Shown here piece after piece: positions 1 to 64,000 of a stretch of 64,000 bases of DNA. Source of the stretch: Sneathiella marina (lineage in GTDB: Bacteria > Pseudomonadota > Alphaproteobacteria > Sneathiellales > Sneathiellaceae). Where the stretch lies: contig NZ_CP098747.1 of NCBI RefSeq assembly GCF_023746535.1, positions 3,895,501 to 3,959,500 of the forward strand, written 5' to 3'. Position 1 is the stretch's first letter, and every line of letters begins with the position of its first letter. The translations under genes were made by a program, and so were the position numbers. The notes beneath the pieces are model-generated. The model saw only the letters and a list, made by a program, of their open reading frames with translations, was not told where the DNA came from and did no database searches.

Positions 1-41
1 ATATTATCAGTACAATAATTCTTAAGTGAGAGGATATTCGG

Positions 42-1211
42 GTGCCGAGTCAAAATTACCTTTTTACAAGTGAATCTGTGTCTGAAGGACACCCAGATAA
101 AGTTTGCGATCGCATTTCTGACAGTATCGTAGATTTGTACCTGTCGCATGATCCGTTCGCCCGGGTTGCCTGTGAAACCCTGACAACAACGAACCGGATT
201 GTCCTCGCCGGAGAGGTTCGTGGGCCAGCGTCCATTACCAAGGCAATGATTGAAGAAACCGCGCGAGCCGCGGTCAAAGACATTGGGTATGAGCAAGACG
301 GTTTTCATTGGCGAAATGCGGCAGTCGATGTTTTCCTGCATGAGCAATCAGCGGATATCGCCCAAGGTGTTGATGCCGCAGGCAATAAAGACGAAGGCGC
401 CGGAGACCAGGGAATTATGTTTGGCTATGCGGTCAATGAAACAGATGTACTGATGCCCGCCCCCATATATTATTCCCATGGAATATTGAAGCGGCTGGCG
501 GAAGTACGCCATAGCGGCGCGGAAAAAGGACTGGGGCCTGATTCAAAAAGCCAGGTAACGCTCGTCTATGAAAATGGGAAACCCGTTCGGGCTGCCTCAG
601 TCGTCGTGTCAACACAGCATGACGAAAATCTTGACACAGACGCCGTCCGGGAAATTGTTCGTAAATATGTTACAGATGTATTGCCTGATGGCTGGATGTG
701 CCCGGAAGATGAGTTTTACGTCAACCCGACCGGAAATTTCGTCATCGGAGGACCGGACGGAGACGCCGGATTAACAGGCCGGAAAATTATTGTCGATACT
801 TATGGCGGCGCAGCTCCCCATGGCGGCGGCGCTTTTTCGGGCAAAGATCCGACCAAGGTAGATCGTTCTGCCGCTTACGCGTCGAGATATCTGGCAAAGA
901 ATGTCGTTGCGGCGGGTCTCGCTGATAAATGCTGCCTTCAGGTTTCCTACGCGATCGGGGTTTCAAAACCTTTGTCTTTGTATGTGGACCTTTATGGAAC
1001 CGGCCGCGTCGACGAAGACAAACTCGCCAAAACACTGATGGACACCATGGATTTAAGCCCGCGAGGTATTCGCGAGCATCTGGGCCTCAATAAACCAATT
1101 TACGCCCGGACAGCCGCCTATGGTCATTTTGGACCTGCACCTGACGCGGATGGCGGGTTTTCTTGGGAAAAAACGGACCTTGCCGATAGTTTGCGATCTA
1201 CATTGGGCTAG
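42..1211 (+). CDS. metK: S-adenosylmethionine synthase
   Basis: This cytosolic enzyme makes S-adenosylmethionine from ATP and methionine. The 389-residue product has the usual bacterial length and carries the ATP-site motif GHPDK (residues 16-20), the [12 protein letters not shown] loop (119-130) and the glycine-rich phosphate loop [16 protein letters not shown] (261-276). The GTG start is chosen because GAGAGGA lies 7 bases upstream (28-34) and translation from it gives the expected N-terminus. trmB follows after 14 bases, so the two are probably cotranscribed and link SAM supply to a SAM-dependent tRNA methylase. Only 41 bases precede the gene, too few to judge a riboswitch or promoter. Confidence 0.97.
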
Positions 1212-1225
1212 GCAGTATTTCTAAA

Positions 1226-1927
1226 ATGGAACCTAATCGGGACAAACGGATCCTGTATGGACGCCGCCGTGGAAAACCACTCCGAAAAGGTCAGCAGGCG
1301 CTCATCGAGCATGAGCTTCCAGGATTATTGGTGCCCATGCGAGAAGAGGCACTTGATCTGGCGGCGCTGTTCGGCTCAGGTTTTGATAAATACTGGTTGG
1401 AGGTCGGTTTTGGCAGCGGCGAACATCTGGCCTGGCAAGCGCATGAAAACCCGGATACGGGAATTTTGGGATGTGAGCCTTTTATTAACGGTGTTGCCAC
1501 ATTGCTGGGAAAGCTCAAGTCAGATCAGTCAACAAATGTCCGAATTCATCCAGATGCAGCTGAACCCCTCATCGGGAAATTACCCGAAAATACAATAGAT
1601 CGATGCTTTGTTTTATTTGCTGATCCCTGGCCCAAAAGCAATCACAATAAGCGGCGATTCGTATCAACTACCAATATTGCGGCACTGGCCCGAGTCATGA
1701 AGTCCGGTGCCGAGCTCAGAATAGCAACTGATCATGTTGATTACGGCGCCTGGATTCTTTGGCATATGCTGCAGTCCACCCGTTTCGACTGGATCGCGGA
1801 AACCCCCGGAGACTGGCGGGTTCGCAGTGCAGACTGGCCGCCTACCCGGTACGAACAAAAAGCCATTCAAAAAGGACTTAAGCCCGTCTATTACAGATTT
1901 CGCCGCAATGACCAGGCCTGGTCGTAA
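1226..1927 (+). CDS. trmB: tRNA (guanine-N7-)-methyltransferase
   Basis: This SAM-dependent enzyme makes m7G46 in the variable loop of tRNAs. The 233-residue protein shows the SAM-binding motif GFGSGEH (residues 61-67) and the family signature FADPWPKSNHNKRRF (131-145), with a C-terminal PPTRYE motif. Length and motif order match TrmB. It lies 14 bases after metK and is followed by a strong hairpin with a T-tract, which may end the metK-trmB transcript. Confidence 0.96.
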   Translation: MEPNRDKRILYGRRRGKPLRKGQQALIEHELPGLLVPMREEALDLAALFGSGFDKYWLEVGFGSGEHLAWQAHENPDTGILGCEPFINGVATLLGKLKSDQSTNVRIHPDAAEPLIGKLPENTIDRCFVLFADPWPKSNHNKRRFVSTTNIAALARVMKSGAELRIATDHVDYGAWILWHMLQSTRFDWIAETPGDWRVRSADWPPTRYEQKAIQKGLKPVYYRFRRNDQAWS

Positions 1928-2018
1928 CGGGATCGAAGAAAAAGCTTGGCTTTGGCAGTTTCTAGGCTATTATACGGGAAATACATACTGTTCGCTCACC
2001 GTCAGGATGAGCTCTGGA

Positions 2019-2047
2019 ACAGTGGACCTCTGGTCCGCTGTTTTTTT
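2019..2047 (+). terminator. Intrinsic terminator or rimP leader attenuator
   Basis: A 10-bp stem (2019-2028 paired with 2032-2041, one G-U wobble) with a 3-base loop runs straight into seven T residues (2041-2047). It sits about 90 bases after trmB and about 30 bases before the rimP reading frame. It may terminate metK-trmB or act as an attenuator in the leader of the rimP-nusA operon; the sequence alone does not decide. Confidence 0.75.
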
Positions 2048-2103
2048 ATGCTTTAGTCAAGAATGAGAGTTAGGCTCTGGACCCGATAAATCAAATAGCC
2101 GAT

Positions 2104-2568
2104 ATGATCACACCCTCGCTCGAAGATATGGGGTATGAGCTCGTGCGTATAACGATGACCGGCAATGAAAAGAAAATTTTGCAGGTCATGGCAGAACGGC
2201 CCGATGGCACAATGACAATTGAAGGGTGCACAGAAGTCAGCCGGATGGTGTCAGCGCTACTGGATGTAGAGGATCCTATTTCCGGCGCCTATGATCTGGA
2301 AGTTTCATCTCCGGGGATCGACAGACCCTTGACGCGGTTGAAGGATTTTGAGCGCTGGGCTGGGTTTGAAGCTAAAGTGGAACTTGACCAGGCCGTTGAC
2401 GGCAAACGACGATATCGAGGCAAGTTACTGGGCCTCAAAGATGAGATAATCTTGGTAGATGGCGATGATGGCACCAGATTTGAACTGCCGTTCTCTGAGA
2501 TAAGAAAAGCAAAGTTGATTTTAACCGATGAATTGATTGCCGCAAGCACTGCGGCGTCTAAGTCTTAG
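2104..2568 (+). CDS. rimP: Ribosome maturation factor RimP
   Basis: RimP acts in 30S subunit maturation. The product resembles the family throughout, with the N-terminal EDMGYELVRI segment, the DLEVSSPGIDRPL motif and a C-terminal SH3-like domain. The position just before nusA is the usual one. The ATG at 2104 is the first standard start, but it has no Shine-Dalgarno sequence and would cut the first helix of the domain. The frame stays open upstream to a stop at 2071 and encodes LDPINQIAD, which looks like the missing N-terminus. A CTG at 2077 with GAGAG seven bases upstream may be the true start. Confidence 0.93.
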   Translation: MITPSLEDMGYELVRITMTGNEKKILQVMAERPDGTMTIEGCTEVSRMVSALLDVEDPISGAYDLEVSSPGIDRPLTRLKDFERWAGFEAKVELDQAVDGKRRYRGKLLGLKDEIILVDGDDGTRFELPFSEIRKAKLILTDELIAASTAASKS

Positions 2569-2596
2569 ATAAGTTTTTTTAGACGGAAAAGTAGTC

Positions 2597-4189
2597 ATGG
2601 AAAACGCTGCGAGTTTAAACCGCTTGGAATTGCTGCAAGTAGCAGACGCTGTTGCCAGGGAAAAAGTGATCGATCGCGACATCGTATTGGAAGCGATGGA
2701 AGAGGCTGTCCAGAAGGCAGCCCGTGCGAAATATGGCCACGAAAATGATATTAGGGCCAATATTGATCGTGGGACCGGAGAGATTCGCCTGGCGCGCGTC
2801 CGTGAAGTTGTCGAAGAAGTCGAGAATGAGGCTACCCAGATCACGCCTGCCGATGCTCAGTTCCAGCTCGAAGGCGCCGCTGTCGGTGATTTTTTGATTG
2901 AGCCGTTGCCACCTATTGATTTTGGCCGCATTGCTGCGCAAACCGCAAAACAGGTTATTGTACAAAAGGTTCGCGAAGCCGAACGTGAACGTCAGTATGA
3001 AGAATATAAGGACCGGGTCGGAGAAGTCGTAAATGGCATCGTCAAACGTGTCGAATACGGCAATGTTACCGTTGACTTAGGTAAAGCTGATGCCGTGGTT
3101 CGCCGGGATGAAATGCTCCCGCGTGAAAGTTTCCGCCAAGGGGATCGTATTCGCGCCTATATCTATGATGTACGGCCTGAACCACGGGGGCCGCAGATAT
3201 TCCTGTCTCGCAGCCATCCGCAATTCATGTCCAAACTCTTCGGCCAGGAAGTGCCGGAAATTTATGATGGCATTATTGAAGTTAAAGCTGTAGCGCGTGA
3301 TCCGGGAAGCCGGGCGAAAATCGCCGTCCTGTCAGCTGATTCGAGCATTGACCCGGTTGGTGCTTGTGTCGGGATGCGGGGTTCTCGTGTTCAGGCGGTT
3401 GTCAATGAGCTTCAAGGTGAAAAAATTGATATTATTCAGTGGTCACCGGATCAGGCCAGTTTTATCGTCAATGCTTTGGCACCGGCGGAGGTGGCGAAAG
3501 TTGTTCTGGACGAAGATGCCAACCGGATTGAAGTCGTTGTACCGGACGATCAATTGTCTCTGGCCATCGGGCGCAGGGGGCAGAATGTTCGCCTCGCGTC
3601 TCAATTGTCAGGTTGGGATATCGATATTCTGACCGAGGACGAAGAAAGTAACCGTCGCCAGGCTGAATTCACTGATCGCACGCAAATATTCATGAATGCC
3701 CTTGATGTTGATGAAACGATTGCCCAATTATTGGCTGCAGAAGGTTTCACCTCAATTGAAGATGTGATGTATGTGGACGTCGCGGAAATTGCCGAAATCG
3801 AAGGATTCGATGAAGAAATTGCGACAGAGCTCAGTCGTCGGGCCCAAGAATTTGTTGAAGCATCAAATGCTGAAATGGAAGCGAAGCGAGTAGAATTGGG
3901 TATCAGCGACGATATTGTCAATCTTGGCGCCTTCACGCCCGCAATGATCGTCGCCTTGGGCGAAGCCGGTGTTAAAGAACTGGATGATCTTGCGGACCTG
4001 GCAGGTGACGAGTTGACCAATTCAGAAGATGGTATTTTGCGGGACTTCGATCTTAAGCTCGAAAACGCCAATGAAATCATCATGGCGGCGCGTGCTCATT
4101 GGTTTGACGAGGAAGAATCCGAAGCGGAATCCGGCGCGGAAACAGATGGTGACGTTGAGGGAAGCGAGGCTGAAGTTCCGGCGAGCTGA
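2597..4189 (+). CDS. nusA: Transcription termination/antitermination protein NusA
   Basis: NusA binds RNA polymerase and nascent RNA to modulate pausing, termination and antitermination. The 530-residue product has the N-terminal polymerase-binding domain (about 1-130), an S1 domain (about 135-200), two KH domains (first with GACVGMRGSRVQ, second with GRRGQNVRLASQLSGWDIDI), then two acidic C-terminal repeat regions ending in a Glu-rich tail. It starts 28 bases after rimP. The ylxR-like gene begins 22 bases after its stop. Confidence 0.97.
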   Translation: MENAASLNRLELLQVADAVAREKVIDRDIVLEAMEEAVQKAARAKYGHENDIRANIDRGTGEIRLARVREVVEEVENEATQITPADAQFQLEGAAVGDFLIEPLPPIDFGRIAAQTAKQVIVQKVREAERERQYEEYKDRVGEVVNGIVKRVEYGNVTVDLGKADAVVRRDEMLPRESFRQGDRIRAYIYDVRPEPRGPQIFLSRSHPQFMSKLFGQEVPEIYDGIIEVKAVARDPGSRAKIAVLSADSSIDPVGACVGMRGSRVQAVVNELQGEKIDIIQWSPDQASFIVNALAPAEVAKVVLDEDANRIEVVVPDDQLSLAIGRRGQNVRLASQLSGWDIDILTEDEESNRRQAEFTDRTQIFMNALDVDETIAQLLAAEGFTSIEDVMYVDVAEIAEIEGFDEEIATELSRRAQEFVEASNAEMEAKRVELGISDDIVNLGAFTPAMIVALGEAGVKELDDLADLAGDELTNSEDGILRDFDLKLENANEIIMAARAHWFDEEESEAESGAETDGDVEGSEAEVPAS

Positions 4190-4211
4190 ACTGTCAAATG
4201 GAGAAGTATAC

Positions 4212-4790
4212 TTGAGTGATCCTCAACGGCGGTGTATAGCCACTGGACAAATACGGGAAAAAGAGGATTTGCTTCGATTTGCTGTATCGCCCGACGGAAT
4301 ATTGGTACTCGATGTTCAAATGAATTTGCCAGGTCGCGGCATTTGGATTAGTTGTAGCCAGCAATCGGTCGAGCTGGCGTTAAAAAAGGGGCTGTTTGCA
4401 AAGTCTGCGAAGCGGGCGGTCACAGTGCCGGAGAATTTGGTGCTAAAAATTGACGAGGCTCTTTCGCAACGTTGTCTGGCATTGCTGGGATTGGGACGAA
4501 AGAGTGGGTTGGTAACAGTAGGGTTTGCTAAAGTTGAAAAAGCCCTGAGATCAAAAAAGGTTTCTATCCTGATTGCAGCGTCCGACGGCGCCGATGATGG
4601 AAAGCAGAAGTTGAAAAGAATAGCAGGTACGTTGCCAGTGGTTGACGCGTTTGATAACGATGAATTAAGCCAGGCGCTCGGCAAAGAAAATATTGTTCAC
4701 GCGAGCGTTGGCTCAAGTGGATTGACGAAAAAGATTACGTTTGCGGTTTCCCAACTATCCAGGTTCAGGGACCATGACGATGTAAATTGA
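4212..4790 (+). CDS. YlxR-family RNA-binding protein with C-terminal L7Ae-like domain
   Basis: The protein joins an N-terminal YlxR (DUF448) domain, with the motifs RRCIATG and GRGIWIS, to a C-terminal L7Ae/L30e-like region ([17 protein letters not shown]). Both halves are predicted to bind RNA, and the gene always accompanies nusA-infB in related genomes. The open frame extends far upstream inside nusA, but the TTG at 4212 is chosen because GGAGAAG (4200-4206) sits five bases before it and YlxR homology begins immediately after it; this gives 192 residues. infB follows after 23 bases. Confidence 0.88.
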
Positions 4791-4813
4791 AGAACCGAAA
4801 TGTCGGAGTAAGA

Positions 4814-7501
4814 ATGACTGAGACAAACGACAAGGATGGGCGCAAGTCGCTTAGCCTAAACAAACCGTTGGAAGCGAAAAAGACAGCTGGCGGGAATAGT
4901 CAGGTCCGTCAAAGCTTTACCCATGGTCGAACCAAGACCGTGCAGGTAGAGGTGCGCAAAAAACGCGGAGCCGCCGGCGCCCTGGGCACTCAAAAACCGA
5001 ACACCGCCACAACAGCTCCGTCGACGGCAACAGCCAAGAAGACACTCAGTGTCGCGAAACCTGTCGCCAAAGCACCCGCCGCCCCGGCTCAAAAGAAAAG
5101 CAGTGAAGATAAGCAAGCTCCGCTGCTAACGACGGACGAGAAAGCAGCGCGTGCGGCAGCTCTTGCCGGCGCTCGCGAGCAAAATATCAAAGATGCAGAA
5201 CGCAAGGTTATTGAAGATGCCGCTCGGCTAGAGGAAGAAAAACGGCTGGCGGCTGAACAAGCAGCTGAGGAAAAAGTAGCCGCTGCCGCAGCTAAAAAAG
5301 CTGCAAAACGGCGCTCACCTGAAGAACGTCGCCTTGCAGAAGAAGCGGAAGCTCTGAGGCTTACCGAAGAGGAAAATGCTGCTAAAAATGCGCAAGTCGC
5401 GGTGCATCGGGAAAAAACCAAATCAGCAGCAAAAGCAGACGATTCAGCAGCCGAGGCGAGCTCCGCCCCCAGACGCGCGGCAAGATCCGCTCCGGCAGAC
5501 GATCAACCCGCCCCTGACAACGCGCCATCAGGACGTAAAAAACAGGTAAAATCATCGCGTTCGGGCGGTGGCGATGAACGGACAACGCCTGCGCGCAAAA
5601 CCGACGAGCCGCGCCGTCGTGCCGGAAGGCTTACCATCGGCGACGCCCTCAATGACCGGGGACCGAAACAACGGTCACTGGCCTCCATTCGCCGGGCCCG
5701 CAAAAAACAACAACAGCATTCTTCAGAACCCGCGCAGAAGATTTTCCGCGAAGTGACAATTCCGGAAGTTATTTCCGTGCAAGAACTCGCCAACCGGATG
5801 ACTGAACGCTCTGTCGATGTCATAAAATCCTTGATGAAGCTGGGCATTATGGCCACTGCCAGCCAGACAATTGATGCAGATACCGCAGAACTTGTTGTTG
5901 AAGAGCTGGGCCATACCGCAAAACGTATTGCTGAATCTGATGTGGAAATTGGCCTTGGTGGTGAAGATGAAGATGTCACGGAGAACCTGGTTCCCCGGGC
6001 TCCGGTTGTTGCCGTTATGGGACATGTCGACCATGGTAAAACATCCTTGCTGGATGCGTTGCGTAAATCAGATGTGGTCGCCGGAGAAGCTGGCGGCATT
6101 ACTCAACATATCGGCGCCTACCAGGTGACGTTAGCCAATGGCAGCGAAATCACTTTCCTGGATACGCCAGGCCATGAAGCCTTTACCGCCATGCGGATGC
6201 GCGGAGCGCAGGTAACGGATATCGTTATTCTTGTTGTTGCCGCTGATGACAGCGTCATGCCGCAAACCATTGAAGCCATCAAACATGCAAAAGCTGCTGA
6301 GGTTCCGATAATTGTTGCCATCAATAAATGTGACAAGCCTGCTGCGGATCCGAACAAGGTGCGGCAGGAACTCCTGCAGCATGAAATATTTGTCGAAGAT
6401 ATGGGCGGTGATGTCTTGGATGTAGAGGTTTCTGCAACCAAGGGCACGGGCCTCGACAAGCTGCAAGAAGCCATCATGCTGCAAGCGGAGTTGCTTGAAC
6501 TTAAAGCCAACCCGGACCGCTCTGCGCAAGGGACTGTTGTTGAAGCCAAACTCGAAACAGGCCGCGGCATGGTCGCCACTGTTCTGGTCAGCAGAGGAAC
6601 GCTGCGGGTCGGTGATCATTTTGTCATGGGAACCGCCATGGGCAAGGTAAGGGCCCTGCTGGATTATCGCGGGCAGCAAGTCAAGGAAGCCGGCCCTTCA
6701 GTCCCGGTTGAAGTTCTGGGAATCCAGGGCGCACCAGTTGCCGGTGACGACTTCGCTGTAACCGAAAGTGAGGGTAAAGCCAAGGAAATTGCTGAATATC
6801 GACAGCGCCTTGATAAGACCAAGAAGGTAACGGCAACAGCGCGTGGCACCATTGAGCAAATGTTCAGTGCCATTAAAGAAGGCTCTGTGGATGAACTGCC
6901 GGTTGTTATTAAAGCGGATGTTCAAGGATCAGCCGAAGCCATTAGCAATTCGCTTGAAAAATTGGGTACCGATGAAGTCGCTGTTAAAATCCTGTATTCG
7001 GGTGTCGGCGGTATTACCGAATCTGATATTGCGCTTGCCACTGCATCCCGCGCCATCATTATCGCGTTTAATACACGCGCCAACAAACAAGCAAGAGATG
7101 AAGCTGCGCAAGAAGGTATCGACATTCAGTATTACTCGGTCATTTATAATGTCATAGATGATATGAAAGCACTGCTTTCCGGTATGCTGGCACCGACTTT
7201 GAACGAGAACTTCCTGGGATATGCGGAGATCAAGGAAGTCTTCAATATTTCGAAACTTGGGAAAATTGGTGGTTGTATTGTCACTGAAGGTAACGTCAAG
7301 CGCGGTGCCAAAGTACGGCTGCTGCGCGATAACGTCGTGATCCATGAAGGCACTTTGGCAACCCTCAAACGGTTCAAGGATGAAGTGAAAGAAGTCAAGT
7401 CCGGTATGGAATGTGGAATGGCTTTTGAAAACTATCACGATTTGCAAGTTGGTGATTTCATCGAATGCTTTGAAATTGAGGAAGTGGCTCGCCAGCTTTA
7501 G
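4814..7501 (+). CDS. infB: Translation initiation factor IF-2
   Basis: This GTPase places initiator tRNA on the 30S subunit and promotes subunit joining. The product has a long low-complexity Ala/Lys/Glu-rich N-terminus (to about residue 310), an IF2_N domain, then the G domain with GHVDHGKT (from residue 403), DTPGHE (from about 450) and NKCD (from about 504), and the C-terminal domains II-IV. The ATG at 4814 is preferred over the TTG at 4787 because GGAG (4805-4808) lies five bases upstream; this gives 895 residues. rbfA follows 39 bases later. Confidence 0.97.
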
Positions 7502-7540
7502 GCGAGTTATTTCCCGACTTATAGAAATCGCGAGGATATC

Positions 7541-7930
7541 ATGGCGACGACAAAGCGCGCTGGCAGAACAGCCAGCAAACGGCAATTACGTGTTGGCGAG
7601 GAACTTCGCCACATCATTTCCTCTATTTTGGCAAAGGATTTGATCCATGATGTCGACGTTGCTGGCTCTTCAGTGACAGTGACGGAGGTGAATCCGAGCC
7701 CGGATATGCGAAATGCAACGGTTTATGTGGTCTCTCTTGGCGGTGTAAATGAAGAAGCACTCATTGAAGGACTTAATCGGACATCCTCGGTCATTCAAGG
7801 TGAAATGGCACGCCATCTATCCATGAAATTTACACCAAGATTGTCGTTCAAGAAAGACGAGTCATTTGAATATGCCAGCCATATCGATAACTTGATCCGC
7901 AAATCAAAGCAAACGGACGAAAACGGCTAA
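7541..7930 (+). CDS. rbfA: Ribosome-binding factor A
   Basis: RbfA is a cold-associated 30S maturation factor that contacts 16S rRNA. The 129-residue product has the single KH-like domain pattern, with the N-terminal RVGEELRHIIS, the central VTVTEVNPSPDMRNATVYV strand region and the conserved RIxFxxDES-like segment near the end (PRLSFKKDESFEYASHID). It is preceded by GAGGA and lies between infB and truB, six bases before truB. Confidence 0.95.
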   Translation: MATTKRAGRTASKRQLRVGEELRHIISSILAKDLIHDVDVAGSSVTVTEVNPSPDMRNATVYVVSLGGVNEEALIEGLNRTSSVIQGEMARHLSMKFTPRLSFKKDESFEYASHIDNLIRKSKQTDENG

Positions 7931-7936
7931 CCGGCC

Positions 7937-8833
7937 ATGGCGAGAAAGAAACGCGGCATCCCCGTTCACGGCTGGCTCAATATAGATAAGCCTGTTGGAA
8001 TGAGCTCGGCTCAGGTGGTCGGAGCGGTAAAACGAATTACCAATGCACAAAAGGCAGGCCATGCAGGCACGCTGGATCCTTTTGCAACAGGGATCCTTCC
8101 CATAGCTTTGGGGGAAGCGACGAAAACCGTCGGCTATATCGTTAGTGACGTTAAAGATTACCGGTTTACGGCGCGTTGGGGACAAGCGACAATCACAGAC
8201 GATATCGAAGGTACTGTTGTTGAACAGTCCGAAATTCGTCCGGATTTGCAGCTTATCCAGGACACCATCCCGAGCTTTCAAGGAACGATCCGGCAGCGCC
8301 CGCCAGCTTATTCCGCAATCAAGATTGACGGAAAGCGGGCGTATAAACTTGCCCGCGAAGGTGTTGATGTCGACCTTCCCGAGCGAGATGTGGAGATTTA
8401 CAATTTGAGTTTGGTTCGGTTAATCGATTCTGATCAGGCGACCTTCGAAGTCACGTGCGGAAAAGGAACGTATATTCGGTCGCTGGCCCGTGATTTTGCC
8501 CGGAAATTAGGGACCGTAGCTCACCTGACTGAGCTTAGGAGGACACGAGTCGGACCTTTTTTGGAAAATGATGCGATTTCGCTGGATAAGTTAGAGAAGC
8601 TGTGGCAGTGTCCCGCAGAATTTGAGGCTCTGCTTCCAATTACGACCGCGCTGGACGACATCCCGGCGGTGGCCATAACGGAAACGCAAGCAGTTCGCTT
8701 TCGGCACGGCAATGACGTGGCGACCCCAAATTTAGCGGACGGAATTGTCTGTGCAATGGATGGGAATAGTCCAATTGGCATTGCCAAAGTTGAAGATGAA
8801 AGATTGTTCCCGATACGAGTTTTTAACATTTGA
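7937..8833 (+). CDS. truB: tRNA pseudouridine(55) synthase
   Basis: TruB converts U55 to pseudouridine in the T-loop of tRNAs. The 298-residue product carries the catalytic motif GHAGTLDPFATG, with the nucleophilic aspartate at residue 47, plus the KxGxR-like RQRPPAYSAIKIDGKRAYKLAR segment in its usual place and a C-terminal PUA-like region. The gene starts six bases after rbfA, so the two are likely translationally linked. Confidence 0.96.
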   Translation: MARKKRGIPVHGWLNIDKPVGMSSAQVVGAVKRITNAQKAGHAGTLDPFATGILPIALGEATKTVGYIVSDVKDYRFTARWGQATITDDIEGTVVEQSEIRPDLQLIQDTIPSFQGTIRQRPPAYSAIKIDGKRAYKLAREGVDVDLPERDVEIYNLSLVRLIDSDQATFEVTCGKGTYIRSLARDFARKLGTVAHLTELRRTRVGPFLENDAISLDKLEKLWQCPAEFEALLPITTALDDIPAVAITETQAVRFRHGNDVATPNLADGIVCAMDGNSPIGIAKVEDERLFPIRVFNI

Positions 8834-8848
8834 ATTTAGGAGTTACCG

Positions 8849-9118
8849 ATGTCGATCACTGCAGAAAGAAAAGCAGAGCTGATCAAGGAATTTGCGACCA
8901 AAGAAGGAGACACAGGGTCTCCGGAAGTGCAGATTGCTATTTTGACCGAACGGATTGTAAATCTGACAGACCATTTTAAAGAACATAAAGGTGACGTGCA
9001 TTCACGTCGCGGTCTTTTAAAAATGGTAAGTGGTCGCCGGCGTTTGCTAGACTACCTCAAAAAGGTCGAAGAAGAACGGTACCAGACGACGATTAAACGT
9101 CTCGGTATCCGTAAATAA
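8849..9118 (+). CDS. rpsO: 30S ribosomal protein S15
   Basis: S15 is a primary 16S rRNA-binding protein of the small subunit. The 89-residue product has the standard length and the family motifs [17 protein letters not shown] and [26 protein letters not shown] (8837-8842) sits six bases before the ATG. It is followed by a hairpin and then pnp, the arrangement known from many proteobacteria, where the S15-pnp junction is an RNA-processing site. Confidence 0.97.
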
Positions 9119-9161
9119 ATATGAAATTCTCAGGTCTTTGTGTAAGACCATCAATAATTCA

Positions 9162-9207
9162 AACGCCGGTGACTGTACGGGGCTGCGTCCTGTTGCACAT
9201 CGGCGTT
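9162..9207 (+). terminator. rpsO-pnp intergenic stem-loop
   Basis: A 10-bp stem (9162-9171 with 9198-9207, one wobble pair) encloses a GC-rich loop of 26 bases and is followed by a T/G-rich stretch. It lies 43 bases after rpsO and about 125 bases before pnp. A leaky terminator or processing hairpin fits the position; the T-tract is interrupted, so termination strength is doubtful. Confidence 0.55.
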
Positions 9208-9333
9208 TGTTGTGTTTAGGGCCGCTCATTCAGCTGCCTGAAGAACAAGAAGTGAAGACTAATCAGGCCGACGCATAGGGTGTCGGATTATAGCGGGACA
9301 GCAAGGGCTGTTGCCGCGTTGGAAGGAAAGAAA

Positions 9334-11436
9334 ATGTTTGAAGTACATCGCAAGGAAGTGATGTGGGGCGGTCGTCCGCTCGTATTGGAAACCGGTAAGA
9401 TTGCCCGCCAGGCTGATGGCGCTGTCATGATTACCTACGGAGGAACACAGGTTCTCTGTACGGCTGTTGCCGCAAGATCATTGAAGCCGGGCATGGATTT
9501 TTTCCCGCTCACGGTTAATTATCAGGAAAAAGCATATGCCGCAGGAAAAATCCCAGGCGGGTTTTTCAAGCGCGAAGCACGTCCCAGCGAAAAAGAAACG
9601 CTGACATCTCGTCTTATCGACCGGCCACTGCGTCCATCTTTTGTCAGTGGATTCAAAAACGAAACGCAGGTTATCTGTACGGTTGTTGCCCATGACATGG
9701 AAAATGACCCCGATGTTATCGCTCTTGTTGGCGCTTCTGCGGCTCTAACTATCTCTGGTATCCCGTTCCTGGGCCCTGTAGGGGCTGCCCGTGTTGCTTA
9801 TGTTGACGGTGACTATGTGTTGAACCCGACGTCAGAGCAGATGGAAAATACTGACCTGGACCTGGTGATCGCGGGAACATCAGAAGCCGTTTTGATGATT
9901 GAATCTGAAGCAAGCGAATTGAGCGAAGAACAGATGCTCGGCGCCGTGATGTACGGTCACCGTGAAATGCAGACAGTGATCGACGCGATAATTGACCTTG
10001 CAGAAGAATGCGCGAAAGAGCCTTGGGATTACTCGCCACCTGAAGACGATGCGGCACTGGTAGAAAAGTTGAAATCTGCCGCTGAATCCGGGCTGAAGGA
10101 AGCCTACAAGGAACAGGTCAAGCAAACCCGGACTGACAAGGTCTCTGATGCCAAGAAAGCGGCCCTGGAAGGACTTGAAGAAGATGAATTGGAAGCAGCA
10201 GGTGGCATTCTCAAGAAAATTGAGAAAAACATCGTGCGCGGTAACATTATCTCAACAGGAACCCGCATCGACGGCCGTGATACGAAAACTGTTCGTCCGA
10301 TTGTTTCCGAAGTTGGTCCGCTGCCCCGCAGCCATGGCTCCGCCTTGTTCACACGCGGAGAAACACAAGCCTTGGTCGTTGCCACATTGGGTACAGGCCA
10401 GGACGAGCAGATCATGGATGCGCTGGAAGGTGAATATCGCGAAAACTTCATGCTCCACTATAATTTCCCTCCTTACTCAGTTGGTGAAGTCGGGCGCATG
10501 GGGTTCACCGGTCGCCGGGAAGTCGGTCATGGCAAGCTTGCCTGGCGTGCCGTACATCCGTTGCTGCCGTCCAAGGATGTCTTCCCCTACACCCTTCGAG
10601 TTGTGTCTGAAGTGACGGAATCAAACGGTTCATCCTCAATGGCAACTGTATGTGGTACATCGCTGGCTTTGATGGATGCGGGTGTTCCGCTGAAACGGCC
10701 CGTTGCCGGTATCGCCATGGGTCTTATTTTGGAAGAAAGCGGTGAGTTCGCTGTTCTTTCCGATATTCTGGGTGATGAAGATCATCTGGGTGACATGGAT
10801 TTCAAGGTTGCCGGTACAAGCGAAGGTATTACCTCCTTGCAGATGGACATCAAGATTTCCGGTATCACCGAGGAAATCATGCGGATCGCTCTGGCGCAAG
10901 CAACAGAAGGTCGCAACCATATTCTTGACGAAATGGGCAAGGCTCTGGAATCTGCACGTGATGGTGTGCGTGATGGCGCCCCGCGGATTACGCAGTTGCA
11001 AGTCAAGAAAGACAAAATCCGTGATATCATTGGAACCGGCGGTAAGGTTATCCGCGAGATCTGTGAAGTCACGGGTGCGAAAATTGACATCGATGATGAT
11101 GGCACCGTGAAAGTTGCGGCCACGACAACCGAAAGTGCTGATGCCGCCATCAACTGGATCAAATCAATTGTTGATGATCCTGAAGTTGGCGTTATCTATA
11201 CAGGTAAAGTCGTGAAAGTTGTCGATTTTGGCGCCTTCGTTAATTTCTTTGGCAACCGTGACGGACTGGTTCATATTTCCGAGTTGGCACCGCAACGGGT
11301 GGCAAAAGTGACGGATATTGTCAATGAAGGCGACGAAGTGCGTGTTAAAGTGCTTGAAATCGACGGACGCGGTAAAGTTCGCCTGTCTATTAAAGCCGTC
11401 GCGGCAGAAGACGCCAAAGAGTCAGCAGAAGACTAA
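9334..11436 (+). CDS. pnp: Polyribonucleotide nucleotidyltransferase
   Basis: PNPase degrades RNA 3' to 5' phosphorolytically and is a degradosome component. The product has two RNase PH domains (the first opening with [19 protein letters not shown], the second around the RxDGRD motif [10 protein letters not shown]), a KH domain ([15 protein letters not shown]) and a C-terminal S1 domain. An upstream GTG at 9280 is in frame, but the ATG at 9334 is preferred because GGAAGGAAAG precedes it and MFEVHRKE is the usual PNPase N-terminus; this gives 700 residues. Confidence 0.96.
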
Positions 11437-11460
11437 ATTCTCTGCTCTAAATAGCTAAAT

Positions 11461-11510
11461 TAGCGGCAGGGGCGGAACGGAGCCAACAAATCATTCCGCC
11501 CTTGCCGCTA
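11461..11510 (+). terminator. Long stem-loop after pnp
   Basis: A 17-bp stem (11461-11477 paired with 11494-11510, one G-U wobble) with a 16-base loop begins 24 bases after the pnp stop. No T-tract follows, so it may stabilise or process the pnp 3' end rather than act as a classical intrinsic terminator. Confidence 0.65.
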
Positions 11511-11583
11511 GATGAACCTTGATGCCGGAGCCCGAGTGCTCTAAGTGTTAAGTGGGGAAGTATGTAGTCATAGGAATTGTCTG

Positions 11584-12984
11584 GTGAAAGCACTGAATTC
11601 AATTATGATTTCCGGTAAGGAAGTTCTGCCATTTGTTGAAGGCGGCAAAGGCATTGCGGTGTCATCTGGCCAAAGTTCAGGCGCTTGGGCGGCGGCGGGA
11701 GGTGTTGCCACTTTTTCCGGCGTCAATGCAGACAGTTTCGATGAGGACGGCAATATGATAGAGCAACTCTATCACGGCCGGACTCGCAGGGATCGGCATG
11801 AAGAGCTGGTAGCGTACGGAATCAAGGGCGGCATTGCACAGGCCCAGATTGCCCATGAACTTTCCGGCGGTGAAGGCCGTATCCATATGAATGTCCTGTG
11901 GGAAATGGGAGGCGCCGAGCGCATCCTCCATGGCGTCCTTGAAAATACCAAGGGCCTGATCCACGGCATTACCTGTGGCGCCGGTATGCCATATCGCATT
12001 GCGCAGATTGCCGCAGATTACCAAATTCACTATTACCCGATTATTTCCTCTGCGCGGGCCTTCAAGGCGCTGTGGAAACGGGCATATCACAAATTCTCCG
12101 ATTGGCTCGGTGGGGTGGTTTATGAAGATCCCTGGCTCGCCGGTGGTCACAATGGCCTCAGCAATTCAGAAGACCCGCTGGTCCCCGAAGATCCCTATCC
12201 ACGAGTTGCCAGCCTGCGTGCATTGATGAACGAGATAGGCCTCAATAATGTCCCAATTGTCATGGCCGGCGGTGTTTGGCATATAGAAGATTGGGCCCAT
12301 TGGCTCGACAATCCGGAAATTGGCCCCATCACCTTCCAGTTTGGAACGCGACCGCTCCTGACGCAGGAGAGCCCCATATCGGATGCCTGGAAAAAGAAAC
12401 TGGGCTCGCTCAAAAAGGGCGATGTGTTTCTCAACAAATTCAGCCCGACGGGTTTCTGGTCCTCGGCTGTCCGCAATGACTTCCTTGACGAGCTGAAAGC
12501 CCGCTCGGAACGTCAGGTTGCCTTTTCCAACGAACCGGTCGGTGAACATAATACCGCCTTCGGGATAGGGGCGCGCAAACGGGAAGTTTATCTGACCGCA
12601 GCCGACAAGGAACATGCGGAAGGCTGGATTGCGGAGGGCTTTACGGAAAGTCTGAAAACACCAGATTCGACCCTGATCTTTGTCGAGCCGGAAAAGATGA
12701 AGGAAATCCGCAAAGATCAGATCGACTGCATGGGCTGCCTGTCCCAATGCAAGTTCTCCAACTGGGCGGAAGGCGAAAAGGGCAATACGGGCCGCAAAGC
12801 TGATCCGCGGAGTTTTTGTATTCAGAAAACCCTGCAGGACGTCATCCATTCCTATTCCAACATCAATAACAATCTGATGTTTGCAGGTCATGGTGCCTAT
12901 CGCTTTGCAACGGATCCGTTTTACGACAATGGATTTGTGCCGACGGTCAAGCAATTGATCGATCGGATCGCCACCGGGAAATAG
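11584..12984 (+). CDS. Nitronate monooxygenase-family FMN protein with C-terminal Cys cluster
   Basis: The N-terminal part looks like the FMN-binding TIM-barrel of the nitronate monooxygenase/2-nitropropane dioxygenase family, with GITCGAGMPYRIAQIA, IVMAGGVW and FQFGTRP segments. The C-terminal part has the cysteines DCMGCLSQCKFS followed by a further Cys about 25 residues on, suggesting a metal or Fe-S site not present in simple nitronate monooxygenases. The GTG at 11584 is chosen because AGGAA (11572-11576) lies seven bases upstream; the longer frame from 11545 has no ribosome-binding site. The result is 466 residues. Substrate unknown. Confidence 0.8.
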   Translation: MKALNSIMISGKEVLPFVEGGKGIAVSSGQSSGAWAAAGGVATFSGVNADSFDEDGNMIEQLYHGRTRRDRHEELVAYGIKGGIAQAQIAHELSGGEGRIHMNVLWEMGGAERILHGVLENTKGLIHGITCGAGMPYRIAQIAADYQIHYYPIISSARAFKALWKRAYHKFSDWLGGVVYEDPWLAGGHNGLSNSEDPLVPEDPYPRVASLRALMNEIGLNNVPIVMAGGVWHIEDWAHWLDNPEIGPITFQFGTRPLLTQESPISDAWKKKLGSLKKGDVFLNKFSPTGFWSSAVRNDFLDELKARSERQVAFSNEPVGEHNTAFGIGARKREVYLTAADKEHAEGWIAEGFTESLKTPDSTLIFVEPEKMKEIRKDQIDCMGCLSQCKFSNWAEGEKGNTGRKADPRSFCIQKTLQDVIHSYSNINNNLMFAGHGAYRFATDPFYDNGFVPTVKQLIDRIATGK

Positions 12985-13012
12985 CTTCAGCCGGGCCTTT
13001 CTAATTGCAGAT

Positions 13013-13041
13013 TTGAATTATTATAAAAAACACTATATAAT
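13013..13041 (+). promoter_or_regulatory. Predicted sigma-70 promoter of irr
   Basis: TTGAAT (13013-13018) and TATAAT (13036-13041) are separated by 17 bases. The two elements overlap an AT-rich inverted repeat (TTATTATA at 13018-13025, TATAATAA at 13036-13043), which could also serve as an operator. The irr ATG lies about 50 bases downstream. Confidence 0.6.
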
Positions 13042-13090
13042 AAGGACCAGCCCCCAACCCGGGCAGCGCAATTGAAAAAGTAGTAACGGT

Positions 13091-13507
13091 ATGCAGCATA
13101 ATTCTAAAGATTTACGCGACAAGATCAAAATGGTCCACCTGCGCCCGACAAAGCAGCGTCTGGCGCTGGCGGAACTGTTATTTGCGCAGGGAAATCGTCA
13201 TGTGACGGCGGAGCGGTTGCATAATGAAGCCATGGATAACGGTGTCACGGTCTCATTGGCAACCATATATAATAATCTTCATCAATTCACCTCGGCTGGC
13301 TTGCTGCGCGAAGTGGTCGTTGATTCCAGCCGCTCATATTTCGATACAAATGTCAGCCCACACCATCATTTCTTTCATGAAACTACCGGTGAGCTGGAAG
13401 ATATTCCGGGCAACGAGCTCAATGTCGATAATATTCCGGCCTTGCCTGAAGGAACCGAGATCAGCAGCGTTGATGTTATCGTCCGCGTCACCGATCGTCG
13501 CCCCTAA
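13091..13507 (+). CDS. irr: Iron response regulator Irr (Fur superfamily)
   Basis: Irr is a Fur-family transcription factor of alphaproteobacteria that senses iron through heme and binds ICE operators. The 138-residue product has a winged-helix N-terminus (LRPTKQRLALAELL, then the recognition segment TVSLATIYNNLHQF) and the His-rich SPHHHFFHE stretch (HHH at 91-93), typical of Irr rather than Fur or Zur; the cysteine pairs of structural-zinc Fur proteins are missing. The neighbouring rubrerythrin promoter carries a perfect ICE-type palindrome, supporting the assignment. The GC-poor region upstream holds its own promoter. Confidence 0.88.
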   Translation: MQHNSKDLRDKIKMVHLRPTKQRLALAELLFAQGNRHVTAERLHNEAMDNGVTVSLATIYNNLHQFTSAGLLREVVVDSSRSYFDTNVSPHHHFFHETTGELEDIPGNELNVDNIPALPEGTEISSVDVIVRVTDRRP

Positions 13508-13538
13508 TTCCTTCCTGAGTTTCCAGATCTTTTTTCTT

Positions 13539-13588
13539 CTTTAGAAACATTCTAAAGTATTGACACACCCCTGCGCGCGCCATATATT
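13539..13588 (+). promoter_or_regulatory. ICE box and sigma-70 promoter of the rubrerythrin operon
   Basis: A perfect palindrome CTTTAGAA-ACA-TTCTAAAG (13539-13557) matches the Irr-bound ICE consensus TTTAGAA-N3-TTCTAAA known from rhizobia. It is followed at once by TTGACA (13560-13565), a 17-base spacer and TATATT (13583-13588). A further half-site TTCTAAAG (13587-13594) overlaps the -10 end. The ATG of rubrerythrin is at 13650 with AGGAGG at 13639-13644. Irr control of this operon is therefore likely; the sign of regulation cannot be read from sequence. Confidence 0.85.
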
Positions 13589-13649
13589 CTAAAGGTAAGC
13601 CTGCTCTCACAGGAACAGGCACATCCACTACTCATTCCAGGAGGACTTT

Positions 13650-14069
13650 ATGTCTCTAGCGGGAAGCAAAACTGAACAAAACTTGAAAGATGCCTTTGCA
13701 GGTGAATCACAGGCAAACCGTCGTTATCTTTATTTCGCACAGAAAGCGGATGTAGAAGGATATAACGATGTTGCGACTGTCTTCCGCTCGACAGCAGAAG
13801 GTGAAACAGGCCATGCACACGGCCATTTGGAATATCTGGAAGAAACCGGTGATCCGGCAACTGGCCTGCCAATTGGCGGCACAGAACTGAACCTGGCCGC
13901 CTCCATCGCTGGTGAAACCCATGAATATACGGATATGTATCCGGGCATGGCGAAAACAGCGCGCGAAGAAGGTCATGACGAAATTGCCGACTGGTTCGAA
14001 ACTCTGGCAAAAGCCGAGAAAAGTCACGCCGGCCGCTTCCAAAAAGCGCTCGACAATATCGACGACTGA
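13650..14069 (+). CDS. Rubrerythrin-family di-iron protein (short form)
   Basis: This is a ferritin-like four-helix di-iron protein, expected to reduce hydrogen peroxide. The 139-residue product has the helix motifs AGESQANRRY, AEGETGHAHGH, AGETHEYTDMY and AKAEKSHAGRF, with Glu and His ligands in place. It lacks the C-terminal rubredoxin domain of classical rubrerythrins and contains no cysteine at all, so it must receive electrons from a partner; the Fe-S protein encoded next is a good candidate. AGGAGG (13639-13644) precedes the start. Confidence 0.92.
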   Translation: MSLAGSKTEQNLKDAFAGESQANRRYLYFAQKADVEGYNDVATVFRSTAEGETGHAHGHLEYLEETGDPATGLPIGGTELNLAASIAGETHEYTDMYPGMAKTAREEGHDEIADWFETLAKAEKSHAGRFQKALDNIDD

Positions 14070-14098
14070 TTTGACCGCACCTGCGTGTCAGTAACTCA

Positions 14099-14132
14099 GG
14101 GTAGCGAACGGTACGCCGTCGCTACCCTCTTT
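14099..14132 (+). terminator. Hairpin between rubrerythrin and the Fe-S protein gene
   Basis: The stem GGGTAGCG (14099-14106) pairs with CGCTACCC (14120-14127), continued after a bulged A by ACGG/CCGT around a TACG tetraloop, and is followed by TCTTT. Lying 30 bases after the rubrerythrin stop and 37 before the next start, it may partly terminate transcription and raise rubrerythrin mRNA over the downstream genes. Confidence 0.75.
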
Positions 14133-14163
14133 CAATAAATCGTAGCCTGTTCGGGAGATTATC

Positions 14164-15513
14164 ATGAGAGAAGGCAGCCTTGATGCGCCAACCCGCCACA
14201 TAATTGACTGGACCAATCCGGATTTTTATGACGAAAAAAAGCTGGATGACGAGCTGCGACGTGTCTTTGATATCTGCCATGGTTGCCGCCGTTGTTTTAA
14301 TCTGTGCGATTCTTTTCCAAAACTTTTTGATTTAATCGACGGCTCGCCGACCGAAGAACTTGACGCGGTTGCCTCGGAAGATTTCAAGCCGGTTGTCGAT
14401 GGCTGCACCCTCTGCGACATGTGTTTTATGACGAAATGCCCCTATGTGCCGCCCCATGAGTTTAATCTGGACTTTCCCCACTTGATGTTGCGCTATCGGG
14501 CCGTGGAGAAACGTAAAGGCCTGGATAAATTTGTCCCCGGACAATTATCGCAAACTGACCGTAACGGCAAATTGGCGGCACCTGTCGCACCGCTGGCCAA
14601 CTGGGCAACAAAAACATCGAATAGCATGACCCGCGGCATCATGGAGAAAACCCTGGGCATCGACCGCAACGCGGCACTGCCGAAATACCAATCCAAGTCC
14701 CTCCTCAAGCGGGCTGAGGAAGACCCACTGGTCGTTAATGCCGACGCTCCCGGCTTTGGCCGGAAAGCGGTTATCTATGCCACCTGTTTTGGCAACTATA
14801 ATAATCCCAGCATTGGCGAGGCAACCCGCAAGGTCCTTGCCCGCAACGGCGTCGAAACGGAAGTCGTCTATCCCGGCTGCTGCGGTATGCCCTTGATGGA
14901 ACAGGGTGATCTGGAAGGGGTTGTCAAAAATGCCAAATCCGTGTCCAGCGAACTGAAGGACTGGATCGCAAAAGGCTATGATGTCATTGCCCTCGTCTCT
15001 TCCTGTGCGTTGATGCTGAAATTCGAGTGGCCATTGCTTGATCCGGACAATGCCGATCTCAAAACCTTGTCTGATGCGACCTTTGACGTGTCTGAATATG
15101 TGATGGATCTGGCCAAGAAAGAAGGCATGGTTGAGGGGATGGAACCACTTGGTGACAATGTTGCCATGCATCTGGCCTGTCACGCCCGAGCCCAGAATAT
15201 GGGCGCCAAAGGCGCCGAGATGTTGCGGCTGATCCCCAAAACACGTGTTGCCGTCGTGGAGCGGTGCTCAGGCCATGGCGGCTCCTGGGGGATCATGAAA
15301 GGCAATTATGAAACTGCCCTGAAAGTCGGCAAACCGGCGGCCAAGACGGCACTCACTTCAAAAGCCGGATATATCGCCTCCGAATGCCCGCTTGCAGCTG
15401 AGCATCTGTTGCAAGGCATCGGCAACCTGGATGCCGAGGCTGTCCAGTCGAAGCAAGCGGCCCATCCCATCGAACTCCTGGCCAAAGCCTATGGCCTGAA
15501 CGAGGACCTCTGA
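14164..15513 (+). CDS. (Fe-S)-binding CCG-domain oxidoreductase, GlpC/HdrB-like
   Basis: The 449-residue protein carries two 4Fe-4S ferredoxin motifs (C38-C41-C44-C48 and C81-C84-C87-C92) followed by two cysteine-rich CCG-type domains (YPGCCGMP, and later HLACHARAQ with ERCSGHGGSWG). This is the architecture of GlpC and heterodisulfide-reductase-like electron carriers. It lies between rubrerythrin and a DUF3501 gene, a trio that recurs in proteobacteria. An electron-donor role for the rubredoxin-less rubrerythrin is an inference from this context. Confidence 0.88.
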   Translation: MREGSLDAPTRHIIDWTNPDFYDEKKLDDELRRVFDICHGCRRCFNLCDSFPKLFDLIDGSPTEELDAVASEDFKPVVDGCTLCDMCFMTKCPYVPPHEFNLDFPHLMLRYRAVEKRKGLDKFVPGQLSQTDRNGKLAAPVAPLANWATKTSNSMTRGIMEKTLGIDRNAALPKYQSKSLLKRAEEDPLVVNADAPGFGRKAVIYATCFGNYNNPSIGEATRKVLARNGVETEVVYPGCCGMPLMEQGDLEGVVKNAKSVSSELKDWIAKGYDVIALVSSCALMLKFEWPLLDPDNADLKTLSDATFDVSEYVMDLAKKEGMVEGMEPLGDNVAMHLACHARAQNMGAKGAEMLRLIPKTRVAVVERCSGHGGSWGIMKGNYETALKVGKPAAKTALTSKAGYIASECPLAAEHLLQGIGNLDAEAVQSKQAAHPIELLAKAYGLNEDL

Positions 15514-15515
15514 CA

Positions 15516-16115
15516 ATGACTGCCATCGCAAACCGCCAAATCACCGATCAGGATATTCTGCCCGTCAGCGAATATGCCAAGATACGCAAAGAGCATAAGC
15601 AAAAGCTTATTCCCATCAAGAAGAACCGCCGGGTCGCCATTGGCCCCTACGCCACCTTCTATTTTGAAAATTATGAGACCATGTGGGCGCAGATCCAGGA
15701 AATGCTCTATATCGAAAAAGGCGGTGCCGAGCAGTTGAAGGACGAGCTGGACGCCTATAACCCGCTTATCCCAAACGGATCAGAACTGGTGGCCACCTTT
15801 ATGATCGAAATCGATGATCCCATTCGCCGGGATTTTATGTTGCGAAAACTCGGCTATATCGAGGACAAGGTCTACTTATCCATCGCCAGCGAAAAAATTT
15901 ACGCCGTGCCGGAACAGGAAGTCGAACGGACAACGGAAGACGGGAAAACCTCCGCCATCCATTTCCTGCATTTCCCCATGACCACAGCCCAGCGACAGGC
16001 GTTCAAAGAGACGACTGTCGATGTCCAGCTGGGGATTGAGCATGATGATTACAGCCATATAACGCCGCTGATCGGCACTGTCCGCGCCGCCCTCGCCGAA
16101 GACCTTATCGATTAG
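15516..16115 (+). CDS. DUF3501 family protein
   Basis: The 199-residue product matches the DUF3501 family in length and pattern (RVAIGPYATFYFENYETMWAQ near residues 43-63, ending with a predicted hydrophilic helix). No catalytic residues can be named. It starts two bases after the Fe-S protein gene and is surely cotranscribed with it; the family is known mainly from this rubrerythrin/Fe-S neighbourhood, so a role in peroxide or iron stress is likely but unproven. Confidence 0.85.
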   Translation: MTAIANRQITDQDILPVSEYAKIRKEHKQKLIPIKKNRRVAIGPYATFYFENYETMWAQIQEMLYIEKGGAEQLKDELDAYNPLIPNGSELVATFMIEIDDPIRRDFMLRKLGYIEDKVYLSIASEKIYAVPEQEVERTTEDGKTSAIHFLHFPMTTAQRQAFKETTVDVQLGIEHDDYSHITPLIGTVRAALAEDLID

Positions 16116-16216
16116 GGCTGGGATAGAGATGGCGGGGCTGTCATATGGCCAGCAGAACCTGGACAGCTAACCCCCTCCCGTCAAAGAAAACCGGTGGCTT
16201 CAAACCCTGGCCGTCT

Positions 16217-16666
16217 CTATTTATCAATTGGTAACTTGCCTTGCGTGAAAGCGATTCCGGGATCCGCCGAGTGCTCTACCTCATCTCCTTTAATCTCAAT
16301 CCAGGAATGCTTTCGGTGTTCATACACCGAGAAACAGGGAGCAGGGAAATCCAGGTCTGCGAAAGCGCCGACAGGAATTGCCACGACACCGGGCCAGCCC
16401 TCAATTACGTAAGTGAGGGTCGATCCACATTCCGGACAAAATCCATATGTCGCTTTATGGCCACTATCTGCTAGCCGCTCCCAAACCTTGGATTTCCCGG
16501 AAATCTTGACGTCTGCTTCTGCCCATCTTGCCTGAACAGCAAATGCGCTTCCGGAACGTTTCTGGCACTCGAGGCAGTGACACACCGAGACGCGTACCGG
16601 TTCGCCCTCACACGTCACTGAGAGTTCACCACATCTGCAAGTCGCCGTTCGTTTCACCATATTCAC
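16217..16666 (-). CDS. GFA-family (glutathione-dependent formaldehyde-activating-like) zinc protein
   Basis: The 149-residue product has the zinc-binding cysteine pattern of the GFA/Mss4-like fold: CRC at 10-12, CHCLEC at 29-34 and CPEC at 77-80. The family includes the glutathione-formaldehyde activating enzyme Gfa, but most members have unknown substrates. It is convergent with DUF3501 and followed on its strand by nothing obvious; the nitronate-monooxygenase-like gene lies 30 bases upstream and could share its transcript. Confidence 0.88.
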   Translation of the reverse strand: MNMVKRTATCRCGELSVTCEGEPVRVSVCHCLECQKRSGSAFAVQARWAEADVKISGKSKVWERLADSGHKATYGFCPECGSTLTYVIEGWPGVVAIPVGAFADLDFPAPCFSVYEHRKHSWIEIKGDEVEHSADPGIAFTQGKLPIDK

Positions 16667-16696
16667 CGGCCCAACATAATCATTGAGAATTTTAAC

Positions 16697-17686
16697 TCAC
16701 ATTTTCAGGTTCAGGATAATGGCTTTCGCATCTTCACTGATCTCCCGAACAATTTCACCCGCCGATTTCACGTCATTGATCATGGCTAATCCTTGTCCCG
16801 CCCACATTGACATGGCTTCAACATTCCCTTCTGCATCTGGCGCAGGGGTATAAGATTGATAGCGGACAATGTCCCCGCGCGACCGGGATTTGCCGATGGT
16901 ATCTCCTTCACCCGGACGTTCACCGGACGAGGGTGATCCGGCAGCTTCCCATTGATCCACCGTGCTGTTTCGCAACACCCGATGAGGCGCTGCACGCCAG
17001 CCAACGTCAAACAGGTCTTTCTGATAGGACGTCTGGTTTTCAGTCGCACTCAGGATGCTGTCCTGATAGAGGGAATTTATGTCGGCTTCCTCGCAGGCCA
17101 GAAAACGGGTGCCGATCCACGCCCCCGATGCGCCAAGGGCCAAAGCCGCAGCCAACCCCCGCCCGTCGGCAATGCCACCCGCAGCGATCACGGGTAAATC
17201 GCCGACGGCGTCGACAACTGAGGGAATGAGCGGCATGGCGGCAACCGTTCCGCAGACATGCCCGCCTGACTCCCAGCCTTGCGCGACAATAATATCAGCC
17301 CCTTTATCCGCGGCAATGCGCGCATCTTCCGCACTGCCAACGGTTTGCATGACCACAGCGCCCGATTTTTTTGCCCGGGCAATAAGATCTGAAGGCTCCT
17401 TCCAGAAGAAAGAGATAATCGGCACGCCTTCTTCCAGGCACGCTTCCAACCGTTCCTCCTGCGGGTGCTCCATATTCAGATTAACGGCAAAAGGCTGCGA
17501 TGTAAGCGACTTGGTTTCACGGACCTGCTCTCGCAACTGATCCATACTCCCGAGCCACAGGGGCAATGTGCCCAATCCTCCGGCGTTGGAGACGGCCGCC
17601 GCCATTCTTGGCCCGACCGCCCCTCCCATTGGCGCCTGAACAATTGGAATATCAATCCCAAGCATATGACAGAGTGAATTTCGCAC
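16697..17686 (-). CDS. Nitronate monooxygenase-family protein
   Basis: The 329-residue product is a typical nitronate monooxygenase/2-nitropropane dioxygenase-like FMN TIM barrel: N-terminal IVQAPMGGAVGP, central AQGWESGGHVCGT (with the histidine that acts as base in characterised enzymes) and the phosphate-binding AAGGIADGRGLAAALALGA. Unlike the protein at 11.6-13.0 kb, it has no C-terminal Cys cluster. It is probably transcribed with the downstream GFA gene. True substrate unknown. Confidence 0.88.
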   Translation of the reverse strand: MRNSLCHMLGIDIPIVQAPMGGAVGPRMAAAVSNAGGLGTLPLWLGSMDQLREQVRETKSLTSQPFAVNLNMEHPQEERLEACLEEGVPIISFFWKEPSDLIARAKKSGAVVMQTVGSAEDARIAADKGADIIVAQGWESGGHVCGTVAAMPLIPSVVDAVGDLPVIAAGGIADGRGLAAALALGASGAWIGTRFLACEEADINSLYQDSILSATENQTSYQKDLFDVGWRAAPHRVLRNSTVDQWEAAGSPSSGERPGEGDTIGKSRSRGDIVRYQSYTPAPDAEGNVEAMSMWAGQGLAMINDVKSAGEIVREISEDAKAIILNLKM

Positions 17687-17759
17687 CTACTACCTCCAAC
17701 CCTAAGACTTCAGGTCTTTATTATTTCAGAGTAATCTTCCTTTCAGGATCATACTTACC

Positions 17760-17788
17760 CGGAGCGAATTGGGCAATATTTCGCTCCG
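17760..17788. promoter_or_regulatory. Perfect inverted repeat in a divergent intergenic region
   Basis: CGGAGCGAA (17760-17768) and TTCGCTCCG (17780-17788) form a perfect 9-bp inverted repeat with an 11-base centre between the minus-strand nitronate-monooxygenase gene and the plus-strand DUF2867 gene. It could be an operator for either promoter or a leader hairpin. Confidence 0.4.
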
Positions 17789-17920
17789 TGAATACCGCAA
17801 TGCCTCATAGGGTAACCCGCACCTCCTGTGGGATCGCCGCTCGATCGGATAGACGGAGAATATTTCAGCGGATATACTTGCAATAAATGCGCATCCCATA
17901 TTTGATGGAGAGGGTCTCTT

Positions 17921-18403
17921 TTGCGACAGAACAAAGCCAATGTGATCGCTTCCGAACTCCCGGCAAACAGCTCCCTGCGCGACCGTGTGTCGACAACAGA
18001 CTTTCTGGACTGCTATTCAGTGTCCTCAAACTTGTCGTCGCGCCCGGCGGCTGAGATCATAACGGAGTTTCCCGGATGGGCCCGTTTCCTGCTGCAGATA
18101 CGAAGGGTGATAACGACACCTTTTGGCCTTTCCAACGAGGGTCCGAACGCCGCTGACAAAATTGGCCCCTTTCCTGTGGAAATCGAAACAGAGTCAGAGC
18201 TTATAGCCGGATTTAACGACAAGCATCTTGATTTCCGCGTCTCCATCTTCGCGCAAGAAGGCCGGGTTTCCCTGGCAACCTGGGTTCATCCCCACAATAT
18301 AGGTGGTCGGATCTATCTAATGACCATTCTGCCCTTTCACATCCTGATCGTTCGAAATGCCCTTGCACGAGTGGCAACTGCCCCGTCCCCGGCGCAACAA
18401 TAG
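17921..18403 (+). CDS. DUF2867 domain protein
   Basis: The 160-residue product shows the DUF2867 pattern, with LQIRR in the first half, then KIGPFPVEIE, HLDFRVSIFA, and the C-terminal FHILIVRNALARV. The TTG start is supported by a purine-rich GGAGAGGG just upstream (17908-17914). No biochemical function is known for the family. It is transcribed divergently from the nitronate-monooxygenase gene. Confidence 0.75.
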   Translation: MRQNKANVIASELPANSSLRDRVSTTDFLDCYSVSSNLSSRPAAEIITEFPGWARFLLQIRRVITTPFGLSNEGPNAADKIGPFPVEIETESELIAGFNDKHLDFRVSIFAQEGRVSLATWVHPHNIGGRIYLMTILPFHILIVRNALARVATAPSPAQQ

Positions 18404-18692
18404 CGATACGGACGAAACGGTCCTTGGGTCCGCTTCAAACACTTATTAGTAGAAATATATTTTCTATCTTTAAAAAGACCTAGAGGCAGCATCGCCCGGC
18501 ACGATAAGGCCCATATGCCCTGAAGCGGCATGATCCAGTGGTGATTTCATTACGACAAAACCATATTTTTCCCCTTGATACCGCAAAATCTAAACCTTTT
18601 CACAGATACTGCCACAACTCGTTATTTCCTTTGAAACGTAAATAAAAAATTACATTCCTATAAAATATTAACACCAAAAAGGAGAATAAATA
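18404..18692. other. Intergenic region before the amine oxidase gene
   Basis: This 289-base stretch becomes strongly AT-rich toward its right end, where GGAGAA precedes the GTG start at 18693. No ORF, RNA gene or clear terminator is seen. The shift in base composition marks the left edge of the AT-richer oxidase gene. Confidence 0.5.
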
Positions 18693-20996
18693 GTGTCAGA
18701 CAATAAATTAAATCTGGATCAAAATATCCCCAAAAAAAATCAAAGCAATGAAACAATTTCCTCGGAAGCAGCCACAAAGGAATGGCGGCAACCCTATCCG
18801 GGCCCTGCAGATCGTAACTTCAACTTCAGAAAATTACTGGATAATTCACCCGATGGAATAGGCGCTGCCAAGGATAAAGAAAACTTTAACGTAGCAGTTA
18901 TCGGGATGGGTGCCGCAGGATTGACGGCGGCACATGAACTTGCACGCAGCGGGCTCGAAAACATAGATATGTTTGAGGCAAGCGGTCGCTACGGAGGTCG
19001 TCTGTGGACCAAGACGCTTGCAGACTATCATGACGCAAAACAGTATACCGTCATGGACTTCGGTGCCATGAGAATGCCGCCCTTTATACCTGCGCAAAAT
19101 GAGAAATACAAAGCCGGTACTGCCCAAAGGCAGGGTCAGGTTTGGAAACAGGGAAATTCAGTTCTGGCTTATTTGCTGGAAAGATTCGCTATCCGAACAT
19201 CTGAATTTCCCAATCCCGGGTCAAAACATTGCAAAAGCGGCATTTATTACCATGAAGGTACGTTCCAGCCAGTAGATTCGAAATTAGAAAAGGAAAAAAG
19301 TAGCAACAAAAAAGTAGAACACAAAGATGACCAAGACGACGATGACGACGAAGTAAAGACCACCAACAAGAACAAAGACTATGCGAAATACAACGATGAA
19401 AAATCTGCCAAAGGGCAAATGCTTATCTGGAACAAAGATGAAGATTTACCTCCGAATAAAGAATTGCAGGAAGTGGATAAAAAGTGGACCGTATTCAGTA
19501 CCCGCATGAAAGACTATATCAAGAAATATTATGACAGTGAGGAATGGCCAGAGTTCTGGAAGAATATTGTCCGAAACTACTATAATAAAACATTCCGACA
19601 AGTCGTACGTATGAAATTCAACGACAATCATGACGATAACTTGATGGGAGATTTTGGCGGAGTTGGCTTGTCAGAGGAAGAAGCCAGGATTTTATTTGTT
19701 ATTGGTTGTGGCGACGGCGGCTGGGGGGCTTTTTATAATGTCAGCTTCCTGTTTGTTTATAGAACCCTTCTCCATGGTTATGCGGATGATCATCAAGTTA
19801 TTGAAGGATTATTTCAGTACGGTGGGAAATTGGATCTCGAACAAGACGCCGTCAATAAAAAACTCTTTGCCGATAAAATGGATATGGATAGCAATTTCAA
19901 GGGAGATCAAAGGCCCGGAAACCATCAAATTAATCACGTTGTCGATAGTTTAGGCAACAAGTTCGAATCTCCTGAATATCTCGGGCTGGGCACATTTCCT
20001 GATTGTCTGTTGTTCGGGCGATTGTTTAAAGATGACAATAGTACGTCGCTTTACGACAGCAAGAAACCGGCTAAAGAGGACGGTGTCCATTTGTTCCTGA
20101 ACAGCCCAGTCTCGAAGATTGAAAGACTGCAGAACGGAAAGATCAAGTTAGAGGTAAAACCTGACGTCGCAAAACATAAGGATTACGCATTTGATAGGGA
20201 GTATGATGCGGTTATTATAACGGTGCCGACCCATCAATTCGGGATGGAGATTGATGTCGCCGGATTTGATAATGATATGTGGCCCTATGATTTGCAGTCC
20301 TATCTGTCTCAGGCATATTGGATACCCTGCGCGAAGGTTTACGTGGAGCTAAAGGCGCCTTATTGGGAGAGCAAGGACTGCACAATTCCGCAAATGATTG
20401 CGAGTGAAACCTTTACGCGAGATACCTATGGCGTAAAAGTTAACAGAGGAGAGATAGACAAACAAACCGGCGTTCTCCTGATTAGTTATACCTGGACGCG
20501 TGATGCAACCAAACTTGTATCCTATAGTGATCAGGAACTGATAAACATGTGTGTGAAGGAATTAGACCGGATGTTGGCAAATTGCAGCAATATTCGTCCC
20601 GAAGACCGGATTGCCAATTATGCTCAAACTACAGGAGTAGATTCCAATGGCAACCCGAATTACAAGGGGTCGGTCCATCATTGGGAACGACAAAAAAACT
20701 ATAAGGGTGCTGCACGGTTTTATGACCAGTATGGCTGGAACAGTACGCGGGTGCCGATGACATATAACCAGGAAAAAAGCGCCAATTCCGGTCTCTATTT
20801 TGCCGGTGAAGGATATCATGCAGATGCCGGTTGGGTCGAGCCTGCCTTCCGGTCGGCGATTGACGCGGTCTTGCACCTGTTTAATAACAACCAAATTGAT
20901 ATTGTGACAAAGGACTTTGAGTTTAAAAAGGACTACGCGCGGTATGAACTGAATTTTGATCCTGATAGCCCTTCTACAGAGTTGAAACAGCGATAA
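18693..20996 (+). CDS. FAD-dependent amine oxidase (L-amino-acid oxidase type)
   Basis: This flavoenzyme probably oxidises an amino acid or amine to the imino compound, releasing ammonia and hydrogen peroxide. The 767-residue product has the dinucleotide fold VAVIGMGAAGL (67-77), the GRYGGRLWT motif (98-106), the GAMRMPP segment (124-130) containing the arginine that anchors the carboxylate in L-amino-acid oxidases, and a C-terminal FAD motif (YFAGEGYHADAGWVEPAF). There is no signal peptide. An Asp-rich insertion (211-220) interrupts the domain, and the gene is AT-richer, with more Lys and Asn, than its neighbours, suggesting transfer. The substrate cannot be read from sequence. Confidence 0.85.
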   Translation: MSDNKLNLDQNIPKKNQSNETISSEAATKEWRQPYPGPADRNFNFRKLLDNSPDGIGAAKDKENFNVAVIGMGAAGLTAAHELARSGLENIDMFEASGRYGGRLWTKTLADYHDAKQYTVMDFGAMRMPPFIPAQNEKYKAGTAQRQGQVWKQGNSVLAYLLERFAIRTSEFPNPGSKHCKSGIYYHEGTFQPVDSKLEKEKSSNKKVEHKDDQDDDDDEVKTTNKNKDYAKYNDEKSAKGQMLIWNKDEDLPPNKELQEVDKKWTVFSTRMKDYIKKYYDSEEWPEFWKNIVRNYYNKTFRQVVRMKFNDNHDDNLMGDFGGVGLSEEEARILFVIGCGDGGWGAFYNVSFLFVYRTLLHGYADDHQVIEGLFQYGGKLDLEQDAVNKKLFADKMDMDSNFKGDQRPGNHQINHVVDSLGNKFESPEYLGLGTFPDCLLFGRLFKDDNSTSLYDSKKPAKEDGVHLFLNSPVSKIERLQNGKIKLEVKPDVAKHKDYAFDREYDAVIITVPTHQFGMEIDVAGFDNDMWPYDLQSYLSQAYWIPCAKVYVELKAPYWESKDCTIPQMIASETFTRDTYGVKVNRGEIDKQTGVLLISYTWTRDATKLVSYSDQELINMCVKELDRMLANCSNIRPEDRIANYAQTTGVDSNGNPNYKGSVHHWERQKNYKGAARFYDQYGWNSTRVPMTYNQEKSANSGLYFAGEGYHADAGWVEPAFRSAIDAVLHLFNNNQIDIVTKDFEFKKDYARYELNFDPDSPSTELKQR

Positions 20997-21017
20997 TATC
21001 GGATTTTTAAATCACTA

Positions 21018-21049
21018 TCCCCGAATAGAAATATTCGGGGATTTTTTTT
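21018..21049 (+). terminator. Intrinsic terminator of the amine oxidase gene
   Basis: A 9-bp perfect stem CCCCGAATA/TATTCGGGG (21019-21027 with 21032-21040) with a GAAA tetraloop is followed by eight T residues (21042-21049), 22 bases after the stop codon. Confidence 0.95.
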
Positions 21050-21228
21050 GGCTTGAGGGTCCAGCGAAAGAGCGGCGCATCCGGGATACCTATCCTTTTT
21101 ATTCGGCAGGAATCCTATAACGGAACCGCCCCAGGACATTGCCCGCGTCCCCTTTCATATCCAGTGGCAACAAATACCGAATGAGGGTACGATGCTTCCC
21201 AAACTGAACATTATAATCCGGGAAGAAG

Positions 21229-22482
21229 ATGAAATTCACCTATGACGTCATTGTAATCGGTGGGGGGTCTGCAGGCGTTGGGGCGGCTGTCGCGGCGGCA
21301 GATACGGGCGCGCGTGTTTTGCTGGTGGAGAAATCGGGGATGCTGGGCGGCGCGGCGGCGCTTCGAAACGTCATCACCTATTGCGGCCTCTATACATTGG
21401 GGCCGGAGCCGAAACAGGCGGTGTTTGGTGTGGCCGAGCGGGTGCTGGAAAAGCTTCGGGCGCGCAAGGCCATCACCGATCCGCTGCGGTTTCGCGGGGT
21501 GTTTATGGTGTTCGATCCGGAACATAACAAGATCGCGCTGGATGAAGTCTGCCGCGACGCCGGCGTGGAGGTACGGTTTCACAGCACCCTGATCGACGCC
21601 ACCCGCGACGGCGATAAAATTTCGAAGATTTTGGTGCAGGATCATGGCGGGCAGCATGAATTCAGTGCCGCCGCCTTTGTTGATGCAAGCGGCGAAGCCA
21701 ATCTCGCATATCTTGGCGGCGCCTCAACCCGCTATGGCAATGAGGACGGGGTCAATCTGGCCTCCCTCGGCACCCGGTTTGGCGGCATTCCGGCTGATTT
21801 GACGGTCACCGCCGCGGAGATTGCCGACGCGGTGGAAGCCGAAATGGCGGGTGGCGACCGGTTATTGACGAAAAAATCCAGTGTTGTCGCCCGTCTGCCC
21901 CTCAGCGGCGACCTTTGCATTTATGTGGCAAGCGCGGATTATGATCCCCGCGACGTGATCAGCATGTCGAAAGCTGAAATGAACGGACGCCAGCAGGCGC
22001 ATTCCTACTTGCGGGCCCTGCAGCGCATAAAGGGATGCGAGGGGGCCTATCTGGTCAATACGGGGCCGGAATTTGGCACCCGTGAAAGCCGCCATATCAA
22101 CGCCGCCTATCAGCTGACCTGGAACGATATTGAAACACGCACCTCTTTTGAGGATTGCATCGCGCTGGGCGCCTGGGGCGCGGAATGGCACGACCGGGAA
22201 ACCTATCTGAGCAGCCTGGACATACCGGCGGACGGCACGGCGTTCGAGATTCCGCTGCGCTGTCTTATGAGCCGCGATACCGCCAACCTGTTTTCCGCCG
22301 GCCGCACCGCCGATGGCGACCGAAAGGCCGGCGCCGCCATCCGCGTCATGGGCACCGCCTTCGCAACCGGCCAAGCCGCCGGGGTTGCCGCCGCCGGGCT
22401 ATCCGCAACGGGCGGCGTCGATGTCACGTCGATCCGCCGTGAACTTTTACGCCAATCCGCCAAATTGGCAGCGGATAATTGA
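21229..22482 (+). CDS. FAD-dependent oxidoreductase (FAD_oxidored type)
   Basis: The 417-residue product begins with the FAD-binding fold VIVIGGGSAGVGAAVAAA followed by GGAAALRNVITYCGLY, and ends with a second FAD motif LFSAGRTADGDRKAGAAIRV. This matches the FAD-dependent oxidoreductase family PF12831, whose members often have unknown substrates. A BASS transporter gene starts nine bases later, so the pair may import and oxidise the same organic anion; that is inference. Confidence 0.8.
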   Translation: MKFTYDVIVIGGGSAGVGAAVAAADTGARVLLVEKSGMLGGAAALRNVITYCGLYTLGPEPKQAVFGVAERVLEKLRARKAITDPLRFRGVFMVFDPEHNKIALDEVCRDAGVEVRFHSTLIDATRDGDKISKILVQDHGGQHEFSAAAFVDASGEANLAYLGGASTRYGNEDGVNLASLGTRFGGIPADLTVTAAEIADAVEAEMAGGDRLLTKKSSVVARLPLSGDLCIYVASADYDPRDVISMSKAEMNGRQQAHSYLRALQRIKGCEGAYLVNTGPEFGTRESRHINAAYQLTWNDIETRTSFEDCIALGAWGAEWHDRETYLSSLDIPADGTAFEIPLRCLMSRDTANLFSAGRTADGDRKAGAAIRVMGTAFATGQAAGVAAAGLSATGGVDVTSIRRELLRQSAKLAADN

Positions 22483-22491
22483 GGGGGAATC

Positions 22492-23361
22492 ATGGAAGAG
22501 ACAAATATCGTCACGCAGGTTTTTTTACCGCTGTCACTGGCTTTCATCATGTTTTCAGTCGGACTGGAATTAACGCTCGATGATTTCAAGCGGGTGGTTG
22601 TGCGGCCGAGGGATTTTTTTGTCGGCGCTGTCAGTCAAGTCATTGTGCTGCCCCTGGTCGCTTTCGCCTTGCTCTCGGTCTGGACCATCGAACCGGCATT
22701 GGCCGTCGGTGTCATGATTATCGCCAGCTGCCCCGGCGGTGTTACCTCGAATTTGATGACTTATCTGGCGCGGGGCGACACGGCCTTGTCCGTCTCCCTG
22801 ACGGCTGTGATCAGTTTGCTCGCTGTTGTGACGCTCCCTCTCATTGTCAGTTTTTCCATCCAGCATTTTATGAACGCGGCAACGGCGCCGGAACTTCCGA
22901 TCGGAAAAACCATTATCGGCGTTTTCCTGATTACAACGGTACCGGTCTGCATCGGTATGCTGATCAAGCATTTTGCCGCGGCATTTGCCAAAAAGTTTGA
23001 GCGAATTGCCAGATTAGTCGCATCGGTTCTTTTTATTGTCATCGTCCTTGGCGCCATCGCCAGCGAACGGGAAAATATTGTCGACTACTTCATTCAGGCC
23101 GGAACGCTCACACTTACGCTCAATGTGGTCATGATGGTGCTCGCGGCCCTGCTGGCCCATATTGCCGGGATGGGGGTCAAGCAACGCATCGCCATCACGC
23201 TTGAATGCGGCTTGCAAAACGGCACCCTGGCGATCTTCGTCGCGGCAACGTTAATCGGCAACAAAACGATGACGGTGCCGGGCGGTATCTACAGCCTGCT
23301 GATGTTTGCCACGGCGATCCTTTATCTCATTATCGCCAAAAGGCAGCAAGCCCAGGACTGA
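22492..23361 (+). CDS. Bile acid:sodium symporter family (BASS) transporter
   Basis: The 289-residue hydrophobic protein has about nine predicted membrane segments and the BASS motifs FSVGLELTLDDF near the N-terminus, SCPGGVTSNLMTYLARGDTA in the middle and LECGLQNGTLAIFVA near the end. The family carries organic anions with sodium. It is coupled to the FAD oxidoreductase gene nine bases upstream; its natural substrate cannot be named. Confidence 0.88.
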   Translation: MEETNIVTQVFLPLSLAFIMFSVGLELTLDDFKRVVVRPRDFFVGAVSQVIVLPLVAFALLSVWTIEPALAVGVMIIASCPGGVTSNLMTYLARGDTALSVSLTAVISLLAVVTLPLIVSFSIQHFMNAATAPELPIGKTIIGVFLITTVPVCIGMLIKHFAAAFAKKFERIARLVASVLFIVIVLGAIASERENIVDYFIQAGTLTLTLNVVMMVLAALLAHIAGMGVKQRIAITLECGLQNGTLAIFVAATLIGNKTMTVPGGIYSLLMFATAILYLIIAKRQQAQD

Positions 23362-23614
23362 AGACTGCCGAGCCACCTGTAACGGACAGCGACGGCGCCT
23401 TGTCGGCAATATTGGACCAAGTCGGGGGAATTCCTGGATTTGACCCAAAGCGGTAGTTGAGATTGACATTTACCCACTGCCAATCCGGATCATTGGAAAA
23501 CCAGTTGGGAGGAAATAGGAATGATGCTTGGGGCAGTCTATTTCGCAACACAGATTGCTGCAGCGACAGGCGTATTTGATTCACTGTTGTCGATTACTAC
23601 AGCAAGCACGTATT

Positions 23615-24271
23615 TTAGCTACGGCTTTTTATATAAGAAAAAAATCCTTCGCGATTGGCTTCCTTGTCCGCCGCCACGCGTTGACTGATGGGATCGGCGG
23701 CGAAGGCGCTGCGCCATTCTTCGAGGCCGGCGATGCGCTGGTTCAGGTCTACCCCGGTGATCTGCCCCCCCATTTCGGCAACGGTTAAAACGTAATATAA
23801 ATAGATATCTGCCATCGTGAACTGGGCGCCAAACAACCAGGGCTTAAAGGTTGCCAGTGCATTAATACAGTTTATGCCTCGCTCAACAACTGCGACCACT
23901 TCCGCAATCAGTTGTTCAGGCGCCGGTTGTTTGCTTAAGCTGAAAGGGATTAATCTGCGATTTGGCAACTCCAGGTACAGCTCTGCCATGTGCATCAGTT
24001 GCCGGTTTTTGTTACGGGCAAACACATCTGCTGGAAACAAGGGTCTCTGTGGATATGCTTCTTCTATGTATTCGCACAGCACGGCGGCTTCTGAAAGGTG
24101 GTGGCCACTGTCGGTGGTCAGGCTTGGCACCTTGAGCGCGGGACTTAATTTGTTGTAGCCTTCCGCGCTTGCATACACAAGGTCCTCCGAAAAGACGACG
24201 CCTTTATACAACAATGCGTGTTTCGGTATGTTGTAGTAGTTGCTGTATGAAAATCCATGAAGCGTTGGCAT
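23615..24271 (-). CDS. Glutathione S-transferase family protein
   Basis: The product has a thioredoxin-like N-terminal domain, with KVPSLTTDSG and SEAAVLCEYIEEAYP forming the glutathione site region, and an all-helical C-terminal domain with FTMADIYLYYVL. The N-terminal YSNYYNIPKHAL segment may supply the catalytic Tyr or Ser. The ATG at 24271 is preferred over an in-frame TTG at 24286 because GGGAA lies eight bases upstream; this gives 218 residues. It lies 68 bases downstream of the ThDP enzyme on the same strand. Confidence 0.82.
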   Translation of the reverse strand: MPTLHGFSYSNYYNIPKHALLYKGVVFSEDLVYASAEGYNKLSPALKVPSLTTDSGHHLSEAAVLCEYIEEAYPQRPLFPADVFARNKNRQLMHMAELYLELPNRRLIPFSLSKQPAPEQLIAEVVAVVERGINCINALATFKPWLFGAQFTMADIYLYYVLTVAEMGGQITGVDLNQRIAGLEEWRSAFAADPISQRVAADKEANREGFFSYIKSRS

Positions 24272-24339
24272 TACTGTATTTCCCAAGTTTAATTATGCGA
24301 ATTCGGTTGATATTTTGATGGGCCGAGGCTGATCGTCTT

Positions 24340-25905
24340 TTAGACGACCACCTCAATCAGGTAAGGGCCCGGGTGAGCGAGACCCGCCTTGAAGGCTTGG
24401 GCCAGAGCTTCATGGGTGGTCACCTTTTGAGCATCAACTCCCATGCCAGTGGCCATTTTGACCCAGTCAAGATCAGGACGGTTGATGCTTAGCATGTCGA
24501 TGGCACGGGGGCCTGGGTTTTGAACACCCACATTGGTCAATTCGCCGCGCAGAATGTTGTAGGTGCCATTGGCAAAAACCAGGATGGTCACATCGAGATT
24601 TTCCCGCGCCAAGGTCCAGAGGGACTGGATCGTATACATGGCACTCCCATCACCCTCGAGGGCGATAACCTTGCGATCCGGGCAGGCAATGGAGGCGCCC
24701 ACGGCCAACGGCAAGCCAAAACCAATGGAGCCACCGCGGTTGTTAAGCCAGTCATGGGGCTTTGCCCCCGCCGTCGCCCGCATAAACTCGCGGCCGGTGG
24801 TGACGGACTCATCAATCACGACGGCATTTTCGGGAATCATATTGGCAAGAATGGCGGCAATGCCTTCCTTGCTGCAAGGCCCGGTTGGCAGGGGCGGGGT
24901 ATAGGGTTCGGCCACATTGGCAGGAGGAGAGGCAAGGGCATCAAGTTCCGCCGCCAGGGCTTGCAATGCCGCTTCCATATCATCCCCGACCACGGCGAAG
25001 TCATGGCATAGGCTGTTTTCCGGCATCAGAGCGCTGGGTTTTTCCGGATAGGCAAAGAAAGCCACGGGTGCCTTGGCCCCGATCAGGACCAGGTCCCCTG
25101 CAGCCTCCAGGACCTTGAGGGCGTTGTCGACCACATAGGGGATACGCTCCACCTGTACCCGTCCGGCACCGCGCTGCAGGCGGGTGTTGAACCAGTCGAT
25201 ATAAATTCCGCAACCGGTCTTGGTGACAATACGGCCCGCCAGTTCGAGGCATTCTTCCGTCAGGGCATCGCCGCCCAGCAACAAGGACATGGTCTTGCCG
25301 CTCCGCAGTAAACCGGCTGTTTTCTTGATGGTTTCCGCCGATACACGGGGCTTGTCAGCCGGTGCCTTGGCGGTCACAACCTCATGCGCGTCCCCCCAGG
25401 CAGTGTCGGCGGGCAGGATCAGGGTGGCGATTTGGCCGGGGGATTTACGGGCGGTTTCCACGGCCAATGCGCCATCAGCGGCAATGGTCTCGGAAGTCGG
25501 AGAGGTTTTCACCCAATGGGACATGGGTCCCGCAACGCCTTCGATATCGGCCGTCAAAGGCGCATCATACTTGAGATGATAGGTCGCATGGTCGCCAACG
25601 ATATTGACGATGCCGGAATGGGCCTTCTTGGCGTTATGGAGATTGGCAAGGCCATTGCCGAGGCCGGGAGCCAGATGCAGCAAGGTGGAGGCCGGTTTGC
25701 CGGTCATGCGATAATAGCCGTCAGCGGCCCCGGTGACACCGCCTTCGAACAGGCACAGGACGCAGCGCATGCCGGGGATTTTATCCAGGGCGGCGACAAA
25801 GTGCATTTCCGACGTGCCGGGATTGGTGAAGCAAATATCCACGTCACTGGCCAACAGGGTTTCAACCAGGCTCTCGGCGCCATTCATCTTTTCTTTATTT
25901 GTCAT
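24340..25905 (-). CDS. Thiamine diphosphate-dependent enzyme (acetolactate synthase large-subunit-like)
   Basis: The protein has the three-domain fold of ThDP decarboxylases and synthases: the N-terminal glutamate that activates ThDP lies in CLFEGGVTGAADGY, and the C-terminal ThDP/Mg motif is GDGSAMYTIQSLWTLA through FANGTYN. It resembles acetolactate-synthase-like and benzoylformate-decarboxylase-like proteins, and no small regulatory subunit is nearby, so branched-chain amino acid synthesis is unlikely. The ATG at 25905 is chosen with GGAAA upstream; the frame extends to 25965 but without better support. The result is 521 residues. Substrate unknown. Confidence 0.85.
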   Translation of the reverse strand: MTNKEKMNGAESLVETLLASDVDICFTNPGTSEMHFVAALDKIPGMRCVLCLFEGGVTGAADGYYRMTGKPASTLLHLAPGLGNGLANLHNAKKAHSGIVNIVGDHATYHLKYDAPLTADIEGVAGPMSHWVKTSPTSETIAADGALAVETARKSPGQIATLILPADTAWGDAHEVVTAKAPADKPRVSAETIKKTAGLLRSGKTMSLLLGGDALTEECLELAGRIVTKTGCGIYIDWFNTRLQRGAGRVQVERIPYVVDNALKVLEAAGDLVLIGAKAPVAFFAYPEKPSALMPENSLCHDFAVVGDDMEAALQALAAELDALASPPANVAEPYTPPLPTGPCSKEGIAAILANMIPENAVVIDESVTTGREFMRATAGAKPHDWLNNRGGSIGFGLPLAVGASIACPDRKVIALEGDGSAMYTIQSLWTLARENLDVTILVFANGTYNILRGELTNVGVQNPGPRAIDMLSINRPDLDWVKMATGMGVDAQKVTTHEALAQAFKAGLAHPGPYLIEVVV

Positions 25906-25977
25906 TTTTTTATTTCCATAATGTGGGTACGCCGTTGGCACCCTGGTTTCCGGCATCTTCACCAATAGCCGTTTTTT

Positions 25978-26522
25978 TTAAGCCACTATGATTATATCTG
26001 CAACATTGTTCAAGACATTCAAAAGGTCCTCGCCGATTTCAGGCTGGTCGCTGATTGTGGCGCGAACCGGGCCAAGGGGCGAATTGAGCCAGTATTGCAC
26101 AAGCATATGTCGATTTTGCAAGCCATAGGCTTGCAAGAAGCCGAAACTGCAAAAACGATTTTGGCAATTCCCTCTACCCCAAAGAGGTCATAATATCCCC
26201 AGATGACCGAACATCCCATGGAATGCCCCATCAGCACCATATCGCCGAGACCAAGCTCGACAATCAGGTCGCAAAGGTCTTTGGAAAAACGATAGATGCA
26301 ATAGCCGAAATCAGGCTTTGCAGACTGGCCGTGACCCCGTAGATCCAAAGCAAGGACACGGTGACTGTCGGCGAAATGGTTGATCTGGTTGTGCCATTGT
26401 TCCGCCGTTTGCGACCAGCCATGGATCATGATCAGGGGGTGACTGCTGCCCGCCTCAAAATAGCTTAGTTCCACGCCGTCAGAGGTTGTAAATTGTTTTT
26501 TGGTTGCCCCAGTGCCAAACAT
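25978..26522 (-). pseudogene. Truncated alpha/beta hydrolase with out-of-frame tail
   Basis: The first 120 residues are a good alpha/beta hydrolase N-terminus: oxyanion-hole HGWSQ, LDLRGHGQS and the nucleophile elbow GHSMG. After about residue 125 (near 26150) similarity ends and the frame stops at 26019, well before the acid and histidine of the triad; family members are about 260-280 residues. In a shifted frame the DNA stays open to a stop at 25978 and encodes a protein-like stretch including LVQYWLNSPLGPVRATISD. This looks like a deletion that joined the hydrolase to the tail of another gene, or decay by frameshift. Confidence 0.7.
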
Positions 26523-26537
26523 CCCTGCCTCCCTTTG

Positions 26538-26550
26538 AACTGGTCCAGTT
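26538..26550. promoter_or_regulatory. Palindrome AACTGGTCCAGTT, GntR/FadR-like operator
   Basis: A perfect 13-bp palindrome lies 16 bases upstream of the broken alpha/beta hydrolase start. Its halves resemble the TGGTCCNACCA-type sites of GntR/FadR-family regulators. No such regulator is encoded nearby, so it may be a relic of the gene's former control. Confidence 0.4.
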
Positions 26551-26657
26551 AAACATCTGGCTTCCCTAACAGCAGCATCTGAGATTTTGCGGTTTCCTAC
26601 ACCATCAGATTTGGTGAACCAAGGCGCCTCGCCGGCAGTATTGAACCAGTTCCGAGG

Positions 26658-26687
26658 AATGTCCGCTTCTGACCCAAAGCGGACATT
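26658..26687. repeat. Dispersed inverted-repeat element, intact copy
   Basis: An 11-bp perfect inverted repeat, AATGTCCGCTT and AAGCGGACATT, surrounds an 8-base loop CTGACCCA. Related copies lie at 28765-28794 and 30652-30680, and half copies near 23440 and 28497. This is the best-conserved copy in the window. Confidence 0.75.
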
Positions 26688-26896
26688 TTGGCGGTTCCCT
26701 AGTTTAAAGAATTAACATCCTTCAGGATACAAACACTTCGTTGATTGACAGGCAGCCTGAGAGCAGGCAATTATGTCATTGCATCCCTTGTGTGCTTCCT
26801 ATCCGCGGAAAAGGCTCAGCCTGACAAGGAAATAAGAAAGAGACTTTAACGTACGATTTCGAGACGTTGGGCGGATACGGCAAAAAGGAAAATCGT

Positions 26897-28417
26897 ATGC
26901 ATATTTATGAAAAGTCACCCATTGTGGGTGTCAACATTTCGCCGACTCCCTCAGCGACTGAATACCAATCTGAACTATCACTTAGGGCAGATATTCTACT
27001 GGCGGATTACTGTGCCAATAGTGAATCTGCGTTTTCGCTATTCAGGACCTATCATCCGACAGCCAATCGGGAAGGTTTTACACCCACATCATTAGACGCG
27101 CGACTAGTTGTGATGCGTCAAAACATGACAGGGCAGAAATTCTCATTTGAAAAGCTTAAAAAGGATGCCAAGAGCCTCCTTAAAGATGTGAAGAACGCTG
27201 ACCCGTTAGCAAAGAGCCGCATTCTATCCACCCATCCCAAAGTACGTGACGGCTCTCGCAAGTTCGAAGATATCACCCTAGTCGACTGTCAACATGTATT
27301 GGCCATAGAGTGTGGTTTTGACAGCTGGCCAAAACTCAAACGTCACTTGATCGCTTTGAAAGCTGCGTCTCGACTGGTGACATCCGGTAAGTCTATTGAC
27401 GGCCCGAAAGCTGTTCATATTCGCTGTGGCAGCGATATAGGACAAACCCTCAAAGACGCAGGTTTTAACGGTGATTTTCTAGAGGTCATCAATCCATTTG
27501 CTATGGGCCCGGTCTTACCATCCAGTCAAAAAGAACGTTCATATGAGCTTCGAAGCCAGTACATTGATCAAGTGCTCGGGCCTTATATTTCTTCAGAGAA
27601 GCGAGCGAACATCCGTAAGGACCTTATTAAAGAGGAACAAGAGGTCGACACTCTGCGGCATTCCTATCAGTCGGTCACATTATGGTTTGAGCATGATGCC
27701 TTTGACCAACTCTGTCTCGCCTATCTCCTTCATAAGATGGCAGACATTGGACCTGAGTTACCCTTTTCACTGGATCTTGTGCAAATTGACCACTTTCCCG
27801 GATTTAGAAAATTTATCGGGCTTGGTCAACTTATAGATCAACCTGAAAGTCTGGCGCTTCTTTACCAACAACGTTTGCCCGTCACTTTTGACATGATTAA
27901 TTTTGGAAAAGCAATTTGGGATGCTTACACAAGCAAAGATCCGACATCTCTTTGGCATCTTTCTCAACGTAAAAATGCTCCACTCCCACTTATGCAAAAG
28001 GCCATGCTGAGAATGTTATCAGAGCTGCCAGCTCTAAAAAACGGGCTCGGACTTACTGAACAATTAGCCCTCGAAATTATTGCAGAAGAGGGGAATATGG
28101 TTGCACGGCGTGTCTTTCTGTTTTCCTTAGCTGAAAAGGACCCCCAACCATACCATGGAGACGTCATGTTCTTTGCAACCCTAAAGGCGCTTTGGGAAGC
28201 AGAAACACCAGCGCTCAAAATTACGGGCAGAATAGAAGCCCCTCACGACCACGGAAAAGAGGTTCTCACCCTCACGCCTATGGGTGAGGCATTGCTCAAA
28301 GGTGAAAAAAATTGGCTAAAAGTCAATAATATTAAGCGTTGGGTTGGTGGCGTGGAAATCAATAGTGAAAAGTTACAAAACTGGTATTTTGACGGGAATA
28401 AGCCAGTATTTGTTTAA
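26897..28417 (+). CDS. DUF1835 domain protein
   Basis: The central region matches DUF1835: VHIRCGSDIGQTLKDAGFNG, then FLEVINPFAMGPV, TLWFEHDAFDQLCLA and IGLGQL. The N-terminal third (about residues 70-160) is a helical region with an AKSLLKDV segment and the motif CGFDSWPKLKRHL seen at the end of many helical-repeat proteins. The ATG at 26897 is used because AAGGAA (26885-26890) precedes it by six bases; the result is 506 residues. No catalytic function is established. The gene is AT-richer than the core genes and stands alone among repeats and gene fragments, consistent with acquisition. Confidence 0.8.
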   Translation: MHIYEKSPIVGVNISPTPSATEYQSELSLRADILLADYCANSESAFSLFRTYHPTANREGFTPTSLDARLVVMRQNMTGQKFSFEKLKKDAKSLLKDVKNADPLAKSRILSTHPKVRDGSRKFEDITLVDCQHVLAIECGFDSWPKLKRHLIALKAASRLVTSGKSIDGPKAVHIRCGSDIGQTLKDAGFNGDFLEVINPFAMGPVLPSSQKERSYELRSQYIDQVLGPYISSEKRANIRKDLIKEEQEVDTLRHSYQSVTLWFEHDAFDQLCLAYLLHKMADIGPELPFSLDLVQIDHFPGFRKFIGLGQLIDQPESLALLYQQRLPVTFDMINFGKAIWDAYTSKDPTSLWHLSQRKNAPLPLMQKAMLRMLSELPALKNGLGLTEQLALEIIAEEGNMVARRVFLFSLAEKDPQPYHGDVMFFATLKALWEAETPALKITGRIEAPHDHGKEVLTLTPMGEALLKGEKNWLKVNNIKRWVGGVEINSEKLQNWYFDGNKPVFV

Positions 28418-28546
28418 CTTATTTTTTGAAACGGGGAGTTCTGAGATAACCAATATGCGCCAAGAGTAAAAATAGTGTTTAGGGGAAGGGTTTTCCGCTT
28501 TTGGCACATCTCGGACCTTGGACTTACTGCAAATCAGCCGATCCCC

Positions 28547-28692
28547 CTACCCAAACAACCCCCCGTTTAAATACCGCAGGCCCGTATCGACAATCACCGT
28601 AACAACCTTCTTGCCCGGTCCCAGCTGCCGGGCGCGGTGGCGGGCGGCCTCAACGGCGTCCGCGTCTTTTACCGGCACAACCTCATCGATCA
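28547..28692 (-). pseudogene. Duplicate 3' fragment of the cysteine-synthase-like gene, with internal deletion
   Basis: This segment encodes a close copy of the C-terminal end of the protein at 30707-31618, including VPVKDADAVEAAR and VTVIVDTGLRYLNGGLFG. It lacks 66 bases (22 residues) that in the intact gene lie between two copies of the 11-base direct repeat GGCGGGCGGCC (30799-30809 and 30865-30875); the fragment keeps one copy. There is no catalytic lysine region and no proper start, so it cannot be a working enzyme. Confidence 0.88.
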
Positions 28693-28764
28693 TAAGTGCT
28701 TGAGATGCTTCGCCTCTGTCCGGAGAGCCAGCGTCTATCGAAGCTGTTTGCACGAACCTCAATC

Positions 28765-28794
28765 AATGTCCGCTTCTGACCCGAAGCAGGCATT
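28765..28794. repeat. Dispersed inverted-repeat element, degenerate copy
   Basis: This 30-base copy of the element at 26658-26687 keeps the left arm AATGTCCGCTT and the CTGACCC loop exactly, but its right arm has changes (GAAGCAGGCATT). It sits about 70 bases beyond the cysteine-synthase fragment. Confidence 0.65.
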
Positions 28795-28868
28795 CAGTCG
28801 GGTGTCAGGTGCAACGCCCGCCTTCGGCCAATACCCGAACGATGTATGTTACCTGTAACTAGCCTTGT

Positions 28869-29261
28869 CTAGACAGGTTTCTGTTGTCGGGACATCGCCA
28901 AACCAAGACCACCCACGATCGCGATAACCGGCCACAGGAACGGTGCCGGGGTGCTCCACAGGATATCGTTTCCAAACAACGCCTGACCAATACCTAGGCA
29001 TCCCATCAGTGCGGCAATCGAGGTTGCAATAGCACCCAGTATTGCCTCCCCTGGTTTTAGTGCAGCCCTGACAAACATGAACCCCATGGCTGCCATCGTG
29101 ATCGACCCGACATGCCAGGAGAATCGATGCATCCAAATGATAGAGTCAGCCAGATTTGTCTCCGACAGGGGAGGCAGGAAAAACGGGGCGCCAAGCAACT
29201 CGTGTAGCCCGATGGCACTAAATGAAACGATTCCGGCAACCCAGTAAGCAGTTTTTCCCAT
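28869..29261 (-). CDS. Small integral membrane protein, function unknown
   Basis: The 130-residue product has four predicted membrane segments, roughly residues 5-25, 45-70, 75-95 and 105-125, and ends in SRQQKPV. No family is recognised with confidence. The ATG at 29261 is chosen because AAGGAG (29271-29276) precedes it; the frame extends upstream to 29333 without support. The gene is transcribed divergently from a LysR regulator, which is the likely controller of its expression. Confidence 0.65.
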   Translation of the reverse strand: MGKTAYWVAGIVSFSAIGLHELLGAPFFLPPLSETNLADSIIWMHRFSWHVGSITMAAMGFMFVRAALKPGEAILGAIATSIAALMGCLGIGQALFGNDILWSTPAPFLWPVIAIVGGLGLAMSRQQKPV

Positions 29262-29466
29262 AACGGATGTCTCCTTAACCTCTTTTTTTGTTCGGTACTT
29301 CGACCACGGCGGAATCCACAACCAGAACAGCAAGGTATTTTCTTCCTTCGGCTTTGCTGTTGTTTGGTTCCTTTCAACCCGTGTTGATGGGAACTGTATA
29401 TCCAGTCATAATTGAATTGATAATTCCCCAAATCTGACTATTGTCATCCATTTATGGATCGATAGG

Positions 29467-30354
29467 ATGATCAAAGAGCTTGACTGGAATTTGCTGCAAT
29501 CGTTCATTGCCGTAAGTGAGCATGGTTCGTTTTCGGCTGCTGCACGAGCGACCAAAGGGAGCCAAGCCACATATAGTCGCCACATTGCGACACTAGAAGC
29601 ACAGCTAGACAGCCATTTGTTTGATCGCGCTAACGGCGCTGCAGAACTAACGCAGCGCGGCATGGAAGTACTGCAGCATGCACTGGAAATGGCAGATGCT
29701 GCGGGCCGACTGTCCCTGGATATTGAAGGTCGTGAGAGCAGTCTCTCTGGCACCGTGCGCGTTACTGCTATCACTACCGTATCGACTTACATACTACCAT
29801 CGATACTGGCCGAGCTGAGACTTAAAGAACCTGGTATTGATATTGAACTAGTGGCCTCGAACAAAACCGATAATCTATTGAGGAGAGAGGCCGACATAGC
29901 GATAAGGATGTACCGGCCCACCCAGGCTGATCTGTTTGCGCGCAAGGTGGGGGAAACCAGTTTCGATCTTTTTGCAGCCAATTCATACTTGGAAAGGAAC
30001 CCTGCTCCCAGGACAGCAGATGAGATCCTGAATCACGAATTTGTAGGATTTGATAAGAGCGACACGATAATCAACGCTCTTAAGAGATTTGGACTCAATG
30101 TGAGCCGTGAATTTTTCTCATGCCGGTGTGACGATCCGATTGTGTACTGGAATATGATCGTTGCTGGCTATGGTATCGGCTTCAATCAGGTAGAAGTCGG
30201 TGAAAGCGAACCAAAGGTCTCTCGGCTTGACGTGTCTGTCAAACCCAATCCGGTACCAATGTGGCTTGCTGCTCATTCAGAACTAAAAACAAATCCCCGT
30301 GTCAGAAGGGTCTTTGATTTTCTTGCAATGAAACTGTCTGAGATAGGCCATTAA
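29467..30354 (+). CDS. LysR-family transcriptional regulator
   Basis: The 295-residue product has the LysR winged helix at the N-terminus (FIAVSEHGSFSAAARATKGSQ, then HIATLEAQLDSHLFDR) and a periplasmic-binding-protein-like effector domain from about residue 90. It is divergent from the small membrane protein at 28869-29261 across a 205-base AT-rich spacer, the usual geometry for a LysR protein and its target. Ligand unknown. Confidence 0.88.
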   Translation: MIKELDWNLLQSFIAVSEHGSFSAAARATKGSQATYSRHIATLEAQLDSHLFDRANGAAELTQRGMEVLQHALEMADAAGRLSLDIEGRESSLSGTVRVTAITTVSTYILPSILAELRLKEPGIDIELVASNKTDNLLRREADIAIRMYRPTQADLFARKVGETSFDLFAANSYLERNPAPRTADEILNHEFVGFDKSDTIINALKRFGLNVSREFFSCRCDDPIVYWNMIVAGYGIGFNQVEVGESEPKVSRLDVSVKPNPVPMWLAAHSELKTNPRVRRVFDFLAMKLSEIGH

Positions 30355-30515
30355 ATTCCGTTCCAAGTTGCGATGAGTTCATTGAAGAGAAAGACTAAGA
30401 GCAAGCACAAAAAGCTGCCCGGTAGAGTGCACAACGATGGCCCTGTAACAACTGAAAGCTATAGGCCTCAGCTTACTATCTCCTCTAGGGTTAAAGCACT
30501 AAGTTCAAAGCTTGA

Positions 30516-30579
30516 TCCTGTAACCCAAAAACACGAAATCCAACCCGGATGGGATGGCTTCGATGTTTGGGTTACAGGA
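30516..30579. repeat. 14-bp inverted repeat of the tRNA-remnant 3' end
   Basis: TCCTGTAACCCAAA (30516-30529) and its exact reverse complement (30566-30579) flank a 36-base spacer. The right copy is the acceptor end of the tRNA remnant, so the left copy is an inverted duplication of that end. Confidence 0.75.
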
Positions 30580-30619
30580 GCAGGATTTGAACCTGCGACC
30601 TTCAGGTAATGAGCCTGAA
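30568..30619 (-). pseudogene. 3' half of an initiator-type tRNA-Met(CAT)
   Basis: Read on the minus strand, the segment has an anticodon stem TCAGG/CCTGA around the loop CTCATTA (anticodon CAT), the variable segment AGGTC, and a T-arm GCAGG-TTCAAAT-CCTGC followed by TCCTGTAA and a CCCA. This is very close to the 3' half of bacterial initiator tRNA. No 5' acceptor or D-arm can be found, and loop position 37 is T rather than a purine, so it is a remnant and not a working tRNA. Confidence 0.75.
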
Positions 30620-30651
30620 ACGTCTACATGACTGCTATTAGCCCTTAGTCA

Positions 30652-30680
30652 GAGTGTCTGCTTTTGGCACAAAGCGAACA
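30652..30680. repeat. Dispersed inverted-repeat element, degenerate copy
   Basis: The sequence around GTCTGCTTTTGGCACAAAGCGAACA is a diverged copy of the element at 26658-26687. A half-copy with the same CTTTTGGCACA variant precedes the cysteine-synthase fragment near 28497, so the repeat may have been carried in the same duplication. Confidence 0.55.
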
Positions 30681-30706
30681 ATAAACCGACCCACAAGCCC
30701 CAATCC

Positions 30707-31618
30707 CTACCCGAACAACCCCCCGTTCAAATACCGTAATCCCGTATCGACAATGACCGTGACGATGTTTTTGCCCGGTCCCAGTTGTCTGGCGCGGTGG
30801 CGGGCGGCCCAGACGTTGGCGCCGGAGGTGATGCCGCCGATGATCCCCTCGTGGCGGGCGAGCAGGCGGGCGGCCTCGACGGCGTCCGCGTCTTTTACCG
30901 GCACAATGTCATCGATCAGGTCGCGGCGCAGGATGGTGGGGATGAAGGACAGGCCGATCCCTTCCAGCTGATGGGTGCCGCCCGTATCGCCGCCCGAGAT
31001 ATTGCGCACATGATAGGGCTCCACCCCGACGATCCGCGTTTGCGGGTTCTGTGTTTTCAGGATTTCCGCATTGCCGGAGATACAGCCGCCGCCGCCGACG
31101 GCCATGACAAATTCATCCACGGGTCCGTCCATGGCGCTCAGGATCTCCCGCGCCATGGGATGATAGCCCCGCTTGTTATCGGGGTTATTGACCTGATCGG
31201 GCCAGAAAGTATCCGCATCCCCGGTCAGGTCCTTAGCGCGGGCAATCATCCGGTCAATGACCTCCGCGGTCAGGATACCGTCTTTGGCCGGGATGATTTC
31301 AACCTCGGCGCCGAAGGCCCGCATGGTCTGCAGTTTTTCGTCAGAAAATCCGTTGGACGAGACGAAATGCGCCTTGTAGCCGCGGGTTGCGCAGACCATG
31401 GCCAGCGAACTGCCCGTACTGCCGCCGGTATATTCCACAACACGGCCGCCGGGCTTTAGCAGGCCCCGCCGCTCCGCCCCGTCGATCATGGACAGAGCCA
31501 TGCGGTCCTTCATGCTGCCGGTCGGGTTTGCCCCCTCCCATTTCACATAGATATCGGCGCTGCCCGGTTCGGTCAGGCTGTTCAGCTTGTATAGGGGGGT
31601 GTTTCCAATCAGGGTCAT
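30707..31618 (-). CDS. PLP-dependent cysteine synthase family protein
   Basis: The 303-residue product is a fold-type II PLP enzyme of the cysteine/cystathionine synthase group. The PLP lysine lies in PTGSMKDRM near residue 37, the substrate loop is EYTGGSTGSSLA, and the phosphate-binding glycine loop is VGGGGCISG. A shorter, damaged copy of its 3' end lies 2.1 kb to the left. It is divergent from an HxlR regulator whose putative operators fill the intergenic region, so HxlR probably controls it. The thiol acceptor is unknown. Confidence 0.87.
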   Translation of the reverse strand: MTLIGNTPLYKLNSLTEPGSADIYVKWEGANPTGSMKDRMALSMIDGAERRGLLKPGGRVVEYTGGSTGSSLAMVCATRGYKAHFVSSNGFSDEKLQTMRAFGAEVEIIPAKDGILTAEVIDRMIARAKDLTGDADTFWPDQVNNPDNKRGYHPMAREILSAMDGPVDEFVMAVGGGGCISGNAEILKTQNPQTRIVGVEPYHVRNISGGDTGGTHQLEGIGLSFIPTILRRDLIDDIVPVKDADAVEAARLLARHEGIIGGITSGANVWAARHRARQLGPGKNIVTVIVDTGLRYLNGGLFG

Positions 31619-31657
31619 CAGCGGGATCTTTCTGGTGCGAAAAGATTAAAAGGCATT

Positions 31658-31732
31658 AGTGACTTTAATAATGAAAGTGACATTAATACTGAAAGCGAAG
31701 AAGGGAATCAAGCTTCCATTTTTAAAGTCACT
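31658..31732. promoter_or_regulatory. Three AGTGACWTTAA elements, probable HxlR operators
   Basis: AGTGACTTTAA occurs at 31658-31668, a variant AGTGACATTAA at 31676-31686 (18 bases on, same orientation), and the exact reverse complement TTAAAGTCACT at 31722-31732. All lie in the 151-base gap between the divergent cysteine-synthase and hxlR genes. Inverted sites of this AAGTNAC type are known for HxlR-family regulators. Confidence 0.65.
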
Positions 31733-31769
31733 CCCTTATGATGAGAGGGATCCCAGTTGGAGTGACAAG

Positions 31770-32150
31770 ATGACACAACCTTCCCATGACTTTCGTTCCC
31801 GCTGCTCCATTGCCCGGACCCTGGAGATTGTCGGCGATAAATGGACCCTGTTGGTTGTTCGCGACCTGATGTGGCATGGCAAGCACAGCTTTCAGGAGCT
31901 GCAAAACAGCGAGGAGCGGATGCCGAGCAATTTACTGTCGCAACGGCTGAAACGACTGATGAAGTGGGATCTGGTTCGGCGGGAGGCCTATCAGGACCGC
32001 CCGACCCGGTATAAATACTACCTGACCGATCGCGGAAAGACCCTTGAACCTGTGCTGCGGCAGATCATGGACTGGGGCCATGGCAATCTGGACGGCGGGT
32101 TTTTTGATCCCGCCTTGAACCGGCCGGATCCGGGGCCCGAGGCGGGCTAG
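31770..32150 (+). CDS. HxlR-family transcriptional regulator
   Basis: The 126-residue product is a winged-helix HxlR protein: RCSIARTLEIVGDKWTLLVV at the N-terminus with the usual Cys near position 12, FQELQNSEERMPSNLLSQRL as helix-turn-helix and YLTDRGKTLEPVL. These regulators often sense reactive electrophiles or oxidants through the N-terminal cysteine. The ATG at 31770 is supported by GGAG (31759-31762) seven bases upstream; the frame extends back to 31659, but that part overlaps the operator elements. Confidence 0.9.
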   Translation: MTQPSHDFRSRCSIARTLEIVGDKWTLLVVRDLMWHGKHSFQELQNSEERMPSNLLSQRLKRLMKWDLVRREAYQDRPTRYKYYLTDRGKTLEPVLRQIMDWGHGNLDGGFFDPALNRPDPGPEAG

Positions 32151-32198
32151 GCGCGCCCGGATCTGATATATATAACAGAAAGGGCGGAAAACGGTAGG

Positions 32199-32696
32199 TT
32201 AGCGGACCTTTTCGTTTTCCAGAACCCCGTAAAACTGATTGGCCGGCAGCCAGCCGGTCAGGCCGGCGATTTCCAGCGCGCACCAGCGGCCATCGCATTC
32301 GCGCAATTTGCCGAGAACACCGGGCTCGGCCAGCAGGACAACCACGCTGCTCTCGTCTGGATCCTCGAAGACGGCCCGTGATTCTTCGGTAATGATCAGG
32401 GTCCGGCGGCTGCTGAGCAATCCTTTATGGACCCAGCCCGTTGCCCCGTCCACATCCCGGATGCGGCGCCAGAGCTCATATTCGGCGATCACCTCGACCG
32501 GCCATCCCCGGCGGACAAACACCCAGGAGATGGGATAGCGGGTTCCGGGCCCGGTGCGGACATTGACCTTGTTGGACGATAGCGAGACGAAACGCGGCAG
32601 CGGCAGGCCGGTTTCCGTGCCCGTCGAACCGGCATGGGCGGTCGCCGTCAAAAAACAAAAGCTGATGAGAGTAAGCAAAAGGGCGCAGGACTTCAC
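32199..32696 (-). CDS. Secreted SH3 domain protein
   Basis: The 165-residue product starts with a signal peptide (residues 1-22, cleavage near AHA) and has two bacterial SH3-like repeats: KVNVRTGPGTRYPISWVF with WRRIRDVDGATGWVH, and a second one ending LTGWLPANQFYGV. Such proteins are periplasmic and are thought to bind cell-wall material. The start codon is GTG. The gene is divergent from the 2-hydroxyacid dehydrogenase gene. Confidence 0.85.
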   Translation of the reverse strand: MKSCALLLTLISFCFLTATAHAGSTGTETGLPLPRFVSLSSNKVNVRTGPGTRYPISWVFVRRGWPVEVIAEYELWRRIRDVDGATGWVHKGLLSSRRTLIITEESRAVFEDPDESSVVVLLAEPGVLGKLRECDGRWCALEIAGLTGWLPANQFYGVLENEKVR

Positions 32697-32882
32697 GGGG
32701 AAAACACCTTCGAATGAGAACGAAATCGACTATGGTTATGCCGCGTCTGGTGCCATTGGGTCAAGAACTCAAAAAAGCAGGTCATCTTCCTTAAGGTCAC
32801 AATTGTATCCGTCACCGTGATCTGCTAGAAAAAGCCTAGCTGTCCAATTTTATTAACGGACCAGGAACGAAAGAGTCACCGG

Positions 32883-33869
32883 ATGTCGCAAAAAAAACCG
32901 CTTGTTGTTGTCACGAGAAAACTTCCCGATGCCATTGAGACGCGCATGATGGAGCTTTTCGATACAAGGCTGAACCATGACGATGCCCCGATGACCCAGG
33001 CCGAACTGATCGAGGCGGTCAAGGAAGCGGATGTGCTGGTGCCGACGGTGACCGATAAAATCGATCTCGGGATCATCAGCCAGTGTAACCCGGACCTGAA
33101 ACTCATCGCCAGTTTCGGCACCGGTGTCGATCATATCGATCTGGCAACCGCCCGCCAGCGCGGCATTACCGTGACCAATACACCCGGTGTCCTGACGGAA
33201 GATACCGCCGATATGACCATGGCCCTCATCATGGCCGTGCCGCGGCGCCTGACCGAAGGGGAGCGCCGCATGCGCGCCGGGGAATGGAAAGGCTGGTCGC
33301 CAACCAGCATGCTCGGCCACCGGATCTGGGGGAAACGCCTGGGTATTGTCGGCATGGGCCGCATCGGGCAAGCCGTGGCCCGGCGGGCGAAAGCCTTTGG
33401 CCTGTCCATCCATTATCATAACCGCAACCGGCTGCCGGACTTTATTGAAGACGAGCTGGAAGCCACATATTGGGAAAGCCTCGATCAGATGCTGGCCCGT
33501 ATGGATATTGTTTCCATCAACTGCCCGCATACGCCGGCAACCTTCCATTTGCTCAATTCCCGCCGCCTGGCGCTGTTGCAGCCGACCTGCTATATCGTCA
33601 ATACCTCCCGCGGTGAAGTGGTCGATGAAAATGCCCTGACCCGGATGCTGCGGGCCGGGAATATTGCCGGTGCCGGTCTCGACGTGTTCGAACATGAACC
33701 CGCCGTCAACCCGCGCCTGCTCGAACTTGATAACGTCATCCTGCTCCCGCATATGGGATCCGCCACCATCGAGGGCCGGATTGATATGGGCGAAAAGGTA
33801 CTGATCAATATCAAGACATTTATCGATGGCCATACACCCCCGGACCGGGTCATCCAGGCGATGCTATAG
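32883..33869 (+). CDS. D-isomer-specific 2-hydroxyacid dehydrogenase (glyoxylate/hydroxypyruvate reductase type)
   Basis: This NAD(P)-dependent enzyme probably reduces glyoxylate or hydroxypyruvate. The 328-residue product has the nucleotide-binding fold GIVGMGRIGQAVARRAKAFG and the catalytic residues in order: Arg in NTSRGEVVDE, Glu in DVFEHEP and His in LPHMGSAT. The motif FGTGVDHIDL belongs to the glyoxylate-reductase branch. It is followed by a perfect palindrome likely to end transcription from both sides. Confidence 0.88.
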   Translation: MSQKKPLVVVTRKLPDAIETRMMELFDTRLNHDDAPMTQAELIEAVKEADVLVPTVTDKIDLGIISQCNPDLKLIASFGTGVDHIDLATARQRGITVTNTPGVLTEDTADMTMALIMAVPRRLTEGERRMRAGEWKGWSPTSMLGHRIWGKRLGIVGMGRIGQAVARRAKAFGLSIHYHNRNRLPDFIEDELEATYWESLDQMLARMDIVSINCPHTPATFHLLNSRRLALLQPTCYIVNTSRGEVVDENALTRMLRAGNIAGAGLDVFEHEPAVNPRLLELDNVILLPHMGSATIEGRIDMGEKVLINIKTFIDGHTPPDRVIQAML

Positions 33870-33904
33870 CGACTGTCGAGGCGCGCCGGATACATGAAAA
33901 ATTT

Positions 33905-33928
33905 TAATGGGTTCGATCGAACCCATTA
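33905..33928. terminator. 24-bp perfect palindrome, bidirectional terminator candidate
   Basis: TAATGGGTTCGA and its exact complement abut (33905-33928) between the convergent dehydrogenase and bluB genes. Read from bluB the stem is followed by AAAATTTTT, giving a T-tract; from the other side it is followed by a T-poorer AGTCCTATT. The central TCGATCGA must form the loop. Confidence 0.7.
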
Positions 33929-33931
33929 GTC

Positions 33932-34645
<714 letters not shown>

Positions 34646-34713
34646 TCAACGCCCCGTATTGATGTTCATCCTCCCGATACCCTATCGTCAGACCCGGCGA
34701 TTGGCCAAAGAAA

Positions 34714-34740
34714 AACGGCGGCCTGATTAAAGCCGCCGTT
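34714..34740 (-). terminator. Intrinsic terminator after the VPLPA-CTERM gene
   Basis: On the minus strand, a perfect 9-bp stem AACGGCGGC/GCCGCCGTT with a 9-base loop is followed by a run of T residues, 30 bases after the gene's stop codon. Confidence 0.9.
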
Positions 34741-34769
34741 CAAGACTGAAAATTTTCTAACTTATCTGC

Positions 34770-35387
34770 TTATGCAGTCGCTGCGGCCTTGCGGCGGCGG
34801 CGCCATCCCATAAAGCCAAGGGCGGCAAGTCCAGCGCCATACAGGGGCAGGGCAGCCGGCAGTGGCACGGTGGAAAGCCCGACATTTGCATATTCAAAGG
34901 CATTGCTACCGGAGATAAAGCGCACTTCGTCAAACAGCATATCCAGTGAGATCGTGGCGTTGATCCATTCAACCCGCTTCGGCGCCCCATCAAGCTGGGA
35001 ATCCGATCCTTCAAGGATACCGAGCCATTCCCCGTCATTCCAGAATTCGATCATATTGTAATCGTCAACAGAACCCCACATAAAGCTGAATTCATTAATC
35101 GCTTCTTTCAACTCATATGTGGCTGAGGCATCGCCGGACACCGAGGTGTAAGTCCCCGTATCTTCCATACCGGGAATTGTATCCCAAGGAGATCTGCGCA
35201 GGCCGCCAATCGAACCCGTGACACCTTGATATACATTACCCGTGAAATCATTTGCCTGAGGAACAAAAGTATCCTCTGCCGGAACATCCGTATTCCATTC
35301 AACTGTGATTGTTGCAGATTGCGCCGTAGCGGCGAATAAAAAGGAAACTGCAACTGCGCCGACAACGGCGTTCAATAAAGTTTTCAT
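34770..35387 (-). CDS. VPLPA-CTERM sorting-domain protein, secreted
   Basis: The 205-residue product has an N-terminal signal peptide (about residues 1-25, ending TAQSA) and a C-terminal tripartite tail: VPLPAALPLYGAG, a hydrophobic helix and an Arg cluster (WRRRRK). That tail is the VPLPA-CTERM signal, a relative of PEP-CTERM, used for exosortase-type processing at the cell surface. The middle is rich in Asp, Trp and Tyr with no recognised domain. The ATG at 35387 is supported by GAGGA eight bases upstream; an in-frame TTG at 35411 is less likely. No exosortase gene is in this window. Confidence 0.85.
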   Translation of the reverse strand: MKTLLNAVVGAVAVSFLFAATAQSATITVEWNTDVPAEDTFVPQANDFTGNVYQGVTGSIGGLRRSPWDTIPGMEDTGTYTSVSGDASATYELKEAINEFSFMWGSVDDYNMIEFWNDGEWLGILEGSDSQLDGAPKRVEWINATISLDMLFDEVRFISGSNAFEYANVGLSTVPLPAALPLYGAGLAALGFMGWRRRRKAAATA

Positions 35388-35693
35388 TATATAAATCCTC
35401 AATTTACTCATGGTTCGATTAAAAAACTCAAACCCAGAAACGCACCGCTTAATGTCCGGCAGACTTAAAATTCTTTGTCAATATGGTATCTCTTGACCGC
35501 AATTTGGCCATATTTCGTGCTTCCGTCAACCTATTTTATCACATTTATCTAAATTTTTATGCAAATTATGCGAGAAAGCCGCAGAAAATAAGGGACTTGA
35601 AATATTCACTATATATCTGGCATACACCCTTGATATTGTTAATATTTATCTGAGTATGGTTAACGTTTTACAATCTATGGTTAACAATCAGAA
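35388..35693. other. AT-rich intergenic region with phased repeats
   Basis: This 306-base stretch has no gene. It is strongly AT-rich, and TATGGTTAAC occurs twice (35655-35664 and 35676-35685), exactly 21 bases apart, with a looser TTGTTAATA just to the left. The repeats lie about 270 bases upstream of the VPLPA-CTERM start and just beyond the marC stop. They could be a phased regulator site for the surface protein gene. Confidence 0.5.
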
Positions 35694-36323
35694 TCAGCCG
35701 AGCAAGCCACTATTGCGAATACCGTCGAAGATAAACTGGACGGCCAGCCCCGCGAGCAACACGCCAACAACCCGCGAAATCACATGCAGACCCGTCACCC
35801 CCAGCAACCGCTGAACCTGTGTCGCCAGCAACATCAACAGGAATGTCATCAACACAATTGCCAGCAAGGCGCCGATCACCAGAGAGATTTCCACCGTATC
35901 GCCTTGTGCCTTGCTGACCAGAAGAATGGCGGCGCCAATGGCCCCCGGCCCGGCGATCAACGGGGTCGCCAGCGGAAAGACCGAGACATCCTGTCTCGCT
36001 TCGGCTTCCTTGGTTTCCTGATCGGTGGTCGAGATACTGCCTGAATCCCGGGCAAATACCATATCGATGGCGATGAGCAGCAACAGAATTCCCCCCGATG
36101 CCTGCAAGGCCGCCAGGGAGATGCCGAAGCTTTCCAGTACCGCTTTTCCGAATACTGCGAAGAAAAGCAGGATTCCGCCACCGATCAGGCTGGCCTTGAG
36201 GGCCATCGCCCGACGTTCCCGCGCCGTATTGTTCAGGGTCAGAGCGGCAAACATGGCCGCCACATCCAGCGGACCAATGGTGGCGAAGAAGGTTGTCAGG
36301 GCAATAAGCAGGGTTTCTGTCAC
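35694..36323 (-). CDS. MarC family integral membrane protein
   Basis: The 209-residue product has six predicted membrane segments and the MarC (UPF0056) motifs, including IGPLDVAAMFAAL near the N-terminus and FPLATPLIAGPGAIGAAILL in the middle. Transport function is suspected for the family, but the original link to antibiotic resistance was not upheld. It starts 18 bases after polA on the same strand. Confidence 0.9.
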   Translation of the reverse strand: MTETLLIALTTFFATIGPLDVAAMFAALTLNNTARERRAMALKASLIGGGILLFFAVFGKAVLESFGISLAALQASGGILLLLIAIDMVFARDSGSISTTDQETKEAEARQDVSVFPLATPLIAGPGAIGAAILLVSKAQGDTVEISLVIGALLAIVLMTFLLMLLATQVQRLLGVTGLHVISRVVGVLLAGLAVQFIFDGIRNSGLLG

Positions 36324-36341
36324 GGGGCAACCAAGACGGCG

Positions 36342-39215
36342 TTAATGCGCCTCTCCCCAATTATCTCCGATACCGGCGTCAACAACCAGCGGTACCGACA
36401 CATCAATTGCCGGCAAGGCCGCCTTTTCCATGACCGAGGTTACCAGCGCCGCTGTCTCGGCGGTTTCGGCATCGGGAACTTCAAATATCAGTTCATCATG
36501 CACCTGCAGCAGCATCCGGGCCTTAAGACCGGCGTCGGCGATCGCACCGGGCAATCGGATCATCGCCCGTTTGATGATATCCGCTGCCGATCCCTGGATT
36601 GGCGCGTTGATGGCTGCGCGCTCGGAAAATCCGCGGCGGGCCCCGTTTTTGTCATTGATACCCGGTAAATGGACGCGGCGCCCGAAAATGGTTTCCACAT
36701 ATCCGGTTTCATGACAGAAGGCCTTGGTTTCATCCATATACTTGCGGATGCCCGGATACTGGGTGAAATAGGACTCGATATAACCCTGCGCCTCAGTGCG
36801 CGAAACATCCAGCTGGCGGGCCAGTCCAAACGCGCTGATGCCATAGATAATGCCGAAATTGATCGCCTTGGCCGATCGCCGCATCATCGGATCCATGCCC
36901 TCCATGGCCACGCCAAAAACCTGCGACGCTGTCTTGGCGTGAATATCCAGCCCCTCGGCAAAGGCCTCTTTCAGGGACGAGATATCGGCAATATGGGCCA
37001 GCAGACGCAATTCAATCTGCGAATAGTCGGCGCTGATCAGTTTATGGCCCGGCTCGGCGATAAAGGCGTTGCGCAATTTGCGCCCCTCTTCGGTCCGGAT
37101 GGGGATATTCTGGACATTGGGATCGGACGAGGCCAGCCGCCCCGTAGACGCCGCCGCCAGGGAAAAGGAGGTATGGACGCGGCCCGTCCTGGCATTGACC
37201 TGCGCCTGCAACGCATCGGTATAGGTGCTTTTCAGTTTCGCCAATTGCCGCCAGTCAAGAACCTTGCGCGCCAGTTCCACACCATCCGCCGCCAGGCTTT
37301 CAAGCACGTTTACATCCGTAGTATAGGCACCTGTCTTGCCTTTTTTGCCGCCGCTCAAGCCCATTTTATCAAACAGGATCTCGCCAAGCTGCTTGGGAGA
37401 ACCCACATTGAATTCCTCACCGGCCAAATTATGGATTTCAGAGACCAGTTCAATCATGCGGGCGCCGAAATCTTCGGACAGCTTGCTCAGGAACGGGGCG
37501 TCAACCTTGACCCCTTCGCGCTCCATTCTGGCAATAACCGGCACCAAGGGACGTTCGATGGTTTCATATAAGGTGGCTGATTTTGTTTTTGCCAGCTGCG
37601 GCTTCAGCACCTGATGCAGGCGCAGGGTGATATCGGCATCTTCTGCGGCATATTCCGTCGCCTTGTCGATGGGAACTTCGGCGAAGGTGATTTGCGACTT
37701 CCCCGTTCCGGCCACTTCCTTGAACGGGATCGGCGAGATGCCGAAATGCAGGCGGGACAATTCGTCCATGCCATGACCATGCTGGCCCGCTTCCTGACAA
37801 TAGGAGAGCAGCATGGTGTCGTCCACCGGCCCGACTTCAATGCCTTCCTGACCAAGGATAACCTGATCATATTTGATATTCTGGCCGATTTTGAGCACGA
37901 CCGGATCTTCCAACAGCGGTTTCAACGCCGCAATTACGTCCGCCTTGGGCAATTGATTGAGGCCTGTCTCTTCCGCTTGCTCCTCGGCCCCGTCAAAATC
38001 GAACCCGCCTTGCGCCTTTGGCGCCACATGGCCGACCGGAATGTAACAGGCTTTCCCCGGATGAATGCTCAATGAAATCCCGACCAGGGAGGCCTGCATG
38101 GCATTCAAGCCGGTGGTTTCCGTATCCACGGCGACAGAGCCAATGCGGTATGCCTCGTCAATCCATTCCTGCAAATCCTTCATTTCCAGGACGGTCGTGT
38201 AGTCTATCTCAACGGCTGCCGCGGGTGTTTCCGCCGTCTCCGCCCCGGCGGCGGGCGCGGGCATGTCCGGCAGCTCCGCCACGTCTTTTCGAAAATCCGC
38301 GCCAAAGAATTCTTTCACCCGGCCGGTCAGCTGCTTAAACTCATTTACATTGAGAAACGCCATCAAATCAGCGGCGTCCGGCATTTGTACGGTCAGGTCC
38401 ATGACGCCGATATCCAGCTCCACATCCTGCTTCAGGGTCACCAGCTGACGGCTGAGCCGGGCCATATCGGCATGTTCCAGCAATTTTTCACGCCGGCCTT
38501 TTTGCGGGATTTCAGCGGCGCGGTCCAATAAGGTATCAAGATCGCCAAATTCATTGATCAGCAGCGCCGCGGTTTTCACGCCAATGCCCGGGACACCAGG
38601 CACATTGTCAACGCTGTCCCCCGCCAGCGACTGGATATCAATAACCTTGTCCGGTCCGACACCAAATTTTTCATGGACCTCGTCGACGCCAATCATCTTG
38701 TTCTTCATGGGATCCAGCATGGTGACGTCGCCGCCCACCAGTTGCATCAGATCCTTATCCGATGAAACGATGACCGTTTCCATGCCCGCGGCCGTGGCCT
38801 GGCTGGCATAAGTGGCGATGATATCGTCGGCTTCGAACCCCTGCTTTTCAATTGCCGGTACGTTAAAGGCACGTGTCGCATCGCGCACCAGTGGGAATTG
38901 CGGGATCAAGTCCTCGGGCGGCGCATCACGGTTGGCCTTATACTCTTCAAAAATCTCGGACCGGAAGGTTTTGCGGCTGGTATCGAATATCACCGCAAGA
39001 TGGCTGACCCGCCCGTCCCGCTGGGTATCCTGAATGAGCTTGAACAGCATATTGGAAAAACCAAGCACGGCCCCTGTCGGGGTGCCGTCTGAGCGGGTGA
39101 TGGGCCCGCGCCCCCTGATCATCGCAAAATAGGCGCGAAATATATAGCCCGATCCATCGACAAGATAGATACGGTGCTTTTGATCGGGATCGCCTGTAAC
39201 GTCCGGTTCACTCAT
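36342..39215 (-). CDS. polA: DNA polymerase I
   Basis: Pol I acts in DNA repair and Okazaki-fragment processing. The 957-residue product has all three domains: 5' nuclease (1-about 300, with LVDGSGYIFRAYFA and VIVSSDKDLMQLV), 3'-5' exonuclease with the acidic DTETTGLNA motif intact (about 365), and the polymerase domain with DYSQIELRLLAH (motif A), RRSAKAINFGIIYG (motif B) and LLQVHDELIFEVP (motif C). Proofreading is therefore expected to be active, unlike in Taq-type enzymes. Confidence 0.97.
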   Translation of the reverse strand: MSEPDVTGDPDQKHRIYLVDGSGYIFRAYFAMIRGRGPITRSDGTPTGAVLGFSNMLFKLIQDTQRDGRVSHLAVIFDTSRKTFRSEIFEEYKANRDAPPEDLIPQFPLVRDATRAFNVPAIEKQGFEADDIIATYASQATAAGMETVIVSSDKDLMQLVGGDVTMLDPMKNKMIGVDEVHEKFGVGPDKVIDIQSLAGDSVDNVPGVPGIGVKTAALLINEFGDLDTLLDRAAEIPQKGRREKLLEHADMARLSRQLVTLKQDVELDIGVMDLTVQMPDAADLMAFLNVNEFKQLTGRVKEFFGADFRKDVAELPDMPAPAAGAETAETPAAAVEIDYTTVLEMKDLQEWIDEAYRIGSVAVDTETTGLNAMQASLVGISLSIHPGKACYIPVGHVAPKAQGGFDFDGAEEQAEETGLNQLPKADVIAALKPLLEDPVVLKIGQNIKYDQVILGQEGIEVGPVDDTMLLSYCQEAGQHGHGMDELSRLHFGISPIPFKEVAGTGKSQITFAEVPIDKATEYAAEDADITLRLHQVLKPQLAKTKSATLYETIERPLVPVIARMEREGVKVDAPFLSKLSEDFGARMIELVSEIHNLAGEEFNVGSPKQLGEILFDKMGLSGGKKGKTGAYTTDVNVLESLAADGVELARKVLDWRQLAKLKSTYTDALQAQVNARTGRVHTSFSLAAASTGRLASSDPNVQNIPIRTEEGRKLRNAFIAEPGHKLISADYSQIELRLLAHIADISSLKEAFAEGLDIHAKTASQVFGVAMEGMDPMMRRSAKAINFGIIYGISAFGLARQLDVSRTEAQGYIESYFTQYPGIRKYMDETKAFCHETGYVETIFGRRVHLPGINDKNGARRGFSERAAINAPIQGSAADIIKRAMIRLPGAIADAGLKARMLLQVHDELIFEVPDAETAETAALVTSVMEKAALPAIDVSVPLVVDAGIGDNWGEAH

Positions 39216-39240
39216 TCTGTTTTTAACCCATTTCCGCTGT

Positions 39241-39420
39241 TCAGTGTCCGTTCGAGGCTTTCGCGCCCTCTTTCAACACATAATTTATACCACAATACGG
39301 GCATTCGACCTGACGCTTGTCGCCCATGTTCAAGAACACCCGCGGATGCCCCAGCGCGCCTTTTCCGCCATCACAGGCGATTTTGGTATTGTCAACTTCA
39401 ATTGTCTCAACGGCTTGCAT
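39241..39420 (-). CDS. CHCC-type zinc finger protein (NDUFS6-like)
   Basis: This 59-residue protein has the zinc-ligand pattern C16, H25, C40, C43 within KIACDGG, GHPRVFLN and VECPYCG, matching the zf-CHCC family, which includes the C-terminal domain of the mitochondrial complex I subunit NDUFS6. A GAGG lies about eight bases before the ATG. In alphaproteobacteria such proteins are a complex I accessory candidate. It sits 25 bases upstream of polA on the same strand. Confidence 0.85.
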   Translation of the reverse strand: MQAVETIEVDNTKIACDGGKGALGHPRVFLNMGDKRQVECPYCGINYVLKEGAKASNGH

Positions 39421-39560
39421 TGATATGCCTCACTTCCATGATCCCGACTGCTTCATCGCCGTTCCCTTTTTCGCGGTTGACGACAATGATAATCCATCCC
39501 GGATGATATCGATTGCCGAGGAGGAAGCAACCGAGAAACGGCCCCCAGGGCAGGATTAAT

Positions 39561-40514
39561 TTGTTCTCGCGAAATTCGGCTGGTAGGATTACCCCCTCAC
39601 AGGATCAATGCAGGCGGGAATTTACCATCGAAGAGCTAGTTTATCATCTTAGCAATGTGCTTGTTCCCATCATGATCTGCGTTCTGGCGGGGTTCGGCCT
39701 GGCCAGGTTCAAGGTCTATTTCGACACCAAGATGGTCGGCAGCCTCGTCTCCAATATCGGGTATCCGACGCTCATTCTCTCCCATCTGGCCGGCCAGCAT
39801 GTGGCCTTCGGGGCATTTATCAATGTGATGCTGGCCGCCACCGTGATGATTGCCTGTTTTGGCGTAATTGCCTTAGTCTTCCTGAAAGCCGTCGGCTTGC
39901 CGGTGCGGGCTTTCCTGTCCCCGATGATGCTCAGCAACGTCGGCAATGTGGGGTTGCCGGTCAGCTTTCTGGCCTTTGGCGATCACGGGCTGGCCATCGC
40001 CATGGCCGTCCTGATCATTGTGGTGGTCGGTATTTTCAGTGTCGGCATCTGGTTACCGGCGGGCAAGCTGAGCTTTACCGATCTGGCGAAGCAGCCGGTT
40101 ATTTATGCGGTGGTGCTGTCTCTTCTTCTGATGGGCACCGATACGGCATTACCCGCGCCCATTGCCAAGGGAATGACGATCCTCGGTGGCCTGTCCATAC
40201 CGCTGATGCTGCTCACCCTTGGATATACCCTGGCAACATTGAATATCGGCGGCGTGCTGAAAGGCTGCCTGCTGGCCCTGTTCCATATGGCCATGTCCGT
40301 CCTGGTGGCGTATGGCGTCAGCCTGTTATTCGGTTTTGACGGGGTCACCAAGGGCGTTTTCGTTCTCATGTGCCTGATGCCCTCGTCCGTGGCCACATAT
40401 TTATGGGTGGAAAAATTCCAGCCGGCCCATGCGGCGGATGTGGCCGCCTTCATTATGATCTCGACACTCCTGACCATTCTGGTGATTCCGCTGGCCCTCA
40501 CTTTCTGGGTCTAG
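39561..40514 (+). CDS. AEC family transporter (auxin efflux carrier type)
   Basis: The protein has ten predicted membrane segments arranged as two repeats, with MLSNVGNVGLPVSFLAFGD in the first and a matching half later; this is the AEC fold, which exports organic acids. The start is uncertain: the frame is open from 39513, and no ATG lies near the first membrane segment. TTG at 39561 is used because AGGA lies five bases upstream; it leaves about 28 residues before the usual N-terminus, so a later start is possible. Confidence 0.8.
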   Translation: MFSRNSAGRITPSQDQCRREFTIEELVYHLSNVLVPIMICVLAGFGLARFKVYFDTKMVGSLVSNIGYPTLILSHLAGQHVAFGAFINVMLAATVMIACFGVIALVFLKAVGLPVRAFLSPMMLSNVGNVGLPVSFLAFGDHGLAIAMAVLIIVVVGIFSVGIWLPAGKLSFTDLAKQPVIYAVVLSLLLMGTDTALPAPIAKGMTILGGLSIPLMLLTLGYTLATLNIGGVLKGCLLALFHMAMSVLVAYGVSLLFGFDGVTKGVFVLMCLMPSSVATYLWVEKFQPAHAADVAAFIMISTLLTILVIPLALTFWV

Positions 40515-40593
40515 CCCCCGTCGATTTTGTTAGCGCGCTTGCTTAATCCTCCATTGACGATTAAAACTCGCCGTACCAAATTCTCGGCAAACC

Positions 40594-41568
40594 ATGATGA
40601 GCGTAAAGAACAATAATATAATGCAAGAAAGTCATTCCTTATCCGCCGCGCTGGAAGTCCGCGACTTAACAAAGATCTACAGGATCAAAGGATCGACGCC
40701 GGACAAGGAAGCCCTCAAAGGCATCAATCTTGACGTCCCGCGCGGATCTTTCTTTGGCTTGCTCGGTCCCAACGGGGCCGGGAAATCGACGCTGATCAAT
40801 ATCATTGCCGGGCTGGTCAATAAAACCAGCGGCACCGTCAGTATCTGCGGGTACGATACCGACGCCAGCATGCGCGCCGCCCGCAGTGCCATCGGTGTCG
40901 TCCCCCAGGAGCTTAATCTCGATGCCTTCTTCACGCCGCGCGAAGTCATGGAATTCCAGGCGGGTTTGTACGGGGTGCCGAAATCCCGCCGCCGCACCGA
41001 TGAAATCCTCACCGCCATGGGTCTGGATGACAAGGCCGATGTCTATGCCCGCACCCTGTCAGGCGGGATGCGCCGGCGCTTGCTGGTGGCCAAGGCCATG
41101 GTCCATAACCCGCAAGTCCTCATTCTCGATGAGCCAACCGCCGGTGTGGATATCGAGCTCCGCCAGCAGCTGTGGGAATATATCAAAGACCTCAATGACA
41201 CCGGCACCACGGTTATCCTGACCACCCATTATCTGGAAGAAGCCGAAGAACTGTGTGATACCATCGCCATTATCAATCACGGCGAGGTCGTCGCTTGCGA
41301 ACCGACGGAAACCCTGCTTGGCAAACTGGACAAGAAAAATGTCAGCATGGTGCTCAGTCACGATATCGAGGAAGTCCCCGCTTACCTGGCCAATTTCGAT
41401 GCCCATCTCAGTCACGGCCGCCGGTTGAGTATTTCCTACCGGCCCAGCGAAACCGAAATGTCCGAAATCCTGAAAGCCGTCACCGATGGCGGCCTGACCA
41501 TTGTCGATATGACAACGGCAGAGCCGGATCTGGAAGATGCCTTCCTGCAAATGACCTCGTCAAAGTAA
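40594..41568 (+). CDS. ABC transporter ATP-binding protein (ABC-2/DrrA type)
   Basis: The 324-residue product has Walker A (GPNGAGKST), the Q-loop (VVPQELNL), the ABC signature (LSGGMRRRLLVAKAM), Walker B (VLILDEP) and the switch His (TTHYLEEAEEL). A C-terminal extension of about 80 residues matches DrrA/CcmA-type ATPases that work with ABC-2 permeases. No permease is next to it. The two tandem ATGs at 40594 and 40597 lack a clear Shine-Dalgarno sequence. Confidence 0.9.
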   Translation: MMSVKNNNIMQESHSLSAALEVRDLTKIYRIKGSTPDKEALKGINLDVPRGSFFGLLGPNGAGKSTLINIIAGLVNKTSGTVSICGYDTDASMRAARSAIGVVPQELNLDAFFTPREVMEFQAGLYGVPKSRRRTDEILTAMGLDDKADVYARTLSGGMRRRLLVAKAMVHNPQVLILDEPTAGVDIELRQQLWEYIKDLNDTGTTVILTTHYLEEAEELCDTIAIINHGEVVACEPTETLLGKLDKKNVSMVLSHDIEEVPAYLANFDAHLSHGRRLSISYRPSETEMSEILKAVTDGGLTIVDMTTAEPDLEDAFLQMTSSK

Positions 41569-41660
41569 TTGTGATCACGTTCCAGCCGTTTGTTGTTTGC
41601 ATTCGGGCGTCCACGGGAATATCCTCTTTGTCTCAATTCATTTGAACATAAGAGGACCCC

Positions 41661-42299
41661 ATGACTATTCAGCTCGGAGACGTCGTACCTGATTTTACCC
41701 AGAAATCAACGGAAGGCGATATCAGCTTTCACAACTGGATCGGAGATGGATGGGCCATTTTATTCTCCCACCCGAAAGATTTCACGCCCGTCTGCACAAC
41801 GGAACTGGCAGAAGTCGCGCGGTTGAAGCCAGAATTCGAAAAGCGCAACATGAAACCCATTGCCCTCAGCGTCGATAGTGTCGATAGCCACCAGGGCTGG
41901 CTGGCCGATATCAAGGAAACACAGGGCAGCGCCGTCAATTACCCGATCCTGGCCGATGCGGACCGCACTGTCTCCGATTTATACGGCATGATCCACCCCA
42001 ATGCCGATGACACCCTCACCGTTCGCTCGGTCTTTATCATCGATCCCAACAAGAAACTGCGGCTTACCCTGACCTATCCGGCCAGTACGGGCCGTAACTT
42101 TGACGAGATCCTGCGGGTTATCGATAGCCTGCAATTGACAGAATATCACAAGGTCGCCACACCGGTGAACTGGCAGGACGGCGATGACTGTGTCATCGTT
42201 CCGGCCATTACCGACCCCGACCAGATGAAGGAATTGTTCCCCAAAGGCTGGAAAGAGCTCAAGCCTTATTTGAGAATGACACCTCAACCCAACAAGTAA
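41661..42299 (+). CDS. 1-Cys peroxiredoxin (Prx6 family)
   Basis: This thiol peroxidase reduces hydrogen peroxide and organic peroxides. The 212-residue product has the peroxidatic motif FSHPKDFTPVCTTELAEVA, with its cysteine near residue 45, and the Prx6-type C-terminal extension (residues about 160-205). There is no second conserved resolving cysteine near the C-terminus, so the one-Cys mechanism is expected. GAGGACCCC precedes the ATG. Confidence 0.93.
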   Translation: MTIQLGDVVPDFTQKSTEGDISFHNWIGDGWAILFSHPKDFTPVCTTELAEVARLKPEFEKRNMKPIALSVDSVDSHQGWLADIKETQGSAVNYPILADADRTVSDLYGMIHPNADDTLTVRSVFIIDPNKKLRLTLTYPASTGRNFDEILRVIDSLQLTEYHKVATPVNWQDGDDCVIVPAITDPDQMKELFPKGWKELKPYLRMTPQPNK

Positions 42300-42318
42300 C
42301 CCGCCGATACCCGAAAAA

Positions 42319-42348
42319 GCCAGACCTCGACCCGGTCTGGCTTTTTTT
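42319..42348 (+). terminator. Intrinsic terminator after peroxiredoxin
   Basis: GCCAGACC (42319-42326) pairs with GGTCTGGC (42334-42341) around a 7-base loop and is followed by seven T residues; the left side is preceded by five A residues, so it could work in both directions. Confidence 0.95.
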
Positions 42349-42411
42349 CGTTGGCTTCTTTGGCCAGCTTCATGGCATATTGATGGAAATCAAACAATAA
42401 AGGGATGGAAC

Positions 42412-43599
42412 ATGGTAGCGACTTTATATGGCGGCGGGGATGTATTTGACGGAACTGGCACGCTCCATAAAAACCACTCGGTCCTGGTTGAGGGTGACAC
42501 CATTCAGCAGGTTGCTCCAGCTGAAGCCTTTGCTGATTTTCAAGGGACCATGGTGGATACCAGCGGCGGCACGCTCATGCCCGGCATAGCCGATTGTCAT
42601 GTCCATCTCGTCTACAAGGGCGAAGCGGACCCGCGCGGCAGCATAGAAGGTGTAAATCCCGGAGAAATAACCCTACGGGTGCTCGAAAATGCTCAAACCT
42701 CCTTAAAAGCGGGTATCACGGCTGTCCGCGATTGCGGCGGACGCGAATATCTTGAATTTCCGGTTCGTGACGGCTGCAATAATGGCCGGTTCCTGGGTCC
42801 GAATATTCTGGCCTCCGGGAAAATGATCTGCATGACCGGAGGTCATGGCAACAGAAGCGGCCGGGTCGCTGATGGCTGTGACGAGGTTGTTAAGGCAGTC
42901 CGGGAACAAATCCATGCCGGCAGTGACCTGATTAAAATCATGGCGACCGGCGGTGTCATGACCCCAGGCGTCAACCCTGAAGATGCCCATTATAGCGCGG
43001 ATGAAATGCGCGTTGGCGTCGGCGAAGCCCGGCGTTTTCACAAAACATCGGCCAGTCACGCTCAAGGGGCCGAAGGCATAATGAATGCTGTACTTGCTGG
43101 CATCACCTCCATTGAGCATGGCATCTTCATGGACCAGCAATGTCTGGACGCCATGCTAGAGCGGGGCACCTATCTTGTCCCGACTTTGGCCGCCGTCCAG
43201 AATATTCTCAACAACGCCGATAAGGGGATCGCAGATTATGTTGTCGAGAAATCGCGCCGTGTTTTTGAAAAACACCGCGAGAGCTTCAAGATGTTTTATG
43301 AAGCGGGCGGTAAAATTGCCATGGGAACCGATGCCGGCACCCCCTTCAACATGCATGGTGAAAATGCCATGGAACTGGCCTATATGGTCGATTGCGGCAT
43401 GACGGCGATTGATGCTCTGACCGCCAGCACGTCGGTGGCCCATTCCCTGATGGAACTCGACGACCGGGGCCAGATCAAGGCGGACTTCAAGGCCGACATG
43501 ATTATTGTCAACGGCAATCCGGCAGAAGACATCCTGATGGCAGCTGAATCTGCCAACCATCGCAGCGTCATCAAAAACGGAAAACAAGTGAATTTATAG
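42412..43599 (+). CDS. Amidohydrolase family protein (Xaa-Pro dipeptidase-like)
   Basis: The 395-residue product belongs to the metal-dependent amidohydrolase superfamily. Metal ligands appear in order: HVH in ADCHVHL (about residue 63), the bridging Lys in DLIKIMATGG, then His in KTSASHAQGA and GITSIEHGIF and Asp in GTDAGTP. The sequence most resembles the prolidase/carboxypeptidase subgroup acting on N-acyl or dipeptide substrates. Substrate not determined. AGGGATGGA lies just before the ATG. Confidence 0.86.
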   Translation: MVATLYGGGDVFDGTGTLHKNHSVLVEGDTIQQVAPAEAFADFQGTMVDTSGGTLMPGIADCHVHLVYKGEADPRGSIEGVNPGEITLRVLENAQTSLKAGITAVRDCGGREYLEFPVRDGCNNGRFLGPNILASGKMICMTGGHGNRSGRVADGCDEVVKAVREQIHAGSDLIKIMATGGVMTPGVNPEDAHYSADEMRVGVGEARRFHKTSASHAQGAEGIMNAVLAGITSIEHGIFMDQQCLDAMLERGTYLVPTLAAVQNILNNADKGIADYVVEKSRRVFEKHRESFKMFYEAGGKIAMGTDAGTPFNMHGENAMELAYMVDCGMTAIDALTASTSVAHSLMELDDRGQIKADFKADMIIVNGNPAEDILMAAESANHRSVIKNGKQVNL

Positions 43600-43699
43600 G
43601 AATTCACGGCCCAAGCGCGGTGACAACAGGTGCTTGCCGCCGCGCTTGACTATCCTATATTATCGGGTGATTGGTTCAGGCAGTTGAAAGGAGAGCTCA

Positions 43700-43888
43700 A
43701 TGCCCATGCAAACCGACCTTCTCCGACTAAAACAGCAATCGGAAAGAAAACACACCCGCACGCGTTCCGAAGCCGCTTTGAAGAAAACCGCGAAAGACGA
43801 TTTTTCCAGGGATCTGGCTCAATCCGTGACCTCTAATCAGGAAACAGCGATCAGAAAAACCAAGGTAAAAATCCTGCAGCGCCATTGA
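43700..43888 (+). CDS. Small hypothetical protein
   Basis: A 62-residue, highly charged, Lys/Arg-rich product with no recognised domain. AAGGAG (43688-43693) lies six bases before the ATG, and a promoter-like TTGCCG-N16-TATATT (43634-43661) sits just upstream. A second in-frame ATG follows two codons later. It lies 90 bases before tRNA-Arg at the edge of the accessory block. Probably real, function unknown. Confidence 0.5.
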   Translation: MPMQTDLLRLKQQSERKHTRTRSEAALKKTAKDDFSRDLAQSVTSNQETAIRKTKVKILQRH

Positions 43889-43978
43889 TCCGCAGCCATC
43901 ATGTGGCTGTGTGCAGAATTAACACCGGAAACCGTTGCACTTGGCCAACAGTTGGGTTATAGCAAAGGCCCTATCTCA

Positions 43979-44055
<77 letters not shown>

Positions 44056-44317
44056 ATCTTTTCAATGACTTAGATTAATTCATTGCTAGTACGTTTTTAG
44101 CTAGCAATCACATAGCAATCACGCGACATGCATAAAATGGCTCACTAAAATTGATTTTGCCGATTATACGACAAGCCAGGATTGCATACACATTTCTATT
44201 GACCGCTTACCCTCCAGATACAGACATAATAGGAAATCATTAAACACTTCCGCTACGCGCCAGAAACAGAAGTAAAGGCCTGAGTGTCAACGTCAGCTTT
44301 GTCTGCTGACATGCCGA
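44056..44317. other. tRNA-adjacent region with repeats of attachment-site type
   Basis: No gene is found in this 262-base stretch. Within 70 bases of tRNA-Arg lie two copies of TAGCAATCAC (44102-44111, 44113-44122) and an inverted repeat ATTGCTAG/CTAGCAAT (44082-44089 and 44101-44108). No integrase or integrase fragment is recognisable. Confidence 0.5.
44082..44122. repeat. Direct and inverted repeats next to tRNA-Arg, possible integrase arm sites
   Basis: ATTGCTAG (44082-44089) is inverted as CTAGCAAT (44101-44108), and TAGCAATCAC is repeated in tandem with an 11-base period (44102-44122). Clusters like this beside a tRNA 3' end are typical of the arm-binding sites of tyrosine integrases of the P4/island type. 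That reading is inference because no integrase is present. Confidence 0.5.
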
Positions 44318-44869
44318 TCAAAGGAACCTTCTAACCCGTGCCGCATAGTCTTCGAAATTAGCTCCATATTGATTCTTGAGCCATGGTTCTTCCGCAAATG
44401 GTGCTGCGATGAGAACGGCGATTGTCCCAATCCCGACAAGCACGACCCAAAATGCGGATGAAAGAACAATCCAGCCGATGACTATTGCAATATCGGCCAA
44501 GTATTGAGGGTTTCTGGAATAGCGATACATGCCAGCCGTTCGTAGCGACCCCTTCGCTCCGCCTGTTTGAGGTATGCCAAAGTGCAAAACCTCTGACCAG
44601 ACTACGATGCTGCCAATCAAGATAAGGGGTACCCCAACGCCGAAACGCAACCAGTCGGGAAGCGCGACGGTACGCCAGCCCCAAATCCCCAAGGCGATCA
44701 ATACTCCAAAGAGCGAGAACGTTGGCACCCAGACAAATATAGGCGTCAGCGCGGTGTAGCGTTTTGGTGGCCACAAACGATGTGCGGGAAAACAAATCGA
44801 CCATAGGATTGCAGCGAGTGTGACCGCTGCAATCCCAAGACCAAGAAGCAATAAAGCGTTCTGCATCAT
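44318..44869 (-). CDS. Isoprenylcysteine methyltransferase/PEMT-type membrane methyltransferase family
   Basis: The 183-residue product has about four membrane segments and the signature of the ICMT/PEMT family near the C-terminus: MYRYSRNPQYLAD and, later, FAEEPWLKNQYG with VRRFL at the end. Members transfer methyl groups to membrane lipids or quinones; some accompany metal-efflux genes with unknown role. It overlaps the cation transporter gene by four bases, so they are one transcript. Confidence 0.8.
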   Translation of the reverse strand: MMQNALLLLGLGIAAVTLAAILWSICFPAHRLWPPKRYTALTPIFVWVPTFSLFGVLIALGIWGWRTVALPDWLRFGVGVPLILIGSIVVWSEVLHFGIPQTGGAKGSLRTAGMYRYSRNPQYLADIAIVIGWIVLSSAFWVVLVGIGTIAVLIAAPFAEEPWLKNQYGANFEDYAARVRRFL

Positions 44870-45501
44870 GCCTTCGCGTGTTCGTGCGTGATCATTTCCC
44901 GCCGTTCCGCGAGCGCCTGCCGTATGATCAGGAACGCCGATGACAGAAACAGAGATGCCATGATCGTTGCAACAATCAAGTCAGGCCATCCGGTTGCAGT
45001 CCCCCAAACGCCGAGGGCCGCAATCATTACCGCGACATTTCCAATGGCATCGTTGCGCGAACAGAGCCAAACCGAACGAACGTTGGCATCGCCGTCCTTG
45101 TACCGCACGAGCAGGAACACACTTGCAAGATTGGTCAACAACGCTAAAAGGCCAACCACCCCCATGATTTCTGCCGTCGGAACACCGACATAGAAGACGC
45201 GATAGACGGTCGATCCAAACACCCAAAGCCCCATCAAGAGAAGGCTAATGCCTTTGAAGAGCGCCGCATTCGTGCGGACACGGATTGAGGCGCCGATCAC
45301 CGCGAGTGAAATGCCATAGGTCAGCGCATCGCCGGCAAAGTCGAGGGCGTCTGCTTGTAGCGCCTGTGACTTTGCCAGATGCCCCGCTGTCATCTCCACA
45401 ACGAACATTGTCGCGTTCAACGCAATGACGATCCACAGCCGTCGTTTGTAATCATCAGAAACGCCATCAAACTTGGCGTCATTTCCGCAGCAACCCGCCA
45501 T
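44866..45501 (-). CDS. CDF-family cation efflux protein
   Basis: The 211-residue membrane protein has six predicted membrane segments and the CDF metal-site pattern: SQALQADALDFAGDAL in helix 2 and RNDAIGNVAV in helix 5. It lacks the long cytoplasmic C-terminal domain of full-length CDF proteins. The N-terminus carries a MAGCCGND Cys pair that could bind metal. It is divergent from a MerR regulator that probably controls it through a 19-base-spacer promoter. Confidence 0.87.
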   Translation of the reverse strand: MAGCCGNDAKFDGVSDDYKRRLWIVIALNATMFVVEMTAGHLAKSQALQADALDFAGDALTYGISLAVIGASIRVRTNAALFKGISLLLMGLWVFGSTVYRVFYVGVPTAEIMGVVGLLALLTNLASVFLLVRYKDGDANVRSVWLCSRNDAIGNVAVMIAALGVWGTATGWPDLIVATIMASLFLSSAFLIIRQALAERREMITHEHAKA

Positions 45502-45532
45502 CGAGATTCCTCTTTCAAATCATGTCACTCAT

Positions 45533-45563
45533 AATGTAATATCTCTAGTGACTAGAGGTTCAA
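45533..45563 (-). promoter_or_regulatory. MerR-type promoter of the cation efflux operon
   Basis: On the minus strand, TTGAAC (45563-45558) and TACATT (45538-45533) are separated by 19 bases. The spacer holds the palindrome CTCTAGT-N-ACTAGAG (45543-45557). An over-long spacer centred on a palindrome is the hallmark of promoters activated by metal-bound MerR-family proteins. Confidence 0.85.
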
Positions 45564-45575
45564 GAGGTTTTTTAA

Positions 45576-45992
45576 ATGTATTCAATTGGCGAGCTTTCGA
45601 AGCGCACACAGGTCAAGGTTCCAACAATCCGCTACTACGAGGAAATGGGCCTGTTAGCTGTCCCGGAACGAACGGACGGCAACCAAAGACGATACGATAA
45701 AGACGGATTGGAGCGATTGAGTTTTATCCGGCACGCCCGCAATCTAGGCTTTTCAATTGACGCAATCCTGTCACTGATCGAGCTGCAAGAACATCCAGAC
45801 CGATCCTGTCAGGCAGCAAATGAAATTGCAGGTTCGCAGCTCGCGGGCGTGCGGGCAAAGATCCGAAAATTAAAGGCACTGGAAAAGGAACTCCTCCGAA
45901 TTTCGAAAGGATGTGACGGAGACGGCGTGTCCGAACACTGTTATGTTCTGGCTTCCTTAGCTGATCATAAGCTTTGCGACCGCGAACACTGA
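45576..45992 (+). CDS. MerR-family metal-responsive regulator
   Basis: The 138-residue product has the MerR winged helix (SIGELSKRTQVKVPTIRYYEEMGLL), a dimerisation coiled coil (about residues 80-115) and metal-binding cysteines: one in RSCQAANEIA near residue 79 and more in the C-terminal SKGCDGDGVSEHC stretch. This layout resembles the CadR/ZntR-type branch sensing divalent metals. AAGAGG precedes the ATG. Its own start lies 13 bases beyond the promoter it is expected to control. Confidence 0.87.
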   Translation: MYSIGELSKRTQVKVPTIRYYEEMGLLAVPERTDGNQRRYDKDGLERLSFIRHARNLGFSIDAILSLIELQEHPDRSCQAANEIAGSQLAGVRAKIRKLKALEKELLRISKGCDGDGVSEHCYVLASLADHKLCDREH

Positions 45993-46315
45993 CCAACCGA
46001 AAGTGGTCATTGGTTCGGTGTTAACGAACGGCGAGAAAGTCAGCAATGGTGTCATTGAACGCTGAAAACCATATCCGCCATGGATCATTAACAGACATAC
46101 TATGTGGTGTCGTCATATCTCTTTTCAGTGTCAAAAGGCGACATTAAGGTATTCTATTTCAGATCGTTGAGTAGCGTTTTGGAGACAAACGGATCAGAGT
46201 TCCAACAAACCCACGGGCGATCTCGCGTTCACACGTAGATCGGTCTATCCAATCGGTACTCAAACCAACAAAGCAGGGTGATTTAGCTCGCTAAAATCGC
46301 AATCTGAATTTTCAT
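45993..46315. other. Intergenic region between convergent merR and LysR genes
   Basis: This 323-base stretch lies between two genes that converge on it. A small palindrome TTTAGC-TC-GCTAAA (46282-46295) lies 20 bases beyond the LysR stop and might be a weak terminator. Nothing else is recognisable. Confidence 0.5.
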
Positions 46316-47233
46316 TTAGTCCACCGGATTCGTACTGCTGTCCAAGAGTAAGCGTTTTTCCACTAATCGCATAAACACATCAATCGCTGGAATGTTTCTG
46401 CGTTCGCGAAGACAGGCAGCATATGAATTGGTCATAGGTGGTTGCGAGCGTATCCGGATGAGGGTCAATCTTTCGTCTGGCGAAAATTCTTCCATGGAAA
46501 TGATACCAGCACCCAATCCGGCGGCCACCGCCTCAACAACGGAATCACGCGACAGCTCCATGATCACATTCGGCTTTACGCTTTGCTCTTCCAGCTTTTC
46601 TTCAAGGGCACGGCGCGTCATTGACCCTTCCTCACGGAAGATCATCCGCTGCCCATCAAGTTCTTCAAGCGAAATAGTGCTTTTGGCCGCCCAATCGTGC
46701 GATTCGTCGACGATGATCGCAACTTCATGTGCGCCGAGGCGCAATTGTTCGAGTTTGTGATCGTCATATTTCCTTCCCAAAATCGCGACATCGAGTTCGT
46801 AATTCAGCAAGCGTTCGTATAATACTCCAGAATTACCACTGACGACGGAAACCTGAACCAGCGGAAATTTTTCAGAATAGTCGACCAGAAAGTCCATGAC
46901 AAAATAGGAGCCAACGGTGCCAATATGTAGCTTACCACCGTAACTATTGCCTGTTGAATCTAACAGACTGTGTGCATGTTCTTCCAAGGCAAAAATTTGC
47001 CGTGCGAGTTTCATTAAGGCAACCCCTGTATCCGTAAGGTGCAGTCCATTCGGCGAGCGGTCAAATAATTGGACATTAAACCGTTCTTCTAGCGCCTTGA
47101 CCTGTGTCGTCACGGTGGGTTGCCCGATGTTCAGCCACACCGCTGCCTTCGTGAAGCTCTGCACACGGCCGACTGCATAAAACGACCGCAGTTGGCTGAA
47201 ATTGATATATTTTAAGCGATCCGGGCTATGCAT
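46316..47233 (-). CDS. LysR-family regulator of the sugar/oxygenase operon
   Basis: The 305-residue product has an N-terminal winged helix (SFTKAAVWLNIGQPTVTTQV, then ALEERFNVQLFDR) and an effector-binding domain with an IGTVGSYFVMDFL segment. The ATG at 47233 is chosen because it overlaps the stop of the upstream hydrolase gene (ATGCATAG), a sign of translational coupling; the frame extends to 47257 within that gene. It is the last gene of the operon that starts at 58416 and is the natural candidate to control it. Inducer unknown. Confidence 0.87.
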   Translation of the reverse strand: MHSPDRLKYINFSQLRSFYAVGRVQSFTKAAVWLNIGQPTVTTQVKALEERFNVQLFDRSPNGLHLTDTGVALMKLARQIFALEEHAHSLLDSTGNSYGGKLHIGTVGSYFVMDFLVDYSEKFPLVQVSVVSGNSGVLYERLLNYELDVAILGRKYDDHKLEQLRLGAHEVAIIVDESHDWAAKSTISLEELDGQRMIFREEGSMTRRALEEKLEEQSVKPNVIMELSRDSVVEAVAAGLGAGIISMEEFSPDERLTLIRIRSQPPMTNSYAACLRERRNIPAIDVFMRLVEKRLLLDSSTNPVD

Positions 47234-48068
47234 TATTGACCTTTTCACAGGCACCACTGAGAACTTTCGATACTATACCAGAGATAATCGACCTTGGTTG
47301 CAGCAATTCCAGCAGGATAGAATAGTGATTTTCACCCGGCAAGGTTACCAGAGCCGATCCGTGTCGGTCGGCAGCCTGGTATTTATCAACCATAGCAGAA
47401 GATTGACGCAGATATTCTTTGGTTTCTGCCGAACCTACAATCGCGATCAGCTGTGTCTCTGCCGCAGGATACTCTAGCGGACTAGCGGATTTAGCCATGT
47501 CAGTATCCATTTTTAACAGGTGATTTACGGAAGTACCGAGCAGCGGAGAAAGATCAAACAAACCGCTGATCGGGACCAGCCCGGACAGCGGCATCACAGA
47601 GGCAGGCAACGCTGGTGCGGCACTCGCGGCCAGATGGCCGCCGGCAGAATGTCCTGTCAGAACCCAGCCTGACGGAGCGATACCGCTCCGATGCAATGCG
47701 TCAAAAATAGCCGCGATTGCCGCACCAATATGGATGATCATCGTTGCGATACCGACTTCGGGTGCAAGTGGATAACCCACCAAGGCAACACTGGAACCAT
47801 CTCGCAGGAATGGCGCCGCAACAAAGCTATACCGTTCTTTGTTATGGCTTTGCCAGTATCCGCCATGGACAAAAACCACCAGACCCTTGCCTGACTGACC
47901 GGGAAATAGATCAAACCGCGCCCTGGGATGCGCTCCATATGGCCGATCCAGTTGCGCCGCGCCTGCCGCACGTAAGGTGGCGCTTTCAGTATCAAAGCGT
48001 TCATAAATCTCTGACCGTTCAGGATATCGGTCACGAAATACGAATTCAGCTTCGAGGCGGTTGGTCAT
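47226..48068 (-). CDS. Alpha/beta hydrolase (HGGYW type, esterase/formamidase-like)
   Basis: The 280-residue product has the oxyanion motif HGGYW (about residues 69-73), the nucleophile elbow GHSAGG, and a C-terminal GENHYSIL segment with the histidine. The HGGYW motif is typical of kynurenine-formamidase-like and related esterases. It lies two bases from the alcohol dehydrogenase gene and overlaps the LysR start, so it is part of the operon. It would cleave an ester or amide produced or imported in the pathway; the substrate is not known. Confidence 0.83.
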   Translation of the reverse strand: MTNRLEAEFVFRDRYPERSEIYERFDTESATLRAAGAAQLDRPYGAHPRARFDLFPGQSGKGLVVFVHGGYWQSHNKERYSFVAAPFLRDGSSVALVGYPLAPEVGIATMIIHIGAAIAAIFDALHRSGIAPSGWVLTGHSAGGHLAASAAPALPASVMPLSGLVPISGLFDLSPLLGTSVNHLLKMDTDMAKSASPLEYPAAETQLIAIVGSAETKEYLRQSSAMVDKYQAADRHGSALVTLPGENHYSILLELLQPRSIISGIVSKVLSGACEKVNNA

Positions 48069-48070
48069 CT

Positions 48071-49180
48071 CTACTCAAAATCTATGATACTGCGCAAAGA
48101 CTGGCCCTTCCGCATCAAATCAAATCCACGATTTACGTCCTGCAACGGCATCCGGTGGGTTATTTGGGCATCCAGCTCGATCTCGCCCTCCATGAACAGA
48201 TCAATAAGGGGCGCAAGGCCTGAGCGGCCCTTTACGCCACCGAAATAGCTGCCGTGGATAGATTTCCCATAGCGCACGCCAACGGGCGCAAACTGCATTT
48301 CGCTGCCTGCAGGCTCGACGCCCAAAAGCACGGCCTGACCCCAACCCGGTACTGCGCTTTCGAACGCTTGCCGCATGACTGAGAGAATGCCGGAACATTC
48401 AAAAGCCACATCCACACCACCCAAGGTCAAATCGCGAATAGCGGTGACAGCATCCGCTGACGGATCGGATGCGTCGATGAAATCGGTCATGCCATAGTAT
48501 CGGCCCAAATCGATTTTATCGGGGTTGATATCAACACCAATGATCTGTTGTGCGCCGCAAATTCGCGCACCTTGGACAATGTTAATTCCGATGCCGCCCA
48601 GACCGAAGACAGCAACCTTATCCCCGTGCTTCACATGGGTCATCGCAGCACCAACGCCCGTCGTGACGCCGCAGCCGAACAAGCATATTTTGTCCAGCGG
48701 AGCATCTTTGCGGATCTTTGCAAGTGCGATCTCAGGGACAACTGTATAGCGCGACAAGGTCGACGTTCCCATGAAGTGATGCACCACAGCCCCGTTGCGG
48801 GAAAACCGCGCGGTTCCGTCGGGCATGACACCCATGTCGCGGGTCTTCTTAATGCTCCAGCAAAGGTTGGTGCGATTGGACTGACACATTGCGCAAGTCC
48901 CGCATTCAGGTCCGTAAAGCGGAATGACATGGTCCCCGGGCCTAAGGCTGCTCACGTCCGTGCCGACTTCAACAACGCGACCAACTCCTTCATGACCGGG
49001 GATCAAAGGATAAACCGTTGATGCATTGATCCCCTCGAGAGCTGTAAGGTCGGTATGGCACAAACCGCTGGATACAATCTCGATCAGCACTTCGCCGGAA
49101 CGCGGCGGTGCCACCAGAACCTGCGCCAGTTCAAGCGGCGTTTCGGGACCCGTACAGATAGCAGCGAGTGATTCAATCAT
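48071..49180 (-). CDS. Zinc-dependent alcohol dehydrogenase, class III-like but without the glutathione-site residues
   Basis: The 369-residue product aligns with class III alcohol dehydrogenase (glutathione-dependent formaldehyde dehydrogenase) over its whole length. Catalytic zinc ligands are C41, H63 and C170; structural zinc cysteines are C93, C96, C99, C107; the NAD fold is GLGGIG (193-198). By alignment from memory, the residues that bind the glutathione adduct in human class III (Asp55, Glu57, Arg115) are Asn, Ser and Lys here, so a different alcohol is the probable substrate. It overlaps the ferredoxin reductase gene by four bases. Confidence 0.87.
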   Translation of the reverse strand: MIESLAAICTGPETPLELAQVLVAPPRSGEVLIEIVSSGLCHTDLTALEGINASTVYPLIPGHEGVGRVVEVGTDVSSLRPGDHVIPLYGPECGTCAMCQSNRTNLCWSIKKTRDMGVMPDGTARFSRNGAVVHHFMGTSTLSRYTVVPEIALAKIRKDAPLDKICLFGCGVTTGVGAAMTHVKHGDKVAVFGLGGIGINIVQGARICGAQQIIGVDINPDKIDLGRYYGMTDFIDASDPSADAVTAIRDLTLGGVDVAFECSGILSVMRQAFESAVPGWGQAVLLGVEPAGSEMQFAPVGVRYGKSIHGSYFGGVKGRSGLAPLIDLFMEGEIELDAQITHRMPLQDVNRGFDLMRKGQSLRSIIDFE

Positions 49181-50427
49181 GACACCGGCACCGGCGACGC
49201 TGGTTGCACATGAATGGGTGCGAGGCTCATTTTTGCTAGAACTTTAGCAGTGATCGGGGCTTTCTTTTCCATGGCCGCACGCGCCCTGCGCAAATCACCG
49301 CCGCAATCCAACCCGACGGCGCCCAAAAGCATGTCTGCGTCAAGATAATAGGCGAGATATTTCGGATCACCCGGATTACCGCGCGCAAAAACCGTCGCCC
49401 CCTCTTGAAGTTGGCCAACGATTTGAATGTTATGTTCAAACTGATCTGTCCAAAACCATGGAACCTGATCGTAGGCACCATCTTGATCGCATAGCACATG
49501 CGCCACGACAGCGGCGGTGTCCTCCGCGTATTTCCAGCTCTCTAACCGCTGGGCTGTTCCGACGCGTTCGTCCAGCATATTCGCGATATCTCCGACCGCA
49601 TAGACGTCAGGGGCGCTTGTTTGGCATTTACGATTGACGACAATGCCATTGTCGATCTTCAGATCCGCCGCCTGGGCAAGTTCGATGTTCGGAATCCCAC
49701 CAATCCCAGTCACTACAAGATCGAATTCGAAGATTTGTCCGTCATCCAGGTTCAGCGTCGCTGCGCCTTTCTCCGATCTGGCATCTGCGATGGTCTTCGC
49801 GCACAAAAGAGAGATTCCGTGATTTCGGTGAAGTTGGACAAACCAATCCGACATCGTGCGGTTAAAAACCCTGCTCAATGGGCGCTCAGCCATTTCTATT
49901 ATGGTCACTTCCGCGCCCAGCGACCTGGCTGAGGCGGCAACTTCGAGGCCAATGAACCCTGCACCGATGATGCCCACCCGCGCACCTGGATTCAGATGCT
50001 CGCGCAACGCCATCGCATCGTCGTATGTGTGAAGTGTATAAACGTGTTCCTTTATTGCGCCGAGGTTTGGAATGCCGCGCGGTGTGAGGCCCATTGCAAG
50101 GACCAACTGAGTATAAGGAAGTACCCTACCGTCGGACAAATGAACCGACTTGGCCTGAATGTTGACGCTATCGCATGTGACTCCGCAGATAAGATTAACG
50201 TCCAATTCTTCCCAACGCTCAGCGGTCAGTAGTTCAGGCGTGGAACGCACGTTTAAATCTGTCAGCACTGCCTTGGACAGAGGAGGGCGCTCGTACGGCA
50301 AATGTGGCTCGCGACCAATGATTGTAATTGGCTCTTTGTACCCGAATACCCGCAAACGTTCAGCGGTGCGGCCCCCGGCATGTCCGCCGCCAACAATGAC
50401 AACTCCAGTTTCGTGCAGTATTTTCAT
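49177..50427 (-). CDS. FAD/NAD(P)H-dependent ferredoxin reductase
   Basis: The 416-residue product is a rubredoxin/ferredoxin reductase of the type that serves bacterial oxygenases. It has the FAD fold VIVGGGHAGGRTAERLR (about 10-26), PYERPPLSKAVL, the NAD fold GIIGAGFIGLEVAA near residue 150, the second FAD motif VYAVGDIANM, and a C-terminal reductase domain with WFWTDQFEHNIQIVG. It lies one base from the desaturase gene and overlaps the dehydrogenase gene. It most likely passes electrons from NAD(P)H to the Rieske ferredoxin encoded first in the operon. Confidence 0.9.
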   Translation of the reverse strand: MKILHETGVVIVGGGHAGGRTAERLRVFGYKEPITIIGREPHLPYERPPLSKAVLTDLNVRSTPELLTAERWEELDVNLICGVTCDSVNIQAKSVHLSDGRVLPYTQLVLAMGLTPRGIPNLGAIKEHVYTLHTYDDAMALREHLNPGARVGIIGAGFIGLEVAASARSLGAEVTIIEMAERPLSRVFNRTMSDWFVQLHRNHGISLLCAKTIADARSEKGAATLNLDDGQIFEFDLVVTGIGGIPNIELAQAADLKIDNGIVVNRKCQTSAPDVYAVGDIANMLDERVGTAQRLESWKYAEDTAAVVAHVLCDQDGAYDQVPWFWTDQFEHNIQIVGQLQEGATVFARGNPGDPKYLAYYLDADMLLGAVGLDCGGDLRRARAAMEKKAPITAKVLAKMSLAPIHVQPASPVPVS

Positions 50428-50428
50428 T

Positions 50429-51418
50429 TCAGTCGGTGCTCGATGAAGAGGAATTCTTGCGCAAGACTTTGGCTAGAATTTCGCGGTGAACGTTGATGTA
50501 ACCCTTTGTGACACATTCCAAATTAGGCACGACATGCTCATGGAGCTTCGCAAGGGCGTGAAAAGGCACTGAGGATGCAAGATGGTGTTCGGCGTGGTAG
50601 GGCATGTTCCAATAAAGCTGGCAGAGTATCGGATTTGCAAGGGTCGTGCGGGTGTTGGCCAGCAAATTGGGGCTTTCTTCGGTTCCAGTGTGTTCGGCCA
50701 TCCGGATCGAGCGCAAAACAGGTTCGCCTATGATGCGCGGGATCAGCCAATAGACAAGCACAAATGTGCTGGAAAAATAAATCGAAGCCACGATTACGGC
50801 AATGTAAAACAGAAGCTGAAGGCGAATTTCATTGGCCACCTGGCGGCGCACGGACTCTGGTAGAAAGGTCTTTTCGTCTTCGTTGAATCCGGCCACTGAG
50901 CCTCGCCAAAGAGTTCCGAACAGTTTTGGCCAGAATTCCGCACCAACAATCTGCGCCAGATAGTCACCAAAACTGTGCGGGAATGGCACGATGTCAGGGT
51001 CTCGGTCTTTGTGCTGAGTATAAGTGTGATGTGCGGCATGGCGATATTTGAAGTAAAGAAATGGCCGGAACGTTAGGGTGGCAATCACATAGCCCAATAG
51101 GTGGTTCAGCCAACGGGTTTTGAACGCAGTGCCATGTGAACATTCGTGCAGCGGGGCAAAGGTGAGAACGATCACCGTCCCATAGACTAGCATCGCCGGG
51201 ATTTGCAGCCACAGAGTTCCAGAAGTCACATACACCAAAAGGCCGCTAACGATCAGCGCCAAAACATGGACCACAAGGTAGAACAAGCCGGGGCCGTCGC
51301 TGCGTTTTCGCAGCTCCTTTAGCTTTTTGCGCGACACGACCTCTGGGCCCGTCAGTGGCCATATCTGACTGCCAACTCCACCAATGCCGGCATAACTGGC
51401 GGCGTTGTTTCCGGACAT
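50429..51418 (-). CDS. Membrane fatty-acid-desaturase-type di-iron oxygenase
   Basis: The 329-residue membrane protein has four to six hydrophobic segments and the three His boxes of the desaturase/hydroxylase superfamily: HECSH (91-95), HAAHH (127-131) and HAEHH (275-279), with an extra His in MAEHTG (about 243). These ligate the di-iron centre. The ATG at 51418 is supported by AGGAG six bases upstream. Its placement between a sugar importer and kinase on one side and a ferredoxin reductase on the other suggests it hydroxylates a small imported molecule rather than a lipid; that is inference. Confidence 0.87.
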   Translation of the reverse strand: MSGNNAASYAGIGGVGSQIWPLTGPEVVSRKKLKELRKRSDGPGLFYLVVHVLALIVSGLLVYVTSGTLWLQIPAMLVYGTVIVLTFAPLHECSHGTAFKTRWLNHLLGYVIATLTFRPFLYFKYRHAAHHTYTQHKDRDPDIVPFPHSFGDYLAQIVGAEFWPKLFGTLWRGSVAGFNEDEKTFLPESVRRQVANEIRLQLLFYIAVIVASIYFSSTFVLVYWLIPRIIGEPVLRSIRMAEHTGTEESPNLLANTRTTLANPILCQLYWNMPYHAEHHLASSVPFHALAKLHEHVVPNLECVTKGYINVHREILAKVLRKNSSSSSTD

Positions 51419-51505
51419 CTGATTCTCCTGTATTTTCAAGTTAAACCAGCCTTAAGCGATAGACATCTTCGTTGGAAATTCATTTTTTCAATTGCTCCAT
51501 TGCTG

Positions 51506-53002
51506 TCAGGCGAAAAAACATCGCGCTATTTCTTCTGTTGAAAAGTCCTTGCGCTCGAAGGAACCAGTGACACGGCCGCGCCCCATCACAATGATCCGAT
51601 CACAGACCTGGATCATCTCTTCAAGCTCGGTAGTCAGCACGATCACCGCCCGCTTCTCGTCGGCAAGAGATTGTATGTTGCGCCAGATTTCAACCTTCGC
51701 GCCAACATCGACCCCGCGGGTTGGATCCTCGGCAATAATGACATCGCTTTTGCGGGCAATCCATTTCCCGATGACGATCTTTTGCTGATTGCCTCCAGAC
51801 AATTGCGATACTCGCTGCGTCAGCGTGCTGACTTTGATCGCTAACAACTTGACCATCTGTGCGGTGGTTGATGCGAGTGAACGTTTTTGCAGGAATCCGA
51901 GCGTTTTAATGCGATCCAGAATAGCAAGCCCAAGATTGTCTGCAACGGCCATCCCAAGTACGAGCCCCTCGTGCTTTCGGTCTGCGGCCATGAAGGCAAC
52001 CCCGGCGTCAATCGCGTCTCGGGGAGCGCGGAAATGACAGGGCTTATCGTGGATGGTCAGAGATCCTGAATCGATGGACCTTACACCGAAAATAGACCTG
52101 ACCACGGCTTCGCGCTGGCAGCCTAGCAACCCTGCGATACCCAAGATTTCACCCTCACGCACTTCAAAGCTTACGTCTTGAAACAGGTTTTTGTGGCTTA
52201 TTGCCTCCGCCTTAAGCACTGTTTTACTCAAAGGACGATCCTGATGTGCCATTGCAGAGGACTTGTATTCTCGCCCGACCATAAGCGACACCAGTCGATC
52301 TTCGCTCATCCCTAGTGCCGGTTCTGTCGAGACCACCTGCCCATCCCGCAGAATGGTAATGCGATCTGATATTTCCAACACTTCAGCGAGCCGGTGCGAC
52401 ACATAAACAACCGCTATTCCGCGTTCTTTTAAGTCGATGATGATATCCAGAAGGTGACGAACTTGGTCATCATTCAGCGATGCCGTGGGTTCATCAAAAA
52501 CGATGACCTTGGGGTCGGCGGCGAGTGCCCTGCAAATTTCGACAATTTGCTGTTCGTTCAGGCTTAATGAAGCTAGCTTCTGTTCGGGATCGATTGCAAC
52601 TTGAAGCCGGGACAGCAGAATGCGTGCATCGCTGTTCATGCGGGCCTTATTGTTTAGACCCCCCTTGCGCGTTGGTTCGCGGCCAAGATAGATGTTTTCA
52701 GCGACCGTCATATTGGCGCATAAAACCAGTTCCTGATGAACCATTGACAAGCGGCGTGCGATCGCCTCTGCCGGGGATTTGATGACAGCGAGGGCGCCAT
52801 CCAGATAAATGGCTCCTTCGCTTGGCGCTTGCAGGCCGTTAATACAGGACAACAACGTGGATTTACCTGCGCCGTTTTCGCCCACAAGGCTGTGCACTTC
52901 TCCGGCACGCAAATCAAAACTGACTTTTGACAATGCGATAACACCGGGGAAGCGCTTGGTGAGCCCGCGGACTTCAAGCAATGGGACCTGACCCGTCACC
53001 AC
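51506..53002 (-). CDS. Sugar ABC transporter ATP-binding protein (RbsA/XylG type)
   Basis: The 498-residue product contains two fused ABC domains, as in ribose- and xylose-type importers. The first has Walker A GENGAGKST (41-49), signature LSLNEQQIVEICRAL and Walker B VIVFDEP. The second has the usual degenerate Walker A (GLLGCQREAV) and an intact signature LSGGNQQKIVIGKW. The GTG start overlaps the kinase stop by one base (TAGTG). It pairs with the two permeases and binding protein upstream. Confidence 0.93.
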   Translation of the reverse strand: MVTGQVPLLEVRGLTKRFPGVIALSKVSFDLRAGEVHSLVGENGAGKSTLLSCINGLQAPSEGAIYLDGALAVIKSPAEAIARRLSMVHQELVLCANMTVAENIYLGREPTRKGGLNNKARMNSDARILLSRLQVAIDPEQKLASLSLNEQQIVEICRALAADPKVIVFDEPTASLNDDQVRHLLDIIIDLKERGIAVVYVSHRLAEVLEISDRITILRDGQVVSTEPALGMSEDRLVSLMVGREYKSSAMAHQDRPLSKTVLKAEAISHKNLFQDVSFEVREGEILGIAGLLGCQREAVVRSIFGVRSIDSGSLTIHDKPCHFRAPRDAIDAGVAFMAADRKHEGLVLGMAVADNLGLAILDRIKTLGFLQKRSLASTTAQMVKLLAIKVSTLTQRVSQLSGGNQQKIVIGKWIARKSDVIIAEDPTRGVDVGAKVEIWRNIQSLADEKRAVIVLTTELEEMIQVCDRIIVMGRGRVTGSFERKDFSTEEIARCFFA

Positions 53003-54549
53003 TAAGATCCATATCGCTTAAGAAAATCCCGATGCCGATCCATGTCATCTTTCAGGTTTTGATACACGGATAACCAAATTTCAAAGAATTCGGCATATCG
53101 TTTATGGGCTTCTGGATCAGGGTCAATCGTCTCTTTGATGCTCACAATCTGGTTGAGCGGAGCTGTTGGGTCATCGTAGATGCCTGCAGCAACCCCCGCC
53201 AAGATGGCGTCGCCTATGGGTGCTGCCTCGCCGATGTCAGGAACTTTCAAGGGTCGGTTGACAACGTTTGCCGTGATCTGGTTCCACAGGCGGCTCTTGG
53301 TTGGGCCTCCGTTCAAGACCAAATTATCAATCTGCGCGCCAGCACTTTCAGCAATGCGGAAGTTGGACAGCAGATCGAACGCGACACCTTCGATCAGCGC
53401 CCGGATCATAGTCTCGCGCCCGGTTGTTGGTTGAACACCAAAGAATACGCCTGTGGCATTGCTGTTCCAGTTCGGTGCCAGCGAGTTGCCCAGATACGGT
53501 AAATACATCAGACCATTTGAACAGGGCGGAATCTGACGGGCTTGTTCCGTAAACAGGTCGAACACATTACCCGCCATACGGTCGGCGATGCGGCTTTCGG
53601 ATTGGCCAAAATGATCCCGGTACCATTTCAGCGAGGCTCCGGTAAACGCCATCGGTGCATCAAACATTGTCAAACCCGGCAGGACATGTGGCCATTTCAG
53701 AATTCGAAATTCATCCAAGGTCTGTTCGGTCGGGATCATGATGCCGATGTTTGATCCGGTACCCATCGAATAAAAGGCTTCACCCGCTTTTGTCACACCG
53801 ACACCAAGGGCGGCAGAGCTGATATCCGTACCACCGGCCGCAACGATTGTGCCAACGCGCAAGCCGGTTTCCTCGGCGGCTTTTTGGGTGACTTCACCGA
53901 CCTGCTCATGAGAGTGGAACAGCTTGGGAAATTTGTCGATCGGAATACCGATGGCGTCAGCGACTTGTTCGTTCCAACGCTCTTTCTGGTATTCAAAAGC
54001 GTAAGCAAGGCCCGCGTCGCCCATATTCATGGTGAAGTTTCCGCAAAGACGGAAGGTACAATAGCCCGAAGGGGAAAGAAATTTGTGCGTTGCATCAAAC
54101 GTATGAGGTTCGTGTTTCTTGATCCACAGCGCCTTGGGGTCGATAAACCATGGCGCTACCCGGTTGCCATTGTTGCGATTGATAACGCCTTCTCCGATGG
54201 TCGCACGAATGTCGCTACATTCTTCTTCCGAACGGGAATCCATCCAGATCATTGCCCGGCGCAATGGCTTGCCTTTGTCGTTTACAGGAAGGGTCACACC
54301 CACAAGTCCAGAGAGGGCTACTCCGGCAATGTCTGCCGCAAAGTTCCCTTGTTCCAGGCACTGCCGGATCGCCGAGACGACAGCGCTCCAATAGTTGTCC
54401 GCATCCTGCTCGGCCCAACCAGGATGTGGGTGAAATAACGGGTGCTCCTGTGAACCGAAAGCAACGATTTTGCCACTCTGCGTATCCAGAATTGAGGCCT
54501 TTACGTTCGTGGTGCCGATGTCTACACCAAGTGTCAGATGTCCAGCCAT
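53002..54549 (-). CDS. FGGY-family carbohydrate kinase (xylulokinase-like)
   Basis: The 515-residue product is a two-domain sugar kinase: N-terminal GVDIGTTNVKASI, the WMDSRSEEE segment, the GGTDISSAALGVG region and a C-terminal ATP-binding domain with VLNGGPTKSRLWNQI and the GDAILAGVAAG motif. The family phosphorylates pentuloses, glycerol and polyols; the exact substrate cannot be named. It lies between permease and ATPase genes, so it acts on the imported sugar or polyol. Confidence 0.9.
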   Translation of the reverse strand: MAGHLTLGVDIGTTNVKASILDTQSGKIVAFGSQEHPLFHPHPGWAEQDADNYWSAVVSAIRQCLEQGNFAADIAGVALSGLVGVTLPVNDKGKPLRRAMIWMDSRSEEECSDIRATIGEGVINRNNGNRVAPWFIDPKALWIKKHEPHTFDATHKFLSPSGYCTFRLCGNFTMNMGDAGLAYAFEYQKERWNEQVADAIGIPIDKFPKLFHSHEQVGEVTQKAAEETGLRVGTIVAAGGTDISSAALGVGVTKAGEAFYSMGTGSNIGIMIPTEQTLDEFRILKWPHVLPGLTMFDAPMAFTGASLKWYRDHFGQSESRIADRMAGNVFDLFTEQARQIPPCSNGLMYLPYLGNSLAPNWNSNATGVFFGVQPTTGRETMIRALIEGVAFDLLSNFRIAESAGAQIDNLVLNGGPTKSRLWNQITANVVNRPLKVPDIGEAAPIGDAILAGVAAGIYDDPTAPLNQIVSIKETIDPDPEAHKRYAEFFEIWLSVYQNLKDDMDRHRDFLKRYGS

Positions 54550-54571
54550 TCAGTTTTCCTCCCAGATTTAC

Positions 54572-55600
54572 TTATTCTTGTTTCATTCGCTGTTGGATAC
54601 TTGAGATGCCCACAGCTACGATCAGCACTAGGCCGATGATCAAATTCTGATACGACGTGCTCACGCCCCAAAGCCCAAACAAATTAAGGCCCAAAGCAAA
54701 CAACACGGTGGCTAGAAATGTCCGCCAGGGCGATCCGATGCCCCCGGCAAGGGACACACCGCCAATGACTGCAATCGCAATCGCCGTTAGCTCGTACCCG
54801 CCGCCCAATGGCGCCTCGACAGATTTGAGCCGTGCCGTCAGCACGATGCCGGCCAACGCTGCGCACCCTCCGCTAATTGCAAACGCAGCCACTACATAAC
54901 GTGCCGTCTTGATGCCGGCGTACATGGCGGCGATTTCGTTGCCACCAATCGCGTAGAAACGGCTTCCAGCAACGGTTCCCTTCAAAAGCAAAAGCATCAC
55001 GGTCAGTGCGGCGAGAAAGATCAAAAACCCGGTGGGCATGCCAAGGTAAACGGTATCTCCGATCCAATCGAAGGTCGCGCCCTTAAGATAGAAAGGTGCG
55101 CCATTGGTAAAAATGTAGCTCAGGCCGCGCAAGGCGGTCAGCATCACCAGTGTCATGATAAATGACGCAACCTTGAGGTAGGCCACGCCAATGCCGTTAA
55201 GGATCCCGACGCCGATCCCTGTCAACAAAGTGATGACGATAGCCAGTACAGGCGGGCCGACAAACGAATTTCCGCGGACGATCCAGCGCTCGTCCAACAC
55301 TGCCCCAATCTGCGTCGTTATCGCGACGCCAACAATCACGGAGAACACCATTGTCGCGGCAACCGACAGATCGATCCGCCCAGTTAACAGCACCATTGTC
55401 ATGCCCAACGAGAGCAATCCGATGGCCGCTGAATTGCGAATTGTATTCGCAAGGTTTAAAGGTGTCAGGAAATAGGGCGAGGTGATGATACCGACGATAA
55501 AAGCCATCACGATCAACCAGATCAGAGGATCTTTAAGCAGCCTCAAGATGGAACGGGACGTTGTCGAAGCTTGTGCAGCCAGATCAGTTTCAGCGCTCAT
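54572..55600 (-). CDS. Sugar ABC transporter permease (RbsC type)
   Basis: The 342-residue membrane protein has about nine to ten predicted helices and the BPD_transp_2 pattern: SLGMTMVLLTGRIDLSVAAT in the first third and AIGGNEIAAMYAGIKTARYV with VIGGVSLAGG later. It overlaps the second permease gene by four bases, and the two should form the heteromeric membrane channel. Confidence 0.92.
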   Translation of the reverse strand: MSAETDLAAQASTTSRSILRLLKDPLIWLIVMAFIVGIITSPYFLTPLNLANTIRNSAAIGLLSLGMTMVLLTGRIDLSVAATMVFSVIVGVAITTQIGAVLDERWIVRGNSFVGPPVLAIVITLLTGIGVGILNGIGVAYLKVASFIMTLVMLTALRGLSYIFTNGAPFYLKGATFDWIGDTVYLGMPTGFLIFLAALTVMLLLLKGTVAGSRFYAIGGNEIAAMYAGIKTARYVVAAFAISGGCAALAGIVLTARLKSVEAPLGGGYELTAIAIAVIGGVSLAGGIGSPWRTFLATVLFALGLNLFGLWGVSTSYQNLIIGLVLIVAVGISSIQQRMKQE

Positions 55601-56592
55601 TTAGCCACCTGCCGCTGTCTGATACCAGGGACAACTACGGCCAGGATGATCAGCGCGGTCACGACCTGTTGCAGATAGATGCTGACACCTAGTTGATTGA
55701 GCAAACTGTTGATCACACCGATAATCATCGCCGCCAGCAATGTTCCCAGAATTGTGCCGGATCCTCCGGCAAGGGCCGCCCCGCCCAGCACCGTGATTGC
55801 CAGCACCCGCAGCTCCATGCCGGGATAGGCGGCTGGGTTGATATAGGACAGGCGCGCACTTTCCAGAATTCCTGCAACCGCCGCCAAGACACCGCAGATC
55901 ATGAAGGTCACGACCTTGACTTGTCCTGTGCGGATACCTGACAGCGTCGCTGCGGCCGCATTTCCACCAGTGGCATACAGTTTGACCCCGAAGGCTGTAT
56001 ATCTCGTTAATATTATGGCCAAGATCGCCGCCAGAAGCAGCGTCAATATCGGGACGGGAACGCCCCACACCTCGCCCCTGCCCAACCATAGATACCCTGG
56101 TAAGTTGTCCGGGTAGGCGGCCTGACCGCTGGATACGGTGTTCGCCAGCGCGCGGGCAATTCCGAGCATAGCCAGCGTGGCAATTAGGGACGGGATGCCG
56201 ATCCAGACAACAAGTAAGCCGTTCAAAAACCCAAGCAACAAACCAACAGCAAGCACAGCTGAGACAACAACAAACGCTGAGCCAGTATCAAAAAGTGTCG
56301 CACCAACAATGCCAGATAACACCGCTGTGCCTGCGACCGAAAGGTCAATTTCGCCAGAAATGATAACCAATGTCATCCCTAAAGCGACAACGGTCGTACC
56401 GGCGACCGCCAATAAGATGACCTTGAAATTTTCCAATGAAAAGAATGACGAAGAAACCAGCGTGCCGACTGCTACAAGCGCAATCAAAACCGCAGCCAGC
56501 GAAAGTATTGAAGCGTTCTGCTGCCAAAGGTGGTTCATCGATATGCCACCGGAGCTGTTTATGTTCGCGCCGTTACTGTCGGAATTTTTCAT
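55597..56592 (-). CDS. Sugar ABC transporter permease (RbsC type), second subunit
   Basis: The 331-residue membrane protein has the same pattern as its neighbour: ALGMTLVIISGEIDLSVAGT, then ATGGNAAAATLSGIRTGQVK and VLGGAALAGGSGT. A polar 25-residue N-terminus precedes the first membrane segment. Having two different permease genes is typical of importers where both subunits are needed. Confidence 0.92.
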   Translation of the reverse strand: MKNSDSNGANINSSGGISMNHLWQQNASILSLAAVLIALVAVGTLVSSSFFSLENFKVILLAVAGTTVVALGMTLVIISGEIDLSVAGTAVLSGIVGATLFDTGSAFVVVSAVLAVGLLLGFLNGLLVVWIGIPSLIATLAMLGIARALANTVSSGQAAYPDNLPGYLWLGRGEVWGVPVPILTLLLAAILAIILTRYTAFGVKLYATGGNAAAATLSGIRTGQVKVVTFMICGVLAAVAGILESARLSYINPAAYPGMELRVLAITVLGGAALAGGSGTILGTLLAAMIIGVINSLLNQLGVSIYLQQVVTALIILAVVVPGIRQRQVAK

Positions 56593-56639
56593 CGTTCGTG
56601 GGCCTCGTAAGAGAAATCGACATGGCCGTCCCGATTGTA

Positions 56640-56673
56640 TGACATGCAGCGCCCCGAAGTACGCTGCATGTCA
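56640..56673 (-). promoter_or_regulatory. 12-bp perfect stem-loop between binding protein and permease genes
   Basis: TGACATGCAGCG and its exact reverse complement (56640-56651 and 56662-56673) flank a 10-base loop in the 107-base gap after the binding protein gene. No T-tract follows on the minus strand, so it is more likely an RNA-stabilising or processing hairpin that keeps binding-protein mRNA above permease mRNA, as in other ABC importer operons. Confidence 0.75.
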
Positions 56674-56699
56674 GTTTTCGAAACGACGCCTTACAAAGG

Positions 56700-58001
56700 T
56701 TACTCTGCCTTAGGCCCATATGCATATAGCCATTGGTCAGGTGTGACGGTTTTAACACCCTCTATGTCCATTGCTTCTTTGGTGATCATTGGCAGGTTTG
56801 GCGTCATGATCAGTTTCGGAGGTGCTTCGTTCAAGCCCTCTTTGGCGCCAATGTGCTGGATGACCGCTCGGATACCGATATCACCGATTAGTGGCGTGTA
56901 TGGTGCAACCATATCGATATTGCCATCTGCAATTTCCTTGAGCACCTCTTTGGAATCATCATTTGCAAGAATGACAATTTTACCGCCACCGGGCGCACTG
57001 TTCAGCCGACCGGCTTCGCGGATCGCGTCAAGGGCTCCGATGGCTTCTTCACCACCAGTGTTAAAAGAAACGCTGACGTCGTCAATACCTTGTAGTGCAT
57101 CTGCCGTCGCTTTGAACGCAAGTGTCCGCTGGCTTTTCGTGTGATAGTTTCCGGCAACCTCATAACCACCTTCGTTACCAATCGCCTCCAGAAATCCACC
57201 CGTCCGAATTGAGTCAGCCGTTGAGCCAAGGTCTTTGCGGTTCAAGATAATTTTACCGCCATCACTGATCTGTTTTAAGAACAACCCTTGCTGCAAGCCA
57301 TTTGCGTAGAAATTACCAAGCACCTCAGAGCTGATCTTCTCAGAAGATGTCCGACGGTCAAGGCTGACAACCGGGATGCCGGCCGCAATTGCGCGGTCGA
57401 CTGGTGGTCCCATCGGTGCTTCGCGTGCGGGCCACAAAACAATGCCGTCATATTGTTGCGCAATCCAGGTATCGATGACCTGCCCCATCTTGTTGTCATC
57501 AAATTCGGCATCAATCACCTCGAATTCAATGTTCGGATGGCGTGCGGCTTCCCATGCAGCTGTGTCAGCAAGACTTATCAGCCAAGGATGATTGAACCCG
57601 TGGAAGACAAAACCGATCCGATATGTCTTGGAAGGATCAAGCACGGGGCCTTCAGGCATCGGTAAATAATCGGTGAATGGTGCCTTGATCTCTAGTTTAC
57701 TATAGGGACCGGTAAAGGTCGCACCCATTCCGGGCTCCCAAATAAATCCGCCGGCCAGATCGCCGACAGGATAGGCATCCAAATAATCACGAAAACCGTC
57801 ACGCCCAAACAAATCTGAAACATCGTCATTGGACATGCCTGTGCGCGCCGCATCAGAATATTTACCGATCAAACCATTGAGAACTGTATGCACCGAAGAG
57901 TCATCAGCAGCCGCAGGCAACGCCCAGGTGCCTGATAAAAACGGTGTGACTGCAAACGCCAATGCGCCCAGCAGAAGATTTCGTTTGTTAAAGGTTATCA
58001 T
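56700..58001 (-). CDS. Periplasmic sugar-binding protein of the ABC importer
   Basis: The 433-residue product has an N-terminal signal peptide (about 1-32, hydrophobic core LLLGALAFAVTPFL, cleavage near PAAADD) and a type I periplasmic-binding fold from about residue 108: YRIGFVFHGFNHPWLISLAD, YDGIVLWPAREAP, GIPVVSLDRR. Length exceeds the usual 310-340 because of a 75-residue insert before the domain. Ligand cannot be named from sequence. Confidence 0.9.
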   Translation of the reverse strand: MITFNKRNLLLGALAFAVTPFLSGTWALPAAADDSSVHTVLNGLIGKYSDAARTGMSNDDVSDLFGRDGFRDYLDAYPVGDLAGGFIWEPGMGATFTGPYSKLEIKAPFTDYLPMPEGPVLDPSKTYRIGFVFHGFNHPWLISLADTAAWEAARHPNIEFEVIDAEFDDNKMGQVIDTWIAQQYDGIVLWPAREAPMGPPVDRAIAAGIPVVSLDRRTSSEKISSEVLGNFYANGLQQGLFLKQISDGGKIILNRKDLGSTADSIRTGGFLEAIGNEGGYEVAGNYHTKSQRTLAFKATADALQGIDDVSVSFNTGGEEAIGALDAIREAGRLNSAPGGGKIVILANDDSKEVLKEIADGNIDMVAPYTPLIGDIGIRAVIQHIGAKEGLNEAPPKLIMTPNLPMITKEAMDIEGVKTVTPDQWLYAYGPKAE

Positions 58002-58077
58002 TAGTAATTCCTCCCATGTTGTTAATAATTCATGCGCCGCCGCGTTTGTTATTGCGAAAACCCGACCGCCTGATCAT

Positions 58078-58416
58078 TCAATTTTCGACAAAAACGTAGA
58101 TGTGTCCTTCCTCAACCTTTGTCTTGAACGTCTTCAAAGCGATTGTCACCGGCGGGGACAAAGGTCGCCCTGTGCGTATGTTGAAGATGCCCTGATGAAG
58201 CGGGCATTCCACAGTGCCATCGGCCACGTATCCTTCGGACAGGAAAGCATGTTCGTGAGAGCAAATACCGCCGGTCGCGAGATACTCATTGTCTACGTTA
58301 TAGACAGCGATGCATTGACCTTCATAGTCGAACCTGTCCGCATCGTCGGGCTCAAGTTCACTCGCAGCCATCGCCTTAACCCAAATCCCTCTACTAAGGT
58401 CTTGATCTTTTGCCAT
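58078..58416 (-). CDS. Rieske [2Fe-2S] ferredoxin
   Basis: The 112-residue soluble protein has the Rieske ligands C52-x-H54 in GICSHEH and C71-x2-H74 in ECPLHQG, as in the ferredoxins of aromatic ring dioxygenases and related systems. No ring dioxygenase is encoded nearby; the only oxygenase in the operon is the membrane desaturase-type enzyme, with the matching reductase next to it. It is the first gene of the operon, 76 bases before the binding protein. Confidence 0.92.
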   Translation of the reverse strand: MAKDQDLSRGIWVKAMAASELEPDDADRFDYEGQCIAVYNVDNEYLATGGICSHEHAFLSEGYVADGTVECPLHQGIFNIRTGRPLSPPVTIALKTFKTKVEEGHIYVFVEN

Positions 58417-58720
58417 ATTGCCCTCATTGCCAGAACAAATCGTACGATCTACATTTTGAATGTTCCGCGCAAATTCATTGTAGCAATACCGCTATTGCAA
58501 AATGAATGGACGATCATCCTTGGGTGCAGGTTAGGTACTCAGCTCTGGAGATTTGAGCCACAAGAGAGGTTGTGTCCTTGTCCGAATAGAGGAAAACTTC
58601 CGGATAACAGTATGTATATAGATACGTGGTCATGTTTCTAGATCGAGAAGAAAGCTATCAATTTGCACTTACTGTGAGTTTTGAGAGAAAGTCTGAATGA
58701 GCTTAGTCATTGAAAATAAA
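58417..58720. other. Operon leader and right edge of the accessory block
   Basis: This 304-base stretch lies between the Rieske ferredoxin start and tRNA-Thr. It contains the inverted-repeat operator at 58473-58507; no ORF is supportable, and no copy of the tRNA-Arg 3' end is seen. Confidence 0.5.
58473..58507 (-). promoter_or_regulatory. Probable LysR operator of the sugar/oxygenase operon
   Basis: A nested inverted repeat lies 57-91 bases upstream of the Rieske ferredoxin start: an inner GCAATA-CCGC-TATTGC (58483-58498) and an outer pair ATTCATT/AATGAAT (58473-58479 and 58501-58507), offset by one base. A TACAAT hexamer that could act as a -10 overlaps the outer left arm. Size and position suit a LysR protein activating the operon. 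Confidence 0.6.
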
Positions 58721-58796
58721 TGGTGCCGCTGGGGTGACTTGAACACCCGACCTATGCATTACGAATGCAGTGCTCTACCAGCTGAGCTACAGCGGC
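58721..58796 (-). tRNA. tRNA-Thr(CGT)
   Basis: A complete 76-nt cloverleaf on the minus strand: acceptor GCCGCTG/CAGCGGC, D-arm GCTC/GAGC, anticodon stem CTGCA/TGCAT with loop TTCGTAA (anticodon CGT), T-arm GGGTG/CACCC, and encoded CCA. Its 3' end faces the accessory block, mirroring tRNA-Arg on the other side. Confidence 0.97.
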
Positions 58797-58872
58797 ACAT
58801 TTGGATTTCCGGCAACATATAATAGCATGCCACGCAGAGAGCAAGCCTTTCGTTTCGGTAATAATTCCCTAG

Positions 58873-60231
58873 TTATCCCTGCTCGATCTCGGATATTTCT
58901 TGTACGACTTCTGCCTCGATCATCTCTTGTACTTGCGGCCCACGATCGGCCGTGCGCCAAGTAAAGCTGTCAAACTGTCCGCAAGCGGTACAATGGGACT
59001 CCCAAATCTCTTCCTGGCGACCGCAGGAATTACAGATCCAGAGCGGGTCCTGTGGTGCGGCAGCACTTTTCAATATCCATTCTCTCGCCGCAATTGCATC
59101 TGCATTTGCTTTCTCTTCAAGTTCCGCCAGCAAATAATACATACTCGCAGCCGGTGCTTTATCGATCGCCTTCATAAGATGCTCGCGAGCCGGCCCCCAG
59201 TCCCGAGACGCGAGAGCAGCTTTCGCCAACATTAAATGAGTTTCCAGGTGATCAGGATTGTTTACCGCCACCGTTTGCTGGGCCCGTCGAAACCAATCGG
59301 GTGGTTGCTCCCCGGACTGAATGGTTCGAATAGCTTCGGCGAGGTCCCGATGCGGTGCTTTCTTCCAACTGTCCGCGACTAGTTTGGAGAGCTTGCGAGG
59401 TGATTCCATCTTCGCCGTTAAATTAACAGCGAGAATCGCTGCGGGGACGAAAGTCGGATCCAGGTCATGTGACGTAATTGCCAATGACAAGGCATCGGCC
59501 TCTTGACCTTTATTTTTGAGTGCCAGTGCCCGCTCATATGAGATAACAGATTTCGCTCGAACAACCGCTGCCCCCTTCGCAGCTTTGCCGCGTGTCATGC
59601 GCGACAACGTTCGGTCGGCCATTTCCCAATTACGGGTTTCAACAGCAAGTTCGTAAAGTTCCTTGAGAACCCATGCGGTTCCAGGTCGCAACTCGTCCGC
59701 GCGCTTCGCCAGGGAAATTGCTTTCTCCGGATCGGTTTCCTTACGCGCGCGATTGATTAAACCGCGCAAACCCAGAAATTCCGTATCGTCTCGTTCAATC
59801 ATTCGATCATAATAAATTCGAGCAGCTCGATCATCCTCATTGAGTTCGGCTGCTTGCGCCGCCAGTAACAATGTCATCGGCTCCCCGGAAAGATGTTTCT
59901 CTGCTTCGATCGCCTGACGGCGCGCTTCGATGGCGTCTCCAGCCGCAATGGCGACCATGCCACTGGACAAAGCTTCCAGTCCTTTTTCGCGCCGACGTGC
60001 GGTGAAAACGGCGCCGATCCGCCCGGGCCCTCGCTTCATCCATACCCAAAAGCGATACAAGAACGCAACAATTACCGCGAACACAAGAGTGAGAGCAGCA
60101 ACTACAACGATAGATGTCTCGACCACATAGCCGCCCCAAGTTAGCTGTACCGTCCCGGGATAATCCGCAAGCCATACAGCTGCGAAAGCAAGAAACGCAA
60201 GAACCACAAAAAAGAAAATTGAACGTGTCAT
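58873..60231 (-). CDS. hemY: HemY-domain tetratricopeptide membrane protein
   Basis: The 452-residue product has two N-terminal membrane helices (about 3-22 and 40-62) as in HemY proteins of proteobacterial heme operons, followed by TPR-like helical repeats, and ends with a zinc ribbon formed by WICNSCGRQ and HCTACGQFD before an acidic tail. The function of HemY is not settled; proteins with TPRs plus a terminal zinc ribbon recall LapB. It lies ten bases downstream of the hemD-mic60 gene, so the two are cotranscribed. Confidence 0.87.
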   Translation of the reverse strand: MTRSIFFFVVLAFLAFAAVWLADYPGTVQLTWGGYVVETSIVVVAALTLVFAVIVAFLYRFWVWMKRGPGRIGAVFTARRREKGLEALSSGMVAIAAGDAIEARRQAIEAEKHLSGEPMTLLLAAQAAELNEDDRAARIYYDRMIERDDTEFLGLRGLINRARKETDPEKAISLAKRADELRPGTAWVLKELYELAVETRNWEMADRTLSRMTRGKAAKGAAVVRAKSVISYERALALKNKGQEADALSLAITSHDLDPTFVPAAILAVNLTAKMESPRKLSKLVADSWKKAPHRDLAEAIRTIQSGEQPPDWFRRAQQTVAVNNPDHLETHLMLAKAALASRDWGPAREHLMKAIDKAPAASMYYLLAELEEKANADAIAAREWILKSAAAPQDPLWICNSCGRQEEIWESHCTACGQFDSFTWRTADRGPQVQEMIEAEVVQEISEIEQG

Positions 60232-60241
60232 ACTTGCCCCT

Positions 60242-62329
60242 CTAGTTCGACGACGGTGTCGAAATAGCCTCTGATGTCACTTTTTCAAGCAATCCAGATA
60301 TTGCATTCTCAACATTCAGCCTTGCCTTGGCTTTAGCCAGCCAGTTTTTTGCGATTTCTGCTGAAGGGCCTGTGAGTTTTTCTATTTCTGCAACTGCTTT
60401 ATCAAGATCATTCATGAGTAAGTCTTGTTCCGTTCTGGCGACAATCGCATCAACATCCGTTCCGTCGAGATCATCTACACGACGAAATTTAACTGCAGAC
60501 GCGATGCGATGCAAAGTCTGACCATACCATGTTTCATCGGAGGGAAGGCGCGCTGACTGGCTAATATCACTTGCTATGGCAGCAAAATCCTTTTGCAAGC
60601 TCGGCATTGTCGCCGCCCCGATCGGTGCGATATCGGACAAAATGTCCAGTTCAGATTTCAGATCCGAAGTTGCAACCGCGGAAACTTGTGCCAGGCCATT
60701 TTCAAAAGGCTCATCATTTCTGGTTTCCCGCTGCAGCTGACCAAGGGCGAGTAACATCAATGTACGCTTATTCTCTGCCAGAAGGTCCGCCTTATTATCC
60801 GCCTCATCCTTAAGGGAGGCTTCAATTGACGACAGCAACATTGCCTGGGTTTTGGACGAATCCTGTTCTGTCGCCAGCTCGCTTTGGAGGGCGTTCATCC
60901 GGGTTTTTAAATCAAGGAGCTCGTTCTTTAAATCAAGTATCTCCGATTGGGTTTCCGGGCTTTCGGCCGGTGCCGCTGGTTCAGCAACTTTCAGGCTCGA
61001 AATTTCGCTTTCTTGTTTGGTAAGCTCGCTCGTCGCCAAGTCTAATTTTTTTACCTGTTCTTCGAGTTGAGCCTGGAGATTGCTGATGCGTTGATTGGTT
61101 GCCGCAGATAGGCTCGCAACGGCATTACTGGTATCAGCTGTTGCCGGAATAGCGGCCGAAGAGGAGGGCGCAGGCTCACTCTTTTCAAGAGCATCTAAGC
61201 GATCAGAAAGTTTTGAGTAATCCGTCTTCATCGACGCTTGTATATTCGCAATTTCCTGAGTTACATCTAAAGTATCCGATTTGCCAAATTGGCCAGAAAT
61301 TATTTCCGCGGTTTGCGTCGGTAGATAAGGCTGCACTTTCGGATAGAGGAGCGGCCACGCCGCCAGACCTAAACAAAAAACAAGAATCAACAACAGTAAA
61401 ACCGTTCCAAATGAAGATTTCTTCTTTGAATCCGAACCACGTATTTTAGCTTGTGTATCTGATCCGGCGCTTCCCTTTACATCCGTCGCCAAAATTTTCT
61501 TTAAAGCTGGATCTTCCGCCGCCGCCGACGTCTTTTGCTGCGTGTCAGGCTTGCCTGATTTTTTATCGGACACTTTCTGCTCCCTTGTCTTGTCAGGGTT
61601 ATCTATTTTCAGGGAGTTTGAATTGACATCCTCTAGTAATGTCAAAAGACTTTCCTGATTTGGCTCTTTCGCAATCTTAACATCGCTCCAAGATAAATCG
61701 CCTATTTTTTCCGCAACAGCTTCGCTCAAACATAAAGCAACAACTTTATCCAAGGTTGTCTCGAGCCCTGCGGCTTCAATGGCGCTTTTGAATATAAGGG
61801 CTGTTCGGGGTGAATAAAATAGGGCCACGTCGAAAGATTGCGACTTCAACTGGTCAACAATATCTTTGTCAAATTGGTCCATGACGTCGGTTCTATACAA
61901 AACCGCTCGATCACACACAAAGCCCGCAACTTTTAAAAGTCCCGATAAGTCGCCAGCTACATCTGTTCCCGCGATATGAATAAGTTTTCCATTCTTAGGT
62001 TTGCACTCCGCAATCACCTGCTTTGCCAATGAGGGAACATCACCATCTGCACTTACAACAGCATCAAAACCTTCCTTGCGAACCGCCTCTGCAGATGCAT
62101 TTCCCACCGCAAATACTTTGACATTTCTAAATGCAGTTGCACGGCCTAACGCCCGTGCGCCATTGGCGCTGGTTACCAAAAGAGCCTGGACATTCTCGGT
62201 TGTAATCTTGGTTCCTGGAAGATTTACAATCGTCATCATTGGCGCAAGGACAGCATCATATCCCTGTGTTCTTAATAACTTGGCGAGACGGCTGGCGTCC
62301 GGTTCCGGGCGTGTAACTAGAATCTTCAT
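60242..62329 (-). CDS. hemD: Uroporphyrinogen-III synthase fused to a Mic60/mitofilin-like domain
   Basis: The 695-residue protein joins two functions. Residues 1-about 238 are a uroporphyrinogen-III synthase (HemD), beginning VTRPEPDASRLAKLL and with LLVTSANGARA and ALFYSPRTALIF segments. A charged linker (240-305) leads to one membrane helix (about 308-330), a long predicted coiled coil (about 370-560) and a C-terminal mitofilin-like region. In alphaproteobacteria, Mic60 homologues are normally separate genes beside hemD. One frame runs through with no internal stop, so the fusion is genuine in this sequence. Confidence 0.88.
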   Translation of the reverse strand: MKILVTRPEPDASRLAKLLRTQGYDAVLAPMMTIVNLPGTKITTENVQALLVTSANGARALGRATAFRNVKVFAVGNASAEAVRKEGFDAVVSADGDVPSLAKQVIAECKPKNGKLIHIAGTDVAGDLSGLLKVAGFVCDRAVLYRTDVMDQFDKDIVDQLKSQSFDVALFYSPRTALIFKSAIEAAGLETTLDKVVALCLSEAVAEKIGDLSWSDVKIAKEPNQESLLTLLEDVNSNSLKIDNPDKTREQKVSDKKSGKPDTQQKTSAAAEDPALKKILATDVKGSAGSDTQAKIRGSDSKKKSSFGTVLLLLILVFCLGLAAWPLLYPKVQPYLPTQTAEIISGQFGKSDTLDVTQEIANIQASMKTDYSKLSDRLDALEKSEPAPSSSAAIPATADTSNAVASLSAATNQRISNLQAQLEEQVKKLDLATSELTKQESEISSLKVAEPAAPAESPETQSEILDLKNELLDLKTRMNALQSELATEQDSSKTQAMLLSSIEASLKDEADNKADLLAENKRTLMLLALGQLQRETRNDEPFENGLAQVSAVATSDLKSELDILSDIAPIGAATMPSLQKDFAAIASDISQSARLPSDETWYGQTLHRIASAVKFRRVDDLDGTDVDAIVARTEQDLLMNDLDKAVAEIEKLTGPSAEIAKNWLAKAKARLNVENAISGLLEKVTSEAISTPSSN

Positions 62330-62339
62330 ATCAGCTACT

Positions 62340-63281
62340 CTACACCGGAAAGGAGAGCATGTCCTCTCCTGCGCTGTTCTTCAACTCATGGCCAATGCGT
62401 TCTCCCAGCTCATGGGCTTGCGTTATCGGTCCAGTACCCTTGGCATCCAAACGGAGGGTACCATCGGGAGAGAGTAAGCTTGCCCTGAAATACAAATTTT
62501 CAGCATCGACTATTTCGGCATAACCAGCAATTGGCGTTCGGCAGGAGCCATCAAGCACGGCCAGCATCGCCCTCTCACATTGAACACGTGAAAAACTGAC
62601 CGCATCATTAATCGGTGCTAGCAACGCCTTAACATCCTTATCGCTTGTTCGGCGTTCGATGCCAATCGCGCCTTGGGCAACTGCCGGCAGCATTTCTTCA
62701 GGACTTAGCAAATCGGTTACAACATTTTCTTTGCCCAGTCGCTTGAGGCCAGCATAGGCAAGAAGTGTCGCATCGGCTTCGCCCTCCTGCAATTTCCTCA
62801 ATCGCGTGTCGACCGACCCGCGAAAAATACAAACCTCTAAATCAGGCCGCCGGTTGAGTATTTGCGCTTGGCGTCGAAGGCTTGATGTACCAACAATAGC
62901 ACCTGCAGGCAGGTCTGCCAGGCGCGCGCCGTCGGCCGAAATGAAGACATCCCGTGCATCCTCCCGAGGAAGAATGCAGTCAATGACAAGGCCTTGCGGA
63001 AGCCGGGTTTCCATATCCTTCATGGAATGAACCGCAAAGTCGATGGTACCGGTGAGCAAGGCTTCTTCTATTTCCTTTACAAAGAGGCCTTTGCCGCCAA
63101 CTTCGCTCAAAGCCCGATCCTGTATCTGATCACCTGTCGTTTTAATGACGACGATCTCCAAATCCTGCGGAGTGAGGATATCGCTATGAGCTTCCAATAA
63201 ACGAACACGTGTTTCGTCGGCCTGAGCAAGGGCCAATGGGCTTCCTCTCGTTCCAATCTTGTATTTTTTAGCAATCGTCAT
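62340..63281 (-). CDS. hemC: Hydroxymethylbilane synthase (porphobilinogen deaminase)
   Basis: This enzyme polymerises four porphobilinogens to hydroxymethylbilane, the substrate of HemD. The 313-residue product has the family pattern: IGTRGSPLALAQ at the N-terminus, VHSMKDME with the catalytic Asp about residue 87, GTSSLRRQAQ, and the dipyrromethane cofactor cysteine in DGSCRTPIAGYA near residue 250. It lies ten bases upstream of hemD. Confidence 0.96.
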   Translation of the reverse strand: MTIAKKYKIGTRGSPLALAQADETRVRLLEAHSDILTPQDLEIVVIKTTGDQIQDRALSEVGGKGLFVKEIEEALLTGTIDFAVHSMKDMETRLPQGLVIDCILPREDARDVFISADGARLADLPAGAIVGTSSLRRQAQILNRRPDLEVCIFRGSVDTRLRKLQEGEADATLLAYAGLKRLGKENVVTDLLSPEEMLPAVAQGAIGIERRTSDKDVKALLAPINDAVSFSRVQCERAMLAVLDGSCRTPIAGYAEIVDAENLYFRASLLSPDGTLRLDAKGTGPITQAHELGERIGHELKNSAGEDMLSFPV

Positions 63282-63347
63282 ATTGCGAGATCATCCGTCA
63301 AGTGTTAGAGCCATTATCAATCTGCACCGCTTTGTAATAGAAAACAA

Positions 63348-64000
63348 ATGTCAAAGAAACAAATAGTAGTCCTCGGGCTAGAAAGTAGTTGTGATGAGAC
63401 CGCCGCTTCCGTGGTAACGGGAGATGGCGCTATTCTATCAAATGTCGTCTTATCACAAACCGATGCCCATGCGCCCTTTGGGGGCGTAGTGCCGGAAATT
63501 GCAGCCCGGGCCCATATTGTACAGATGGATCGCCTCATCGCCCAGGCTATGACAGATGCAAATATCGATTTTTCGGACCTGTCTGCGGTCGCCGCAACTG
63601 CAGGGCCCGGTTTAATCGGCGGAGTACTGGTGGGACTGATGACCGCCAAAGCCATAGCTGCCGTGGCGGATATTCCATTGATCGGGATCAATCATCTTGA
63701 AGGTCATGCGTTGACTGCGCGCCTGACAGAAAAAACTACCTTTCCCTACCTGCTCCTGTTGGTTTCCGGCGGTCACTCCCAGTTACTGGTTGTAGAAGCA
63801 GTTGGAAAATACCGCCGCCTCGGCACAACGATCGATGACGCTGTCGGCGAAGCGTTTGATAAAACAGCGAAAATGCTGGAGTTGGGATTTCCGGGTGGCC
63901 CCGCCGTGGAACGGGCAGCTTTGTCAGGGGACCCAAAAAAATATGCGCTGCCGCGACCGATGAAGGGCCGAGAGGGCTGTAATTTTTCTTTCTCAGGCCT
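63348..64000 (+). CDS. tsaD: tRNA N6-adenosine threonylcarbamoyltransferase, partial (cut by window end)
   Basis: TsaD transfers the threonylcarbamoyl group to A37 of ANN-decoding tRNAs. The visible 217 residues include [16 protein letters not shown] at the N-terminus, the metal-binding motif HIVQMDRLI (the second His lies later in [13 protein letters not shown]), the ATP-loop VSGGHSQLL and the [11 protein letters not shown] segment. Bacterial TsaD is about 340-360 residues, so about a third is missing beyond 64000. It is divergent from hemC, a common arrangement. No clear Shine-Dalgarno sequence precedes the ATG. Confidence 0.95.

Follow-up and report, generated by a model that had tools for sequence, protein, structure and literature searches.

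What substrate would a bacterium handle with a sugar importer and a carbohydrate kinase encoded in one run with a desaturase-type oxygenase? The question is raised by a window of 64,000 nucleotides from Sneathiella marina (contig NZ_CP098747.1, positions 3,895,501 to 3,959,500), the whole stretch of DNA analysed here, to which all coordinates below refer. Methylated sugars and cyclitols are present in plants, algae and on bacterial surfaces, and to our knowledge few routes for removing their methyl groups are known. The cassette is a compact unit seemingly able to do the whole job, from import to metabolism. That it performs a demethylation is likely; with more modest confidence, we propose that it combines import, oxidative demethylation, conversion of the methyl carbon to formate by an alcohol dehydrogenase (ADH) and a hydrolase, and phosphorylation by an FGGY kinase.

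Gene content and layout

An earlier note on this DNA, made from the sequence alone, had placed eleven open reading frames on the minus strand and assigned a domain to each. Re-listing the reading frames returned the same eleven at the same coordinates, and searches against Pfam and NCBIfam agreed with the assignments:

58078..58416, minus strand: MocE-like Rieske [2Fe-2S] ferredoxin (PF00355, 65 bits)
56700..58001, minus strand: RbsB-type (Peripla_BP_4) sugar-binding protein (PF13407, 3e-36, residues 129-387)
55597..56592, minus strand: RbsC-type ABC permease 1 (PF02653, BPD_transp_2)
54572..55600, minus strand: RbsC-type ABC permease 2 (PF02653, BPD_transp_2; 4-base overlap with permease 1)
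53002..54549, minus strand: FGGY carbohydrate kinase (PF00370/PF02782)
51506..53002, minus strand: RbsA/AraG-type double ABC ATPase (PF00005, two stretches)
50429..51418, minus strand (listed reading frame from 51439): membrane di-iron desaturase-superfamily oxygenase, MocD-type (PF00487, 8e-39)
49177..50427, minus strand: FAD-dependent ferredoxin reductase, MocF/HcaD-type (PF07992 and PF14759)
48071..49180, minus strand: class-III-like zinc alcohol dehydrogenase (TIGR02818, 440.7 bits, under the cut-off)
47226..48068, minus strand: HGGYW alpha/beta hydrolase, esterase/formamidase-like (BD-FAE/Abhydrolase_3; closest in the PDB to a lipase and a putative esterase)
46316..47257, minus strand: LysR-type regulator (PF03466/PF00126; present as well in locus L140 and in each of the 7 other cassettes)

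From the Rieske gene to the LysR gene, the intergenic gaps are 76, 107, -4, 22, -1, 66, 1, -4, 2 and -32 bases. Overlaps of one to eight bases had been reported between neighbours; those of 1 and 4 bases stand, while that of the LysR gene is 8 bases only with the ATG at 47233 as start and is otherwise 32. Orthologues suggest that the desaturase begins at the ATG at 51418 and not at the TTG at 51439. We counted 16 promoter-like sites, where shuffled sequence gave 11.1 (sd 3.6), and 15 terminator-like sites, where it gave 14.4 (sd 3.1). These uninformative scans lie so close to the shuffles that co-transcription of the eleven genes is something we infer.

Conservation as a unit

All eleven genes recur, with order and orientation unchanged, in 7 of 7 loci recovered by desaturase searches, which places the arrangement beyond chance. 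These loci belong to Sinorhizobium, Mesorhizobium and two MAGs, two of the seven being strains of S. terangae. Five came from a desaturase-keyed contig scan and two from tblastn with the desaturase. Since the scan was keyed on two short peptide patterns, further copies were likely missed and seven is a lower bound; the use of the desaturase as query for all seven also biases the set toward complete units. One locus from the pattern scan (L062) was without any cassette gene and was discarded as spurious. Among the window and six of the other loci, flanking reading frames were shared only between L055 and L060, both from Sinorhizobium.

Searches that start from the kinase or the binding protein are a fairer test of the unit. 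Among 398 genomes of the phylum, the kinase-first search gave three matches (the window's own genome, that of L059, and G697, one of them new), and 3 of 3 lay with the desaturase-reductase-Rieske triad. Kinase relatives at at least 76% identity were seen only next to the oxygenase. The earlier note had set out transporter and kinase genes lacking an oxygenase as the pattern that would speak against a linkage; at 60% identity and above, every match to the kinase or to the binding protein lay next to the oxygenase. The nearest binding-protein relative outside the cassettes and L140 (44%, in G308) adjoins a hybrid sensor kinase and is uninformative as to ligand, and two weaker relatives on plasmids (29% and 28%) lie within other sugar-transport clusters.

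An extremely improbable alternative is that the desaturase acts on membrane lipids and the importer and kinase on an unrelated sugar, the genes being mere neighbours. The fold does carry a fatty acid desaturase label in Pfam, and in 44 of the 49 homologous loci the stretch read held no adjacent Rieske gene (27 of the 49 were read only to about 1.5 kb). Nevertheless, the eleven-gene order is conserved in eight loci with mostly different flanks, and the kinase-first matches lie beside the triad. The same conservation upholds the earlier proposal of a single co-inherited system, and gene families and conserved unit alike agree with its joining of a sugar-type importer and kinase to an oxygenase of desaturase type that is served by a dedicated electron chain.

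Oxygenase module, importer and kinase

Desaturase, Rieske ferredoxin and FAD reductase occur in one gene set, as in a MocDEF-type system. The desaturase and reductase genes are adjacent in the cassette, with the Rieske gene at the opposite end of the operon; all three are adjacent in L140. The histidine boxes of the desaturase are invariant in 8 of 8 cassettes, which likewise all retain the Rieske ligands (C-x-H / C-x2-H). The best NCBIfam model for the Rieske protein is the MocE family (TIGR02377), at 98.7 bits (109.6 in L055) and thus under the cut-off of 136.15. A tree of desaturases united the eight cassette enzymes, all five Rieske-adjacent homologues and three others in a 16-row clade (support 100/97); a second tree was compatible, with a join to L140 of only 88/91 and long branches flagged. 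Judged by sequence, the enzyme groups with MocD-type, Rieske-coupled desaturases, the comparison set being rhizobial proteins annotated MocD-like or beside MocE-family genes. No PDB sequence matched the desaturase at E up to 1, and structure models from 6-row alignments were too poor to use, with a mean pLDDT of 40.0 for the desaturase and 40.9 for the binding protein.

The FGGY kinase is the most conserved cassette gene (82-88% identity in seven orthologues). It falls under every curated cut-off listed, the nearest NCBIfam model being xylulokinase (TIGR01312, 339.5 bits against 380.25), and a plain xylulokinase (XylB) is ruled out by that cut-off. The binding protein is 77-81% identical in seven orthologues and has a conserved additional N-terminal stretch of about 95 residues.

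These families bear on whether the substrate might instead be an N-methyl or amino sugar, rhizopine- or betaine-like, that the triad would N-demethylate or hydroxylate. The triad of L100 adjoins a glycine-betaine-type (OpuAC) binding protein, the desaturase is weakly similar to the arginine hydroxylase GntB (54.5 of 380 bits), and the binding protein weakly matches the rhizopine-binding model (45.3 of 420 bits), scoring slightly higher with RbsB (51.5 of 337 bits). We nonetheless consider such a substrate quite unlikely: the FGGY kinase and RbsABC-type importer indicate a sugar or polyol, and neither an aminotransferase nor a deaminase is among the eleven genes.

Proposed fate of the methyl group

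What the RbsB-type protein and ABC importer would take up is presumably a monosaccharide or polyol that bears a methyl group, most likely on oxygen. Electrons would pass from NADH through the FAD reductase and the Rieske ferredoxin to the MocD-type membrane di-iron oxygenase, which would hydroxylate the methyl group (R-O-CH3 to R-O-CH2OH). The class-III-like ADH may then act as a hemiacetal dehydrogenase, yielding the formate ester R-O-CHO, from which the alpha/beta hydrolase, as a formyl-ester hydrolase, may release formate and the free sugar for phosphorylation by the FGGY kinase. At the level of sequence, the proposal builds on gene content, conservation as a unit, the MocD-type grouping, and the PanB-like gene that is present where ADH and hydrolase are absent in L140.

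This divergent locus, from G697, keeps the binding protein, permeases, kinase, ATPase, LysR regulator and triad. It carries a PanB-like gene, and the 19.9 kb fetched contained no match to the cassette ADH or hydrolase; about 0.5 kb past the PanB-like gene, on the opposite strand, is a short-chain dehydrogenase. The swap was seen in this one variant only, which offers a direct handle on the role of the extra ADH and hydrolase. Because L140 has a PanB-like gene instead, the methyl carbon is a more likely target of these two enzymes than the sugar, and we depart here from the earlier inference that the hydroxylated compound is oxidised as an alcohol and an ester or amide is then hydrolysed. Under that scheme a larger alkyl ether or glycoside, or a sugar C-H, would be oxidised, the ADH would act on the alcohol, an ester would be hydrolysed and the sugar phosphorylated. 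Gene content by itself fits, as do the lipase and esterase that are the hydrolase's best matches, but a variant in which both enzymes are missing from the stretch fetched and a member of a family seen with one-carbon folate genes is present makes the scheme very unlikely.

PanB-like and desaturase-superfamily genes shared a same-strand run in 14 of 14 loci, and in 8 of 8 among those opened from a PanB-like query (chosen for different organisms, from 60 listed of 274 matching records). The run included a Rieske gene in 10 of the 14 and purU and/or folD in 4, the PurU and FolD of L146 scoring over their cut-offs; L141-L143 had no Rieske or reductase gene in 17 kb. Literature searches, with coverage mostly outside subscription journals, returned no description of PanB-like genes with demethylases. 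The occurrence of genes annotated panB (ketopantoate hydroxymethyltransferase) in desaturase runs suggests one-carbon capture. Given the PanB-like gene of L140 and the PanB-like/desaturase runs with purU or folD, the gene position that follows the oxygenase probably serves to process this carbon of the methyl group. Both PanB-like with FolD and PurU, and ADH with hydrolase, could end in formate.

Would the methyl carbon leave as a formate ester or as free formaldehyde? In the latter case the hemiacetal would decay after demethylation, and ADH and hydrolase would form a second thiol-dependent module like FrmA/FghA, which their pairing resembles; the PDB entries nearest to the cassette ADH are indeed class III enzymes. 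Several observations nevertheless make such a module unlikely. Firstly, the ADH scores under the TIGR02818 (adh_III) cut-off of 543.95 bits in all eight cassettes (440.7 here, 425.5-469.8 in the other seven). Secondly, at the positions of Asp55, Glu57 and Arg115, which we take to be the glutathione-binding residues of class III ADH, 8 of 8 cassette ADHs have Asn, Ser and Lys, whereas the genome's model-passing enzyme keeps Asp, Glu and Arg. Thirdly, that enzyme is a separate, true GSH-formaldehyde dehydrogenase adjoined by an S-formylglutathione hydrolase, and a model-passing counterpart is present in 6 of the 7 records or genomes that hold the other cassettes. Lastly, the FghA model has no match to the cassette hydrolase and finds only the other genomic locus. 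As a housekeeping formaldehyde dehydrogenase, the cassette ADH is ruled out by the curated cut-off and the separate genomic copy. The genome also holds five matches to iron-type ADHs over the cut-off.

In the PDB the hydrolase comes closest to 'Lipase 1' (9n8r, 1.2e-34), followed by a putative esterase (2pbl, 4.1e-31) and then by kynurenine formamidase (4e11, 1.6e-12), the last a likeness that speaks for the proposed formate release; its best NCBIfam model is hormone-sensitive lipase, under the cut-off. Its HGG-x-W motif and GHSAGGH nucleophile elbow are invariant in 8 of 8 cassettes and are also found in the better-matching lipase and esterase. The protein is poorly conserved among cassettes (41-45% identity), which would fit a generic esterase. 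Seven plasmid records matched it and two besides the cassettes were opened: a relative at 31% lies 3.8 kb from kynU, and a second adjoins salicylyl-CoA hydroxylase genes.

We tentatively favour the route from hemiacetal to formate ester, and regard oxidation of free formaldehyde as rather unlikely. A broader and more speculative generalisation, which we consider less likely than not, is that desaturase-type demethylases carry exchangeable modules that handle the methyl carbon without free formaldehyde: either a PanB-like protein leading through tetrahydrofolate and FolD/PurU to formate, or ADH and hydrolase acting via a formate ester. The PanB-like protein would then not make pantoate, and would move the hydroxymethyl group from the hemiacetal to tetrahydrofolate.

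Comparison with known systems

The earlier note knew of no described pathway with this gene set. Our literature searches, with the same coverage as above, likewise returned no description of the eleven-gene cassette; the triad, on the other hand, has a counterpart in MocDEF, which removes the O-methyl group of rhizopine. According to the available portions of the sources, MocDEF is a ferredoxin-oxygenase complex in the catabolism of rhizopine (3-O-methyl-scyllo-inosamine) in rhizobia (PMC10107442, PMC5132102), and a binding protein of the sugar type serves the uptake of rhizopine (PMC10107442). Desaturase-type MocD, Rieske MocE and FAD reductase MocF correspond to the cassette triad, and the rhizobial loci read here also hold a desaturase-Rieske-reductase triad. 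The cassette desaturase is, however, only 33% identical to a MocD-like protein of R. johnstonii. By family, mocA, mocB, mocC and mocR are absent from the eleven genes, while an FGGY kinase, a dedicated ABC importer, ADH, hydrolase and LysR regulator are added.

The parallel drawn earlier with P450-based methyl-galactose demethylation holds and extends to the ADH and esterase (PMC10033563). In the available text of that report, the 6-O-methyl-D-galactose clusters of marine Flavobacteriia bring together an oxygenase, its redox partners, a zinc ADH and an esterase, and lie in polysaccharide loci with SusC/SusD, an FGGY kinase or RbsABC importer going unmentioned there; the ADH belongs to a network cluster apart from those holding most glutathione enzymes, and is needed, yet neither the methyl sugar nor formaldehyde plus thiols gave activity with it (PMC10033563). 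The cassette, compared by description, similarly has a zinc ADH and an esterase-like gene next to the oxygenase, which is a PF00487 membrane di-iron enzyme and not a P450. If true, a hemiacetal-oxidising ADH would also give a reason for the so far puzzling requirement for an ADH in the P450-based system.

The three-step methyl-ether logic proposed for the cassette (monooxygenase, hemiacetal dehydrogenase, formate-ester hydrolase) is that of MTBE degradation, in which the monooxygenase is an AlkB-type oxygenase. The pathway in Methylibium comprises MTBE monooxygenase, hydroxymethyl tert-butyl ether dehydrogenase and tert-butyl formate carboxylesterase (PMC4517660, PMC2847961). It differs, as far as the accessible text of these sources goes, in using a rubredoxin and not a Rieske protein, in locus tags dispersed over two series, and in acting on a synthetic ether and not a sugar.

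Relative to RbsABC uptake with an FGGY kinase of the xylulose/ribulose/AI-2 type, the cassette adds an oxygenase module, has a kinase under the curated cut-offs, and includes no isomerase or aldolase among its eleven genes; its importer architecture and kinase family are the same.

Conservation of the cassette

The cassette is best read as a methyl-sugar demethylation system, and it is real, conserved and present across several alphaproteobacterial lineages. The eleven minus-strand reading frames which an earlier note had placed at 46316-58416 of the window, from a Rieske ferredoxin to a LysR regulator, are present there, and Pfam and NCBIfam models returned the same families as those it had named. 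In operon order, successive genes are spaced 76, 107, -4, 22, -1, 66, 1, -4, 2 and -32 bases apart, negative values being overlaps. When 72,556 plasmids were searched by tblastn with the desaturase, two records exceeded 60% identity, both from Sinorhizobium, and the next best match reached 40%; a scan of genome contigs added five further true cassette loci and one spurious one. The conserved neighbourhood that had been proposed as a check was found in all seven loci (L055-L061, including two strains of S. terangae, L056 and L061), each with the eleven genes in identical order and strand.

Identity to the window is highest for the kinase (82-88%) and binding protein (77-81%), followed by the desaturase (69-79%), alcohol dehydrogenase (ADH; 70-75%), Rieske protein (59-66%), reductase (43-52%) and hydrolase (41-45%). 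The eleven genes make up the conserved unit. Among the window, L055 and L057-L061, flanking ORFs (at least 90 residues, E 1e-15) are common to L055 and L060 only.

Importer and kinase

The earlier note had held that importer and kinase genes occurring without the oxygenase in nearly all related genomes would count against a joint system. Searches begun from the kinase and the binding protein gave no close relative lacking it. Among plasmids, either query exceeded 60% identity only in the two cassette records, the next best kinases standing at 35% or less and the next best binding proteins at 29%. Across 385 genomes of the class, the kinase was recovered at 1e-90 in S. marina only, and the binding protein at 1e-25 in S. 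marina and in one 44% relative. Across 398 genomes of the phylum, three contained the kinase at 1e-80 (S. marina, the Mesorhizobium of L059, and G697), and all three carry the triad of desaturase-superfamily oxygenase, FAD ferredoxin reductase and Rieske ferredoxin. Close relatives of importer and kinase occurred only in company with the oxygenase.

Two side observations concern the binding protein. In the window (56700-58001), the stretch of approximately 95 conserved residues that separates the signal sequence from the Peripla_BP_4 domain has no Pfam match. In L134:6301-11317 the 44% relative directly precedes a hybrid histidine kinase of 1231 residues that matches a Cache domain weakly, an arrangement suggesting that a similar ligand is sensed.

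A natural variant and the slot after the oxygenase

Genome G697 holds a divergent arrangement, L140, in which one strand bears the LysR regulator and the importer and kinase genes (binding protein at 71%, kinase at 76%, permeases, ATPase), and the opposite strand bears the desaturase (45%), reductase, Rieske protein and a PanB-family gene scoring 92 bits against the 272 required by the model. Neither the cassette ADH nor the hydrolase has a match in the 19.9 kb of L140; a short-chain dehydrogenase lies just past the PanB-like gene, on the other strand from it. Genes for a cytochrome P450, a Fer2 ferredoxin and a TRAP transporter adjoin the L140 arrangement (L140:614-5187) and may form a further system for oxidative uptake.

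In R. johnstonii, too, a PanB-like gene (132 bits) stands after the triad. L100 and L022 contain such genes as well, and none is found in the window or L055-L061. The PanB-like protein of L140 matched 274 plasmid records; among the 60 matches listed, eight loci were chosen to represent different organisms. A desaturase-superfamily gene shares the same-strand run of the PanB-like gene in all eight (MocD-type in five, of the sterol-desaturase family in three), and in 14 of 14 loci when six earlier ones are included, five of which had originally been found via the desaturase and one via the kinase. These 14 runs include a Rieske gene in ten cases and a reductase in nine, and purU and/or folD occur in four of the loci.

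PanB-like loci with purU and/or folD, or with a sterol-desaturase-family enzyme
L146:5983-8611, desaturase-type oxygenase, purU and/or folD
L150:5995-8608, desaturase-type oxygenase, purU and/or folD
L151:6007-11287, desaturase-type oxygenase, purU and/or folD
L145:5992-7839, desaturase-type oxygenase, purU and/or folD
L149:5995-10541, sterol-desaturase-family enzyme, not MocD-type
L151:6007-9428, sterol-desaturase-family enzyme, not MocD-type
L147:5998-7907, sterol-desaturase-family enzyme, not MocD-type

Both PurU and FolD from L146 score above their model cut-offs. The genes of A. tumefaciens HAMBI 105 and M. huakuii run desaturase, Rieske, reductase, PanB-like, purU, folD. In L149, L151 and L147 the oxygenase is exchanged too; L149 and L151 also have Rieske and reductase genes. 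After the PanB-like set, Marivivens has a regulator, a TIM-barrel gene, a sugar ABC importer and an inositol dehydrogenase. Ketopantoate hydroxymethyltransferase is probably the wrong name for the six proteins scored (L140, L063, L146, L147, L148 and L149), since their scores, 82-132 bits, lie far below the cut-off of 272. PanB enzymes use methylene-tetrahydrofolate, FolD oxidises it and PurU yields formate; the slot after the oxygenase thus probably deals with a carbon of formaldehyde oxidation level, which is what a demethylase would set free.

ADH and hydrolase

The nearest PDB entries to the cassette ADH are class III enzymes, yet it falls under the model cut-off. Elsewhere in S. marina a glutathione enzyme that passes (634 bits) adjoins an S-formylglutathione hydrolase (435 bits), and a passing enzyme is also present in six of the seven remaining cassette genomes or plasmids; in the seventh, G408, no protein exceeds the cut-off, the cassette ADH being accompanied by a partial match of 316.8 bits. 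The three glutathione-site positions are Asn, Ser and Lys in the eight cassette ADHs. For the hydrolase, PDB entries rank as lipase, putative esterase, then kynurenine formamidase. Two of its relatives were inspected: four genes separate the first (31%) from kynU, 3.8 kb away, and the second belongs to an aromatic-CoA region. A natural reading of these properties is that the ADH would act as a hemiacetal dehydrogenase and the hydrolase as a formyl-ester hydrolase.

Desaturase phylogeny and substrate range

The eight cassette enzymes group together (100/100) in a tree of 57 desaturases. Their clade is nested in a 16-row clade (100/97) with three other homologues and all five Rieske-adjacent ones among the 49 homologue loci examined (19 to at most about 7 kb per side, the three from plasmids to about 10-12 kb, 27 to at most about 1.5 kb), a reductase being seen in two. 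The R. johnstonii desaturase is called MocD-like on two grounds: a relative at 93.6% carries that annotation, and the desaturase gene is followed by one of the MocE family. A second tree (29 rows) agrees in outline, joining L140 to the cassettes at 88/91 with long branches flagged.

MocD-type enzymes may, alternatively, act on several kinds of substrate and not strictly on O-methyl groups, given that the L100 triad adjoins a betaine-type binding protein and that a desaturase-Rieske pair on a Ruegeria plasmid (L064:520-20855; pair at 9914-11179) lies beside amino-acid ABC transport genes. Sarcosine oxidase and trimethylamine methyltransferase-family genes are nearby, and this pair is possibly an N-demethylation version. 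As to the proposed methyl-sugar system itself, no aldolase or isomerase occurs among the eleven genes, and the product of the kinase would therefore be expected to pass straight into central metabolism.

Probable acquisition of the operon

The gene at 58873-60231 is followed by tRNA-Thr in ten of ten congener stretches, as in the window, and blastn found no operon sequence in the 1 to 12.8 kb by which these stretches extend past that gene. The best desaturase match among 23 congeners, several with incomplete genomes, is 40%. From this patchy distribution we infer that the operon was acquired; its GC content (0.527) equals that outside it (0.521), so composition does not point to a foreign source. 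The final 45 bases of tRNA-Arg(ccg), at 44011-44055, recur exactly near tRNA-Thr in a congener (L126:3386-3430), like a mobile-element attachment site.

Comparison with known systems

The earlier note knew of no described pathway with this gene set. That stands for the combination, in that the literature searched held no description of an importer, FGGY kinase, ADH and hydrolase with this oxygenase module, nor of the apparent exchange of ADH and hydrolase for a PanB-like module; the oxygenase module itself is known in kind, from the MocDEF proteins of rhizopine catabolism. In the P450 system for methyl-galactose, an ADH and an esterase likewise accompany the oxygenase (PMC10033563). According to the main text of that paper, which does not contain the terms 'hemiacetal' and 'formate ester', the ADH knockout grew poorly and no activity of the ADH was found on methyl-galactose or formaldehyde. 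A chemical precedent for hemiacetal dehydrogenase and formate-ester hydrolase steps appears in accounts of the MTBE pathway (PMC4517660, PMC2847961).
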